Of a stretch of DNA of 64,000 nucleotides, positions 1 to 64,000 are shown piece after piece. How positions within the stretch are numbered: the first letter of the stretch is position 1; each line of letters begins with the position of its first letter. The notes under the pieces are model-generated. The model made no database searches, had not been told where the DNA came from, and saw only the letters and a list, made by a program, of their open reading frames with translations. Made by a program: the position numbers and the translations under genes. The DNA comes from Sipunculus nudus (taxonomy: Eukaryota > Annelida > Sipuncula > Golfingiida > Sipunculidae): assembly GCA_026874595.1 (NCBI GenBank), contig CM049308.1:17420001-17484000 (forward strand), written 5' to 3'.

Positions 1-54
1 CAAAATTTGTGCTCTTCAAGACTACGTGATCTGTTGATATTAGTTTCCGTAACA
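1..54 (+). mobile_element. 3' end of an LTR copy cut by the window edge
   Basis: The first 54 bases match the end of the LTR at 53354-54363 (shared GACTACGTGATCTGTTG and TTCCGTAACA end). The rest lies outside the window. Confidence 0.75.
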
Positions 55-2298
55 GCACTTTATAACAAAGGAAATCATATCAAAATTATATTTTTTATTT
101 TTCTTAAAAGACGAAAATCAAAATATTTGAAGGGAGGGGGTTAAAGTTGACGCGGGCGATGCCTGGCCTGAGAACCATAGTTTCTTTTGCCTATTATAGT
201 AAATTTAAAGAATGTGCCAAGAACATTTTAGAACATGCTCACCACGCAGACTAATGATATCAATTAATCCAAAATGTCAAAGGAAAGCACCAGTGCAAGA
301 AAGCGTATACACTGACGGCTTTGTACATCACGATTCTGACCTTACAGGTCATTGGAAGATTGCCAGTAACACGACGTCATGAAGTTTGCTTTACCATTAA
401 ATGCACATAAGTACGTGATAAAATTACCCATGCATTGGGATCTCAAAATTAGATTGTTATATTTATATATATAAATTTTATAAAATATTGATATATAAAA
501 ATTATTATTTATTCAGCATTGCCAGTTCAGAATCATGTCTGTCTATCACAAGGCCGTGTTTATGTTAAAGCAGAAAATAGCTCCTAATTGAGTTATATGC
601 AAGTACAAAGGAAGATTACACATAGTGTAGTCAAGGATGATAGCGGGGGGGGGGGGGGGGGGGGGGTGGCAGTGTCAGTATTTATTTGGAATGCCCCGCT
701 CTAATTTACTTAGCAAACAGTTAATATCCATGCATCATAGAATTCTTAAGCAAATCCTGAAAGCTGAACCTGTCGTGAGGGGATACCTGCGGAATAAAGC
801 CAAAGTGTCAATACATTTCAGGCGTCCCTTTCTGAAAGGAAGGGACAGTTGCGGACGGGGATGATTACTGCTAGGAGATACAGTCAACAATAAAAAATAA
901 AAGAATACATGCAAGATGATATTTAAAATTAAAATCTTTAGCACGGTGATCGATAATTTTGCTTATCTTACCTCTGACTTAAAAAAGCCTTTGAAGAGCC
1001 TATTCATTTATGAATACAAAAAAAATAATTAACAGTTTATCAGGCATTTAATTTTACAAGAAGTGTAACAAAAATTACAAAATTTTTACATATATATAAA
1101 TCCCCAAAACCTTCTGTTGGTTTGCCAAACCTTCATGGAAAGAAGATTTTTTATTAAAGGATAGGGTGTCATATTAAAATATTGCATTCATGTAAGCCAT
1201 TGTAACTCACTTAAGCGTATCTTAAACAACTATTTAACTGTGGTTATCCTTTACAGTTCTTCATCATAATTTGCACAAATTATTACACATTTTAATGTTA
1301 CATTTAATTAAATTTGACTTGATTCGGGTTCTTAAATAGGATGTAGTCATTTCAGTTGTAAAATAGTATGTAAAGTTCATTATGTTATAATTATGGGCAT
1401 ATTTCAACTATATGATATTGGTTCCCTCTCGTGAGTCTGTGCATGTAATTATTATAATGAAATCAACAATTTTGTTATTGTTTTTATGGAATTAAAAAGG
1501 ACGATGGCTTATTATGGAAAGAAAAAGAAATGCAAAACTTTAATTACATTCAGGGCGTATGTTTTCTGTATAAGGCACATGTCAGTTTGTTAGCTTGTAT
1601 GCGAAATCAATATTGTTCTGGATCACGATGTAAAATTAGCGTTAGTTAAGCAGATATACAACACTAGAGTTTTTGTTTGCAGTTATTTGGTATAAAATTA
1701 TTAAAAAAACGTGGGCTCCAATTAAAGATGTACAATCGGCTGCAGCATCTTATGTATACCTTCCATTAAATGACTCTAGCAAGTCAAAATATATATTCGG
1801 GCAGCCATCTCATGACCAAAATGGTATCATAAAATATCAGAATAGCTCTATTCTTCATTCTTCCTTCAAGCTTGTATTATAAAGATAGTACACTTTGGCT
1901 GCTACTCATTGTCTATAGATGACTGTTTTCATGAAAAAAAATTGCTGTACCAGTGATCTTGCTTGGACGGATAAAAAAAGTCTAGATTTTGCCTTTGTGC
2001 CGTTGCAAGTCATTTAGGGTTATTGAAAACAGGATCAAGAATTAAATAATAACAAGCATTTAGCTTTTCCATTTTTTTACGTTTCTGTTCAGATTTGTCC
2101 GTTTTAATTATTGTACTGGTATAACCTACATGCCTCGGTTTTATATTCCCCAAAATAATTCTTACAAAAACAAGCAAAACTAAATCATTTTTAAAAATAT
2201 ACGTTCGGGGGGGGGGGGGGGCTGGGATAGGGTTAAGATGTGACAGAAGATATGCAAACATATATGACAACATGATATGACTGAATATGACACTTTTT
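55..2298. other. Intergenic, no gene seen
   Basis: AT-rich sequence with short chance frames only. It contains an uninterrupted run of 22 G at 645-666 and another G run at about 2208-2221. Confidence 0.6.
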
Positions 2299-3778
2299 AA
2301 CTCAGCTGACTGAAAGTCATCTGAGCTATACCGATCACTCTTTGTCCGTCGTCCATCTGTCTGTCTGTCCGTCTGTCTGTCCGTCCGTTAACAGGGCACA
2401 AATCGTAACCGCTGAACCTGGAATCTTCTCACTTGATATCCAGATGCATTGATCACCATGATTCTTTGCATGGATATTGATCAAGGAGTGTTTCATCAGT
2501 TTGTGCAGACTGGTGGCGCCACCTGGTTTTTTTCAATTTTTTACAATATTTTTTCTCAATTTTTGAGCCCTTTGAAGATGCGTTCATTTGTCAACAGGGC
2601 AGAAATTGTAATGACTGGACCTAGCATCTTGTATCTCCTCCTGTATGGAGGGCGGCCCATGAAAAGTCTCCTTAGAAACCTAAAATTAGTTCTCTGTTAC
2701 CCATAACCTCTGAGCTACATGGGGCTTCGAAGTACCCCCCAGAATAATTGAAACTTTGATGCTTAAGTTCAAGTATCTGAACAACTTTTGCATTGATCAC
2801 AATGATTCATGTCATGGAGTCATGGAGTGTTTAATTAGTTCCTGTAGACTGGTGGCGCCACCTGGACTTTTTCGAATTTTTACTCATGTTAATCTTTATT
2901 CTTAAGACCTACAAAGATGTGGTTGTCTGTTAACTGGGCTAAAATAATAACCATTGGACCTAGAATCTTATTACTTGACATTCTGGGAGGTCCATGGAAA
3001 ATCTCTATGGAAACCTGAATTAAGTCTCTGTTACTCATATCCTCTACGCTATGGGGTTCAGTAGTACCGCCCCCCCCCCCCCCCAGGAATAACCAAAAAT
3101 TTGATACAAAAGCTCAAGTATCTGATCAACTAATGCATTGTGCACCATGATTCTTGCATATTCATCATGGTGGTTTTCATCAGTTCCTGCATCCTTTTAA
3201 GAATTTTAAGCAATTCTTTTTCTCTATTTTTGAGACCTTTAAAGATGCAGTCATCCATTAACAGGGCACAAATCATTTCCACTGAACCCAAAATCTTCTA
3301 ACTTGACAACCAGGGAGGTCCATGAAAAAATCTCCTTGGAAACTTGAAATAATGTCTCTGTTACCCATGCTGTCTGAGCTATGGGGCTTATAAGCACCCT
3401 CAAGAATAATTGAAAATTTGATACCAAAGTAGGGCACAAATCATAACCATTGGACCAAGAATCTTCTAACATTGACATCCTGAGAGTTCCTCAAAAATTC
3501 TCCCCCCAGAAACCTGAAATTGGTCACTGTGACCTATATTCTCAGAGTTTCAGGGAAGGTTTGATCACCCCAGGAATAATGAAAAATAATCACAAATTGC
3601 CAGATTCCTCAGGCTGGTTGGATTGTCTTCAAATTTGGAGTACTTATGGGTCTTCATGAACTTAAGGTAATATGCATGAACGATGATGCCACATACATTT
3701 TCTTATTTAGTTGCCTATGCAAGGACAGAATGTCAACATGTCAGTCGGCTGAGCGTCATGACCCATGGGTCACTTGTT
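2299..3778 (-). mobile_element. Complete pearl/Helentron-like non-autonomous element
   Basis: Read on the minus strand it starts at 3778 with ACAAG then TGACCCATGGGTCA (3759-3772) and GACGCTCAGC. It continues through about three units of a 339-bp core (GGTGGCGCCACC at 2512-2523 and 2851-2862, degenerate third near 3190). It ends in a (GACGGACA)-type microsatellite (2344-2388) and a hairpin at 2299-2329. No protein is encoded. The organisation matches the pearl type described from bivalves; assignment to Helentron-associated elements is inference. Confidence 0.7.
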
Positions 3779-4762
3779 TGTTAAGATTTGATATCTAATT
3801 TCAAAATCTGTTTCCTTTCAACAAGACTTCTGCATTGTTTAAGGTCCCCCTTTTTTCCTTACACTCTCCTTAATGAATTCTTCAACAAAAACATATGCAT
3901 TTCACTCATTGTTAGTTATCTGTACTCATCCTACTGTAAATGTCTGTAAATATTTGTCTGCTCTAAACTACTTGATGTGCGCAACTTACAAAAGATTAAC
4001 AATAAAAAGAAATATAATTGATATAAATAGCTGAGACGCAGAGGGTCTAATTGCTCCTAAAGTATATCCCATTGCCCACACAAAGAATTTTGCTGAGGTT
4101 ATGTGATCAACGTTGTTATTTTTTTTTTCTTCTGCTTGTTAATATTTCCTCACACTAGATCCATAAGTTGAATGAAACTTCTTAACACTGTAGATGGTGC
4201 AATTTTCATATGTTCTGTATAAATGAAGCAAATAATTAATCATCGGGTAAAATCAGGGAAAAACGGAGCCATCTACCGTATGCGATACAGGTTGCCTAAA
4301 ATCAGCAAGTGGTCCGCCATACACATTGCACAAACTACCACAGAATACTTTGTTTTATCAATGAAATTATGTGGAACACTATACCGGTGGCCGAAAAACT
4401 AATTATATTTTTTAATAGATAGTCTGATGGATCTTGATGCAGATCCAAGTGTTGGTAGAGGTATGCTCCCTGTTAGTGGTCTTTAATTTTGTAACTAACG
4501 TCTTAACGCTGTCTTCGTGTATTCGGTCTAAGTAATTGTGATGTAATAGATCTTTTGAGTTTTTTTGCTGTATTCCCCTCTGTAGTTAATATTGATATTG
4601 AAACGATAAGTGTCTTAGGATTTCAAATATATAGGATGTTTACAGAGGAACATTACTCGGTAACATATGTCCCCCTCCCCCCCTTATAACAACCGAGTTA
4701 TTAATTACAATTTAGGAGATGTGGTGAATTGAGATCCTTTTATTTATAAATATATATATATA

Positions 4763-4808
<46 letters not shown>

Positions 4809-5620
4809 GTATAATAAGTCAATGGGAGAGAGTCATCCCGTGTTACCAACAGCAGGTAACCAACTGCATCAACATGCGGTGTAAAATTAACGGAAACACC
4901 GGGGAAACCTGTTTTCAAGACGCCCACGCGGACAAATTCTTGTGAATCTCATTATGAATACCTGTAAAATCTTAGTTTACGAGGTTGCGCATGTCCCGTA
5001 TCGGTTAAACAGGACCCTGTTGTAATCGAGATCACTAATTGCTCACCTGCATAAACGTCCTTGAAATAGTTATAAGATTTCGTCATTAATTACCTGAACC
5101 TCGTGGTGACTTCCACGAATACGGCATATACTCGTGCTGTGCAAAATCTTCCCAGGACCTTTCAGGTCAGAGTCGTGATTGCACATGTAAATAATTTAAC
5201 GCCCTGTGACAATTTTCATGCTCTCTAGTGGTGTCATTAAACTGAGTCGTGACTGAGTTTATAAACAAGCGGGAAAAAAACCGCCCAATGCGCAGTCATC
5301 GCACGAATCACATTGTCTCAGTGCATTCACATTATCCTTGATTTATTTGTTATTCCGTTAAACAAATTGTGACGCGCTCAAGTAGAGTAAAAGTATTACA
5401 TATATTAGCTTGTCAATGTTAAACACGCCCATCTAAGTTATTAATATGCAGAAAGACTCCATGATATGCACCTATCGTAACTGGCTTACCGCCACTTATT
5501 TGGTCCCTTTGTGATGGAACAGATATATATCATTAAGCAAATATCATAATACGCCATTTTTGTCTGTTTATTCCAAACATTCCCTGTAACATGAGGATCT
5601 CAAACATCACCATAGTTCTA
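3779..5620. other. Intergenic, no gene seen
   Basis: Contains a (TA)n array at 4749-4806; otherwise unremarkable AT-rich DNA. Confidence 0.6.
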
Positions 5621-5720
5621 CAGGGGCGGATCCAGGATTTAGGGTAAAAAAGGTCCAACTCGGAAGGACTAATGAAAAAAAGCCTAAGAAACGTCCTTAA
5701 GTCCGGGGGTGGATCCGGAC
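5621..5720 (+). mobile_element. Fragment of CAGGGGCGGATCC-ended (hAT-like) repeat
   Basis: Begins CAGGGGCGGATCCAGG and continues with GGTCCAACTC and a GGACTAATGAAAA block. The same words recur at 9494-9669 (inverted), 16570-16750 and near 26000-26190. A CAGGGGCG start is typical of hAT termini; the right end looks truncated. Confidence 0.5.
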
Positions 5721-6930
5721 TAAATCATGATTTTGAGCACCCTAAAAGTAAGATGGGCACAAATTGTTTTCGTTAGCCCTAAAGAAACTTCATACGTAAC
5801 ATCCAAGGCAAATCACCAGTTTATGCTGACCTATACTCTGCGAGCTACTGGCAAAACCATTATGTTAAGCACCCAGACAGTCAGACAGGTCACAAAACTT
5901 CACTGTCGGACCTAGTTCCTTCTAACTTGACATAGATCTATGAAAAATCACCCTGGACACGTAAAAAACTCTAAGATATGGGAAGTTTAATTACACCCTA
6001 TAATAATTAAAAAATACAGTACAAAGCTCCAGTATCTGGATAACTATATAACTAATGCATTGATGGCTATGATTCTTGATCATGGAGTGTTTCATCAGTA
6101 CATGAAGACAGGTGGCTCCACCCTTATTTTATCTATATTAAGGCATATTTCTCTAACTTTAACACCTTCAAATGAAGCAGTCCGAGCGTTCCCAAATCAG
6201 AACCTGCAACCCTTAGACCTAGAAGTTTCTAACTTCCAGAGAGGTCTTAGACAGATCTTATAGGAAAGCTGAAATTCGATCATATTGACCTATATTCTGT
6301 GAACTACGTGCCGAAAACGTGAATTTGAGTAGCGAGTAAGACGGGGTAAGATTGTATTAGTAAGGTTTAGAATCTTTTAACGCAATATCCGGGGAGGTTC
6401 TGGGCACATCATCGGAGAGTCTCCTTGCACATCGGATATAAGGTTACTGTGACCTATATTCTGCAAGACATGTGAATGAAAATGATTTGACAACCTTAAG
6501 AGACAGATTTGTATGTTGGTAACAGTCGGACCTTGAAACTTCTAATTTGATTTAAATTCAGGGAAGTTTCTGTAAAATTTACCTTTAAACCTGAAATAAT
6601 GTTACTGTGGCCTATATGCTGTTAGTTATCTGAAAGAACATGATTTTAGCACTTTGGTAGTTAGACAGGCACAAATTGCAGCAGTTGGACGTTGAAACTT
6701 CTAACTTCTAACCATCTAGGGAGTTCCTGGTAAAATCATCTTCGAAACTCTATATAAGGTCACCGTCGCCTATTTCACGGACTATGAACCAAGAACTCTC
6801 GATGCCATTCTACCCATTGTTCAAGGTTCCTTATCAATTATTCTTATCCAGATCATAACATCAATCATTAATGCATGCGTCACCTGTATGCCAAATTCAT
6901 CTGAGCGTCATGGTCAATTGGCCACGTTTT
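5721..6930 (-). mobile_element. Degenerate pearl-like element, about 150-bp core units
   Basis: The 5' terminal block (GCTCAG and ATGACGCTC words) is at 6899-6928 in minus orientation. The body is a decayed series of units with 'first-person' motifs CCTATATTCTG, TTGGACCTTGAAACTTCTAA and AAACCTGAAAT recurring roughly every 150 bp. The 3' microsatellite end is missing. Confidence 0.6.
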
Positions 6931-7779
6931 TATTTTATAAAACAATTCTCAAGGAGGCAATGAACCAGACTTAAAAATTCAAAGAAAAAGTTGAACAAGA
7001 AAATAAAGTTTGAGAACTACTTTAAAATAACCATAATGTTTGGACATATATACTTAAAACTTGCACTTTAACTGTTTGTTTGTTTTTGTTTCAGGTTTTG
7101 TAATCATTTATTGTATGTTTATGTGTTTACGTCTTTGTATTTATTATCTCTGGTATCCTTGTATCTGCGTATGTACATATGTGTTGATGTATCTGTTCTT
7201 TATTTTGATCGATAACATTGTTTACCTCAAACCCCATGTAACTTCACATGCATCAAACGCACTTGTTATTTTTAATTCATCATTAGGCCGACAGAGGTCG
7301 TCACACATATTTATTTTTTTCAACAAGAAATTCCAAACATTTTTGTGATTTCAACTTAGTTATCTGGAATGAATCAGGAATTTATTTGAGGTGGGCCTAG
7401 ATGCGGATATAGGTGTTGGCGGAGGTATATGCGCTCTGTGAGGGATGTGTAATTGACCTTAGGCCTAGGTTTAGTGAAGACAGAAATTAACGTTCAGGTC
7501 AGTCGAATAACCTTTTGGCGTGTGCAGTTGCCTGGAAACATGGCAGTAAGTCAGCATACAACACTTATTCAAGAATTATTTCCATACAAAAAAAAATCGA
7601 ATATTCTTTGGCAACATGTTTATTTACTCCGTGTTTACGTCTCAATATCGGACGTTTTAGTATTTATACTGTTATTTGGTATTTTACCAGCCGTGGATAC
7701 ACGACTCAGCAGACAGACACACACACACACTATCACACACACGCACATCCTCACCCACACGCACAAACACACACATATA
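6931..7779. other. Intergenic, (CA)n microsatellite
   Basis: No gene seen. An imperfect (CA)n array lies at about 7718-7775. Confidence 0.55.
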
Positions 7780-8350
7780 TAAGCCATACGGGGAATGCAC
7801 TGCAACGATCATCCATCATGTTGAGTTGATATCGTGATAAACAGCCGATAATCTTAACATTAAGCTAGGAGTGATGAATTAACACAGAATACATATGAAC
7901 TTACAAACCAACCAGAAAATCCTTAAGAGGAGTTATTTCCTGTAAGTTGGCTTCCGTCCATTTGACTGTGTTAGCCCTGCTTATATTGAAGCGGTCAAAA
8001 ATTCAACAAACACGCAGAGGAATTTACCAAAATGCTGAGTTAAAACGGGATTTTTCTAGCACCTGGTAGGTGTTGTTAGAAAGTAAACTGAAATACTGAC
8101 GATTGATCTGGTTTATGTCAAGTGACAGCGAACTCGCGGGCCATGAGGCTTTGTCAGAAATGACGAAAATAGTTGCATCCTCATACAGGCCTATGCTCCT
8201 CTAGGAGCAAAGAGGACTAAGTAAGCAAGTGAAGTCATATGGCCTTACATTGCGGTCTTTGATGCAACGTATAAAGCCTGATGCTTGTACCCTGGTCGTA
8301 AACTCGATCTCTGATGTCATGGGCCGAAATGGTGCTAGCATTTTACATGG
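7780..8350 (+). repeat. Dispersed repeat A, copy 1
   Basis: Shares ordered blocks with 17095-17515: AATTCAACAAAC, TCTGGTTTATGT, GCCATGAG(A)GC, TTGTCAGAAATGACG and GGGCCGAAATGGTGCT. The copies are diverged with no coding potential. Family unknown. Confidence 0.6.
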
Positions 8351-8907
8351 TTCAAAGTAAGATTCTACCAGATTATCAAACCCTAAAAGTCTTAAACAAT
8401 GAGGATAAAACAATAAGTTCTAAGAAAAAACTAAAATGAGTAATTGGGAGCCTACATGCCACTGTCGGAATAAGAGTTCCATGTGTGTACGCAGTTCCAC
8501 GATTCAATAACTGGGGTTGTCTTAGTGAATGGCGGGGTAAGCACTGGTCCTAATACCTATAAGTGGGTGCCTTGAACCTAGGGACAAAAGGAATCACCCC
8601 GTTTCACAATTAAATGGAAAAGAAGCAAATGAATTTGGGAAAAAAAATACTTATAATGGTGATTCAGAATACTCCAGAAGTTAGGGGAAAACTACCTTCG
8701 CCCCCTCGCAGAGATAAAATAATAGCACCCATGTCAGTTTCTCCTTTCCGTGTCCTCCTCGAAATACGGTTATTAGGGACTTGAATCCGTCAATACGACT
8801 TAGGAGGTCTGATCGACACGTATCGCCTTCTTTCGGTTAATTCATTAACCAACGTGCGAATCATCACTTCATGTGCAGAGACTGATACATAGTATGTTGT
8901 TCTCAAT

Positions 8908-8967
<60 letters not shown>

Positions 8968-9493
8968 TATATTATCATTATTATTATTATAATTATTATA
9001 ATTATTATATTTATAGTCCCCCGTGGGCACCAACCCGCCCCGCGGGCTGCGGACCAACAAATTTTGAATGCCGGGTGGGGCCGTTGCGGGCTAAAAAAAA
9101 GATGTGCATTGCAGGCGGGCTGCATACCTTATAATGGCTTTCTATGGGTAAAAAAATATGGTTATAGTAAAAGTAAGGGGGTTGTTACATTAACTAGAAT
9201 GTTTTGCACGGGTGTGTTCATGTTCCCTTGAATCCATTTTCAGAAGAGAGATTATTGTTTGTAAAAAGTATTGCACTTGTGAAATATAAATTATCTAAAT
9301 TATGAGTCAGATTCTTCTTTGCAGTGACCACTGGTCATAATATTATTCTGGCCATAGTGTTGTATATTATTGAATATTTAGACTTTTCAGCACTGCAGGC
9401 CTATACTTGGCCTATACTGGTCAATCTCAAATATCATATAACATGGCTGAATAGAGAACCAGCATTATTACCTGTGACTTTATAATTACCACT
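8351..9493. other. Intergenic with (AT)n array
   Basis: (AT)n at about 8912-8962 followed by an ATT/ATA-rich tract; no gene seen. Confidence 0.55.
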
Positions 9494-9669
9494 TAGAAGC
9501 GGATCCGAGGGAGGGGTCCAGGGGGTCTGGACGTCTTCCCCCCCCCCCCCCCCCCCCCCCCCTCGCCCGCCTGGGCCAACTTTTCGGGACCTGGGGACCA
9601 TTTTGTCAGGGTTTTCATTAGTCCTCCTGGGTTGGACCCCTCCTTTCCTTAATCCTGGATCCGCCCCTG
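9494..9669. mobile_element. hAT-like MITE with GCGGATCC inverted ends
   Basis: Left end AGAAGCGGATCC and right end GGATCCGCCCCTG are inverted copies, enclosing a long C run (about 9540-9562). CAGGGGCG-type termini are a hAT hallmark. I could not establish an 8-bp target duplication. Confidence 0.55.
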
Positions 9670-10489
9670 CCACTACATAGGCTTCACCTGACGCTGTCAT
9701 CTACATAACTCACAAAGCCAGGAGTATGCTTCTCATAGAAGTGCCAAAGACCACTTGCTGGTTAAGAGCTCTGCATGGGCCAAGCACAATGCTACAAAGG
9801 AGACAGGCTCTTTTCATATATGTGTGTACACAACCTGAACCTAGAGCTGGACTCCCTCTGTAGTTCCATACATGAATGATAAATTGTTATATGCATTTAA
9901 ACCTTGTTATATTGATTAAGCATATAAAATAGTTTGTGAACTGATGTTGAGGAACTTGTATAAAGATGCTTGGCCATAGTAATGTATTGACGATTTACTA
10001 TAAAGACTTTGGTTAAATTTTGTGTTCATACAAAATTTCCAGGGACACGTTTTATGATTAGCAAATCTGCTATACATATATTTTGGACAGCACTAGCTAC
10101 ATTGTTGTTATATAAATTATCGAATTAATTTCATGCCGATTATACAAAACAATCTATATTCATATAAGTCATTTGTTAGAATATCTAATTATGCTGAATT
10201 TATTCTTACAATAAATATTGAAAGGGAACAAGTATTTGATTATTTTGTTCCAGTTAATATTCATTCCACTTAAAAATAGCGGCAAATAATTGTATTTCGA
10301 TAAGTGGTAAATCGAGGACACAGTCCTTATAAGCGAAAAAACAAAAAACAAAAAAAAAAAACAACGGAAAATTGATACTTTCAGCAAACTTGTCAATGCT
10401 TTCCACTCACAGACGATAGTATGCAAACTCATAAAATGTTTTGGGGTTAATTTTCGTGTTCACTTTTTTTTCTTTGTGGGTGCGGGGTA

Positions 10490-10541
10490 GTGCCGGATTT
10501 CCCAACTGCGGGGCGGTGCCGGATTTCCCAACTGCGGGGCG
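10490..10541. repeat. 26-bp tandem duplication
   Basis: Two perfect adjacent copies of a 26-bp unit beginning GTGCCGGATTTCCCAACTGC. It lies in a short GC-rich patch. The surrounding 9670-10489 shows no gene. Confidence 0.85.
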
Positions 10542-10573
10542 GGGTGGTTGCGCACTGAAGGCTTATATATGCG

Positions 10574-10690
10574 AGACGTCTTTCTGACGTCATTGCATCG
10601 GAACCAAAGTTCTGTAACGTTGGACGTCACCATGACGACGAGACAACGTCGAATTCTATGACGTTGACGTCACCACTAAGACGTCGAAAT
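10574..10690. promoter_or_regulatory. Cluster of CRE-like TGACGTCA sites
   Basis: TGACGTCA at 10585-10592 and 10665-10672, GACGTCAC at 10623-10630, and four further GACGT/ACGTC words within about 115 bp. TGACGTCA is the CREB/ATF site. No gene start is evident nearby on either strand, so this may be repeat-derived. Confidence 0.3.
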
Positions 10691-11130
10691 TGTAACAATG
10701 GTATTTAGGCCTGAAGTCCAGTCAACTGTTATTGGAACAGACCCCATTATCCAAATTCGCATCCTAATTCCACCGATCCGTCCCAAAGTTACATTTTTCT
10801 CCTTTCGTCAGTGACCCGTATTAAAAACAGAATAACGAATAACTCCCATTCCCATTCCCCCCCCCCCCCCCCCCCAATAACGAATAACTCCCATTCCCAT
10901 CCCCCCCCCCCCCATCCTCGATGAAACCATTAAGGATTTACAACTTATATTTTTATATGAACATATACATTTTATTTTCACGCATGCCGAGATTGTCTGG
11001 TCTTTTCAGGGATACAAACACTTTGCTGAGCAAGTGAATATTTATCATTGTAAAGGTTTCTTTTATCTTAATAGGCCTACTTTGTAACGCTCTGGTGAAC
11101 AAATGGCCGCATCCCACTGCCCTGTAACCA

Positions 11131-11196
<66 letters not shown>

Positions 11197-11845
11197 CGTC
11201 CGGTAGTCGAAGGATAAGTTGCTAATGCATTTCTTGTTATGCATCTTTTTATTAATATTATTAATTTTATTATACGATTAGATTTGATAAAAAGTTCATA
11301 TTAGTAATCATCTGTTTTATATTAATATATCAAAAATAAGCTGGTCATATGGCAATGTAAGTAGCTCAGACACACAGTGTAGTATATTTAATATGAAAAT
11401 TCATACAGACTCAGAAATAACAATATAAGTATAATCATACAATGAACTTAACGATATCCCTCAAATTTTTTTTTTTAAATTTACCATCTCAAGTAATACC
11501 CTTTGTTCCTATATTGGTTTCTTGATCAAAATATTACAATCCATAACATCTTTGTTCTCCCCTCGTTCCACTAAAACGTTTATGCTTTGAAAACTCTTTT
11601 ACCCGCAGAAGTCACGAGAAAGACATTAGAAAATAAGATATTCAATATGTATTGAATAGATTTACAAAAAAAACGATTCGTCTATAGAAGTTGTCAGTTT
11701 TCAATTCTTGAGTAACAAGTGAAATAACAAGATATTCGTCTAACCCCTTACCATTCAGATTAATTTCATATGTCGGAAACAACTGTAAATTTACATTGCA
11801 GTCTGAATCTCGCACAGTTTGTATCTTCACCAAATTTTCAAGTCA
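10691..11845. other. Downstream flank of gene; poly-C and (CT)n
   Basis: C runs at about 10857-10876 and 10902-10913, and a (CT)n microsatellite at about 11132-11196. On the minus strand this includes the putative 3' UTR of the protease homolog. Confidence 0.6.
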
Positions 11846-12118
11846 TTACATAGTGGGTGGTTCACACATGTAGCAGAAGTGCTTTACTATTCCCTTTTCG
11901 CAGCATTCACATCCAGTCGCTTCTTTCAGCGTGCTAGTCGAACATTTTACTTTGTTATTAACTAGAACAATTCCGGCCTTCTGGATTTTCTTTTTTTGGC
12001 ATAGCGTACCCTCTGGTGAGTCCTTGTATACTTTCGTCGTCTTTGCAGGATCGGCACACGCAGTCCCCGGGGCTGATGAATCCGGTGTAAACGTGGGATT
12101 CGCTATCACACAGTCACT
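11846..12118 (-). CDS. Exon 5: cysteine-rich C-terminal domain and stop
   Basis: Acceptor ttttttttcatgttacag followed by an open phase-0 frame of 90 residues ending ...CEPPTM and TAA. It has nine cysteines, a Pro/Ala-rich start, a basic KKKIQK stretch and a tight C-terminal cluster, CECC, eight residues, then CYMC. I do not recognise the domain. In the soluble isoform it would be extracellular and disulfide-bonded. Behind the alternative membrane helix it would be cytoplasmic, where the CxCC...CxxC cluster could bind metal. Nearest poly(A) signals on this strand are ATTAAA at 11387-11392 and AATAAA at 11248-11253. Confidence 0.75.
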   Translation of the reverse strand, partial: SDCVIANPTFTPDSSAPGTACADPAKTTKVYKDSPEGTLCQKKKIQKAGIVLVNNKVKCSTSTLKEATGCECCEKGIVKHFCYMCEPPTM

Positions 12119-15100
12119 CTGTAACATGAAAAAAAATATATACTCTCAGATACGCGTTGAATTGCATACTTGTCTAGGGTTTGGATTTTACACAGTGCAT
12201 TTAAGCGACCCGTTCTATATTGTTGTTTACTTGACACAAAAAAACAACTTCCTTTGTTAAAAGACCTGAAAAGACATTCCAATAAGAGTACTACTTTGTG
12301 GCCATGAAACGGTTTCTGCTACGTTTCCTGGTGTTGAAACTGTCTTTCGCCTCAGTGAACCAGTCAAGTTTTCAAGTGTTGTACTGTAATATTTCTCCAC
12401 CAGAGAACAATATGGGGCATGTACCCCCAGGAATTTGTATACAATAATCAGAACACATGCGCATAGGTTTCTGTAAGTGCGTGATCGGCTGAACCTTTGT
12501 TACGTCAGAGGTGCCACCATCTGAAGACTACATTAGTAAACATATCACCAATCAGAAAGCGAGTCCTCAGTTTGCTATGCTATAGATGTCGGACCTGACG
12601 ACGGGAGCTTCTTGCCTGATTATCCAGAATGTTAAGTAACTAATGAAGAGATGGACCATATAGGAAATGTCAGAAAAATAATAGTTATACAGAAATGACC
12701 CAGAAAAGTAACAAATTTTACCGAAATCTACACTGATAGCAATTCAAGCCCCTGTGATCAGACTCGGAAATCGGATAGAATGGTGCAAAGTCCAGCTGCT
12801 TGTTGAAATTCAGTATGATGCAAGCCAGGGTGACATTCAGTCTAGAAGCGGCATCAGGTCAGCTGGGCAAGCCTGTGACCTACAATTCGCGTCCGCTAAT
12901 AAACTTTGAAAATATGTGAAAATGACGAAGGGATGCACTCAACTGGACAGCATTACGCTCTTAACACAGCGCTTTACCCATAGGCCCACTACCTATATCG
13001 TAAGCGCTGTTTGTTATGATCTTGTTTCCTGAATATCTACACCAGGGGGGAGCACTTTATTTTGGTCCAATTAGATAAGACCCTGTGCTGAAGACAAAAC
13101 AGTTTACCAGCCAAGCGAGGAATACAGAAGCCAATGTTGTTCATTTCGTTTTTCATGAGTGACAGCTCATCGCCCCGGCGACCGTTTGAACAGGCCACAG
13201 GCTCAGAGAGAATTGCCCTACACGTTGTTTCTGGGCGGAGCCTGATGCCTGTCGAGTGATTGATGACTTCCATTTGACTGGCTGCTATTCACATCAGCAG
13301 TTTTTTTCAGCAGACAGGCCCATGTGCACCACCTGGTGTTTAAGTGCATCATAAACGATCAAAGCATGCAGGCAGCGGGAAAATCAGTAGCTTCTTTAGA
13401 AGCGCAAGATTTCCGCTGCTTCGGGAGCGTACACATGCATGCACTCAAGTTCATTGCATGCTTGGTGTAAATTTAATTTTAATATACCAACAGAAGTTAA
13501 AGAAATCTTTGGCCAAGTTCTGTGGTAAAAGTTTCATATTAACAACGACAATTAGGCAATATTTGTTAGGTAACTGTATAACTCCGGCATAATATACAAA
13601 TAAAGATATCATTGTGAAAGACAGAGGATTCTTTAGATTTTTTACACATGAAAAAATTCAGGCATATACCATTCATATATGTATTTAATATAAACAATCT
13701 TTGGTATAATGGTATGCTTGATGCATTACCAAACGATTGGGAAAAAATCGTAAAGTAAACATTGACATTGACCAGATTAAAGACAATGTAGAAACACTTT
13801 TAAGTATGACAAATGTAACCAATCAGCTTTACTGTAAAATGGTTGAAAAGGTTTGTTGTTTCAACAAATCCGCTAATAAAGCATTTTGAGTGCTTTCCCT
13901 ACACTAAAAAAAGTTTCAAACTCAGTGCAGCTTAGAATGTTCCAGTTCAGATTACTAAATCACAACATGTATCTTAATAGTCATTTGTATGAATGAAATA
14001 TAATTGACAATACCAGGTGCTCATTTTTCAAGTAAGAAGATGAAACATACATTGATTAATTTTGGTCATGCACGTTTGTTAAGTTAGTATGGTCAGATTT
14101 ACTTAAATGGTTCTAAGAGAATAAAGTGACTGAACATGATTTTCAGTTAGACTGTGCACTTTTGTCTGTGCACTGTGACTTTTGACAGTTTGAGGTAAAA
14201 ACAACTTCTTTGAAAGGAGTAATCTTGTTGATTAAACATGTGATGGAAATGGAAAATATATTGCTAATAAGAAAAGAAATACTATTGTACATGATAAAAA
14301 TGGAAGAAATTGAACTGGTTGGTCTCGTGAATGTATTTTTTTTCAATTTAAAAGAATGTAAGCGCGATATCATAAAGATATGTATGTCTCACTAAATTAT
14401 CACTAGATGACATGCAATAAAGAGATACTCAAATCTTTAAAAAATAATTAAATAAAAAATACTAAAAATCAATAGGGTGTAATGTAAACTGTCTGATTGG
14501 TGTGCTTGGTCTGCAATTAAGGCAATGGTTATTCTTTGAAAAAAGGAAATTATCTCATACTCTAATAAGTAAAGTAAGATTTGATATGATGCTAATTTCT
14601 CATTTATTATATGATGTAGCTTATTTCTAATTTAAGATTTGATATAATGCTAATTTCTCATTTATTATATGATTTGGTGCTAATTGTCATTTGAGATTTG
14701 ATATGATATAAATTTTTCATTTTTTTATATGATTTGATACTTTTTACGGAACCTAATATAAACAGATCACGAAGCGAGATGAACACACAATTTTGTAATG
14801 GAGATAAAAAAAAAACAGATTCTGTAACACTAGGCAGCGTTAAATGTCTAGGGGAATGAATAAAGAAGTAAGGGGTTTTTTTGTTAACAAATAACCATTA
14901 TTGATTCTTAAAATAACCCTAACATTATAATACACGAAATCAATACAATTATACAGTGAAACAGCGGTATAACAACAAATCAATACAATCACACAGTAAA
15001 ATACACAAAGTGCACAGTACCTGGATACCACCACCGTCACAACGATAAGTTCTTTAAATATATATTCTCGGAGAATGACTGTCCAGTGTAAAGCTCTTGT

Positions 15101-18100
15101 AACAATCAAGAAAGTAAACTGAAGTCCAAATGCACAAAATCCAGGAGAAAGTCTGACAAAAATCTATAACTGCCGCACTCATCGGATAAGGCCCCAGAAA
15201 CTCACACACGCTTCTGCGTCCGCTAGAAATCTTCTCTGCTGCTCTCTCGGCTCTAAAACACAGTCCCTTTATATACATTTTCACCTCAAGCCGAAAAGCC
15301 TCTATTTCTCGAACATTCAAAGAATCTAACACAACACAGTAAGCACGCGTTACAGGAATCATCTAGAAGAACATCGCTGTGTGTCTCTACACACCAGTGT
15401 CCATACGTGACTCACTCACGATCGGGCGAGAAAGCCCAAGGCTAGCATGACAACGAGAGTTCAACCAGTACGGATTAAACTGAGATTGTAACAAACGGCC
15501 CGGCGAGAGTGTCACAACAGGAGTTACGCCCGTGTCACACAATAAAAAGAGCATACTAATTTCTCATCAAAGATATGATTCGATGGTAATTTCTCATTTA
15601 AGATATGATTTGGTGCTAATTTCTCATTTAAGATTTGGTTTGATGCTAATTTCTCATTAAAGATAAGATTTGATGACAGGTTCTCATTAAAGATTTGATA
15701 TGATGATAATTTTTATATTTATTATATGATTTGGTGCTAATTTCTCATCTAAGGATTAATATGATGCTAATTTCTTATTTAAGATATATTATGATGCTAA
15801 TTTTTCATAAAATATATGATGTGATGCTAATTTCTCGTTAAAGATATGACTCGATGCTAATTTCTCATTAAAGATAAGATTTGATGATAGGTTCTCATTA
15901 AAGATATAATATGATGCTAATTTCTCATTTCAGATTTTATATGATGCCAATTCCGCATTAAAGATATGATTTGATGCTAATTTCTCAATTAAGATATGAT
16001 TTGATGCTAATTTCTCACTAAAGATAAGATTTTATGCTAATTTCTCGTTAAAATTTTGATTTGATTCTCCTAGTATGACTATAGATTTTTCATTGTCAGA
16101 TGATGATAATCAACATAAACATTAAGAACACCACTGACGGCTTACATTTCCTCACCTATACTAAGCTGTATGGATATAGTTTTCTTGACAGGCCTTATAT
16201 GATACCAGCGCTGTTGTCCAGTAGTAACCAGATGGCATTAACCTTAAATCTAAATCATTTCTGAAATGCAGCTAGTGATTGTAAAAAGTAATGATTTTTG
16301 CTCCTTGCTCCCTGCTAATTAGATATTTACATAACAAAAAAAGTGTTCAAACTGAATTGAGGTGTACATTTTTTATCAGAAAGCGATTCGCATGTCATAT
16401 GTGCGAAAGCATGAATGAATGGAATAAGTGCCGAATACATTTTTTTACCGTTTTCCATAGTCCTAACGAAGTATATGATGAACACAGCTTTGAATCAACA
16501 ACGTGGGGAGCTGAGCGGATTCAAGAATCGAATTCAAAATACGCATTAAAGTAGTGGTTGTTCGCAGGCGTGATGTGGCGGATCCAGAGGCCTTTTTTTT
16601 TTTTCTTGAGCCGATAAAACCCTTTTCAGGGTTTCAAACCAAATTTGGCGACCTGCACCCCCTCCATTCCGGACCAGAGGACTTCGTGTTAGGTTTTATT
16701 TAGTCTTCCTCTTTTGGACCCTCCCCTTTCCAAAATACTGGAGTGTCCGTGAGTGTGTTGATTACCTCAAGCTGAAAGAATAAAAGTTAAAGTTCCGGTG
16801 TAAATACCAAAAGTTCTTAACTTGAGAAGATATTTTGATCTATGGATCAGACCAAACAGTTTTTCCAAATACCATTAGCTGGACAGAAATTTCTCAAAAC
16901 AAAATATATGACCAAGACTGAAATAACTTCCTTCATATGATTCGGATGATGCCATTCGGCGATGTTAGAGAAATGCTCAAGCTGCTGAAAGAAGTTCTTA
17001 GCTTGTCACTTCCACAGAAACCATTTGTGCTACTGACAGATGAAGCCGGCATTCATATTGGACTGATAAGCCTACTTGAGTTGTGACATTTGTCATACGA
17101 GGAAGTGCAATGCAACGGTCACCCATCCTACTGCATCGATAATTTAATATCAGGCTACCACTGACGAATACGCACAACCCAACAGAGGTGAAGGTCGACT
17201 AGTATTGTCCTTTGCTTGTATTCATGCTTTAGAAATTCAACAAACATTCATGCGTGTTTATCAATATGCTCAGTTACGACGGAATTGTTTTGCACATGGT
17301 TGGTGTGGATAAAAAGGAAAAAAAAACTTAGGTAGCGATTGGTCTGGTTTATGTTAAGTCCAAACGTACCTCTACGCCATGAAGCGTTGTCAAAATTACG
17401 AAAATATTCGAATCCTTATCACACCTTACAGTGTGATTCTTGGCTAAACTTAACATTTTGACACCTTGATAGACTCTCCTATATCAGAGGGCCGAAATGG
17501 TGCTCTAAACTTCTTTCTGTATGCGAGAGTTATGTAAAAAACTGCAACACTTCGGGGCCTACTTTTTTTATCTTAACCACGGTGCTGAAGCCCCCTTTTC
17601 TTGGATCCTTTATTCGCGTAATAATCAATAATTTGCTTGGTGATTATGTCAACCACATTGACAACATATATTATAATTATAACGCACGTTATAATTTGGA
17701 TGAACGTAAATAAAATTACAATCTGACTTAACAGAACGTAATTCAATGTTCAATTTTACACACGTTGAATTACAGTTAGGGGTCCTATGCAAATGTATCG
17801 GACCTATAGGAGATGCAGATGTACTTAAACGATGCACTGAACAGGAACTTGATCATACAACCTTGGTAAACGACGGTAGGCAAGACAAAAGCGCTCGATG
17901 TTCCGACAGCTCAGCGGCATTAAGTACTTGGACTGATTGTGTGAACTCACAACTTTAGATGGCATCATTTACAAGAGTATGACAGTTGACCTATCCATGA
18001 ACTCTATTTGACCATAATTTCATATTAATTTAATGAATAATCATAAGCATTGGACTAATGAGCAACCAATCAGGTGACCGTAAACATTGTTAAGCGTTGA

Positions 18101-21100
18101 TAAAAACAAAATTTGCATAACAAAATACGTGTAGTCTGTACCAAAGCCCATGCCGGCAAGTTTTCCGGGATATTTTTTTTATACAAAGGAGACAGTATTA
18201 AAAGTTCTAAAGGTTAAAGGTTGCAGGAGTCATTCCTCCGGCTGCTAAGTGGATAATAAAGGCTTACCTTGAACGTTATTTGTGTGAGACAAATAATCAA
18301 AAATATGGCAAGACAGTTCACAATGACTGCAAAAATAGTAACAGATACTGAAAATAGAGAACAGCGATTCCAGTTGATGACGTCAGTCAATACGACATAC
18401 GTCATCAACCTTTGAGACCAGGGTCGCATCCCTCCTAAAATCTGTTCAACAAATTTTTATGGGGCACCCAATTTCGTAAAATGTCAGTACGTGCTCGAAA
18501 CCTTTTGCAAAATAAGCTAAAAAATTGTATTTGTAAGGCTCCGGTCCTAAATTAAACTGTTTCAATTTAGTCACAGTATAGGATGACACCCTCTAGTAGA
18601 GCTCTATTATAGACCAAACGAATTCCTCATCGAAGCTGCTGCTTATGCATAGCTCATGTCGTGTTATGCATGGGGCACGACAGTCCTGGCGGTTAGCCAA
18701 TAATTACCAATTCTGGGATCCTTTCAGGTTACGTTAGGTGTGGTCTCCAAACCCCTAAATTAAAGAAGGCCCGATGAGCGGCAGGGTCAGGAGTTACACC
18801 TTAACGGGAACACGACGAATCCCAGGTGGCCCAGATCGATCAGGAATGGTTGAAAATGTAGAAGTCTCATTCAGTTTTTATTTTAGCTTTTAATAATTTA
18901 AGTGAGGAGACCTCGTGACGGTCCGGGCTGTTCAGGTGTGTCCTATATAGGGCTGAGGAATTGCGCATCCTGTTTGTCATTTAAGAAAAATGTATACGGA
19001 GATTTTAATCAAAATTGAATGGCCTAAATTAAGGAACCCGTTTCAGCCAGGAATTTCCTGTAAAGCGCGCGCCAAATGAAATGTTTAAAAATGTAGAAGT
19101 CTCACTTGATTTTATTTTAGCCTAGAAATTTCCAATGAGGCACAAGAGGCTCGAAAATGATAAAGTCACGTGTTTTACGAAACGTAAATATTAAGTAAAT
19201 AGTGAGTGATCCAAAGGGGCCCGGGCCCATCAGGCTTTTTCTATGTAAAAACACACCAGTAAATACTTGAACATGAGAAAATCACCTTTGGTTGTTAGTT
19301 AACTTGCTTTTATATAGCTGTCACCAAGACGGCCCAAAGGGGCCCGGCTAAATGCTTGTTAATGAGAAACTTTTTTTTTTCGGTGCTAGATTTTAGTTTT
19401 AATAGGAAGTGATCAAAAGGGCCTATGGTGACTCGGGTCCATGGGCTTCCAAGGGCACATGAACAGGCTTGACGATGAAGTCTCAAATTTAAGTTTCTCA
19501 TTTTTCTTTAATAGCATGAGCTATTCTACATAGGTTTTAACCCGTCGGATACAAACGGCTTGGATTGGCCAAGAGTTCTTGAGGCCCTTTAGAATGCATG
19601 GAAATGTAGAAAGTCCTGAGTAATGGTGCATAATGGTTACGGTATACAACAGAATACTAAATCTTATTCAGGACAACAGATCCGTACATGGAAGAATTTA
19701 ATAAAAAATTAATATTTATTTTCTTTAATTTTATGGTCCAGAGGGCCATGGAAAGCGTACACTTTTTTCCGGAATTTCATGCCGTTTGTTTTCAATGTAT
19801 TCTCTAACTCTGTTTATCTGTTTAAAGAATAGATCAGGTATAAAATGTAGGTTAGTTGCTTTTGTTAATTGTTCGTGTATATAATTATTCAAGGTACTGT
19901 ATTTATTTATTGATAAATGATAAGTATAAAACAATTCAGGGGAGAGACCTCTCACTTTTTGTTTTAATTTATCTGGGTGCTTTTCTTTGTGTGTGCAGTG
20001 GTTTGGGGGGGGGGGGGTCTCTTTCATTTTTTTATAAATCCCGGGCTCCATATATATGCATGCATACTATATATATCTTGTCGATTATCAACTTATCAGG
20101 AACCAATAGTTTCCTATTATTGTGACAGACTAGAAATGGATGTGTTCAAAATATTAAATATTAAAATTCATACGAGCAAATATAGGAGTAGTCTTATTTA
20201 TTATGAAACTTTTTTATCATACATGGCGAATATCCTAAGAAAGGAAACAAAAATTTGATAGTTCCTTCGATCTGTTTGGTGGAACATGATGCAAAGCTGA
20301 TATATTTAAACCGTGAGCTATTGTGTATCAAAAAGAATACGTTTTTCGCAGAATCACAGTAGTCATGGATACAGCTTCCACTGCTGATCTATACTAACAC
20401 CTGTCAAAGTATGTAACCATCTGACGCATCTGAACTCGCCTTAGCTCCGGCACTATATTAACTATTAAACCCCTTAATATGTTCCTGTAAATATTTTTTT
20501 TATTCTTTCAAGTTTCGTTTCAATTGGCTTTTTTTTGTGATAGTATTGATGTTGATAGTAAATATAGCATGAGAAGCACATTTTGTAGTGTGATTAACCT
20601 CCTGTAGGTCGCTTGTCTTGAGGTTATAGCTAGGGATGCCTGCATGCTAAGACCTCCGTGTATGATGTTTTTTTGTTCAGTTTTGCAAGGTGGATAAAGT
20701 ATATACATGAAAATATAAGTAACATTACATGGATAAAACTTTGCATCCCTCTGTTACAGTCCATTCTTTAGTATCGATAACTAAATAAGTCCTGGATTTT
20801 AAACGAATAGAGAGTTTATTACAACCATAAAACTGAATGGTTATTATAAAGAAGAAAAGGGTGGGTACCGGAATCCTTTTGTACCACCTCGGAGGCCCTG
20901 CCTAAAGTCTCATTCAAAGGGTTAACATATTATCTCCAAATATATTTACTACATATATAAAAATATATATTTTCTTCTCAATCATCACTGATTTTGAATT
21001 AATCTTAAGGCCCCTCCCCCCAAAAAAGTTTTTTCTCAGGCACTTTTTTTTATACATCAGTTAGGGTGGGTACGGTGGCTGATTTAGGACACAGAAAAAA

Positions 21101-24100
21101 AATATTTATCTCGAGATCTCGAGATAACACCTCGAAGTCTCAATAATAAAATTTCGCAAAAAAAAATTTTAGGAAGCAAAAAAAAAATATCTCGCAAAAA
21201 AATTTAGGAGGCGAAAAAAATAGGAAGCAAAATAAATTTCTCGCATAAAAAAATTTAGGGGGGGGGGGGTTGCTTCAGCCCCTAAAATTCTATAAATTAG
21301 GCAGGTGAATAACGATTTTAAGACAAAAGCAGAGCATTTTGCTGAAGAAAATCATGATGAGAGATAATCGAAATATTGAAACCGTTTATTTATGTATATA
21401 AAACAATTATGAAGATAGGTTGACTAAGTTTATCTGAGCTATAGGTATAGCTATAGGGGATCAGGCTGGGGCTTTAGGGGCTGAAGCACCCCCCCCCCCC
21501 CCCCCCCTACCCGCGTAACTACCCGAAAACACAATAATCATTTTTAGCATGTTAACATTTATGATGGTCATATACATATTCCAAAAAACAACACACCATT
21601 TCAATAAAAACAAAAGGCTATGTCATCATCCTTACGGATATGAATAATTAAATATGGAATTTATATTGAACTTTTCTTCAACTTGCCTTATCTTGGGAGA
21701 TATACAAACTTAATTGATTTTAAATGAATTATATTGTATTACCGTTCAGTTTAACACAGTATACATGGTCTTTGTTTTATAAAAGCAATAGTTTGCACTC
21801 TTAACGTATACTGTCCCCTTTAACGTTGCTTTGCTTTATGTCAATTCAGCTTCGAATGGTTCGTACAAGTGTGAAATTTTATCTCGAGATCTCGAGATAA
21901 TATATATATATATATATATATTTGCTTCCTAAATTTTTTTTGCGAGATATATTTTTTTTGCTTCCTAATTTTTTTTTTGCTTTTTAAATTAATTTTTTTG
22001 CTTCCTAAAATATTTTTTGCTTCCTAAATTTTTTTTAGCGATATATTTTTTTTGCTTCCTAAATATTTTTTGCGAAATTTTATGTCGAGATCTAGATAAA
22101 TATTTTTTTTGTGTCCTCAATCAGCCACCGTAGGCGGGCAAATTAAAAAAATCTTTTTGTATAAAAATATATTGTGATCATGCAGTTTGAAACAATTAAG
22201 CAACATTTGACCTTTGACTCTGGATAGGTTGCTTGTGGATTCTTGATCAAAAGTTTAAGCCACTCAGAGCCACTTAGACTTACTTCTTCACACAATCTCA
22301 GAGAGGGTTTATAGGCAACATTGATACATTGTAGCTGGGGCGAAATTACCTGTTGCAACTGGGGGGGGGGGCTTCCATTCAGCCAATCACACACACACTT
22401 TCTATCCACGGGGTGGTGGGGGGGGGGCTCGTATATAGATTATAGAGCAACTACGTTCGTAAGCCTAGAATGCTCAGACGTTTTGCGGTCATAGCTGATC
22501 ATATAAGGTTGTTTGAAATGCCTAAACCGAGTTTAAAAATATGGACAGAAATATTTGCGAAACCATTTTGTCTTTGGGGCAGACTTATCTCCGTTTTGGA
22601 TTGTTACGTATTGACATGAAAGCGGACCGAACTGTCTCGCTAGTGGAGCTTGATTTTCTAGCGAAGCGATTAGAACATCGGACTTGTGCGCCACCGACAT
22701 GGGTTCGTTTCCGGATAGGCCCAATATTTTCCCCTGAGCAACTTCGTAACCGTATGTTTGGCAGCAATATGCAGAAAATGTCACATATACACCGTACAAT
22801 GCTGCTTTAAATTGTGTTTCAAGAGCTTTGGAAAGCTTAAGCTTTACACATTTTTGGGCTCAACTGGTCAGGAAATGTTTGAAAACACACCCTGAAGGGT
22901 TGGCTGTTGTTGTTTAAACGACTAGGAGAGGACTTTACATGGCCGAACCGCTCTGAACACATTTTGCATTTTCCATGAAATGTATATAATTTAGACCATG
23001 AGACGCTTACCTTGGGAACTGTGTAAGGCAATGTAACAGTCGCGGTCTCTTGGGGTGTGTCACCTGTAACACATATAAAGATTAACGTAAGTAAATATTA
23101 CAAATGGTATATTAAAGGACTACTATATAAACGTTTCAGTAAGTAACACATTGGTCTGTAAACAGATTATGAAAATACCTAACAGATTAAATTAAAAAGT
23201 TTTGAAGGCTGATATTGGTTCCGCAAACAAACAGTTGCCTTTGCAGTGTTATTCATGATAGATTATGGTAATGCAGGAATTTCTCCTGATTAACTGGGTT
23301 CTTTGAGCAATGGACACTTATCAATACCAAAACATTGACTGGCATACCAAACCGGTCAAAACCGCGTAAAACCGTCCCTCTTCGTTACCAAATACCTCCA
23401 AAATAGTTGCAGCTATCATCAAGTGCTTTTACGTCAATTAATGTGCAAAAACAATTATTTAGAGACTTTCTCTATGTTTCAGGGAAATGATTTTCCTTTT
23501 TTATAACTTTGGGAAAATTTCCTGTTTTTACACCATGGTAATTAAGTACTTGGTTTGTAACTGATTATTCCTAGAATGACAACAGCTATCAGTACCAAAT
23601 TACACGTATAAATTGAGCATGTGTATGTTACGGGTGTTACCTGGTGCTACCGGAACTGCGTAGTAAGTAGCTCCACTTTGTTTATACTGTTACTTCCAAC
23701 CAGCGAAAGGGGAAACTTTTGCGGAGTGACTCACAAAAAATATCCCTAAGCTGTCTGGTTTGCAAGAGAAATTAAGGCTTAAAATACAGGATGTATTTGA
23801 CACTGCCTAACTCAATAATAATATTAACTAACTCAATAAGCTTCATTGTGCACCAATTTAGACTTAACTTTGTAATGTTTTGCATTGATTAATTTGCACT
23901 TGCAAAGCTCTGGCTAATCTGACTTGCCGCCAGACGCCCTTGTTGAATTTGCTTTATTTTAGCGGGCGCCATATATTATAAACACGTTGATATAAACAAA
24001 ACAAGCAGCCTGTGTGCGGTGATATCAACGTTTTCTGGCCACTTTTTTTTATAAAAGCTGCAAGGGATTATCTTTAGTTAATAAAGGTCAGATAGGTGAT

Positions 24101-27100
24101 TGGGCCCTTTTAAGAACATGTTTCTCACAATGTAAATTTCAGAATTGCCTTTCATATTTTTTCTTAAATGAGTGCAATGGAAAAAGAACACTCTCACTTT
24201 TAAGGTCTTATTTATAAAATAAAATCATTATTTTTTACTCAATAAAAAAAACACTAAATTTTTTTTAAATATTAAAAAATATTTTCATGGCAGTTTTTTT
24301 TTATATACAAGTTGTAAGAAACAATCAGATATTTAAAGGTTGTATAACATATACTTTCTGAAAAATTAATAATTTAAATAAATTAGAAAAAAATATTTAA
24401 AACATATTATGTGACAAAGGCCTTTTGTAATTTCTGTTGTAAGTCTTGTCATTGTTGTAACTTATTTTGTGAATTGGTATAAACACAGACAGGACGATAT
24501 AATTTAGTGTCTTTATGTAAAGCAGTGATAACTCACTTGTGAATTGATCTTGTAGGTTTGCACCAGCGCCCATCGGCCCCAGTATATAACTGAGATAGGG
24601 ATAGACACTGACGACCACGCTGCATTTGCCCGTCGCACAGTCGGGAGAATTCCGAATAAGGATGCCAGCCAGCCGGCCTTCCTTGATCACGGGAGCTCCG
24701 CAGTCACCAAAACACGTGCCTTGACCTTGTGTGCTTTGACCATGCAGCATACAAATCTTTTTCACGTCATCGGTTATAACGTCTGGAAACGATTGTCCAC
24801 AGCATGTGGAACTTCCACCCCAAGCCGCTTCCAATATTTGTAACTTGTCAGGAGTAGTGGTGAGCGACGTCATTCCCCATGAAACTATTGTTGATGATTC
24901 TCCGACAGCGGGCACTTGTTTTTTTCGACATGGGAGCTTTATCGGCTCACATGTAGTCATTTCTTCATTTGTGATGAGTATGCCGATGCCAGTATTTTTT
25001 ATAGTTCTAACCACCTTCACACCTCCGCCATCATCGGTTTTTGATGGACCAACTTGCAATCTAAAATGAAATGAATACAGGTTATATTTAAACGTGAAGT
25101 TGACACCGATTTGTGCAGTTGTAGGCCTAAAAGAAACTGTGCAGCTGCAAATGTTAATGCTTTGTACAAGTCACAGACTGTTTTATGTCTCGATGAGTAA
25201 ATAATTGCATTTAATGGATTACTCAATCAAGGCTATATATACATGCTCTAGTATGAGTATTTTATATTGATGGTTTCTGTAATAATAATATATTATTTGT
25301 AATATTCTCGTTATATAATCTTGGATAATATTAATATCAGATTATTCAATAAAATATGAGAGATCCTCGACTTCAATTTAGATTTTTTACTTAAAGACTA
25401 TATTGTTAGGCATATATACACGCTGTGGTAAACTGCTATACATAATTATGGTGTATATATAAACATTTAACAATAAATTACTTAATTAGCGCAAAGTTTC
25501 TGGTAAAAGTGACCTCATTTTACACTGACTGGTGTTCAATTCATTACATGTTTAGGCAGTTGTACAATTTCATTCAAGTATACCACGCATCTAATACTTA
25601 TAGATATAATTCGGTTCACGTTTGTTTGCAACGTTCTCTAAAACCGCGTTGTGTACAATACTGTGCCATACATCATTATAAAAACCTTATCCCCGCAGTG
25701 ACATAGACGATATGAGAATAAATTTTTAATGTACATATAATTTTGGTGGTTTTTCCTTTTTTACTGACTTGTAAAGAGGTTAGACCCAGCACAGCCGAAC
25801 TGCCTTCGGCAATGACCGGAATACGCGCATCGTGGTCACTCAACCTCCAACACTATTTAAGACTATTGTTTATATGAATAACGCTTGCTTTCTGTGAGGG
25901 ATTTGAAGCTCTCTGGCCTTACATTTGAGCGAGGCTCTCACCAACGTGCGTGGTCAGTAAAAGAGAAAAACACATGTTTCTCGCTTTATGAAATGGAGAG
26001 TTCAACCCAGTGGGATTAATGAAAAAACCTAATTCAAGGTCCCAATTTCAGGAACAGGGGTGGGTTGGAGTGGTGGCGGTGGTTTCAGGCCTCAAAATTT
26101 GTCTGATAGGCCTACCATGAAAAAAAAAAAGGTTGCGGTGGCTGAAAATGGGAAACGGACCCTCTGCATGGAGTCCCGTTAGGTCCGCTTCTGGTACTTA
26201 TACGAGGTATGCTTATTTCTGTTTCTTTCTTCAGGAACAGTTTCCTTGAAACGTACATTTATTAAATCTTTCATGTCTTGTTCTGTTATTAAAACCTTTT
26301 GAGTCTTACTCTGCCTGGCGATTTAAAAATTACAGTATATAAACTGTCCATAAATGTATTTCGATATGCTGTTATGCAATACAGATATTGATATACTCTC
26401 AGAGGGAGTAAAGTAGGGACCTGAAAATCTGAGAAACAAAACAATTTACAGTCCTCTCTTAGTGGGCACCTCCATGCATAAAGTGGGCACGTCTATAAAG
26501 TGGGCACTTGTAGACAGTCCCATTTTTTCTTCTCTTTATAATGTTTAGCTAATGTGGGAATCTCTATATTCTGTGAAGTAGATACTTTTCCTCAGCTAAT
26601 GTGAGCACTTCATCGAATTTCCCAGTTGAAGTTTGTTCCTATGAAAACTTTCAGAGCTTTATTTATTGTGAATTTGCAACTTTTATCAAGTAGAATAATT
26701 GTTAATTATAAACTATTTAAACTTCAACTACCAGCGATTAATACTAAAACAGATAAACATAGGTCAGAGTTTATTAGTCTAATTACATAATCATAATAAT
26801 AGCCTTCTTGGCTCAAGGCTAAACAATGGATACATACATACTAATTATGGTTGTTCTGGGGATGGTTTATAGCCAGCAGTGAATGCATCACTCAGTAGCC
26901 ATTCATATCAGACTGACAGCCATACTTTGACCTGGCAGTCACTAGACTTTCTTATGTAAGGGAAGCATATAAACTTATAGTTAATACCGTGAGTGGACAC
27001 CTGTTCATTCATCCAATTACTTGGCACTCTGAGATGCGTAACAGGGTCAGGTCCCCCTGGCCAAGTGCAATGTTTACTTGGCAGTTCAACTTTAATAATG

Positions 27101-30100
27101 ATCAACACCAATCACTGATCATTTGCGTGCATTCTGTGTCATATTCACTGTTACTGTCCACTTATAAAATGTCAGCCCAAACTGAAATGTAAAGCTTTGG
27201 CATAGCCCTAGAAGTGTACCTGTTCAAAGATTCAGAGAGTGGTTTGTCTTACAGGAAGTTTGTAGAACAGTATGGTATATTTAAGGATGCACTGCGTAAC
27301 CTATCAGAATATTAGAAAGATTTTAAAAACAGGATCAATGCTTACAGGTTAAATCTACCATTATGTTACCACACACATATATATATATAAACAATTATAA
27401 ATTATTACTTAATAACTTTTATGTTTTAAAACAGGAAGAAAATACAAACTGGTCCAGATTGCACAATCACTACTTTCGAATCATTCTGCACTATGTGGGG
27501 GAATACCCCTTTCCACACACCCCCTACACCTCTGCTAATTCGCGCTTCAGATATGAGCCCCAGGTCCCACTATTAACCACAGGCGTTTGACACAAGTTTG
27601 TGGTAAATTTATTCATACTATTCACTTAAAAGAAAATGACTGGATATCGCAGAATAGTTTTATGGTTTGATAAAAGCAAGCAGATTAAAGAAAAACAGCT
27701 CGCCCATTCCATGTGTTACTATATATCAACTAATTTCTCTAAATCCTAAATATCGAGTTACATAAACAAAGCCGGGAGATGGAGTTTAGAGCCTTCTAGA
27801 CTACCAGATTTTTCTACAGGAAAGCTTCCAGACCCAAAGAAGTATTACCCCTATTATATTAATTGCATGCATATATATATATACCTGTAATATCTATTAT
27901 ATATTATACTTGGAAATGAAACAGTAATGATAAATCCTGTCGCATTAAGAACTGGAAGTTTATTATTGATCCAGGTTCGTAAGGATAAAGAATTATTGAT
28001 GTAATCACTGAAAACATTTTAAGAGTTTTTGATAAAACAGGAATAATTATAAATGTTAGAATTGTCTTAATATGTTCAGATACAAAGGATAAATATATTA
28101 GAACACTGAACTTGCAGCGAAAAAAAAATTAATATTTGTCTTAGAAGTTTTACCCCACTTGGAAAACAATATTAGTGAAGGCTTATAAATCATGCCAAAA
28201 CATATTTACTATGTGTTTTCAATACCAAATTTCACAGATGTAACAGAAATTTAACAGTCAGCAACAAGGAAAAAGCATCAAATAAAGTTGGTCTCCAAAC
28301 TTTTAGTGCAAAACAAGTGACCCATGGGCCATGACGCTCAGCTTATTTTGACTAGGTGCTCATTTCTTTTATAAATGTTATATATTGCCAATAGCCTATG
28401 GCTAATGTTACTCTTTTGAAAAATGGACAGAAAAATCAAAATTTCAGGATTCATAGGAGATCTGCCGAGGAAAATGGATACTATTTCTACCCTGTCTGTC
28501 TGGGTGCTCAAAATCATGTTTCTGGTCCATAGCTAGCAGAACTTAGGTCACCATGAATCAATTTCAGGTTTCCAAGGAGAATGGCCAAGGACTTCCCTGA
28601 ATGTCATATTAGAAGAGCTAATGGATACAATTTGTGCCCTGTCTGACTGCTTAAAAGCATGCTTCTGGCCAGTAGCTTGCAGAATATAGGTCACTATGAC
28701 CTAATTTCGGGTTTCCGAGGAGAATTTGCCTAGAACCTACCAGGAAGTTGCGTAAGACGATTCTAGACCTAATGGATACAATTTGTGCCCCGGCTTTCTG
28801 TCTGGGTGCTTAAATAACATCTTTTCCTATAGGTCGCAAAATATAGGTCATGATGAACTTATTTTAGTTTTCCAAGGACATTTGCCAAGGACGTCTCAGG
28901 ATGTTACATTAGACGATTCTAGGCCTCACAGATACGATTTGTCCCGATCTGACATTCAGGGTGCTCATATGACATCTTTTTCCTATAGGTCGCAGAATAT
29001 AGGTCAGAGTGACCTAGTTTCAGGTTCCAAGGACATTTGCCTAAGATCTCCCTAAATGTCACGTAAGAAGATTCTAGGCCTAATGGATACAATTTGTGGC
29101 CCGTCTTACTGTCTGGGAACTCACAATCATTTTTCGGTCAGTAGGTTAAAAAATATAGGTCACCATGACCTGATTTCGGGTTTCCAAGGAGACTTGCCCA
29201 GGACCTCCCTTGATGTACAGTTAGAAAATTCTAGGTCTAACGGTTACGATTTGTGCCCTGTTAAAAGACGGACGCCCGGACAACCGGATGGACGCCGGAC
29301 AAAGGCTGATCGCTAGAGCTAAATCTAATTACAATGATCAGCAGGGGTTCCCTTGTTTTAAAGGTAACCCGACAGTGAAAAAAAAACTTACTTTGTACAA
29401 CTCTATACGACAGGGCTTCAACGGACTCCTTTATTTCTTACATTCTCCTATGAATAATTGCCAAGCTCATAAAAATCCCTGTTTTCCAGCATTTAGACTG
29501 TAATTCCCTATATTTTCCTATATATTGTCAATGGACAATATCGGGTTTCTAATTATCTGTTATTAATGAACAATTTTGTTATAAAGTACGGTTTTTGATT
29601 CCCAGTTCTTTTGTAGACCGGTACATGTACTTGTTGCAGTTAGTTATAAGGTTAAACCATCTATAAATCAATTAAACAGACCTTTAGGTGCTGTTTGTAT
29701 AACTAATGGTCATTGAATTAAAGTAACTAAGTACAAAACGACTGTGCAGTGTAAACTCCTACATTTTTGTCTCAGGTATTCCTTTAAAATTCCTATATGT
29801 ATTAATTCAGGGCTTGCTTAGATGTCGTTACGACCTTTACATGCAGTGGGGTACCTTTGAAAATGATTATTGTTATTACCTGTCAAAAGAGAACTATGAC
29901 TTGTTTATTTTATTATCTTGGTATTGCGTATTTAAGTTAGTATAACCAAACGATTGTTCCCATAAATTGTTGTATATTAATCTGCCGTATCATGTATCGA
30001 TGTTAGCTTGGAAATGTAGATAAAGGGAACCCAGATGTCTTATCTGATGTTGGTTTCAGTTCAGTCGTTATTGTGTGAGAACTGTTTCTTAGCAGATTCG

Positions 30101-33100
30101 TCAGCGTTAGTCTATACAGTTTCCTGTAATAACATTGTTTACTGTAGAATTCAAATGCAACGCACCTGCATACTTGATTATTCCCATACTTTTTCTCTGG
30201 TGTCCAATTTGGTATTCATGCACTGAACGAAAGGAGGTCTCGTAATATTGTACAGCGATTGGCCAAGAGCGGTTAGCATTTATGACGAAAGCATCAGTAT
30301 ATTTGCTAAAGCCGCGAGAGTAAAGGCACAATCTCCTATAGGTCAAAGCGCTGGATGGTGTAGTCTGGCCATTTGTCGGTCCAGAGGAGGGGCCAAGATT
30401 GTCTGTGAACTGATCAGATGAGGGGCTATTTTCCGTTGTATTGTATGTCAGAGTCTGGGGGCGGCCAACTGAATTTCACTAACGGACTTGTGAATTGTGT
30501 TTACAGAAGGAATTGTAAACAGCCGATGTGTATCTACCGTGGTGGAGCCCAGCGAACAGGTTAAAGGACAACTGATACGCTGATCTGTCTGTATGGTACC
30601 GAATACTGTCGTGTGTGGTGGCATATCCGGTACAGATTACTGGAGTCATCCAGGGTGATACTTCAGTGACATACATTGTCTGAGGCATGCTGCATTTAAC
30701 GCTGTGTGTCTTTCTGTCAGCGATTCAGAGAAGCGAGTACCTCAAAGGTAGAGACTGTGTTCAGCAAGTGATTTGTTTGACGGCTAGAAATGCTTGTGTA
30801 TCGTGTGTATGAAACCATCAGGACCCGGGGAGTACATTCCTAAGTCACGGGCGCGACGATCATGTAACCGGCGGCTTATGTGCCGGGCGAACTTTCTGTA
30901 AAGTGTGCATTCAGGATTAATCAGGAGTCTGTGCATTTGTGTATTTATGTGAACTCTATGTATATTGTGCCATGTGTGTGGGACGCCTCTCCAGAGAAGC
31001 GTGAGTTAATTTTATTATACTTTTATTATTTATGTTACACACGTCTTTCTCATCATTCGGATTGTATGTGTGAGCTTCAGCCGGTTAAGTTCACCGTTTC
31101 AACAACCTAGAAAATCCATTCCTTCGGGGATGTGACACTTCCGCTTTTGCTTCTAAGTGCCATCTAGTTTCCAATCACAAAACGATTCAAAAGTCTTAAA
31201 TATCTATCTTTTCGATTAAGCTTTAATCATATTACAGCGCAACGCAGTGAAACGGTTTGTATTCTCATTGGCAATCCAATCAAATGTATAAGAAAATACA
31301 AAGGAATTATCTAATTTTAAAGTCTTGCTCAAACTGTGTCACTAAATGGGCACAAGATGGCGATTAGATGCAATAGCGGTTTCGCCGTAATTAATAAGTG
31401 TGCTCTTTAAACAAGTGACCCATGGTTCATGACGTTCAGCTAACTAGAACAGTCTATAATGTTAACATTTTCAACTGTGTCAACAGCAGTCCTGAAGAAC
31501 TGCCTGCTCAGATTTTCATCCTTTTTTCAAATAACCATGCATCCTACTTGTGCAGATGATGCACACTATTTTAGTCTTGGGGTTGAGTGCAAACGTTTTG
31601 CTTTGCAGCCCAGAATACTTAAAAAAGTCTGATTTTCTAAGTGCTAAACCGCATGTAACTCCTAAAAATATGGATCACAGTGGCCTAATTTTGTTATGCA
31701 GCGAGATTAACCAATGAAAGAAGACATGTCTAGGTCAAACATTCAAAATTTATGCCTTGTTAAAAACTGGCCAGTCGTAACAACTGGCCAGCAGTCAATG
31801 TGAAAAATGTAGATGGCGCCACCATTCTTCAACAGCTAAAGGGCTATTCATGATCAATAAACTTGCTGAATTTCAGAAAGAATTGTGAAATCATTACTGG
31901 GCTATTTTATCTAAAGTATGAATTTCATAATTCAACAGCTGAAAATGTAGAAATTTTGCAATTGTGTCCGCAACAGTTCTGAAGAACTGGCTTGGCCAAG
32001 TGTCTTCACTTTTCCCCATGGTAACAGTGATATATTTGCCGTAAGTTTAAGGGTTGAGAGCAAACATTTTGCAGCCCAGACCACTAATATAAATCTACGT
32101 GTTAAAACACAACAAGTGACCCATGGGTCATGACGCTCAGCTGACTGGGAAGAGATTCGCAAAAGGAAATTTTATCATCAGAATGGTAGTATATACCCAT
32201 TCAACTGAAGCATCAAACAGATTAACCAACAGGCCAAGATTTAGTCTGTATTTATATATCTCAAAAATAGAGAAAAATGTGTAAACTTTTAAAACTAGAA
32301 TACGGGTAACCGACAAGTGACTACATGTATCTGCCAAAATCGGATAGTGGGGCATGGATTGAGTGGAAAGGGGAAATAGAGTGAGGTATGTTGCATATTA
32401 GCATGGATGTCTGCAGCCTAAATGTGTATGTAGGTTGTGCCACCTACCACAAATCCAGAAAGCTGTCCAAGTTGTATACACCTGCAAAATTTTAGGCAGA
32501 AAAGTCAAACCACTACATGTATATGAGCGATTTTTGCCCATGGCAGACAAACAGACAAACACTGTGCAAAAATCTTTGCAGGTAACCCCTCCAGTTTTGT
32601 GTATGATAAAGACCTATGTGAGATCTAAACACATGCACAATTTTGGCCCAATCGGTCAAATGGTTCCTGAGATATGAGCTTGGATGTGTCCAGCGTTAAC
32701 TAGAATGTAGGTGGCGCCACCTGTCATAAAATCAAGAAAGCTGTCCACGATGTATAAACCTGCAAAATTTTAGGCAGTTATGTCGAACCACTACAGAGAA
32801 ATGAGTAATTTTAGGCCACGGCAGACTAACAGACAGACGCTGTGCAAACATTGTTACAGGTGGCGCCACCATTTTTTGTGTATGTTACAGAGCTATCAAA
32901 GGGCTACATTTGTATAAATTTTATTTCCTGATCGGTCAAACGGTTCCCGATATATAAGCTTGGATGTCATCAGTGTGAACGTGAACGTAGGTGGCGCCAC
33001 CTGTCATAAAATCAAGAAAGTTATCCTGGATGTATACACATGACGAATTTCAGGTGAATTAGTCAATTCACTGCAGAGATATAAGTGATTTTAACCCAAG

Positions 33101-36100
33101 GCAGATGAACAGATGGACACTGTGCAAACATGGTTACAGGTGGCGCCACCATTTTTTGTGTATGTTATAAAGCAATCCAAGGGCTACATTTGTATCAATT
33201 TTATTTCCTGATCGGTCAAACGGTTCCCGAGATATGAGGGTTTATGAGTGGAAACAGACCCACAAATGGACACTGGATAGAGAGGAAAGGTCAGAGGTCA
33301 ATGCAAATTGGTTAGGCACCAGTTCACATGTGACCCGATAATAGGTGTAAGTTTGGGAAAAATCGGTCCATTAGTCTCCGAGGAGCTCTCTGGAAACGAA
33401 CGCCGCAGCGGCGGAGGAACTCGGTCAAAAACATAGTATCCGCAAAACTTCGTTTTGGCGGATACAAAAATACAGGTGGCTCCACCAGTCTGCAGAAACT
33501 AATAAAAACATCTAATGGTCAATATCCATGCAAAAATCATGGTGATCTCTGCATTAGTTGTTCAGATACTTCAGTTTTTGTATCAAATTGTCCATTATTC
33601 TGAGGGATACTTCGGAGTCCTATAGCTTGAAGGATATGGGTAACAGAGACCTAATTTCAAGTTTCCACAGGCACCTTTCATGGGCCTCCTTGCATGACAA
33701 GAATGAAGATTCTAGGTCCAGTTGTTGCGATTTGTACCCTGTTGACAGATAACCACATCTTTAAAGGTCTCAAAAAAAAGAAAAAATTCGTAAAAATTTG
33801 AAAAAAAAATATAGGTGGCACACCCAGTCTGCAGAAACTGATGGAACAGCTCATGATCAATATGTATGCCAAAAATCATGACCATCAGTGTTGTAGTTAT
33901 TGAAATACTGCAGTTTTTGTATCAAATTTTCCATTATTTGGGGGGGGGGGGGGTATTTTGGACCCATACAGCTTAAAGAATATGGGTAACAGAGACCTAA
34001 TTTCAAGTTTCCATGGAGACTTATCATGGGTCTCCCTGTGTGTCAAGAACGAAGATTCTAGGTCCAGTCGTTACGATTTGTACCCTGTTGACAGATAACT
34101 ACATCCTTAAAGGTCTCAAAAATGGAGAAAACAATTCGTGAACATTGAAAAATACAGGTGGCGCCACCAGTCTGCACAAACTGATGAAACATCTCATGAT
34201 CAATATGTATGTCGAAAATCATGACCATCAGTGATGTAGTTAATGAGATATTGAAGTTTTTGTATGAAATTTTTGACTATTCTGGGGGGTAATTTTGGGC
34301 CCCATAGCTCGAAGGATATGGGTAACAGAGACCTAATTTCTGGTTTCCATGGAGACTTTTCATAGGTCTCTCAGTGTGTCGAAAATGAAGATTCTAGGTC
34401 CAGTCGTTACGATTTGTGCCACGCTAACAGATGACAGCATCCTCAAAGGTCTCAAAAATAGAGGAAAAAATCGTAAAAAATCAAACAGTACAGGTGGCGC
34501 CACCAGTCTGCAGGAACTGATCGAACATCTCATGATCAATATGTATGCCAAAAATGAAGACCATCAGTGATGTAGTTATTGAGATATTGAAGTTTTTGTA
34601 TGAAATCTTTTACTATTCTGGGGGGTACTTTGGGGCCCCATAGCTCAAAGGATATGGGTAACAGAGACCTAATTTCTGGTTTCCAAGGAGATTTTTCATG
34701 GACCTGTCAGTGTGTCAAGAATTAAGATTCTAAGTCCAGTCTTTATGATTTGTGCCTTGTTAACAGATGTTCACATTTTTAAAGGTCTCAAAAATAGAGA
34801 AAAAAATTCGTAAAAAATCGAAAAATACAGGTGGCGCCACCAGTCTGCAGGAAGTGATGTAACATCTCATGATCAATATGTATTCCAAAAATCATGACCA
34901 TCAGTCAAGTAGTTAATGAGATATTGAAGTTTTTGTATGAAATTTTTGACTTTTCTGGGGGGTACTTTGGGGCCACATAGCTCGAAGGATATGGGTAACA
35001 GAGACCTAATTTCTGGTTTCCTAGGAGATTTTTTATGGACCTCTCAGAATCCCAAGTTACAAGGTTCTAGGTCCAGCGGTTACGATTTGTGCCTGGTTAA
35101 CGGACGGACAGACGGACAGACGGACAGACGGACAAAGAGTGATCGCCATAGCTCAGATGACTTTCAGTCAGCTGAGCTAAAAACGCACGTAATTTCCAAA
35201 ATATAGGTTACAGTGACCTTATTTTTTGTATCGAGAGAGATTTACCAAGGATCTATCAGGGTATCAAGTAAAAGGTTTCTTTGTAAACGTTTACGATTTG
35301 TGCCTTGTTAAGGACGGAAGAACGGGCAGACCGCCGGATGGACCACTGACAAAGGGTAATCACTATTGCTCAGATGACCTATGGATCCGGTATCGGCCAT
35401 GAGAAATTACTTGATTTTGCATATTGCCATGTAAAACTCTATGTGTTCGAATTCATATTCGTGAAATAAGCCGAGTAATCATATAAATGCCTTATGGATG
35501 TTCCTTTGGTCAATCCAGCTCTCTCAGAATATACCGATTTACATGTTAAAGGTGAATATAAGATACTAGAATTTTGCATTCAGAGATCGCAGACCTCTGT
35601 CAAGGCAGCTCGTTATTCCCCTTATGGCATTGTCAGAAATGTAGCATTTTTCCTTTAAAAAAATCATTAATCCAAATGGTGATCAGGATTACACCAACAA
35701 CTTAATCATTTGTTCCTTGTTTCATTGCCGAGCTATCCTTAAAAGATTTCCATTAAAATCCGTCAATAACTTTTTTGAGTAATGTTGTTAACAGACTAAC
35801 AGACAAACTAACAAAAAAAACAAACATACCAACGCCGGCAAAAACTATGACGAAGGTGAAGGTTGTCAAAAGAGGTGTAGTTTAACAAATAAGGAAATAG
35901 ACAAGAAAGCGTGGATTGTCATCATAAATGAAAATAATGCGGTTACATAGGAATAAAATGCGAACATTTCTATGATAGGAAATGATCCGTAGACCCGCCC
36001 TTGAGATTTGTTTACACATAAATAACTCAAATGAGTACTTAAAGGACTGGTATTACTTACTTTATGTTTGCTGGACTGTCAGTGGCCACGCACGCTCCAC

Positions 36101-39100
36101 ACGTGAGCACCACCTTTTTTCCTATACACACGCCGCTGCACGAAGTAAGTCCGTTTTCAATATAAGCCATGTGATTCGCATACATTCCAGTTGGATACTC
36201 AGCCCCTATGGGTAAAAAAGAACAGATGCAAGATTATTAACTTGGTAATAAAACGATATGACACAGGACAAAATTTAAACCAGCAGAATCATAACATCAA
36301 CGATTAAATGCACATACTCTGAAACGTGGCAATGTTATAAATATCCCTCACAATATATGATAACAGGGTAGGCAAGTTTTGTTTTTTTTTTTTTTGATTT
36401 TTTACACTCAAGTTATTAACATCATTAATTAACGTCAATTTACGTCATATCAAAACATGTTTTTACACCCTTGTGCATATAAAATACTGTATGAAACCTA
36501 TGTTTGCTCTGAAATGAACAGGTTCAGCTGAACAACAGTATCTAGTAATGATCAATTTGGTATCTCAATCCTACACTTATAATATGTCAAATGGACAATA
36601 TGCTTGACAGTCAGGTGAATGTCCAGCCTGCAATTTGGTTCATGGTTTCCTTCCCAGCTAGCCACTGGCTTGCGCTCTTCAATCAAGGATGAATGGCAGT
36701 CCCCTTGTCTTTTATGGTACTCTACTGGCTATACGCTAAAGTTCTCAAAGGGATGGGTCGTCTTTATTACATCATCCTCAGCCATCAAATGTTATTTACT
36801 TTTTGACAGGCTACACGGCCACTTAAGCACCCTAAATGCCAGCAAAATGCTGTTTAGGGGAAACACTGCTGAGAGTCCAACGGAGGGTGTGATGGAGGAT
36901 GACGTCAGAACTTTAAATCCAATGGACATTTGCATCATGAATGGTTTGGTTAAATTGTAGCCCAGCTGTTTTTTTAAAGTAGCCCAACTAGACACAAGAA
37001 AGCTTTCGAATATGTATCATGGGGCTCTGAGAGGAAAATCGCAAATGGTATCACTTTGCATCAACATTTATGCAGAAAATGATTTTACTGATTGTTTACA
37101 TCTCTCTTAGATTAAAAAATAAATTTAATTTTTATTTTCAGTCGAACTCAACAATTTTGATCATCTTTGGGGCTAACCAAAGTTGTCGTAATTTGGGGGT
37201 GGTCATTTTGAAATTCTAAGTTACATGAATCATATATTCGGGACCAGGCAAGGTGGTCGTAATTTTTTGGATGGTCGCACTTGTGGGATGGTCGCAAGCC
37301 GGGGTTCACTTTATATCATATATAACAGGATATGCGTTAATATTTTTTAAAATTATTGTGAGTATATAAGAATGAATTTTAGTTATTTTCAATACTTGTC
37401 AGTTTTTTATGTTAATAACATTTTTTAACAGTTATTTACAAGTTTTTACAGCGTAATGTAACAAAATAGGTTTTGACCGTGAAAAAAAAAAACATTTTTA
37501 CATTGTAACATTTAACATTAATCTCGGAACTGTTAGGGGTCTTCTTTTGCTTAAACTATATATGAGGGCGGTTGCTTGCTTCTCTTTGAATAGAGCCTGA
37601 TATACTTCACGTCACAGGTAACCAGTAGGTCACCAGTGGTTCAAGTGTCTTTTTTTAACAAGCTGTAATTATGCATCAAAGACTTCAGCACATCTTAGTT
37701 TCATCCCGGTACTTTATCAGAAACTCTCATGCTATAAAGGTATGAGTAACATGCTGTTTCGTGTAGTTAACATTGGGTACATTCAGTACAATTAATTCTA
37801 AGCCGAGAAATGTATTTTAAAGATTTATATTGGATTTTGGACATAAGTTTTATGGCTATATCCATTAAGTCATTTCACTTAATCAGAAAATAATCTGACC
37901 ACATTAAGATTGGTGTAAAAGTACTGAATATCCACTGACCGTACCAACGTTATATTTTTTAAGGGGCTTTCGCTGTATATAAGTGTTTGATGACTATTTA
38001 GATACCTTTCAGATGGAAAGATTAAATTCTTTTAGATGGCAGGACCTTGGGCCATGTACTTCAGAGCTAATCAAGGTTTAAACCCTGACAGAAAAAAAAG
38101 CTCAAAGAGCATCAAACAACATGATCGTAGCTGCATGCAGGTGACGATTCTCACTGCACGTGACGCTTCTCACTGCACGTAACGATTGTCACTACACGTG
38201 ATGATTCTCACTTCACGTGTTGCCACTGTGCAAGTAATGCAGGTTGTAAATTAAAAAGAAATAAAACGTGTTGTGTTGTATGTTATTCTCATTCGTATTA
38301 AAGCCAGCTGTTCGCCTACCTTAAAACCAACGGGATTCTGGCTCACTCTGGTTATTCATTGATGTACTGCCGGTAATTTCTGTTAAGAACAGTTTTTATA
38401 ATGCCCTTCTGATGGGTGTATAGTTTATCTACAAAATGGGGACAATTACACAGCTAGGACCCGCAGCTGCGATGCACCGTATCCAGACGCCTGGTCAATC
38501 GTGTGCTACTGGGCTGCCACGTAGTCCGATGCCACGTAGTCCGATGCCGAAATGGAAATTTGTTACTGTACGTGCTTATTTAAACTAGGATTTGAAAAAG
38601 GGGGAGGTTACATACACGAAATAGGCCTGTACTTCCCTGATATTAATTTAGTATACTTTATGGATCTACCTATGAGATTCGTCAAATTTTATTTTTGCAC
38701 AGAATTGTTAATCTTTACTCCGCAGTGACTGTGCTTTTGTTTAGAAAATAACAACCTGAAATCATTCAGGTAACATTCAACTACTACCACTACGACTACT
38801 TGCCGTGTGGATTCCGAATATAGGGAACACACATATTGAAAAACTAATAGCTAGAGAGTTTTACCCAGATTATATCACTTGAAGCAGCTAACAGGGGTTG
38901 ATTTAGACGGAGCTCATTGGGCGCGCGGCCCCTCTTTTGACAAACAAAATCTTGATTACAGAAAAATACACACTTACCACCGAAAAACAGCGGCGGATTA
39001 TATTCCCAGCTTTGCATGCGAGAGTTATGTGTTAAATTTGCTAGCACACTCCGAACACTTATTTACGTATGCAAGGCTGCTAAGCTCCATCCCACCCATT

Positions 39101-41378
39101 CCCGGCCCGCCTCCCAACCCATTTTTTTCCGATTCTGTATCCAAACCTAACTGAGGACGAGTATCTTTCAACTGAAGACCTAAAAAGGTACTACCAGTCC
39201 ATTCCTAGGCCTGTGCTTTAGCATCCATGTACATGTCAGCTAAGGCCCTCTGGCCTTTCCAAAGCCCAGACGGCACCAAACGATCAAGTCCGGCTAAGGG
39301 CACTCAAACGTTCGAATTCCTCCCATGTGTGTTCCACATGAACAGGCATTTCACCAACTCGGCTTACACTGGCGGCGCAGTGATACATTGTACAAAATAT
39401 TTTTCTACATCTCAGTTACAGCTTCGTTATTTGCATCATCCATGCCTCAATTAAATTATAGGCAAAGCAATTGGTAAGCCTATACCAGTGAGGCACAAGT
39501 TACAAGCACTCTGTAAAATGATGGTGTGCATACGTTTACTCCCATGTAACAGGCATTACACCAACTCGGCTTACACTGGCGGCGCAGAGATAAATTGTAC
39601 AAAATATTTTTCTACACCTTAGTTACAAGCTACATTATTTGCTTCTGCCATGCTCCAGTTAAATTAGAGGTCAGGTAAGTGTTAAACCTTCCATTGAGAC
39701 ACAGATTACAAGCACTCTCTGTAAAATGATGGTGAGCATGCAAGGACAAACATTTTTTAAAAGAATCATATGAGTAGCTTCTAATACACAAACGTGGGTG
39801 GTTGCTGTGGCGGGTAAACCATTTCCAATAATTTAAAACACGAAAATGTGCAGGTAGCTACAGAGCCCGCTTTGAACTTTCTGTTTTAGGCACTAGATGG
39901 CACTGTGCTAGGATTTCCATTATAAATGTGCCTGAAACCGTACCGGAGCCAGTCTGGAGAAGGGGTTTTAAAACTGGCTGATCCCTCATTAGCTTGACCC
40001 TAAGCAACATGTCGTTAATTTCTGGTTAGAAACTTGTTCTCATCGCTTCGTAACTTTAACTTTGCACTTGGATAATATGTTTCATTATCTTATTTGAACA
40101 AGAAAACAAGTAAGGTGTCGCAATTAAGGGATTGTTACCAAGACTATGTTTGCATATGTTGTCAAAGGAGAGTCAGTTATTACTCTTTAGGCAGGGCACC
40201 TACAGATATAATTATGTAATGGAGACTCCATTTGCAGAGACGGATACTGCGTCTAGGCTTCGCTATGTTGCTCCATTAATTAATTAATTACTTCCACTAT
40301 TGAAATAATCAGGTTATAACACCCGATGTATGATAGGATTTTAGATTGCCTTTATTAGGAACGATTTTTTAGAAAGCCATCTTGTATTTTCATTTCAACG
40401 ATCAGTACTAAATTTCTTATCATATATTCTTATCTTATTCTGATATTACATCATTTTTATAATTAATTTACATGTCTTCGTCTTTCTCAACCTCTTCGTA
40501 TCGGAATATTTACAAGGTGAGCTGCGGTGTGAGCACCGCCTTCATGCATAGTTATGGATAGTACTTGATATTTTGTTTAGGGACAATTATGATATCGGTG
40601 TCAGAAGATAAAGAATGCTACATTTAATTATTCTGAAGGTAAAATTTACCGTTAGCACTTTAGGCTGTAATTTGGGAAATTAGCTGGGACAATCATACCG
40701 GCCTGATCTGACAGCCGGTAGAACTGGATGCGAACACCCATACCAAGGGTAGGATAGAATTATTGCTGTGTAGTAGGATTTGACATCAGAGGCTTGTTAC
40801 ACAAAATGTGTAGGTTATTCAAGCTGTCATGACAGACGGAGAGACAAACTTTCCGAGTAAAACCAGCCTTGTTATTAATAACTGCTGCCTGTACACAGGG
40901 TGAATACAGGTTAGTCGACCGGGAATGTAAAATTTATTATTTTCCAAAACAGAATTACGTCAATATTTAATCTTACCTCGGGAAAATCACAGTTCGACAA
41001 GAAAATAAAAAAGTACGGTCAGAAATAGGCGTGAACATCTACTTATACTAGAATTGCTCCGAACCCTATATGTTGTACTGCCACCTCAACGTCTTCAGTT
41101 AAATAAAAAATCGACATTTGGGTGGCAGGCTGCCGGTGGGGGGGGGGGGGGGGGGTGGTGGTGTAGTTCTGGACAATTCAAACCAGCGCTATATCATTTA
41201 ATAAACACATTATATGTTCAAAAAACTTAAGTGGCTATATGTAACGTCTATACATCTCACAAATAAACAAAAACTTACCTCCAACAAGAAAATCTTCCTG
41301 CGCCCGTTTATTTCTTTGCAAAAGATCCCGGCCGCATACCGCATGGATGCACAACAGAGAAACGATCAGCAGCTTCAT
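11846..41378 (-). CDS. Serine protease homolog (S1 fold, dead triad), five-exon gene
   Basis: Coding exons, 5' to 3': 41279-41378, 36061-36205, 24537-25060, 23011-23063, 11846-12118. All junctions are GT-AG and keep phase, giving 364 residues. Order: signal peptide 1-16, furin-like RNKR 22-25, LVGG 31-34 (equivalent of IVGG at chymotrypsin 16-19), trypsin-like domain to about 245, linker, and a Cys-rich tail. The fold is shown by Cys56/Cys72 (C42/C58), SWG at 142-144 and CFGDCGAP at 198-205. The catalytic positions are Ala71 (His57), Gly106 (Asp102, by the GIGIL match to DIALL) and Cys202 (Ser195). The S1 base residue 189 is Gly196. Family knowledge: serine protease homologs act as binding or regulatory proteins, often in immunity or clotting. 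The actual role here is unknown. Proteolysis looks impossible without His. An alternative fourth exon lies at 18268-18347. Confidence 0.88.
12119..14574. other. Intronic sequence, no recognisable feature
   Basis: Part of the last intron of the minus-strand gene. Short frames only, and no repeat I could pair within the window. Confidence 0.5.
14575..16075. repeat. 30-bp minisatellite, interrupted by an LTR
   Basis: Units of 30 bp built on GATATGATTTGATGCTAATT plus TCTCATTAAA. About 5 decayed copies lie at 14575-14750 and about 17 at 15545-16075. The two blocks are separated by the LTR at 14754-15537, so the array predates that insertion. Confidence 0.85.
14754..15537 (-). mobile_element. Solo LTR related to the one at 53354-54363
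   Basis: On the minus strand it shares ordered blocks with 53354-54363: a TATA box (TATATAAAGGGACTGTG here), TTAGAGCCG, AGCGGAC, GTGGTGGTATCCAG, AATTGTATTGATTT, and the end GATCACG/GGTTCCGTAA. It may begin at TGTGACACGGG (15537). The U3 part differs from the other copy. No internal coding sequence is attached. Confidence 0.65.
16570..16750 (+). mobile_element. Decayed CGGATCC-type hAT-like repeat
   Basis: Starts GGCGGATCCAGAGGCC. Contains GGGTTTCAAACC, TTAGTCTTCCTCTTTTGGAC and a CCTCCCCTTTCC block, in the same order as the right half of 9494-9669. Confidence 0.45.
16836..17085 (+). pseudogene. Gypsy-type pol remnant: reverse transcriptase fused to RNase H start
   Basis: One frame from 16843 reads DQTKQFFQIPLAG, like the RT motif DLTKGYWQIPLA. 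It stops, and an adjacent frame reads IRMMPFG (RT motif RMPFGL), then within about 20 residues KPFVLLTDEAGIHIG, like the RNase H start PFVLQTDASDxGIG. The RT core between them is missing, so this is a deleted and frameshifted fossil. It lies in an intron of the minus-strand gene. Confidence 0.65.
17095..17515 (+). repeat. Dispersed repeat A, copy 2
   Basis: Diverged counterpart of 7780-8350, including GAAATTCAACAAAC, GGTCTGGTTTATGTTAAGT, GCCATGAAGCGTTGTCAAAA and GGGCCGAAATGGTGCT in the same order. Confidence 0.6.
18268..18347 (-). CDS. Exon 4B: candidate alternative transmembrane exon
   Basis: An 80-base stretch with acceptor gttctctattttcag and donor TTCAAG|gtaagc. Joined to exon 3 (phase 1), it reads 27 residues with about 22 continuous hydrophobic ones (FAVIVNCLAIFLIICL in the middle) and leaves in phase 0, matching the last exon. 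It is thus interchangeable with 23011-23063. Used together with it, the frame meets a stop after nine codons. I infer mutually exclusive use giving a single-pass membrane isoform of 373 residues. T-rich DNA often encodes hydrophobic peptides by chance, so transcript evidence is decisive. Confidence 0.45.
18770..19640. repeat. Degenerate tandem array with ATGTAGAAGTCTCA motif
   Basis: Recurring AAATGTAGAAGTCTCA-like words (about 18856, 19092, 19476, 19608, with weaker ones between), each followed by TTTTATTTTAG and then a GGGGCCCGG block. Units are about 105-130 bp and strongly decayed. Confidence 0.5.
19641..21063. other. Intronic sequence, no gene seen
   Basis: AT-rich, with a G run at about 20004-20017; nothing else recognised. 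Confidence 0.5.
21064..22140. mobile_element. Long terminal inverted repeat element, about 1.08 kb
   Basis: Left end 21064-21125 and right end 22085-22140 are inverted copies (TACGGTGGCTGAT, AGGACACA, ATATTTATCT, AGATCTCGA). Inside both arms are repeated TTTGCTTCCTAAATTTTTTT / GCGAGATAT words. A nested inverted pair (GCTTCAGCCCCTAAA near 21270 and TTTAGGGGCTGAAGC near 21475) is flanked by G and C runs. Non-coding; superfamily not identified. Confidence 0.7.
22605..22751 (+). mobile_element. tRNA-derived SINE, copy 1
   Basis: An A box-like TAGCGAAGCGAT (22659-22670) and B box GGGTTCGTTTCC (22701-22712) are about 42 bp apart with ATCGGACTTG between, as in tRNA. A second copy with matching flanks lies on the minus strand at 42872-43005. 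It cannot fold into a full tRNA acceptor stem. Confidence 0.65.
23011..23063 (-). CDS. Exon 4A: Thr/Pro-rich linker (soluble form)
   Basis: A 53-base exon with acceptor tatgtgttacag and donor CCCAAG|gtaagc. It accepts phase 1 from exon 3 and hands over phase 0 to the last exon. It encodes 18 residues (257-274), four of them Thr plus the codon-split Ser, and three Pro: a likely O-glycosylated hinge. Exon 18268-18347 has the same entry and exit phases and could replace it. Small exons are easy to mispredict; the support is the matching phase on both sides and two good splice sites. Confidence 0.68.
23064..24536. other. Intron 3, no feature
   Basis: Intron between exons 3 and 4A of the minus-strand gene. 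No repeat or coding segment recognised. Confidence 0.55.
24537..25060 (-). CDS. Exon 3: main protease-like domain, Ser195 to Cys
   Basis: Acceptor ttcattttag; donor ACAA|gtgagt. It encodes residues 82 to 256 and closes in phase 1. Visible landmarks: GIGIL (106-110) where DIALL carries Asp102; SWG (142-144); Cys168/169 and Cys185 for the 168-182 bridge; Cys198 and Cys223 for 191-220; CFGDCGAP with the oxyanion Gly200 and Asp201 retained but Cys202 at the nucleophile position; and SVVVSVYPYLSYI in place of the GVYTRVSSYIPWI end. After residue 245 a Gly/Ala/Gln-rich stretch leads out of the fold. The frame stays open past the donor to 24397, so intron retention would add an unrelated tail. Confidence 0.93.
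25061..28312. other. Intron 2, 3' third
   Basis: No gene. Near 26000-26190 there is a decayed relative of the GGTCC/AACCC hAT-like repeat. At 26460-26510 AGTGGGCAC occurs three times about 18 bp apart. Confidence 0.5.
28313..29322 (+). mobile_element. Pearl-like element with about 157-bp core repeat
   Basis: The 5' end is ACAAGTGACCCATGGGCCAT then GACGCTCAGC (28313-28342). The core contains about five units marked by ATAGGTCACxATGACC (near 28547, 28687, 28845, 28999, 29156; mean spacing about 155 bp). The 3' end has the GGACG/CCGGA-rich microsatellite relic (29266-29300) and TGATCGCTAGAGCT. The unit length is close to the roughly 160-bp cores of bivalve pearl elements. Confidence 0.72.
29323..31410. 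other. Intron 2, central part; possible LTR fragment
   Basis: No gene. The stretch 30240-31138 is less AT-rich and ends GGATGTGACA, inverted to TGTCACATCC, a typical LTR boundary; AATAAA occurs near that end on the minus strand. The other boundary was not found. Confidence 0.35.
31411..32111 (+). mobile_element. Pearl-like element with about 487-bp direct repeat
   Basis: The 5' end is ACAAGTGACCCATGGTTCAT then GACGTTCAGC (31411-31440). The words TCCTGAAGAACTG/TTCTGAAGAACTG (31491, 31978) and GGGTTGAGxGCAAACxTTTTG (about 31575, 32050) recur about 487 bp apart. It abuts another 5' terminus at 32112. Confidence 0.55.
32112..33465 (+). mobile_element. Pearl-like element with 280-bp core repeat and hairpin end
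   Basis: The 5' terminus has perfect TGACCCATGGGTCA at 32117-32130. About three 280-bp units follow: GGTGGCGCCACC at 32710, 32859, 32990 and 33139, spaced exactly 280 bp in two interleaved series, each with ATCGGTCAAACGGTTCCCGA. The segment closes in a hairpin at 33436-33465 (GTATCCGCAAAAC, TTC, then its complement). Confidence 0.65.
33466..35178 (+). mobile_element. Pearl-like tandem array, 338-bp units, with 3' end
   Basis: Five units with GGTGGCGCCACC-type motifs at 33475, 33814, 34157, 34493 and 34830 (339, 343, 336, 337 bp apart). Each unit holds a pearl-157-like half (GAGACCTAATTTCTGGTTTC, GATTCTAGGTCCAG, ACGATTTGTGCC) plus about 180 extra bp. It ends with a (GACGGACA)n tract at 35100-35134 and a hairpin at 35150-35178. 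Short frames inside are by-products of the repeat. Confidence 0.75.
35179..35385 (+). mobile_element. Single pearl-type unit with second 3' end
   Basis: One 157-type unit (AATATAGGTTACAGTGACC to TTACGATTTGTGCC) followed by a GGACGGA-rich tract and ATTGCTCAGATGACC. It repeats the 3' structure directly downstream of the previous copy. Confidence 0.6.
35386..36060. other. Intron 2, 5' end
   Basis: No feature recognised apart from the splice donor gtaagt next to exon 2. Confidence 0.5.
36061..36205 (-). CDS. Exon 2: N-terminal beta-barrel with lost His57
   Basis: Acceptor ttttttacccatag; donor ATAAA|gtaagt. The exon carries 145 bases: 2 completing Gly34, 47 codons, and 2 opening Lys82. It holds the segment that normally carries the catalytic histidine. 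Cys56 and Cys72 are 16 residues apart, exactly the C42-C58 spacing. The TAAHC motif reads TCGAC, so His57 is Ala71. Extra cysteines occur at 60 and 69. The loop to the next strand is short compared with trypsin. Confidence 0.9.
36206..38136. other. Intron 1, distal part; possible small MITE
   Basis: At 37139-37312 CAGTCGAACTC and an inverted GGGGTTCACTT bound a 174-bp GGTCGTAA-rich segment, possibly a MITE. A 113-codon frame at 36619-36960 has no recognised motif. Confidence 0.35.
38137..38232. repeat. 19-bp minisatellite built on CACGTG
   Basis: Four and a half units of about 19 bp, consensus CACGTGACGATTCTCACTG, so E-box words recur at 19-bp steps within intron 1. Confidence 0.8.
38233..39317. 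other. Intron 1, middle, no gene seen
   Basis: No repeat or coding segment recognised. Confidence 0.5.
39318..39748. repeat. Direct duplication, period about 207 bp
   Basis: Two copies sharing CACCAACTCGGCTTACACTG (39353, 39560), TTGTACAAAATATTTTTCTA and ACAAGCACTCT...GTAAAATGATGGTG, diverged by substitutions and small gaps. Confidence 0.85.
39749..41278. other. Intron 1, proximal part
   Basis: No gene; a G run at about 41138-41156. Confidence 0.5.
41279..41378 (-). CDS. Exon 1: signal peptide and propeptide
   Basis: Starts at the ATG whose A is 41378 (A at -3, a favourable context) and encodes 33 residues plus one base. Residues 1-16 form a typical signal peptide with a hydrophobic LLIVSLLCIHAV core; cleavage is likely after Gly16. 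Residues 22-25 (RNKR) fit the furin consensus R-X-K/R-R. The exon ends inside the LVGG motif, at donor GGAG|gtaagt. The residue before LVGG is Phe30, not Arg/Lys, so classical tryptic zymogen activation is not expected. Cleavage after Arg25 would leave five extra residues before LVGG. Confidence 0.87.
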
Positions 41379-41443
41379 TGTGTCTTCTGTTCACACGACT
41401 GGACTGCAATGAGGGATTCGTTGAGATGGGCGTTTTATATATC
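41379..41443 (-). promoter_or_regulatory. TATA/Inr core promoter and 5' UTR of the protease homolog gene
   Basis: A TATATAAAA box occupies 41433-41441 on the minus strand. The initiator-like CTCATTG has its A at 41410, 31 bases downstream of the first T, the canonical spacing. The predicted 5' UTR is 32 bases (41379-41410). A strong TATA fits an inducible or tissue-restricted secreted product. Confidence 0.72.
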
Positions 41444-41684
41444 TAGACTAAAACTGCAGCTCGCTCTGTGATTGGTAAATAACTTCTTGTTTTCATGAAT
41501 ATGCATTTCTTCCAGCTGTCAAGTGGGTTATTTTGTCATTCGCCAGAAATCTGAGTCACGAAACACACCTTAATGGCCTTTATTTAAACATTGCAGTGAA
41601 GCATGAAATAGGCCCTTATGTTAAATATGAATAATGGACATCATTACCGAAAAAAACTTGGATTCAACAGGCGATTTCAGTTAC

Positions 41685-41731
<47 letters not shown>

Positions 41732-42718
41732 GATGTGGCCTACTTTGTTATACAAATGCGACTTAATCGAAAGTACAATAACAGTACTAGAGCGCAGGAC
41801 TAATTTGGCGCTACATGTCGTGACAGAGGGACTGGTAGGAAGATAGCGGGCTGCATTAATAACCATAAAAATTGTGGAATGAACTTTTTTTCATGCAGAT
41901 TGATGAATTAAACAGATAACTTCTCAAAAAGGGTTTTTATGTATATTTGTTAACAATTCTTATAATTATTTTCTTCCAGATTTCTCAGATTGGACTGAAT
42001 CTCTGTATATGTTGTTTACATATAATGTGTCACGTGCTTCGGTAAACAGTGTTTCCAAGGCAGAAAAATGTATGGTTGAACTCATGTGATGAATGTGTGT
42101 GGACTGGTTTGATTTTTTTATCGTTTCTTTAATGAACTGGTGCGAGAGATTCAGTGATGCAAATAGGACAATACTAAATTACATCTCGAGGGATGGGCAC
42201 AACAAGCGGATTATAATTACATTTTAGTCACGAATCTGACTTGATATGAGGCGGCTGTATGGTCACAACAAGCAAGTATTTATGATACTTGAATCACGAT
42301 TCTTACCTGATAAAGGTTATGCATGAGAAGACTGGGCACGACTCGCAGCTGATATTTTTCATAAATGATGTCTTAGTGCGCCGTACCGATTTAAACAGTG
42401 GAAAATGCCCGAATCTCATATTAAGACGTGTTTCTATGATTATAATGTTGAATGCTTTTGATAACTATGCTATAATTGCACACCTTTGAGCGAGGTGTTA
42501 AATTTAATTTGGAATTTATATTTATCGTAAACCTATGAGCGAGGTGTTAAATTACAGTGGTAGGAAACAGTTGTAAAATAATCTTAGGTGAGTGAAAGAA
42601 ATAAAAAGACCGGTGATCGACTTTTAATCGACTATTTTATGTACCATCTATATTACCATGAAATTTATTGTATAGAATTATACCTGAAGTATTTAATGAG
42701 TAAATTCAATATAACTTG
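41444..42718. other. Upstream flank of protease homolog gene
   Basis: (CT)n microsatellite at about 41694-41727; TGAGCGAGGTGTTAAATT occurs twice 50 bp apart (about 42488, 42537). No gene seen. Confidence 0.5.
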
Positions 42719-42860
42719 TATGTCGTCCGTCCAGACGTTAACATCACATGAGCACCCTATAAGACAGATTTGCATGACTGGTTACAGTTGGACCTAGATA
42801 CGTCAAATTTGATAAATATCCAGCGACGTTCCTGTAAAAAATCCTTGAAAACTGGAAACA
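42719..42860 (-). mobile_element. Pearl-type unit fragment
   Basis: Minus-oriented single unit: GTCGTCCGTCC tract, GTTAACATCACATGAGCACCC, GGTTACAGTTGGACCTAG and AAAACTGGAAACAATG match units of 62861-63290. Confidence 0.55.
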
Positions 42861-42871
42861 ATGCACTGTGT

Positions 42872-43005
42872 TACGAAGACAAATAAATGGGGGGAAATCC
42901 TGGGCCGATCCGGGAGTCGTACAAGTCCGGCGTACCAACCGCTTCACTAGAAAAGCAGGCTTTACTAGCAAGAGAGTTCGATCCTCTTTTATGTCACCCC
43001 GTAAC
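42872..43005 (-). mobile_element. tRNA-derived SINE, copy 2
   Basis: Same family as 22605-22751: GTTACG, TGACATAAAAG, CTTGCTAGT, TTTTCTAGTGAAGCGGTT, CCGGACTTGT and CGGATCGGCCCA in order. About 14 bp covering the B box are deleted. Confidence 0.62.
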
Positions 43006-44397
43006 ACACCCCCTCTTAAGAGCGTTCTGCTATCAGAAAAAGACTTATTATCCCAGGAGTCACACTAATGTTTGAAGGAACATAGATTTCTGCAGTAATA
43101 TTTATATAATATCACGTTATCAGTTCAGTTTGACTAAAAAGTTTCCCAGCAAAATCATCCCGGCACGTGGACTTGCTACCCAAATTTAATACATCATCAT
43201 GGTTCTGCGAGTAAGTAAACATAGAATATTTGTTTACCATAACAAGACTGCCTGACTAGAAGTCCCAGACAAAGAAAATAAACTAAAACAATAAACACGG
43301 AAGAAAAACTATTTGGAGGCTTGAAAACTTGAAATGTTACGTGGTACGGACACCAGACGGCATGCCTGCTATGTTTGCTTTGCGCCATTGATCGCGTTAT
43401 TTACATTCATGTACAGGAATAATCAAACGGTTTTAGAGAAATATTGGCTGATAATAATTTAAAGGAGGAATCCATCTAATTCATGCATATTTAAGGTAAG
43501 AAACTAGGTTCCATTCATCCTGCAAACAACTGGCAAGCCAGCAGTCCCGATAATATTATTACAGTAACAGATTTGATATAAACCTGAAAGGCATTGTTGG
43601 ACCCTTTATCCAAATAAACTGTGGGTTCAAATGTATGAGCATGACCTCATAACTCAATGAGCATCCCGCAAATAGTCCTTTTTTCTAGGAGGGCAAGCAC
43701 TGAAGTGTACATAACCTCTCCTGCTTTCGGGACTCCAGGTCTAGCACGACGCAATGTTGTTACATTTATAGAAAACCTGTTTGTGTGTTTATTTCTGGTG
43801 CGCTTGAACATTCCCGGTATTCTACAAGTACTAGAGGAGTTTTAAAAATCTTTCCATTACATATCAGCTACATTTCCACTGCGGTCCGAATACGGTCGCG
43901 ATTATGGGTACGTTTTGTGTGCCAATGTATATATTAGTAATCGCCGCACGGCCACCTGCGGTCTGAAGCATATAATGTGACGATACTTTTAATGATTTCA
44001 AAGGCGATATTTTTGGTAAAAACTAAACAGGTAATACTGCATCTGATAAACGCTAATGCAAGTGTTTACTTGCCTTTTCAGCTTCTTGTTTCTGTCGATC
44101 TATCTCCTTTTTTGCATGAAATTCGTACTTTAACGCACTTGTCAGTTTAAATTGATGGTGTTATTTGATATTATAACTCTCGTTTTTTCGATATGTTAAG
44201 CAAATGGGGATAAGTCATCTAGGTTTAGTAGAAACCTAAATATCCTGGCTAGTCCTGAAAACACCCGCACACAGAGCAGATTTGAATCCAGTCCTGTCCG
44301 CTATGTTTGCGGCACTTAGCGGACTCTAGATTTATCTCATATATACGCATAATAATCGAATTAAGCGTATACACAGTGCGATTGTGTATGCGGTACT
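43006..44397. other. Intergenic, no gene seen
   Basis: Nothing recognised on either strand. Confidence 0.5.
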
Positions 44398-44460
44398 CAG
44401 GGGCGTAGCCGGGGGGGGGGGGGATGGGGGATGGGGTGCCCCTCTCTGATGTTGCAAAAT
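44398..44460 (+). mobile_element. CAGGGGCGTAGCC hAT-like terminus
   Basis: CAGGGGCGTAGCC followed by a G run and GGGGTGCCCCTCTC, a usual hAT-type end. The other end was not located. Confidence 0.4.
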
Positions 44461-44814
44461 TTCCAGACACTATAATTTACTCAGTAGATATTTAGTACAT
44501 GACTGATCATTTCATTATTTTAAAATACTTTCATGTAATAAAGATATTTAGTGTGATAGTAATTTTATAATAATAAAATTATAAACCGTGTATTCATAAA
44601 GTTTCATTACTGTACACTTACATCTGCAGGTAACAATTTAAACATAGGAAGATATCTATCTCGGGGACATTATTCTCTAATTGTCACAGGAAAAACTAAG
44701 AAACTGAAGAAAATGCAATCCATGCTTTCAAAACGATGATAAATAAGTGAACCTTTTTCTCTTGCTTTGAGTCTTAAAATGTTATAAGGATTTTGAAGTT
44801 CTGGGCTGATTCTC

Positions 44815-44825
44815 TATATATATAT

Positions 44826-44881
<56 letters not shown>

Positions 44882-44941
44882 GGTAGTGCTCCGATGTAAA
44901 GTGCTCTAGGCCAGAGCGGTATTTGTTGTTTTTCTCCAGAG

Positions 44942-44978
<37 letters not shown>
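44815..44978. repeat. (TA)n arrays enclosing a 64-bp unit, copy 1
   Basis: A unit starting GAAGGTAGTGCTCCGATGTA and ending TCCAGAGTTA (44879-44942) sits between two (TA)n arrays. The same arrangement recurs at 47180-47407. Confidence 0.75.
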
Positions 44979-46410
44979 CGTGTGTGAACACTTTGGCTGG
45001 CGGGTATATAATAATATATAATGATATCTAGAGTATACATTAGAAAGTGTACAGCAAAGGAAGACTAATACTAACATTTTATTATATTTAACTAAATATT
45101 TTAATGGAGTTAAGGCAGCTTGAATACAAAATCGGTAAATTAGAGATTTGTTTAATGTGGCGTTCAAAATTGACACGAGGTGCCTGAGAAACTTTCTGTT
45201 GCCTAATTGTTTTGTGCGAGTTTTCTGATTGTTGTTATACAAGGAGTAAGAGCAATGTTTATTCTTTAAGTTTTAACAGCTAGAGGGCCTAACCAATAAT
45301 ATATAAGTTGAGACGAACCCCTCAAACAAATCAAGCATTTTATTCTGACACAGATCTTGTCAATAATTGGAACACGACTACATTAAATGTTCTCCCATAA
45401 AACGAACTTCTTCAGAGCGAGGATCCCTGCTATAACCACGCGACATAAAACATTGGAACAAATAATAATAATTCTTATTATGAAATAATTAAAGTGATAT
45501 AAACAAAACGGAAATACAGTATTGCACCGTTGCAGGATACACATGACAAAATGTGACCTGAAGAGAAATAACGCCAACAAGAACAAAGTCTGAAACAGGA
45601 CAATCATAAAAAAAATTAGTGTCACGCACTTAAACCGCCGCACTCGCAATGTCGCCTTGTCATTTTAACCAAACTACAGGGCATAATCAGACAACATACA
45701 TCACATACGGTATTTGGGTCATTCGAAAATCTTGAGGAATTTAGCTTGTGTAGATTGCCATGTCCAAAATCAGCTGTCCTTTATTTGCCAAACTTTTTAG
45801 ACTTTCTAAATTAAAATAAAAAATGCACACAAATTCCTATAGTAAATGTTAAATATACAGTTTATGTACATTCAAAGAGTTTTGGAACATATCTAAAATT
45901 TAATCTTAAATTCTAAATCCATTTGAATAGCCAGTATCCATTATCATGGATGAAGGTCATGACTGCTAAAGTTTTGTTTTTGTTTTTTTTTTCAAATTCT
46001 GTAAATGATAGAACTAGAAAAAAGTGCCAAATGTCAAATAGTTGTGCTTGCACTAGACTCAAATCTAAACATGAAAATTGTAACCCTTAACAAAGAGATA
46101 CAACAGAGACAAAAACTTAATGCCAATGCAATTTTCTGTGGCTGTTCTCCATCGTTGAGAGATAGGTAGTACCGCCCAGATGGCGTCCATTACGCTATTC
46201 TGGCGTGACAGTTATGTCCGGACAAGTTGAATTGAGCGTGAGGTACAATCTAAACCAAACATATGATGACAGCTCGAAAGTGTGTGAAATATACAGACAT
46301 TTTCACAAAGATCATTCCCAAAAAATTAGATAATAGATGCAAATGTTTTAGATATTGCTACTTAATCCCACATTTACACCCTACTCTCACAAATAATGAC
46401 AATGTAAGAT
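44979..46410. other. Intergenic, no gene seen
   Basis: Nothing recognised apart from short frames. Confidence 0.5.
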
Positions 46411-46579
46411 ATGTATATTAACCCAACTGATCAAACTAATCCATTAAATGTATCTAAATACAAGAGGACCTGTATGACACACCTTAATATCAGAAGAATC
46501 TTACCAAAGTTTGATGAATTCTATGACCTCGCATTAAGATGCAACGTTAAAGTCATATCGTTAAATGAAAAATGGCTAT
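46411..46579 (+). pseudogene. LINE endonuclease (APE-type) N-terminal remnant
   Basis: One open frame reads HLNIRRILPKFDEF, then NVKVISLNEKWL. It matches the start of non-LTR retrotransposon APE endonucleases (HLNIRSLLPKIDEL ... DVIALSETWL; here Asn-Glu-Lys-Trp-Leu replaces SETWL, keeping the catalytic-site Glu). The frame then runs into an (AT)n tract, so only about 55 codons survive. Confidence 0.7.
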
Positions 46580-46949
46580 ATATAAATATATATATATATA
46601 TATTTATAAATTTATATATAATTTATATTTTGGTCAGGGTGGTTAAACAAGAAATAATAGTCAAGAAGTACCTCTTAAGTAAATATTTTTGGACACAAAG
46701 CTGAACTGACATTATTTAATAAAGTTTATTTAACCGGTATTCAGACAAAATATTGACATGCAGTTTGTTGATTTTTTATTTGTAAATTAAATAATTTACT
46801 CTACATTTTTTTTCCATGGCATCAATAGAAATTTACTTAAATGATTCAATTACCTCAAGAGTATTCGACATGTACATTTTTGCAAATGAAAAAAAAAGAA
46901 ATCTTTTATGAAATCTGATGTAAATATGACCAAACTGGCACGTTGTAAA

Positions 46950-47172
46950 TTTGGCACTGGGCAATATTAGGCATGGGCTTGAGATGATAACCAATTGAAT
47001 AAACCTTTCATGGGCTTGTTTGTAGATTCATTAACTAGGCTTGGTCAGTGTACATTGCAGCAGTTTCTGGTGGTCAGTTTACACATACTGTGGGGCAAGT
47101 TATTGTTAGGTGAGGCTAGACAGTACTGCTGCAGTATTGGTGACGTTTGAGTAATTCAGGTTGAACCCAACC

Positions 47173-47175
<3 letters not shown>
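46950..47175 (+). repeat. Dispersed repeat B, copy 1
   Basis: TTTGTAGATTCATTAACTAG, GCTTGGTCA, ACACATACTGTGGGGCA and GTTATTGTTAGGTGA recur in the same order at 51340-51640. Confidence 0.6.
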
Positions 47176-47179
<4 letters not shown>

Positions 47180-47269
<90 letters not shown>

Positions 47270-47368
47270 GGTAGTGTTACCCTCCGATGTAAAGTACTAG
47301 GCCAGAGCGGGTCGCATCCCGTGAAACAGACTGTTGTGAATTAACAGTGTTGTTTTTCTTCAGAGTTA

Positions 47369-47399
<31 letters not shown>

Positions 47400-47407
47400 A
47401 TATATAT
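47180..47407. repeat. (TA)n arrays enclosing a 100-bp unit, copy 2
   Basis: Longer relative of 44879-44942 at 47266-47365 (GAAGGTAGTG, CTCCGATGTAAAGT, GGCCAGAGCGG, CAGAGTTA) between (TA)n arrays. Copy 2 has about 36 extra bases. Confidence 0.75.
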
Positions 47408-47581
47408 TCTATATACACTGGATTGAGATTTATTTGCATGTATATTGAGAGGGATACCTGAACTGGTTACGATATCCAAAAGGGAATGAGATACTGTCGC
47501 GTTGGAACGAGGTAAAAAAAAATTCTGTATGTGATTTACTAGCCACCTGACTATTATTGTGTGTAAAAAATTGGGAACCAC

Positions 47582-47662
47582 CAGGGCGTCATTATAGGGA
47601 GCCGGAGGGGGGTAATCCTCTACCCCACTTTTTTAAGGGGGGTTGTCAATGTAATCAACAAC
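47582..47662 (+). mobile_element. CAGGGCGTCA repeat, copy 1
   Basis: CAGGGCGTCATTATAGGG, CCCCACTTTTTTAAGGGGGG and TCAATGTAATCA, paralleled at 63663-63760. Confidence 0.55.
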
Positions 47663-48419
47663 CTGCTCAAACACCTGCTATTTCTTTTATTCATTATAAT
47701 TCATATTAATTAATAATTCCTTAATATTTATATATCGGAAATGAAATACATGTATATCAATAAATAATTCGGTTCTTTGGTTCCATTGAATTTACTATGA
47801 AATATTATATATCTAAACCTGACTATATTTACTACGTAGTAGTAAAAAGTATGATAAAATTTGATTCCTCTATATTTGTATAACAAATATATACATGTGT
47901 GTGTGTGTATGTGATCGAGCGTGCGTCTGCGAGTCATCCCCCCCCCCCACACACACACACACACGTGAAGATAAAATGACGCCACTGGGAACATCGACTC
48001 CTTTTAGATTTTGCGTTGCATCAGTCATGCGACCAGACGAGATCGACAAGACATGAATCCGGTCAACTCTGTTTGTGGCACTTAACGGATTAGTCAGCTT
48101 TGTTTAAAACATTTGTTATAGAGGGAAACGAATATCACAGCTCTCCCAGGATGAAGAATCATTCAATTCAACCGCCAACGTCTATAACGACGGGCTCGAA
48201 AACTCACGACACAACGAAAGAATTAGCTGTGTATAACAAACCCCACCAAAACAAACAGAAGAAAAACGGAGAAGAAACATCATATGGCTTAACCCTCCTC
48301 TGTGCAAGAGCGTAAGATAAAAAGTCGGAAAAATGTTCATGCACCTGAGAGACAAACATATTCCAGCCGGCAACCCTCTTCACACACTCTTCAATAGAAA
48401 CACATAAGCCCCATTTACA

Positions 48420-48900
48420 CACGTTTTTCTGGGGCGCTCTACATCGTTTAGCGCGCGCCAAGTCCCTAATACGCGCCAGATTTCGAGGATTTTCGGTCTG
48501 GGGCGCCCTACATTTTGACCACCGGTTTGAGTCGGTTCTACTTTCTAGCGTGCGCCAGATGCTGTCTGGCGCGGTCTACATTTATACTTCGAACTTGTGT
48601 AAACAGAAGTGGAGCGCGCTATCTATATAGCGCGTTTAGCAAGACTCGGCTGTCAATGTGACTTGGATTTACCCATGCGCGCAAGAGGGAATCCAATCTG
48701 GACCGCGCTATGTTGCAGTATTTATCTGCGTGTAAAGGCAATGCAGATTCTAGGCCGGGCCTAGTGTAATGCGGCCTAACTTGACAGGGTAGCGCTCTCT
48801 ACATAGTCACTTGGTCCGGCACAGTCTGAACGAAAGTAAAAATGTAGCCCGCTCCACATTTTTCTGGACCGGTCTAGCGCGCGCCACATTTTTCTAAATT
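48420..48900. other. CpG-rich patch with GCGCGC words
   Basis: Unlike its AT-rich surroundings, this segment is full of GCGCGCC, GGCGCGG and AGCGCGC. The phrase TTTTTCTGG...TCTA...GCGCGCGCCA occurs at both the start (48425) and end (48858). No open frame of note. It could be an old element or a CpG-rich regulatory patch. Confidence 0.45.
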
Positions 48901-49749
48901 GTAGAAAAATAATAATTATTATAATTTATAATTGTGTAAATTGCGCTAATGACTAACAGGTGTAACCTTTGTTATGGGTTCATAACTGAAATGAGATTTC
49001 AGTTATGGGAATCCTCTTATGGAAAAGCGTAGCAGGGGTATATTGGGATATTTGCAAAATAAACAGAGAAAATGGAGGCAATTTAGCAAATTTCTTACCA
49101 ATAATGGCTAATAAACTGTTCTGGAGTAAAAATAAATTATGTAGAAGTGCCCTTATAAGGAAATTGTTAAGATTTCAACTCCTGTGGTTTTTTTTAGCCT
49201 GCCATGCGGTCATGTTTATCTTTTGTCACATGACCCTGTCCTTGACCTTATTGATATGAGAAAAGTTGTCCTCTGATTATTGTTCCAAATAAATTATAGT
49301 AAATATTGTTTCCATAACTTCCATAGGCAAATTTGTTAAAACCTTAAATGATATAGCCATAAACTTATAAAGGACTTATTGAAGCCATATATTATCATTT
49401 ACTCATAAGTATTATTCATGAAATAAGATTTTTTTTAATAGATTTATTAGCAATAAATTACTCTGGTACACCAGAGGTCAGGTCACAGGTCAGGTCATGG
49501 GTGACCAGAGTTCATGCCTCAGCAACATGGCTGTGTCAGTGATGGTCTTCTGCTCTTCTCTTCATGATAAAATGCTGTTATATCATATATAACATAAACA
49601 GGAGACTCCACATGTATGGAAACTGATATATAAAGGATATATAGGTAGAGTGAACATAGTTTAAGCTGCATCTTATTCTTAATTACTCTTTTATTCTTTC
49701 CTTCTGATACATCAGAAGGACCGCTACGATATTTCGTAAGAACATACTC
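48901..49749. other. Intergenic, no gene seen
   Basis: Nothing recognised. Confidence 0.5.
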
Positions 49750-49829
49750 AAGGCTGAGTATGGAGCCCGGGTCACCTGGTGTGTAATTCTCAGCCTTGCA
49801 CCAAGGCAAGTGTAACCTATGCCAACATG
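49750..49829 (-). mobile_element. Possible tRNA-derived SINE head
   Basis: The minus strand reads TTGGCATAGGTTACACTTGC, then AAGGCTGAGAATTACACACC and GGGCTCCATACTC, positioned like A box, anticodon arm and a decayed B box. Confidence 0.35.
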
Positions 49830-50131
49830 AGAAGCTAGAAATCATGACGTACAAAAGAACGCCACTCCTAAATAAACGACGTGAATACATGTTCCTTAAC
49901 ACTTGCAGGCATCATACAGCAAAAGCCAGCCAACCGTAAATAATCTCACACACGCACGCATACATGAACAAACATATATCAATACCATTCAGTCACCTGA
50001 TGAGTGCCACGCAGTGAGCACGAAACCTGCGGGAAGTGATAGTAATGCATTGATACATTTTAGGAACTTATAGCAGCTCTACTTTATGTAACGAGCAGTT
50101 TGATCCTCGAATGGCAATCAAACCCTTTCAG

Positions 50132-50132
<1 letters not shown>

Positions 50133-50227
<95 letters not shown>
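50133..50227. repeat. (TA)n-(TG)n compound microsatellite
   Basis: (TA)n at about 50133-50175 passes directly into (TG)n to about 50227. Confidence 0.9.
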
Positions 50228-50230
<3 letters not shown>

Positions 50231-50406
50231 CCGTTCGGTTTGAGTCCTTTCTGTTTCATGAGACAGGATCGAGAATTCGTCATTGACCAATAAGAGAAGC
50301 TCTTCAAATAACATGACATCTGTACAACTTATAAACGTTCAGGGGACTTTCTATAGAGATATATATATACACGAGCGGGATACGTTTTATTTCTTAAGGG
50401 TATGAA

Positions 50407-50453
<47 letters not shown>

Positions 50454-50454
50454 C

Positions 50455-52430
50455 CAGAGTTGGGTCCGACTACTTTTAAAGTACTCGAGTACGAGTACCG
50501 GTACCTTACAAGTACTCATGAGTACTTTTATGATTACTTTTTATTAACAAACTTATTTAATGACGTAATTTATTTAATATACTCATATATATAATTATTT
50601 TTTTATAAATGAAAATCTAGGACAAAATATAAAATAAATACAATTTTGTGTTATGCTTAATCAAACTACTGAAGCGAAATGCTAAATATGCATATTAACA
50701 GGCCATATACACTTGAAAATATATCAAAGTATAACTTATTATAGTGGACGGTTGCATTGAAGAAACATTTGGTCTCGTAGGTTCTCAAAAAATTATTTTT
50801 CTTATCCAGGACAAGATATACAATTTACATGCATAATGTTGTATTATACAAATTCAGAATATACTGGTGGAAATGTTAAGAAAATGAAACATATTAAAAG
50901 TTCATATATAAAAGTTAATATTGTTAAAGGAAATCTCACTGACATTATATAAAGCATATAACCATATGTTAACCATATGTTTTCATATAATAATAACAAT
51001 GACAACAATAATAAAAACAATAATGATAACAACCATGTTATTTTATATCAACTTATGTGGCTGTCGCCTTTTGAAGATATTTAATGACAAACAGTATATG
51101 TGAAAAGTAAATATCAACATATATGGCAGACTGACCGTGTCATTCATCATGTGTAATAATTTATGAGTATTAACAACAGTTTCATCAGTGGCATATTAGT
51201 TAGTAAGAGGTAGTTAGTTAGTAAGAGTAATATTACTATTGATAGAAAAGAAATTTGAACTAATAATAGTAATAGTACCCCAAGTAATAGAAAAAAATAG
51301 TTATTTTCAATTACAACCCTAGGCTAACTCACCTAATGAACGGAGTGCTTTTGGCTAAGCTGATAGAGCACATTAAAGGACCCAGTGTAGTGTGATTAGT
51401 TAATGCTGGGTGCATATGGTCAAGTGGGCACTGGACAGAGGTCTTTGGCGTGAGGTTTACCCTGGGATCTCTTTGTAGATTCATTAAGTAGGCTTGGTCA
51501 TTAAACATAGGAGAAGACCTCTGTGAGCGTACACAGTATTATGGGCAGGTTATTGTCAGTGGAGAGAAGAATGTAATGCTGCAGCCTATGTGGTAGTAGC
51601 TACGGGATGTATGGTCTGATAGTCACTGCTTTTCATGGGTTAATCAGTTGTGCCACAGACTGTGAATAGCTAACCACAGACTGCAATTCCCACTGAAAAT
51701 CTGCTAAACCTACAATCACATTTAGTTACATATATAAATAAATTCAAGCTTGATTAGCACAGGCCCCGGAGCACTCCTGAGTTTATATTATGCTGAACAG
51801 GTTCCAAGTATATTTAATTGTATTGAACTGTGGCAAACCTTAACTTTTTTATTTTGGGGTCTTTCAATAAATAGAATTTTCTCTTAAAATGTTTATACTC
51901 AGTATGAATTGGCTGAATTAATGATTATTGAACACTATGTTGTACTGATCTTGCTGGAAATATATAATGCTATTCACATCAATTGCATGCATGTTTTAAT
52001 AATAAAAGAGTTCAATTTATGTTTTATATTAAATGTAATTGTATTAGTAATAGAAGCCAAGTAACAGTAATAGTAGAAGTAATCAATGGGGAATACTGTT
52101 ATAGTTTCAGTTATAGTAACAGATGGATAACTTTATGTTATATTTTTTATATATTATATATATATTATATTATATATAATATATTACGTTTATATACTAT
52201 AATTAAATATTGCTAATATTATAAATTGAGATTAAAGTTTATTTAGAAATTTTAATGAAATATGAAATACCAAAAAGTACTCATGAATTACTCATATGAG
52301 TACCAAGTACTTTCAAACTACTCGAGTTCAAGTACGAGTACTTTTTTTTATTTTTAATAAGTACTCGAGTACAAGTACTGAGGACTCAAAAATGTACTCA
52401 TGAGTACGAGTACTTTTGGACCTGACTTAG
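50455..52430. mobile_element. hAT-like non-autonomous element, GTACTCATGAGTAC ends
   Basis: The left end CAGAGTTGGGTCCGACTACT and right end (inverted CTAAGTCAGGTCCAAAAGTA) are degenerate inverted copies. Both subterminal regions are dense in GTACTC/GAGTAC words, including perfect palindromes GTACTCATGAGTAC (50512-50525, 52394-52407) and GTACTCGAGTAC. CAGAGTTGGG-type ends fit hAT. The interior holds a nested TAATAG-rich element end (about 51220-51318) and repeat B. Confidence 0.62.
51340..51640 (+). repeat. Dispersed repeat B, copy 2 (tRNA-like head)
   Basis: Same blocks as 46950-47175. Upstream, TGGCTAAGCTGATAGAGCAC resembles a tRNA A-box arm, suggesting a SINE, but no B box is visible. Confidence 0.45.
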
Positions 52431-52458
52431 ATACAGACATACATATATTGCTTTCCAT

Positions 52459-52492
<34 letters not shown>

Positions 52493-53298
52493 CTATCATG
52501 TATTTATAAAGAGACAGGGGAGTATATATTGTATTAAAGTTCACAGGATACTAAATCGTGACCGTTCTTTACCACTGTCCACCTAATTTTCGCAATATTT
52601 CCAAGAGTGATATTTTAAATTTTAAAGAAGAATAATCGTTTTGGGCCATATACCTTCTGCAGATGAGGTTGGAATGAAGGAATTGTGTTGACGAGGAAAG
52701 GTTAACTAAACGGACTAAAGACCTCTCATGGTTATGTCCCTTAACCATTGTGAATACCCCGGAGATACTCTAAGAGAACATATCACTGCCCACGCTAATT
52801 AATAGTTTTATAATCAACAGAAAGATTAAGTGGATCACCTAAAATGTAAAAATGTGTCACGGCGCTCAGCTGATATTGTCTGAATGCATAATTATAAAAG
52901 TTATTACCATAGTGAACAAAATATAGTCCGATTTTTGATTGTATTTTAACCATTCGAACTGTTCAGAGGTATGTTGCAAAATGTATCATGGCTGGGCAAA
53001 CCTCGGAAAACGCTGTCAAAGATATGTTTGCGTTTACACATTTCAGGATAATCGTTTTCTTTATGCATTGGTGTAAACAATATTTTTATTGCAAACATGC
53101 AACGAGGATAAGAAAACAGGGTAGAACCCAATATAAATTCTGCAGCCGTTCTTTAGATATTGGTAAAAGACATGATATCATGCATGTAAACATCTAATTG
53201 TCAATATTTTTTTTGCAGTTGACCAGCTTAAATTTACGTAAAGACACCTTGAAAATCATATGATTGAATTTATAATTTATTTCCAATGGCGTGGCAAT

Positions 53299-53302
<4 letters not shown>

Positions 53303-53353
<51 letters not shown>
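53303..53353. repeat. (AT)n array abutting the LTR
   Basis: Dinucleotide array. The LTR begins at its right edge and another (AT)n array (54364-54432) follows the LTR, so the LTR appears to have inserted within one array. Confidence 0.85.
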
Positions 53354-53357
<4 letters not shown>

Positions 53358-54359
53358 ACATGTAACTGTTTATAATGCGCAGGCATTGTGATTCGTGTTG
53401 GGCGCTGTCCCTGTTCGTTGCTATGGGAGACGCGCGAGTTGGGCTCTGGCTTGCGTCTGAAGTGTGAAACGTGGAAACACCGCGTTCTTTATATTCTAAT
53501 TGATTCGGTCTGTTCAGGGGCTGTAGGCGCACGTGTATCGTTGTTCTTTGGAATGCGCAGGCATTCTGATTCGTGTTGGGCGCTGGCTCTGTTCGTTGTT
53601 ATGGGAGACGCGCGAGTTGGGCTTCTGCTTGCGTGTGAAGTGTGAAACGTGGAGACACAGCGTTGTTTGTATTCTTGATGATTCGGGTCTGTTCAGGCGC
53701 TATAGGCGCACATGTATCTTTGTTCTTTGGAATGATGGTGAATGTGGAAGTTTCTGGGCTTCTATAAAGCTATAAATATGGGGCTGTGTTTAGAGCCGGC
53801 AGGGAAAAATATACCAGCGGACACGGAAGAGTGTGAATCGCTAGTCAGTGTTTTTTGGGACCTTTCCGATAATTCCAGAACTTACAGATCTTCAACGGAT
53901 TTTATTCAGACTTAATATTCGGATTGTCTTTAGTTTGCTTTTATGATGATTACCAGAACTTCACTTTTGGATTTTAACAGATTGTTTCCGTGGTTAAACC
54001 GGACTATACTTTAGAAGATTTATTTGAACTATTTACGTGGATTATTTTTGTTAAAGGACTCTTGTTGAGCTGTAACAGTGGTGGTATCCAGAAATCAAAG
54101 CCTAGGATCCGGACACTGTTACTGTACATTTTTGTTATTGTTATATTGTGTAATTGTATTGATTTAGTATATTGTAATGTTAAGATTGTTCTAAAAATAA
54201 ATTATAATTGTCTACAAAAAACCACTGACTTCTTTATTCATTCCCCAGACATTTCTTTATTCATTTCACGCTACCTAGTGTTGCCGAGGCTGGTTTTTTT
54301 ATCTCCCTACCAAATTTATGCTCGTCACGACTACGTGATCTGTTGTTATTAGGTTCCGT

Positions 54360-54363
<4 letters not shown>
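53354..54363 (+). mobile_element. Solo LTR, about 1.01 kb
   Basis: Begins TGTTAC and ends GTAACA (inverted, TG...CA). Contains a TATA-like CTATAAATATGG (about 53771), conserved TTTAGAGCCG and GCGGACACGGAAG, and AATAAA at 54196-54201, in promoter-then-polyadenylation order. The upstream part has two 178-bp direct repeats (53374, 53552; third start at 53731), as often seen in U3 enhancers. Flanks are (AT)n, so a target duplication cannot be read. Related copies: 14754-15537 and 1-54. Confidence 0.72.
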
Positions 54364-54434
<71 letters not shown>

Positions 54435-54829
54435 CGTTACAATGGTCGAAGCGGTGGGATTATTATCCATGTAGCCCGGCTTTGGTACATGAGCACGACT
54501 TTAAAAAAAATACCGTTAGTATCGCGTCTGGTGACACAGTTTTTCAGTGTGGATAGGTCGTTTACAACTGGGGCAGGTTACCGTTTGGAGGATTTCGTTC
54601 GGTATCGGGTTGTCTGTTATTGGACCCGGACGTGTGTGTGTTTTTTTATTTACTCCCCCGGTTCTCCATCTTATCTCAATTGACGTCTATAGGTAACCAT
54701 GGGTGTCTACAGGACATGAGGTAGAAATGGGGAGGACCCAGTTGTATCATACTTAGTGCCATTTTGTGTATGCGTGATTGTATTTAGGTGTTGTTTCCAG
54801 TCAGCTTTCTCATGCTGTTCTGAACATCC

Positions 54830-55693
54830 CTACAAGTTCAAGAAGTTTCTTTTACAACGTTCACACAAACCGTGACCCATTGGATGGCATGGAGTTGTGT
54901 GAGACTTCGGAATTCCAGCCAAAGCACAGAGTTCTCTGATGACTTGACTCTCAAAATTACGTACCTGGTCAGAATGTAATTTTAAGTGAAATCCATATTG
55001 GCAGATAAATTGCTCAAATAATATATTTGCAACAAGTGACGATTTCTGAGTTTGATATGGGAAAGCCCTTGCGTATATGGTGAAGTGGTCTGTTATGGCT
55101 TGAATATTTTCAATAAAAACCTTACAGTGTTCAACTGTCAAAAAGTCCATACATAATAGTTCTAGAGGGGCAGAGGTTTGTATGTTGACCAGGGACGCCC
55201 TCTTGTTGATCGGAGAATTCCTAGCACACTACGGGAACACAACTCTATGTAACTGATAATATCCTAACGGATCCCAGGCCAAAAATATCTATCCCTGATT
55301 GACCAACTGAACAGTTTGCTCTTGACCTATGTACCCTGCTTTTGCTGTGAAGACCTTAAATAATAAATAGCTAAGGAATGTAATGATGGAGGCAGTACAA
55401 TCTGGTGAAGGAACTTTCCATCAAGAATTCTCTTCTTACACAGGACATCCCTAAACATTATCATATACGATCCACATTTGATCGATAATACTGTATTTCG
55501 GGATCTCCGGATTGATCTTTAGGAAAAACCATAGTCTGGAGATGTTCCTAACACATTTGCTTACTACACTGATTGCAGGGTCATTAAATTGTTCTTTGTT
55601 GGTGTCAACAGGTTGTGAAGGAAGGTCCGACGTTGACAGATGGGTTAGATTTATTGGAACCTCATTTACTGAAACTCCAAGAAATGGTACCAT
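54830..55693 (-). pseudogene. Gypsy-type integrase remnant
   Basis: Minus strand. The pieces, 5' to 3', are the RNase H-integrase linker (55693-55451, with NDPAISVVSKCV), then frame-broken DGKFLHQIVLP and FWPGIR (zinc-finger region). Next, after an in-frame TAG, comes APLELLCMDFL, followed by the catalytic core: MDFL Asp, LHSDQ Asp, and Glu in CER after PMGHG, the DD(35)E triad. The frame ends near 54830. Several stops and shifts show it is dead. Its partner LTRs were not identified; the solo LTR nearby is on the opposite strand. Confidence 0.8.
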
Positions 55694-55816
55694 CTGAGAA
55701 TGAAAAAATTGTCCTTATCATCTCAGGGGACAAATGATAATCACTTGTATTATCATCAAACGCACTTGGTGTGGTTTTGGATCACAGTGGAGGTCGCGTT
55801 ACGAAACGGTATCCAT

Positions 55817-55819
<3 letters not shown>

Positions 55820-55881
<62 letters not shown>
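55820..55881. repeat. (AT)n array
   Basis: Pure dinucleotide array adjoining the tail of the tRNA-like repeat on its right. Confidence 0.9.
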
Positions 55882-55885
<4 letters not shown>

Positions 55886-56190
55886 TAGGGTCAAATGTGG
55901 ATTCGAACCCGTAACCTGTGACATACAGGTAAAACAAACTTCACTATCATGGCCAGTAGGAACGCTTTTGTGTGTCCAGTTACATTCACCCCCTCTCCGA
56001 GAACATTCTGTCCCCAGAATGTGGGATCAGTCCCGGGGGTCACACAATTTAACTGGGTGGGCAATATGCTCCCTTGATCCCACCGCTGCCACCCTTGTAA
56101 CGGGTGAAAATAGAAAAAGGGCCGAACGGGGATTCAAATCCAAATAACCTGTTACACACAAGTCAGACGTTCTACCGCTCGCTAATAAAG
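55882..56190 (-). mobile_element. Two tRNA-like modules, probable SINE pair
   Basis: Minus strand. Module 1 has A box TAGCGAGCGGTAGAAC (about 56169-56184) and B box GGATTTGAATCC (56129-56140). Module 2 has a perfect B box, GGGTTCGAATCC (55899-55910). Both are followed by a GRCCCTATTTT/GGCCCTTTTTCTATTTT tail; module 2 ends in the (AT)n array. Acceptor stems do not pair, so these are not tRNA genes. Confidence 0.62.
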
Positions 56191-56424
56191 CAAGCTTCGT
56201 GGGTCTTGATGTAAGGCTCATGTGTCAGTTCTGCCACTTCGGTGCCCCTTTAACTGTTGCCTCTAGAACTGTCACACTTGAGCTATTACGGGCCGCCCTT
56301 ACATCGAGACCCGTGAACCACCGGGAGCCTGAGCCTAACAACCTCTGAGCGCTGCGACCGAAACCTGGACCGAGAGTTACCGTTTAATAGCAGCCTTGTT
56401 TTCCTTCTCTCATCATGCTGGAGT

Positions 56425-58790
56425 TACAACCCATATTGTAATAAAATCATAGTGGCAATATTGTAATAAACTGGCCCATATTGTGATAAAAAACGGCGTA
56501 TATTGTAATAATTACCAATAATGTAATAAAAACGGCCCATATTGTAATAATCTTATCCTACTAATACTGTAATTGCCCTTGAAATTGGTATGCTTAATTA
56601 TATTGAAGAATGTGAACTGCTTCATTTTCTTCATTTTAACACATTTCTACTTTTATTTCTGAGAACGACATATAACAGTTCTACTGAATTTAATTTATTT
56701 AGTCTGCCTCCGTAGGGAGGGGACGCTTCTAGGGCAGTGCTGCCATTCTATACTATTTTTAAAAGTAACACTTTTTCAGGCAAGACTCTTTTTATACTGG
56801 TTATAATAAGTTGTTTACCTAAACCAATCGAGTGCAACAGACATGCTCTATCAATATTTTATAACAGTGGCCTTTTACTAGCGATGATTGTTTTCTACTT
56901 TCTTGTCATTTATTTTTGACCTTGACCTTACTTCAAGCTCGTACACTATATCTATTCCGATCAACCATTATCGTTCGGATCTGTCCAAAACTGAGCTAGC
57001 TCTAAAATACGGCTGATTATCCAAAAGTTTGTTTAGGTCAGAGTAATATTGACAGGTAATAGATTTGCAACTGGTGTTTATTTTGGACCTTGACCTAATT
57101 TTCACGCTACACCTTATTTTCAAGCTACATAGCCAATCCGAACTATCCTTATTCATAGGCGCGGGAACAGAAATTAAGGTTATTTGTGTTCCCACCTGCA
57201 TTGGTCTTTATGTACGGGGGTCAACGGTGTCCGAAGCATACAGAGGGCTACAAAAAACTTCTTCTCTGAAAGGGTAAAGCCAGTTTGTGTAATATTGCAC
57301 AGAAATGCTCCAAGGGAAGTGCTTTCTTTGTTCAAATGGTCTCTGTTCAATGACTTTTGGCCGAGTTATGGGAAGCTGAATATAGTCAAATGTTATAGCA
57401 GCCCATTTCTGCTCAGTGGATACAAAGACTTTCTCAAAAAACACTGGGTCAAATTCTTTAATCTCACACATGAAATTTGTACAAATGGTTTTGATTCTGT
57501 GATTTTCTTATATTTTATACAGGAAAAGTTAAAAAAAATATATAAAAATCCTCATCTCCGAAACTGTCCAGCCAAATTGTCAAATTTTTCACAGAAATAA
57601 TCCCTAGAACAATCTCTCGAAAATTTGTTTGAATGACTCCAGTTTGGTGATTTTTGGCCGAGTTACAGGAGGTTTAACTTAGTCATCTGTGCAAAAAAGC
57701 ATACTAAACTTTAAATCGCAGAATAGCTGGAGCTGTCATCACCAAATTTTTTGCCAATGTTTGTCACATGAGTCATATCTGAAATTGAGGTGTTGGTGGC
57801 GCCACCTACATTGATCTGTTTTTTTTACAAGCAAAACTGTAAGTTTAGACTCATCTAGCTTATACACTGTTTTTTTTTAAGAAACTGTTAAGCTGGTTGG
57901 TTTAAACTTTACAACAATTGTTCTATGGTATTGTTCTGTCAGTTTTATAAAAAATAATAGATTGGGTAATTGCAGCTCTAAAAAAGTAGTGTAGCCAATT
58001 GAAAAAGGCCTTCTGTGTTTGAAAACAGATTTTGCAGCATGGCGAGTTTCAACACGTCAAGTCAAGAGGTCAATCAGTGCACCAAGGTGAAGTCCAGACA
58101 TCACCATGGCAGCTTACCTGGCTCAGCTTGGTGTCCAGATACAGTCTAGACCTCTATAGACGTCTAGAACCTGCCAACTGTGTCAGATTTCACAATAGGT
58201 CAAGTTATCTATAAATAATTTGGCAGACTGCCAACCATTTCAGATTTGCAAACAGGTCAGGTTTTCAGTTTGTAAGAGCCAGTGGTATGTTTCGGTCTGT
58301 AACAGCCAGTGGTGCGGTTACATGTGGCACATTAGGTACCCTTGACCTGGGGGAATGCTGACCCTCCATTGCCAGGATGCATGAATAGATGTGACTCAAA
58401 ACCAAGGCCTAAAGAGAAACTTGTTTTTGATTTTATAGGGAAAAGGCTTTAAAAAATTTAAAATGTTCTTCTCCGAAAAAATGCTGCCAAATTGACCGTT
58501 TATCTCTCCAAATATCCCTCCTTGGCAAAAAGTAACATATATGAAATATCCTGACTGATACATCCTAGTTTTAAAACGTCCTAATCCGAAACGTGCACGT
58601 CCGAAACGTCCCTTTGGCTGAAATCATAATGACTAAGGTAGATAAGCAGGACATGAGAGGATCAATATTAAATTTAAAAAATAAACTTTCATACTCCCAA
58701 ACTTTGCACAGGTTCGCATTAGGCCTGAAGGCCTTGTTACAATATGGGTTGTTATAACAATATGGGTCGGTTTACAATATGGGTCGTAAC
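56425..58790. mobile_element. Segment bounded by inverted ATATTGTAATAA minisatellites
   Basis: At 56425-56555 CCATATTGTAATAAAA-type words repeat five times. At 58736-58790 the complementary TTACAATATGGGTCG repeats three times. The interior includes two about 295-bp units (TTTTTGGCCGAGTTA near 57355 and 57650) and GGTGGCGCCACC at 57795-57806, linking it to pearl-type cores. Confidence 0.4.
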
Positions 58791-58966
58791 ACCTTGTCTC
58801 TTTTAATCCTTTCGGGATCCCAATAAAGTTTCTCCACCAAACAGCTGACGCTTCAGGGCTAGGTGCCATGCTGCCGGCAACCAACGGGTCTACTCTTTTA
58901 TCGAAAAACAGCATATATATAGCAAGGCCAGAAAAGATACGCTTTTGTGCGTACGGTTACATTTAT

Positions 58967-59248
<282 letters not shown>

Positions 59249-59517
59249 CAGGGACTGGGTAATAGTAATATGTAATAGTAATAAAGTAATAGAAAATTAC
59301 ATTACTGTATTTAGTAATAGTAATAGTAATATAGTGATTGAACCCCAATCCAAGTAATATAGATAGTAACATAGTAATAGAAAATGACAGTTTTTAGTAA
59401 AAGTAATAGAAATAGACATGAAAATTTTAACCAGTAATAGTAATAGTAATATAGTAAAAATACCCCAAGTAATAGAATAATAGCTGTTCCTTTAACTTTT
59501 ACAACCCTTGACTAAAA
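59249..59517. mobile_element. TAATAG-rich element, hAT-like ends
   Basis: Starts CAGGGACTGGGTAATAG, is filled with AGTAATAG words, contains ACCCCAAGTAATAG, and ends TTTTACAACCCTTGACTA. The same right end is nested at about 51270-51318. Confidence 0.5.
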
Positions 59518-59711
59518 CAGATCTGGTGTATATATATATATATATATTGGTATGGTCACACTACAGTGCAAGCTAATACCACCCCAGGTACACTCATGGA
59601 AAATAAGGCAAAAGTCAAATAGAACCTTAACAAATCTTTTATTGCCGCAATTTTTTACACTCTATTCATTCTGAATAATTATAACCTTCTTAATCTGTAG
59701 ACCGTGACAAA

Positions 59712-62290
59712 ACAAGGGACCTATGGGTCACGACGCTCAGCTGTTATATATGATAAAAAAATATTATTTAGAAATGAGGCACATGCTGGTTAAGTGTGGT
59801 AATAAATATAAGCTGTATTATGAGTTGTTGTTGTTTAGCTTATGTATGATTTTGATAGTACCTTTAGAGACAGGGAAGAGGATTGATTTCATTTATTTAT
59901 TAACAAATGGAGTACTATTGTCACACAGATTTTGACTTGGCCATATAACTTATAAGCAGAACATATAATATAAAAGTTTAACTATTTATTTAAAAAAATT
60001 ACAAATCTTGTCCCAAATATAATTTTTATTAAAAATAATAAGAGAATCATATGATTTTTTTAAAAAGAAATATAACTGAAATGATTATTAAAATAATATT
60101 AAAGAATATATTCATGAATGCATTCATGAATACATTTTGAAAGTATTAGCACGAGTATTCATATACTTTCATTTTTACCTGAATTCCCATTCTTTATGCA
60201 AGAAATTTGGAGTACATAATCATATTCGTATTTAAATACAATTATAAAGTATTCGCACCGTGTCTGGTATTTATACAGTTTTCACCAAAAAATGATGTTG
60301 AGAATCCAGAATATACAAAATTCACACATTTAAATAATGATCATAAGTACATGGTTTTATGGCTTTTACTTATATTAAAAAATAACTGTAAAAAAATTCA
60401 TTTTGGACTAATTTCACATCAATGTACACACTAGACACAGTAGGAATCTAGATTAATATTATCAACTGCATCTTTGTCTATCATTAATTTCCTTCATATG
60501 ATCCCTAATGATTAGTAATGAATAATATGATTTACTTCTTTATCATTAAAATTGAACTGAAAAATGCCATAGGTGACTGCATGGTGTTATTTGGAATACG
60601 TGACATTCTACCCATCGATACAAGATTCTTATATCATTAGTAACTGCAAGTTAATTTCCTGTTATTTTAAATAAACAAATTCCTTTTCTATTTTTCTTTA
60701 ATTTGTTATTAAAAACCAATAAAAATTTATTAATTTATTGTTTATTGTTATGTTGTTGGTTAAAACTACTAGATGAGTTGGGTTGGACACCTGGATCAAC
60801 TGTGGCTGGCCATAAGCTGCCTGGATTCCGTGTATGCCTCGCCTCAAGCATGCATACAGGTGGCTCAAGAGGGGCTGGAGAGAGCCAAAGTCTGACAGGG
60901 TCTCATAAAAAAAAACATTAATAAAAGCTACAATTTTTGGCCAATTTCTTTCAGCTTTCTAAACTAAAAAGCTGAAATCCTTATGTGTGCATGATATGAA
61001 AATTATATCAACAGTGCTCACGGGAAACAAACGTGCCATGGTCAGTTGGGCAAAATTTAAGTTACTAATTTTTCATTTATACTAATAACTTATAAAATTT
61101 CAAAAATTCAGAACTAATTTTGGGTATTCAATTGAATCTTGATTAAATAATGTTACATCCCTGACAAAATAATATCTAGCTTCAGCAATCGCCTTGTTAA
61201 GGGAGTAAATATATTTCTTGAATTTTTACAAAGTGCATTATGTTTGGGCCCATAACTTAAAACAATTAAGCAATACTGACATCATTCTGGCATGTGCATA
61301 GAGAATGAAAAATATGTATATTATTTATGATTAAAGTCAGATCAGTGGTTTTGATATTAGGCAGTCTTGAAGTGTAACAATGGGTTTTTAATGGGAAAAT
61401 GAAGTTTTTCATTAATATCTCGAAGGTAATAAGTCCTAGTGACCAAATTCTTGGCATGGTAGGGGATTTTGGAGACATATAACTGTATGCCGAATTTAAG
61501 GAACTTAGAGCTGAAGCTGGGGAGCTGAGCTCTTGCAAACTGCATAACACTAGCTTGATGTAAACAATATGTTACATGGTGCTTGAAAACTTGAAAAAAA
61601 ATCTACAGTTTTTGATCAACTGGTTTCAAAATTTTGGTGTTAACAGTTGAAATGCTAACAAAAACATGCTGTGAAAATTAAATCCACAGTACTTACAGGA
61701 AAAACACGTGCCATGGTCAAAGTTGGGCAAAATTTAAGTTACCAATTTTTTATTTTTATTAATATTTTAAAAAATTCAAAAGATTTTCATCTAATTTTGG
61801 GTATACAATTTTTTTTTTATTAATTAAAGTTAAATTACTGGAAAAAAGGTCTATAGCTTTAACATGTTTTGTGTTTAGTGATCAAATATCTTTCTTGATT
61901 TTTTACAAAATGCATTATGTTTGGGCCCATAACTTTTTTAAATTAAATAATACAGACATAATTTCTGGCATGTACATAGGAACTATATAGAGTAATATTT
62001 ATGGTAAATACGAGGAAAAACAGATGAGTTGTTTTGATATTAGGCAGTCCTTAAGTGTGAAAATAGGTTTTTAATAAAAAATTGAGGTTTTTCCTTAATT
62101 TCTCAAAGGAACGAAGTTGCAAAGACCCAGTTTTCGGCTTGGTAGGAGCTCTTGGGAATATCTAACATTATGTCGAATTTTTAATTCCTAGGTCTTACGG
62201 TTTCAAAACGTGCCACATCTACGGACGGACGGACGGACAGATGGACGGACGACGGACAATGGACCACGACTATAGCTCAGATGTACACGT
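59712..62290 (+). mobile_element. Large pearl-like element with about 677-bp core repeat
   Basis: The 5' end is ACAAGGGACCTATGGGTCAC then GACGCTCAGCTG (59712-59743). Two about 677-bp units follow (GTGCCATGGTCA at 61033 and 61708; GCATTATGTTTGGGCCCATA at 61235 and 61912). The 3' end has (GGAC)n-type microsatellite at 62215-62264 and CTATAGCTCAGATG. The left 1.1 kb holds no recognisable gene. Confidence 0.68.
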
Positions 62291-62860
62291 AATTGAATAT
62301 AGGTAGCTGATCCGAGTGGATGCCCATCCAGGTCTCCGGACCAACCAGGAAGTAGCTCAAGATTAAAATTCACCAAGAAGCTATGGCATTCCTAACTCCT
62401 GACTACGCTTTCTAATTTCTCAAGGCGTAATTACACGTACATGCCAACAGCGTCAACGAAATTACAGAGCGCATTCCTTTGTTCTGTATCGTATATATTA
62501 TACAGGAGCGTCATTTATCATGTAAAAATTAGATATGGTATACGCATGATAAAGAAATAAATAGATACAAGTAGTCCGTGAGTCGATTTGGCGAATTTAA
62601 AAGCAAATGCTTCAAATTAATCAAATGCAAATGCGATTAAAAATTTCAAATGTAAATGCAATTAAAGATAACAAATTCAAATGCAATGCATTTGCAAGTG
62701 CACTAACAGATGCATTTGCATTTGAACTCTTTTTTGTCGGATTTCTTTAAATTTAATTGATATATTCACAACATGGTGAATTTTCATAAAAGACTACCAA
62801 ATAGTAACTTAACCTTTTGTTTTTGCCTTGGATATGCGTAAATACTGTTTTGTCAGTACC
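62291..62860. other. Intergenic, ATTTGCATTTGA-rich tract
   Basis: At about 62595-62730 AAATGCAAATG words repeat in imperfect 15-20 bp steps. No gene. Confidence 0.5.
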
Positions 62861-63290
62861 CCCAGATTAATTACAAATTTGATACAAAAAAATTGATCAT
62901 GCAGTGTTTTATCAGTTTCTGCAGACGGGTGGGGCCACCTGTATTTTTTTTTTTAATTTTTATGCATTTTTGTCTCTATTTTGAGACCTTCAAAGATGCG
63001 GTCGTCCGTTAACAGGGCAAAAATTGTAACCGTTGGACCAAGATGTTTCTAACTTGACATCCCTGAAGGTCCTTGGCAAGTCTCCTTGGAAACCTAAAAT
63101 AAGGTCATAATGACCTATATTCTGCAAGATATGTGAAAGAACACCGGTGTTTTGGGTAAATCGACGGACCCCATGATTTGAGCACCCTAGAGGGATTTGC
63201 ATGATTGGTTGCAGTTGGAAGTAGAAACTTCTAATTTGATTAAGATCCAAGGGGGTTCATGTAAAACTTTCTTGGAAACCTGAAATAATG
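62861..63290 (-). mobile_element. Pearl-like fragment
   Basis: Minus-oriented: TTTCTGCAGACGGGTGG, GATGCGGTCGTCCGTTAACA, TAACCGTTGGACCAAGA, then a 157-type half unit ending CCTGAAATAATGTTACTGT. Both termini are missing. Confidence 0.6.
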
Positions 63291-63662
63291 TTACTGTTCT
63301 AATGTACTAAGGGTCAGTCTATTACTACAATTCTCACTCTCTGTATTTAATCATGATTATATATTATATAAGTTGCAGGTGTTTAAGTTAATTGGGACTT
63401 TGTGTATTCAAATGTCAGAGCTGAGTTGCCAGGTATTAACATAATGACTGTAATTGCTTAGCCTTGATTACATGGCAACTCTATTTAATTGAATCTGCGG
63501 TGACACGTTAGGGAAATCTCTTATTGGTTTACTGATGGTCTATATGAATCTTGCTAGGAGAGATGCGATTTGTTCAGAGGCAGTAACAAACTGGGGGCCA
63601 AGCCCTGTGGCATTCTCACTCCTGTATAGTTAAAATAAAGAATATTTTACATCAACTCAGAG
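63291..63662. other. Intergenic, no gene seen
   Basis: Nothing recognised. Confidence 0.5.
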
Positions 63663-63760
63663 CAGGGGCGTCAATATAGGGGGATGGGGGGTATATATAC
63701 CCCCACTTTTTGGCAAGGGGGGATGGTGAATGTAATCACCCCCCCCCCCCCACTTTTCAG
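63663..63760 (+). mobile_element. CAGGGGCGTCA repeat, copy 2
   Basis: CAGGGGCGTCAATATAGGGG, CCCCCACTTTTTGGCAAGGG and GTGAATGTAATCACCCC parallel 47582-47662; hAT-like start. Confidence 0.55.
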
Positions 63761-64000
63761 AGAATAATATTATAATATTGCAAATAAAATATATTAATAA
63801 ATAGAATTAAAGACGTTGGATCTATTTACTTAATAATGTTATATCTAAACCTTGCTTAGAATTCACAAAATAACTTATTGTCTAAAACATTATAATTATT
63901 TAAAATATTACGTATATATAATAATTATATATATAATAATTATATATATATATATATATAGTTGAATATGTCACTCAGACACGCTGAAAAGGGTATATAT
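63761..64000. other. AT-rich edge of window
   Basis: (TA)n-type tracts at about 63910-63960; no gene. Confidence 0.6.

Follow-up and report, generated by a model that had tools for sequence, protein, structure and literature searches.

Gamma-tryptase and testisin are type I membrane-anchored S1 proteases. Prostasin, a further member of this class, carries a hydrophobic C-terminal anchor after the trypsin-fold domain (PMC4436870). A comparable order would arise in the gene described here. It lies on the minus strand of the Sipunculus nudus window (the whole 64,000-nt stretch of DNA analyzed), and its product is a pseudoprotease of trypsin fold that ends in a Cys-rich tail. In contrast to the membrane-anchored S1 proteases, the domain here is without His57 and Ser195, the hydrophobic piece sits on a separate, optional candidate exon, and the Cys-rich tail, 90 residues long, follows that piece. 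Serine protease homologues, the catalytically dead S1A proteins, likewise keep the trypsin fold with their catalytic residues replaced. Many of them commonly carry Gly at the Ser195 position, whereas the present protein has Cys (GDCGAP), and its Cys-rich tail without a Pfam family sets it further apart from them.

A close parallel for the splicing arrangement is U2AF1, where using both or neither of exons Ab and 3 brings stop codons into the transcripts, and where one of the exons has a stem loop close to its branch points (PMC5224494). Both traits recur in the two exons considered here, 4a and 4b. However, the U2AF1 pair is homologous, each exon being a duplicate of the same domain, whereas no significant similarity links 4a to 4b. 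Soluble and membrane products from one gene are also described for tissue factor, by splicing, and for Dscam. Tissue factor leaves out an exon and changes its C-terminus, whereas the present gene would swap an internal linker for a helix and keep the tail. Among the open-access titles and abstract openings listed, none describes this gene or a protease homologue that switches in this way.

A trypsin fold with replaced catalytic residues

The coding part of exon 1 (41279..41378, minus strand, as are all exons below) begins with MKLLIVSLLCIHAVCG, which looks signal-peptide-like by eye, and ends in ...DFLVG plus one base, in phase 1, at a donor scoring 7.57; no Pfam family matched it. Exon 2 (36061..36205) covers the first barrel of the trypsin fold and resembles Pfam Trypsin weakly, below the cut-off (E 0.047). 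It reads VLTCGAC where VLTAAHC would be expected, replacing His57 by Ala. Exon 3 (24537..25060) supplies the second half of the fold and matches Pfam Trypsin above the curated cut-off (E 8.6e-11; 42.5 bits against 20.6), which places the protein in the S1 fold. Its GDCGAP stands where GDSGGP would be expected (Ser195 to Cys), and it leaves at 24537 in phase 1 (ACA A/gtgagt). The coding part of exon 5, with the stop (11846..12118), starts at 12118 in phase 0 and encodes the tail, with 9 Cys; residues 1-89 of the tail match no Pfam family.

The product joined through 4a aligns with chymotrypsin 1eq9 over residues 31-241, with Ala facing His57 and Cys facing Ser195, while two alignments put different residues at the Asp102 position. 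The set His57, Asp102 and Ser195 of an active S1 protease is not present. This agrees with the earlier note, which had called the protein a pseudoprotease; to judge from its sequence, it is an enzyme-like protein whose cutting activity is probably lost. A tblastn search with exon 3 of viral_contigs and genome_contigs (viral and prokaryotic sequence) returned zero relatives, a null that, given these collections, is silent on conservation in animals; exon 3 pattern matches numbered 1 stretch in viral_contigs and 39 stretches in genome_contigs.

Reading frames through exons 4a and 4b

The gap of 12,418 nt between exons 3 and 5 contains both 4a and 4b. Exon 4a (23011..23063, 53 nt) encodes the linker SDTPQETATVTLPYTVPK and is bordered by cag/GTGACAC...CCCAAG/gtaagc (acceptor 3.17, donor 7.17). 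The candidate exon 4b (18268..18347, 80 nt) encodes ISVTIFAVIVNCLAIFLIICLTQITFK and is bordered by ttttcag/TATCTG...TTCAAG/gtaagc (acceptor 5.04, donor 7.17). Its frame is uncharged and membrane-helix-like, with a hydropathy maximum of 2.97. The coordinates, lengths, phases and splice dinucleotides given in the earlier note for these exons and for exons 3 and 5 proved correct, and the translations bear out its contrast of a Thr/Pro linker with a hydrophobic segment.

The computed frames confirm entry phase 1 and exit phase 0 for both exons, giving a product of 364 aa via 4a and 373 aa via 4b. Inclusion of both, which had been predicted to cause an early stop, indeed does so, the stop ending 30 nt into 4b. 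A transcript lacking both, a case that the earlier note does not mention, stops in exon 5 at nt 3-5. In other words, the two exons are interchangeable in phase and break the frame if used together, as in a mutually exclusive pair. Two of the three frames of 4b are open, so openness by itself is weak evidence.

The same join of 4a to 4b allows a different view, in which 4b acts as a poison exon after 4a, introducing a stop and lowering output through decay or truncation without any membrane product. Strong splice sites and a likely branch point covered by a hairpin would be in keeping with regulation of such an exon. However, the stop falls only 50 nt before the next, and last, junction. Junction-dependent decay follows a rule of 50-55 nt, and the position is borderline for it; the stop from double skipping seems to fall in the last exon. 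Furthermore, such an exon would need neither an open phase-1 frame nor a membrane helix, and we consider it a rather unlikely explanation.

Exclusive exons are usually, not necessarily, homologous. Homology is not evident for 4a and 4b, whose local alignment does not surpass shuffles (59 of 500 DNA and 241 of 500 protein shuffles reach the observed value), and a duplicate origin was rejected; when the two regions are compared by blastn with 300-nt flanks included, the top segment has E 0.054. CAAGGTAAGC is confined to two places in the window, the ends of 4a and 4b; nevertheless, AAG/gtaagc is the ordinary donor consensus, so the identical ends add little and were set aside as evidence for a pair. 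The intron between 4a and 4b is 4,663 nt long, far from the very short introns that underlie one of several exclusion mechanisms, so steric exclusion is unlikely. Of the switch proposed in the earlier note, the frame logic stands, as does the membrane-helix-like segment in the 4b frame imposed by exon 3.

Exon 4b and its hairpin against chance

Splice sites were scored as acceptor plus donor with generic weights, over open exon candidates of 30-200 nt in three phases on both strands of the whole window; a candidate prefilter applied in part of the scoring and in the shuffle test would have lost exon 2. With a sum of 12.21, 4b is the top open candidate, ahead of exons 2, 3 and 4a, and outside the known exons no other reaches 11 (best 10.53). 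Its score was equalled in 1 of 300 dinucleotide shuffles of the intron and in 1 of 400 permutations of 30-nt blocks, the latter on the intron without 4a and 4b; the whole-window permutation included the exons. These tests, like the hairpin filter below, were devised after the feature had been seen.

The chief competing explanation is that 4b is a pseudo-exon that arose by chance, a T-rich open stretch flanked by good splice-like sequences and either unused or spliced as noise. When the frame is ignored, acceptor-donor pairs of at least 12.2 do occur, two on the + strand and two each on the reversed and the complemented window, from which by our own arithmetic about 0.03 phase-compatible open pairs are expected per 12.4 kb, the length of the intron. 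Besides, hydrophobic readings are common in the DNA of the window: among 27,325 open 80-nt windows outside exons (3,298 overlapping exons having been dropped), hydropathy reaches at least 2.96 in 36 and at least 1.6 in 2,049, as such a reading arises easily in AT-rich DNA. Against a chance origin stand the lack of any other open candidate reaching 11, the rarity of equal scores in the permuted introns, and the coincidence of 4b with the window's only stable, G/C-containing hairpin of its size. The chance of such an exon in the intron between exons 3 and 5 is about 0.003 to 0.03. Exon 4b exceeds chance, and we regard the pseudo-exon as possible, though somewhat doubtful, while no single rival is as likely as a real alternative exon.

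The hairpin (18373..18409, minus strand) has 11 perfect pairs and is separated by 25 nt from the 4b acceptor downstream. It is the sole one in the window with at least 10 perfect pairs, a loop of 3-20 and an arm containing 4 G/C or more, the arm lengths (10 and 11 bp) and the G/C filter having been picked after the fact. With 12-bp arms and at least 4 G/C the count is zero, since the perfect arm of this hairpin is 11 bp. The 110 nt upstream of the 4b acceptor have a fold z of -3.84, against 0.92, 0.41, 1.62 and 0.63 at four other acceptors. Under the hairpin lies CTGAC, which by eye looks branch-point-like. An Rfam search of 17500-19000 gave one sub-threshold snoRNA match over the hairpin, at 18.4 bits (cut-off 38, E 0.84), which we attribute to chance via the stem.

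Long-range inverted pairs between the introns, of the docking/selector type, numbered 33. Of the 25 listed, 20 have both arms inside a single A/T-rich element that lies between 4a and 4b, at 21.1-22.1 kb. One pair of 20 nt (90%) joins 18161-18180, about 90 nt past the 4b donor, to this element, and one of 24 nt (79%) links 20487-20510 to the T-rich run that precedes the exon 5 acceptor (12120-12143); both consist for the most part of A/T runs.

We also considered that 4b belongs to a nested gene or mobile element, with no splicing to the exons of the protease gene. Remains of mobile elements are present in the window, and the open reading of 4b has something of a receptor first helix about it, which would favor a nested gene. 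However, the 79-residue open frame has no Pfam match, a second copy of 4b is absent from the window, and between 4b and exon 5 there is one weak phase-0-entry candidate only (17478-17425, sum 6.86). No repeat match to 4b was found elsewhere within the window, and a repeat origin was rejected, as the matches in 17000-19600 (17213-17419 to 7978-8184, and locally 18845-18887/19080-19121) miss 4b. We hold an origin of 4b in a nested gene or mobile element to be very improbable.

Proposed membrane topology and switch

We tentatively favor the reading, at somewhat less than even confidence, that 4b is a real alternative exon that replaces 4a in some tissue or stage, giving a membrane form in place of a secreted one. 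The 4b product would carry a hydrophobic stretch, some 24 residues long, directly after the protease-like domain, as a type I membrane form, while the 4a product would be secreted. Exclusivity would be imposed chiefly by the frame, as both or neither exon leads to a stop, and the hairpin, by pairing the likely branch point, may hold down the use of 4b.

Against this membrane-switch reading speak the lack of evident homology between 4a and 4b, their spacing of 4.7 kb and the short distance, 50 nt, from the double-inclusion stop to the last junction; in addition, the Cys-rich tail of the 4b form would face the cytosol. That topology problem would be removed if 4b began an alternative last exon, with its donor unused and 17 further residues, VSLYYPLSSRRNDSCNL, before a stop; the resulting membrane form would end in a short cytosolic piece and lack the Cys-rich tail. 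The frame is open to 18217, with TAA at 18216-18214; an ATTAAA at 18034 lies about 180 nt past the stop, which is an ordinary distance, and an AATAAA follows at 17614. However, hexamers of the ATTAAA/AATAAA type are frequent in AT-rich DNA, and the donor left unused scores as high as that of 4a. An alternative last exon seems quite improbable to us.

Returning to the exchange of 4a for 4b, its fullest form, in which a swap of unrelated exons places the Cys-rich tail either outside or in the cytosol, and the hairpin masks the branch point used by the membrane exon, is unlikely to hold in all its parts. At present, 4b is a well-formed candidate and no more. If the switch is true, one gene would supply a dead protease in two roles, that of a soluble factor and that of a receptor or decoy tethered to the membrane. 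It would be unusual for a Cys-rich domain to be carried across the membrane through the exchange of an internal exon, and the locus would offer a compact test case of how unrelated exons may be kept exclusive through frame and branch-point structure.

The gene and its predicted product

A coherent five-exon gene lies on the minus strand of the window. Exon 1 (41378-41279) encodes what by eye is a signal-like peptide and runs into LVGG. The trypsin-fold domain comes from exons 2 (36205-36061) and 3 (25060-24537), and a short linker from exon 4a (23063-23011). Exon 5 (12118-11846) contributes a tail of 90 residues, nine of them cysteines, for which a Pfam profile search returned no match. The Pfam Trypsin profile matches exon 3 at E 8.6e-11, and exon 2 by itself only below threshold (E 0.047). 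The alignment of the joined product with chymotrypsin 1eq9 spans residues 31-241 and places VLTCGAC in place of VLTAAHC and GDCGAP in place of GDSGGP, i.e., His57 is replaced by Ala and Ser195 by Cys within the domain encoded by exons 2 and 3. The two displayed alignments disagree on the residue at the Asp102 position. Since His57 and Ser195 are both lost, the earlier note's reading of the product as a predicted pseudoprotease is well supported as far as classical activity is concerned. The 4a product has 24 cysteines, of which 22 lie beyond its first 16 residues; as this number is even, the cysteine at the Ser195 position may take part in a disulphide.

The intron between exons 2 and 3 carries tandem arrays of ~280- and 336-nt units (32395-35101), both consensuses of which contain GGTGGCGCCACC, and the intron before exon 5 carries degenerate 30-nt tandem repeats (14575-16065; 17 copies at 15556-16065). 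An integrase core domain fragment at 54833-55228 on the minus strand (Pfam rve, E 3.6e-9) is likely a retroelement remnant, judged from this match.

Candidate exon 4b against chance expectation

Exons 3 and 5 are separated by 12,418 nt, which were scanned for open segments, 30-200 nt long, entering in phase 1 and leaving in phase 0, with an acceptor score of at least 2 and a donor score of at least 4; the splice weights were generic frequencies for animal splice sites rather than values trained on the S. nudus genome. Four rows were returned at two places: the 80-nt candidate exon 4b (18347-18268) with its full acceptor (12.21) or an inner acceptor at 18326 (10.57), and, also on the minus strand, exon 4a as such (10.34) or with a later donor (7.25). 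The earlier note described 4a and 4b accurately. By the same weights, the summed scores of the accepted exons are 10.59 for exon 2 and 7.63 for exon 3, and because the exon 2 donor (3.52) falls below the prefilter, the scan can miss real exons.

When the prefilter was relaxed considerably, the best of the remaining open candidates outside known exons scored 10.53, and none reached 11 on either strand of the window in any of the three phases. A candidate of at least 12.21 arose in 1 of 300 dinucleotide shuffles of the intron, and none of the 300 combined that score with a hydropathy of at least 1.6. Permutation of 30-nt blocks matched the 4b score in 1 of 400 trials for the intron minus 4a and 4b, and at 0.0146 per 12.4 kb for the whole window, exons included. 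When frame is ignored, splice pairs of at least 12.2 are not rare in real DNA: the minus strand holds one (4b), and the plus strand, the reversed sequence and the complemented sequence two each. The strongest such pair in the window (11904-12015, plus strand, 14.16) is antisense to exon 5; it either cautions that such pairs arise by chance or reflects antisense transcription. Multiplying the frame-free pairs by one third for phase and by 0.22 for openness (2,745 of 12,417 windows), we arrive at ~0.03 phase-compatible open pairs expected per intron. We put the chance of such an exon in this intron at 0.003 to 0.03, before allowing for the reader's choice among several introns. As an exon candidate, 4b stands out from chance.

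Its reading, ISVTIFAVIVNCLAIFLIICLTQITFK, has no charged residue ahead of the final Lys, and its best 19-residue hydropathy is 2.97. Among 27,325 open 80-nt windows outside exons, 36 reached 2.96 (in five 300-nt bins), 212 reached 2.5 and 2,049 reached 1.6; 4b itself can be read without a stop in two frames out of three. Because T-rich DNA readily yields hydrophobic readings, the hydropathy of 4b is helpful, not decisive.

Computed splice outcomes and a hairpin upstream of 4b

Products of 364 and 373 aa are computed with 4a only and 4b only, respectively. Without either exon the product is 257 aa, its stop codon occupying nt 3-5 of exon 5. With both it is 283 aa, and the stop codon ends with nt 30 of 4b (80 nt), 50 nt ahead of the 4b-5 junction. 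The frame logic that the earlier note took to enforce exclusive use is thus borne out as regards the computed stops, but the wrong outcomes may escape efficient removal. The stop of the form lacking both exons sits in the apparent last exon, and that of the form with both falls right at the 50-55 nt stop-to-junction distance usually taken as the limit, a rule from vertebrates, so that either could be poorly removed and could yield a stable short protein. Steric exclusion is unlikely because the intron between 4a and 4b is 4,663 nt long. The splice sites are GT-AG. The two exons lack significant likeness (observed score reached in 59 of 500 DNA and 241 of 500 protein shuffles), which sets the pair apart from the common duplicated-exon kind. 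Searches, whose whole reach was viral and prokaryotic sequence collections, found no relatives there. Between 4a and 4b, an inverted A/T-rich element (21071-22132; paired arms of up to 64 nt, ~790 nt apart; outer ends TACGGTGGCTGAT/ATCAGCCACCGTA) looks like a small transposon.

The 110 nt preceding the 4b acceptor contain a hairpin that the earlier note does not mention, GTTGATGACGT...ACGTCATCAAC (18409-18373), and fold with a z of -3.84, versus 0.92, 0.41, 1.62 and 0.63 before exons 4a, 5, 3 and 2, respectively. It is the sole hairpin in the window with at least 10 perfect pairs, a loop of 3-20 nt and an arm containing 4 or more G/C, under a filter picked after this hairpin had been seen. By eye, the start of its 3′ arm is overlapped by CTGAC, which we take to be branch-point-like from the consensus; the A of this motif is at 18383, 36 nt upstream of the exon. 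The hairpin may gate 4b use. In U2AF1, a stem loop is described near branch points of one alternative exon, and transcripts with both exons or neither contain stops (PMC5224494); the present locus resembles that described arrangement in both respects, its 4b branch point being putative.

Possible membrane anchoring and the fate of the tail

In the 4b form, the nine-cysteine tail would come after the helix and would thus be cytosolic, in a compartment that does not normally allow disulphides to form. On biological grounds, this is the chief argument against the membrane switch. Either the tail tolerates the cytosol, or 4b does not code, or the true 4b transcript has another end and yields a membrane form whose end is short. 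For a different end, the frame continues for 17 residues beyond 4b to a TAA at 18216-18214, and ATTAAA occurs at 18034. It is plausible, though unproven, that 4b serves as a membrane anchor used in mutual exclusion with 4a. Splicing is known to yield soluble and membrane forms in other cases, and trypsin-fold proteins anchored at the C-terminus are known as well (PMC4436870). As both kinds are known already, the membrane switch would be of limited interest unless relocation of the tail or gating by the hairpin holds.
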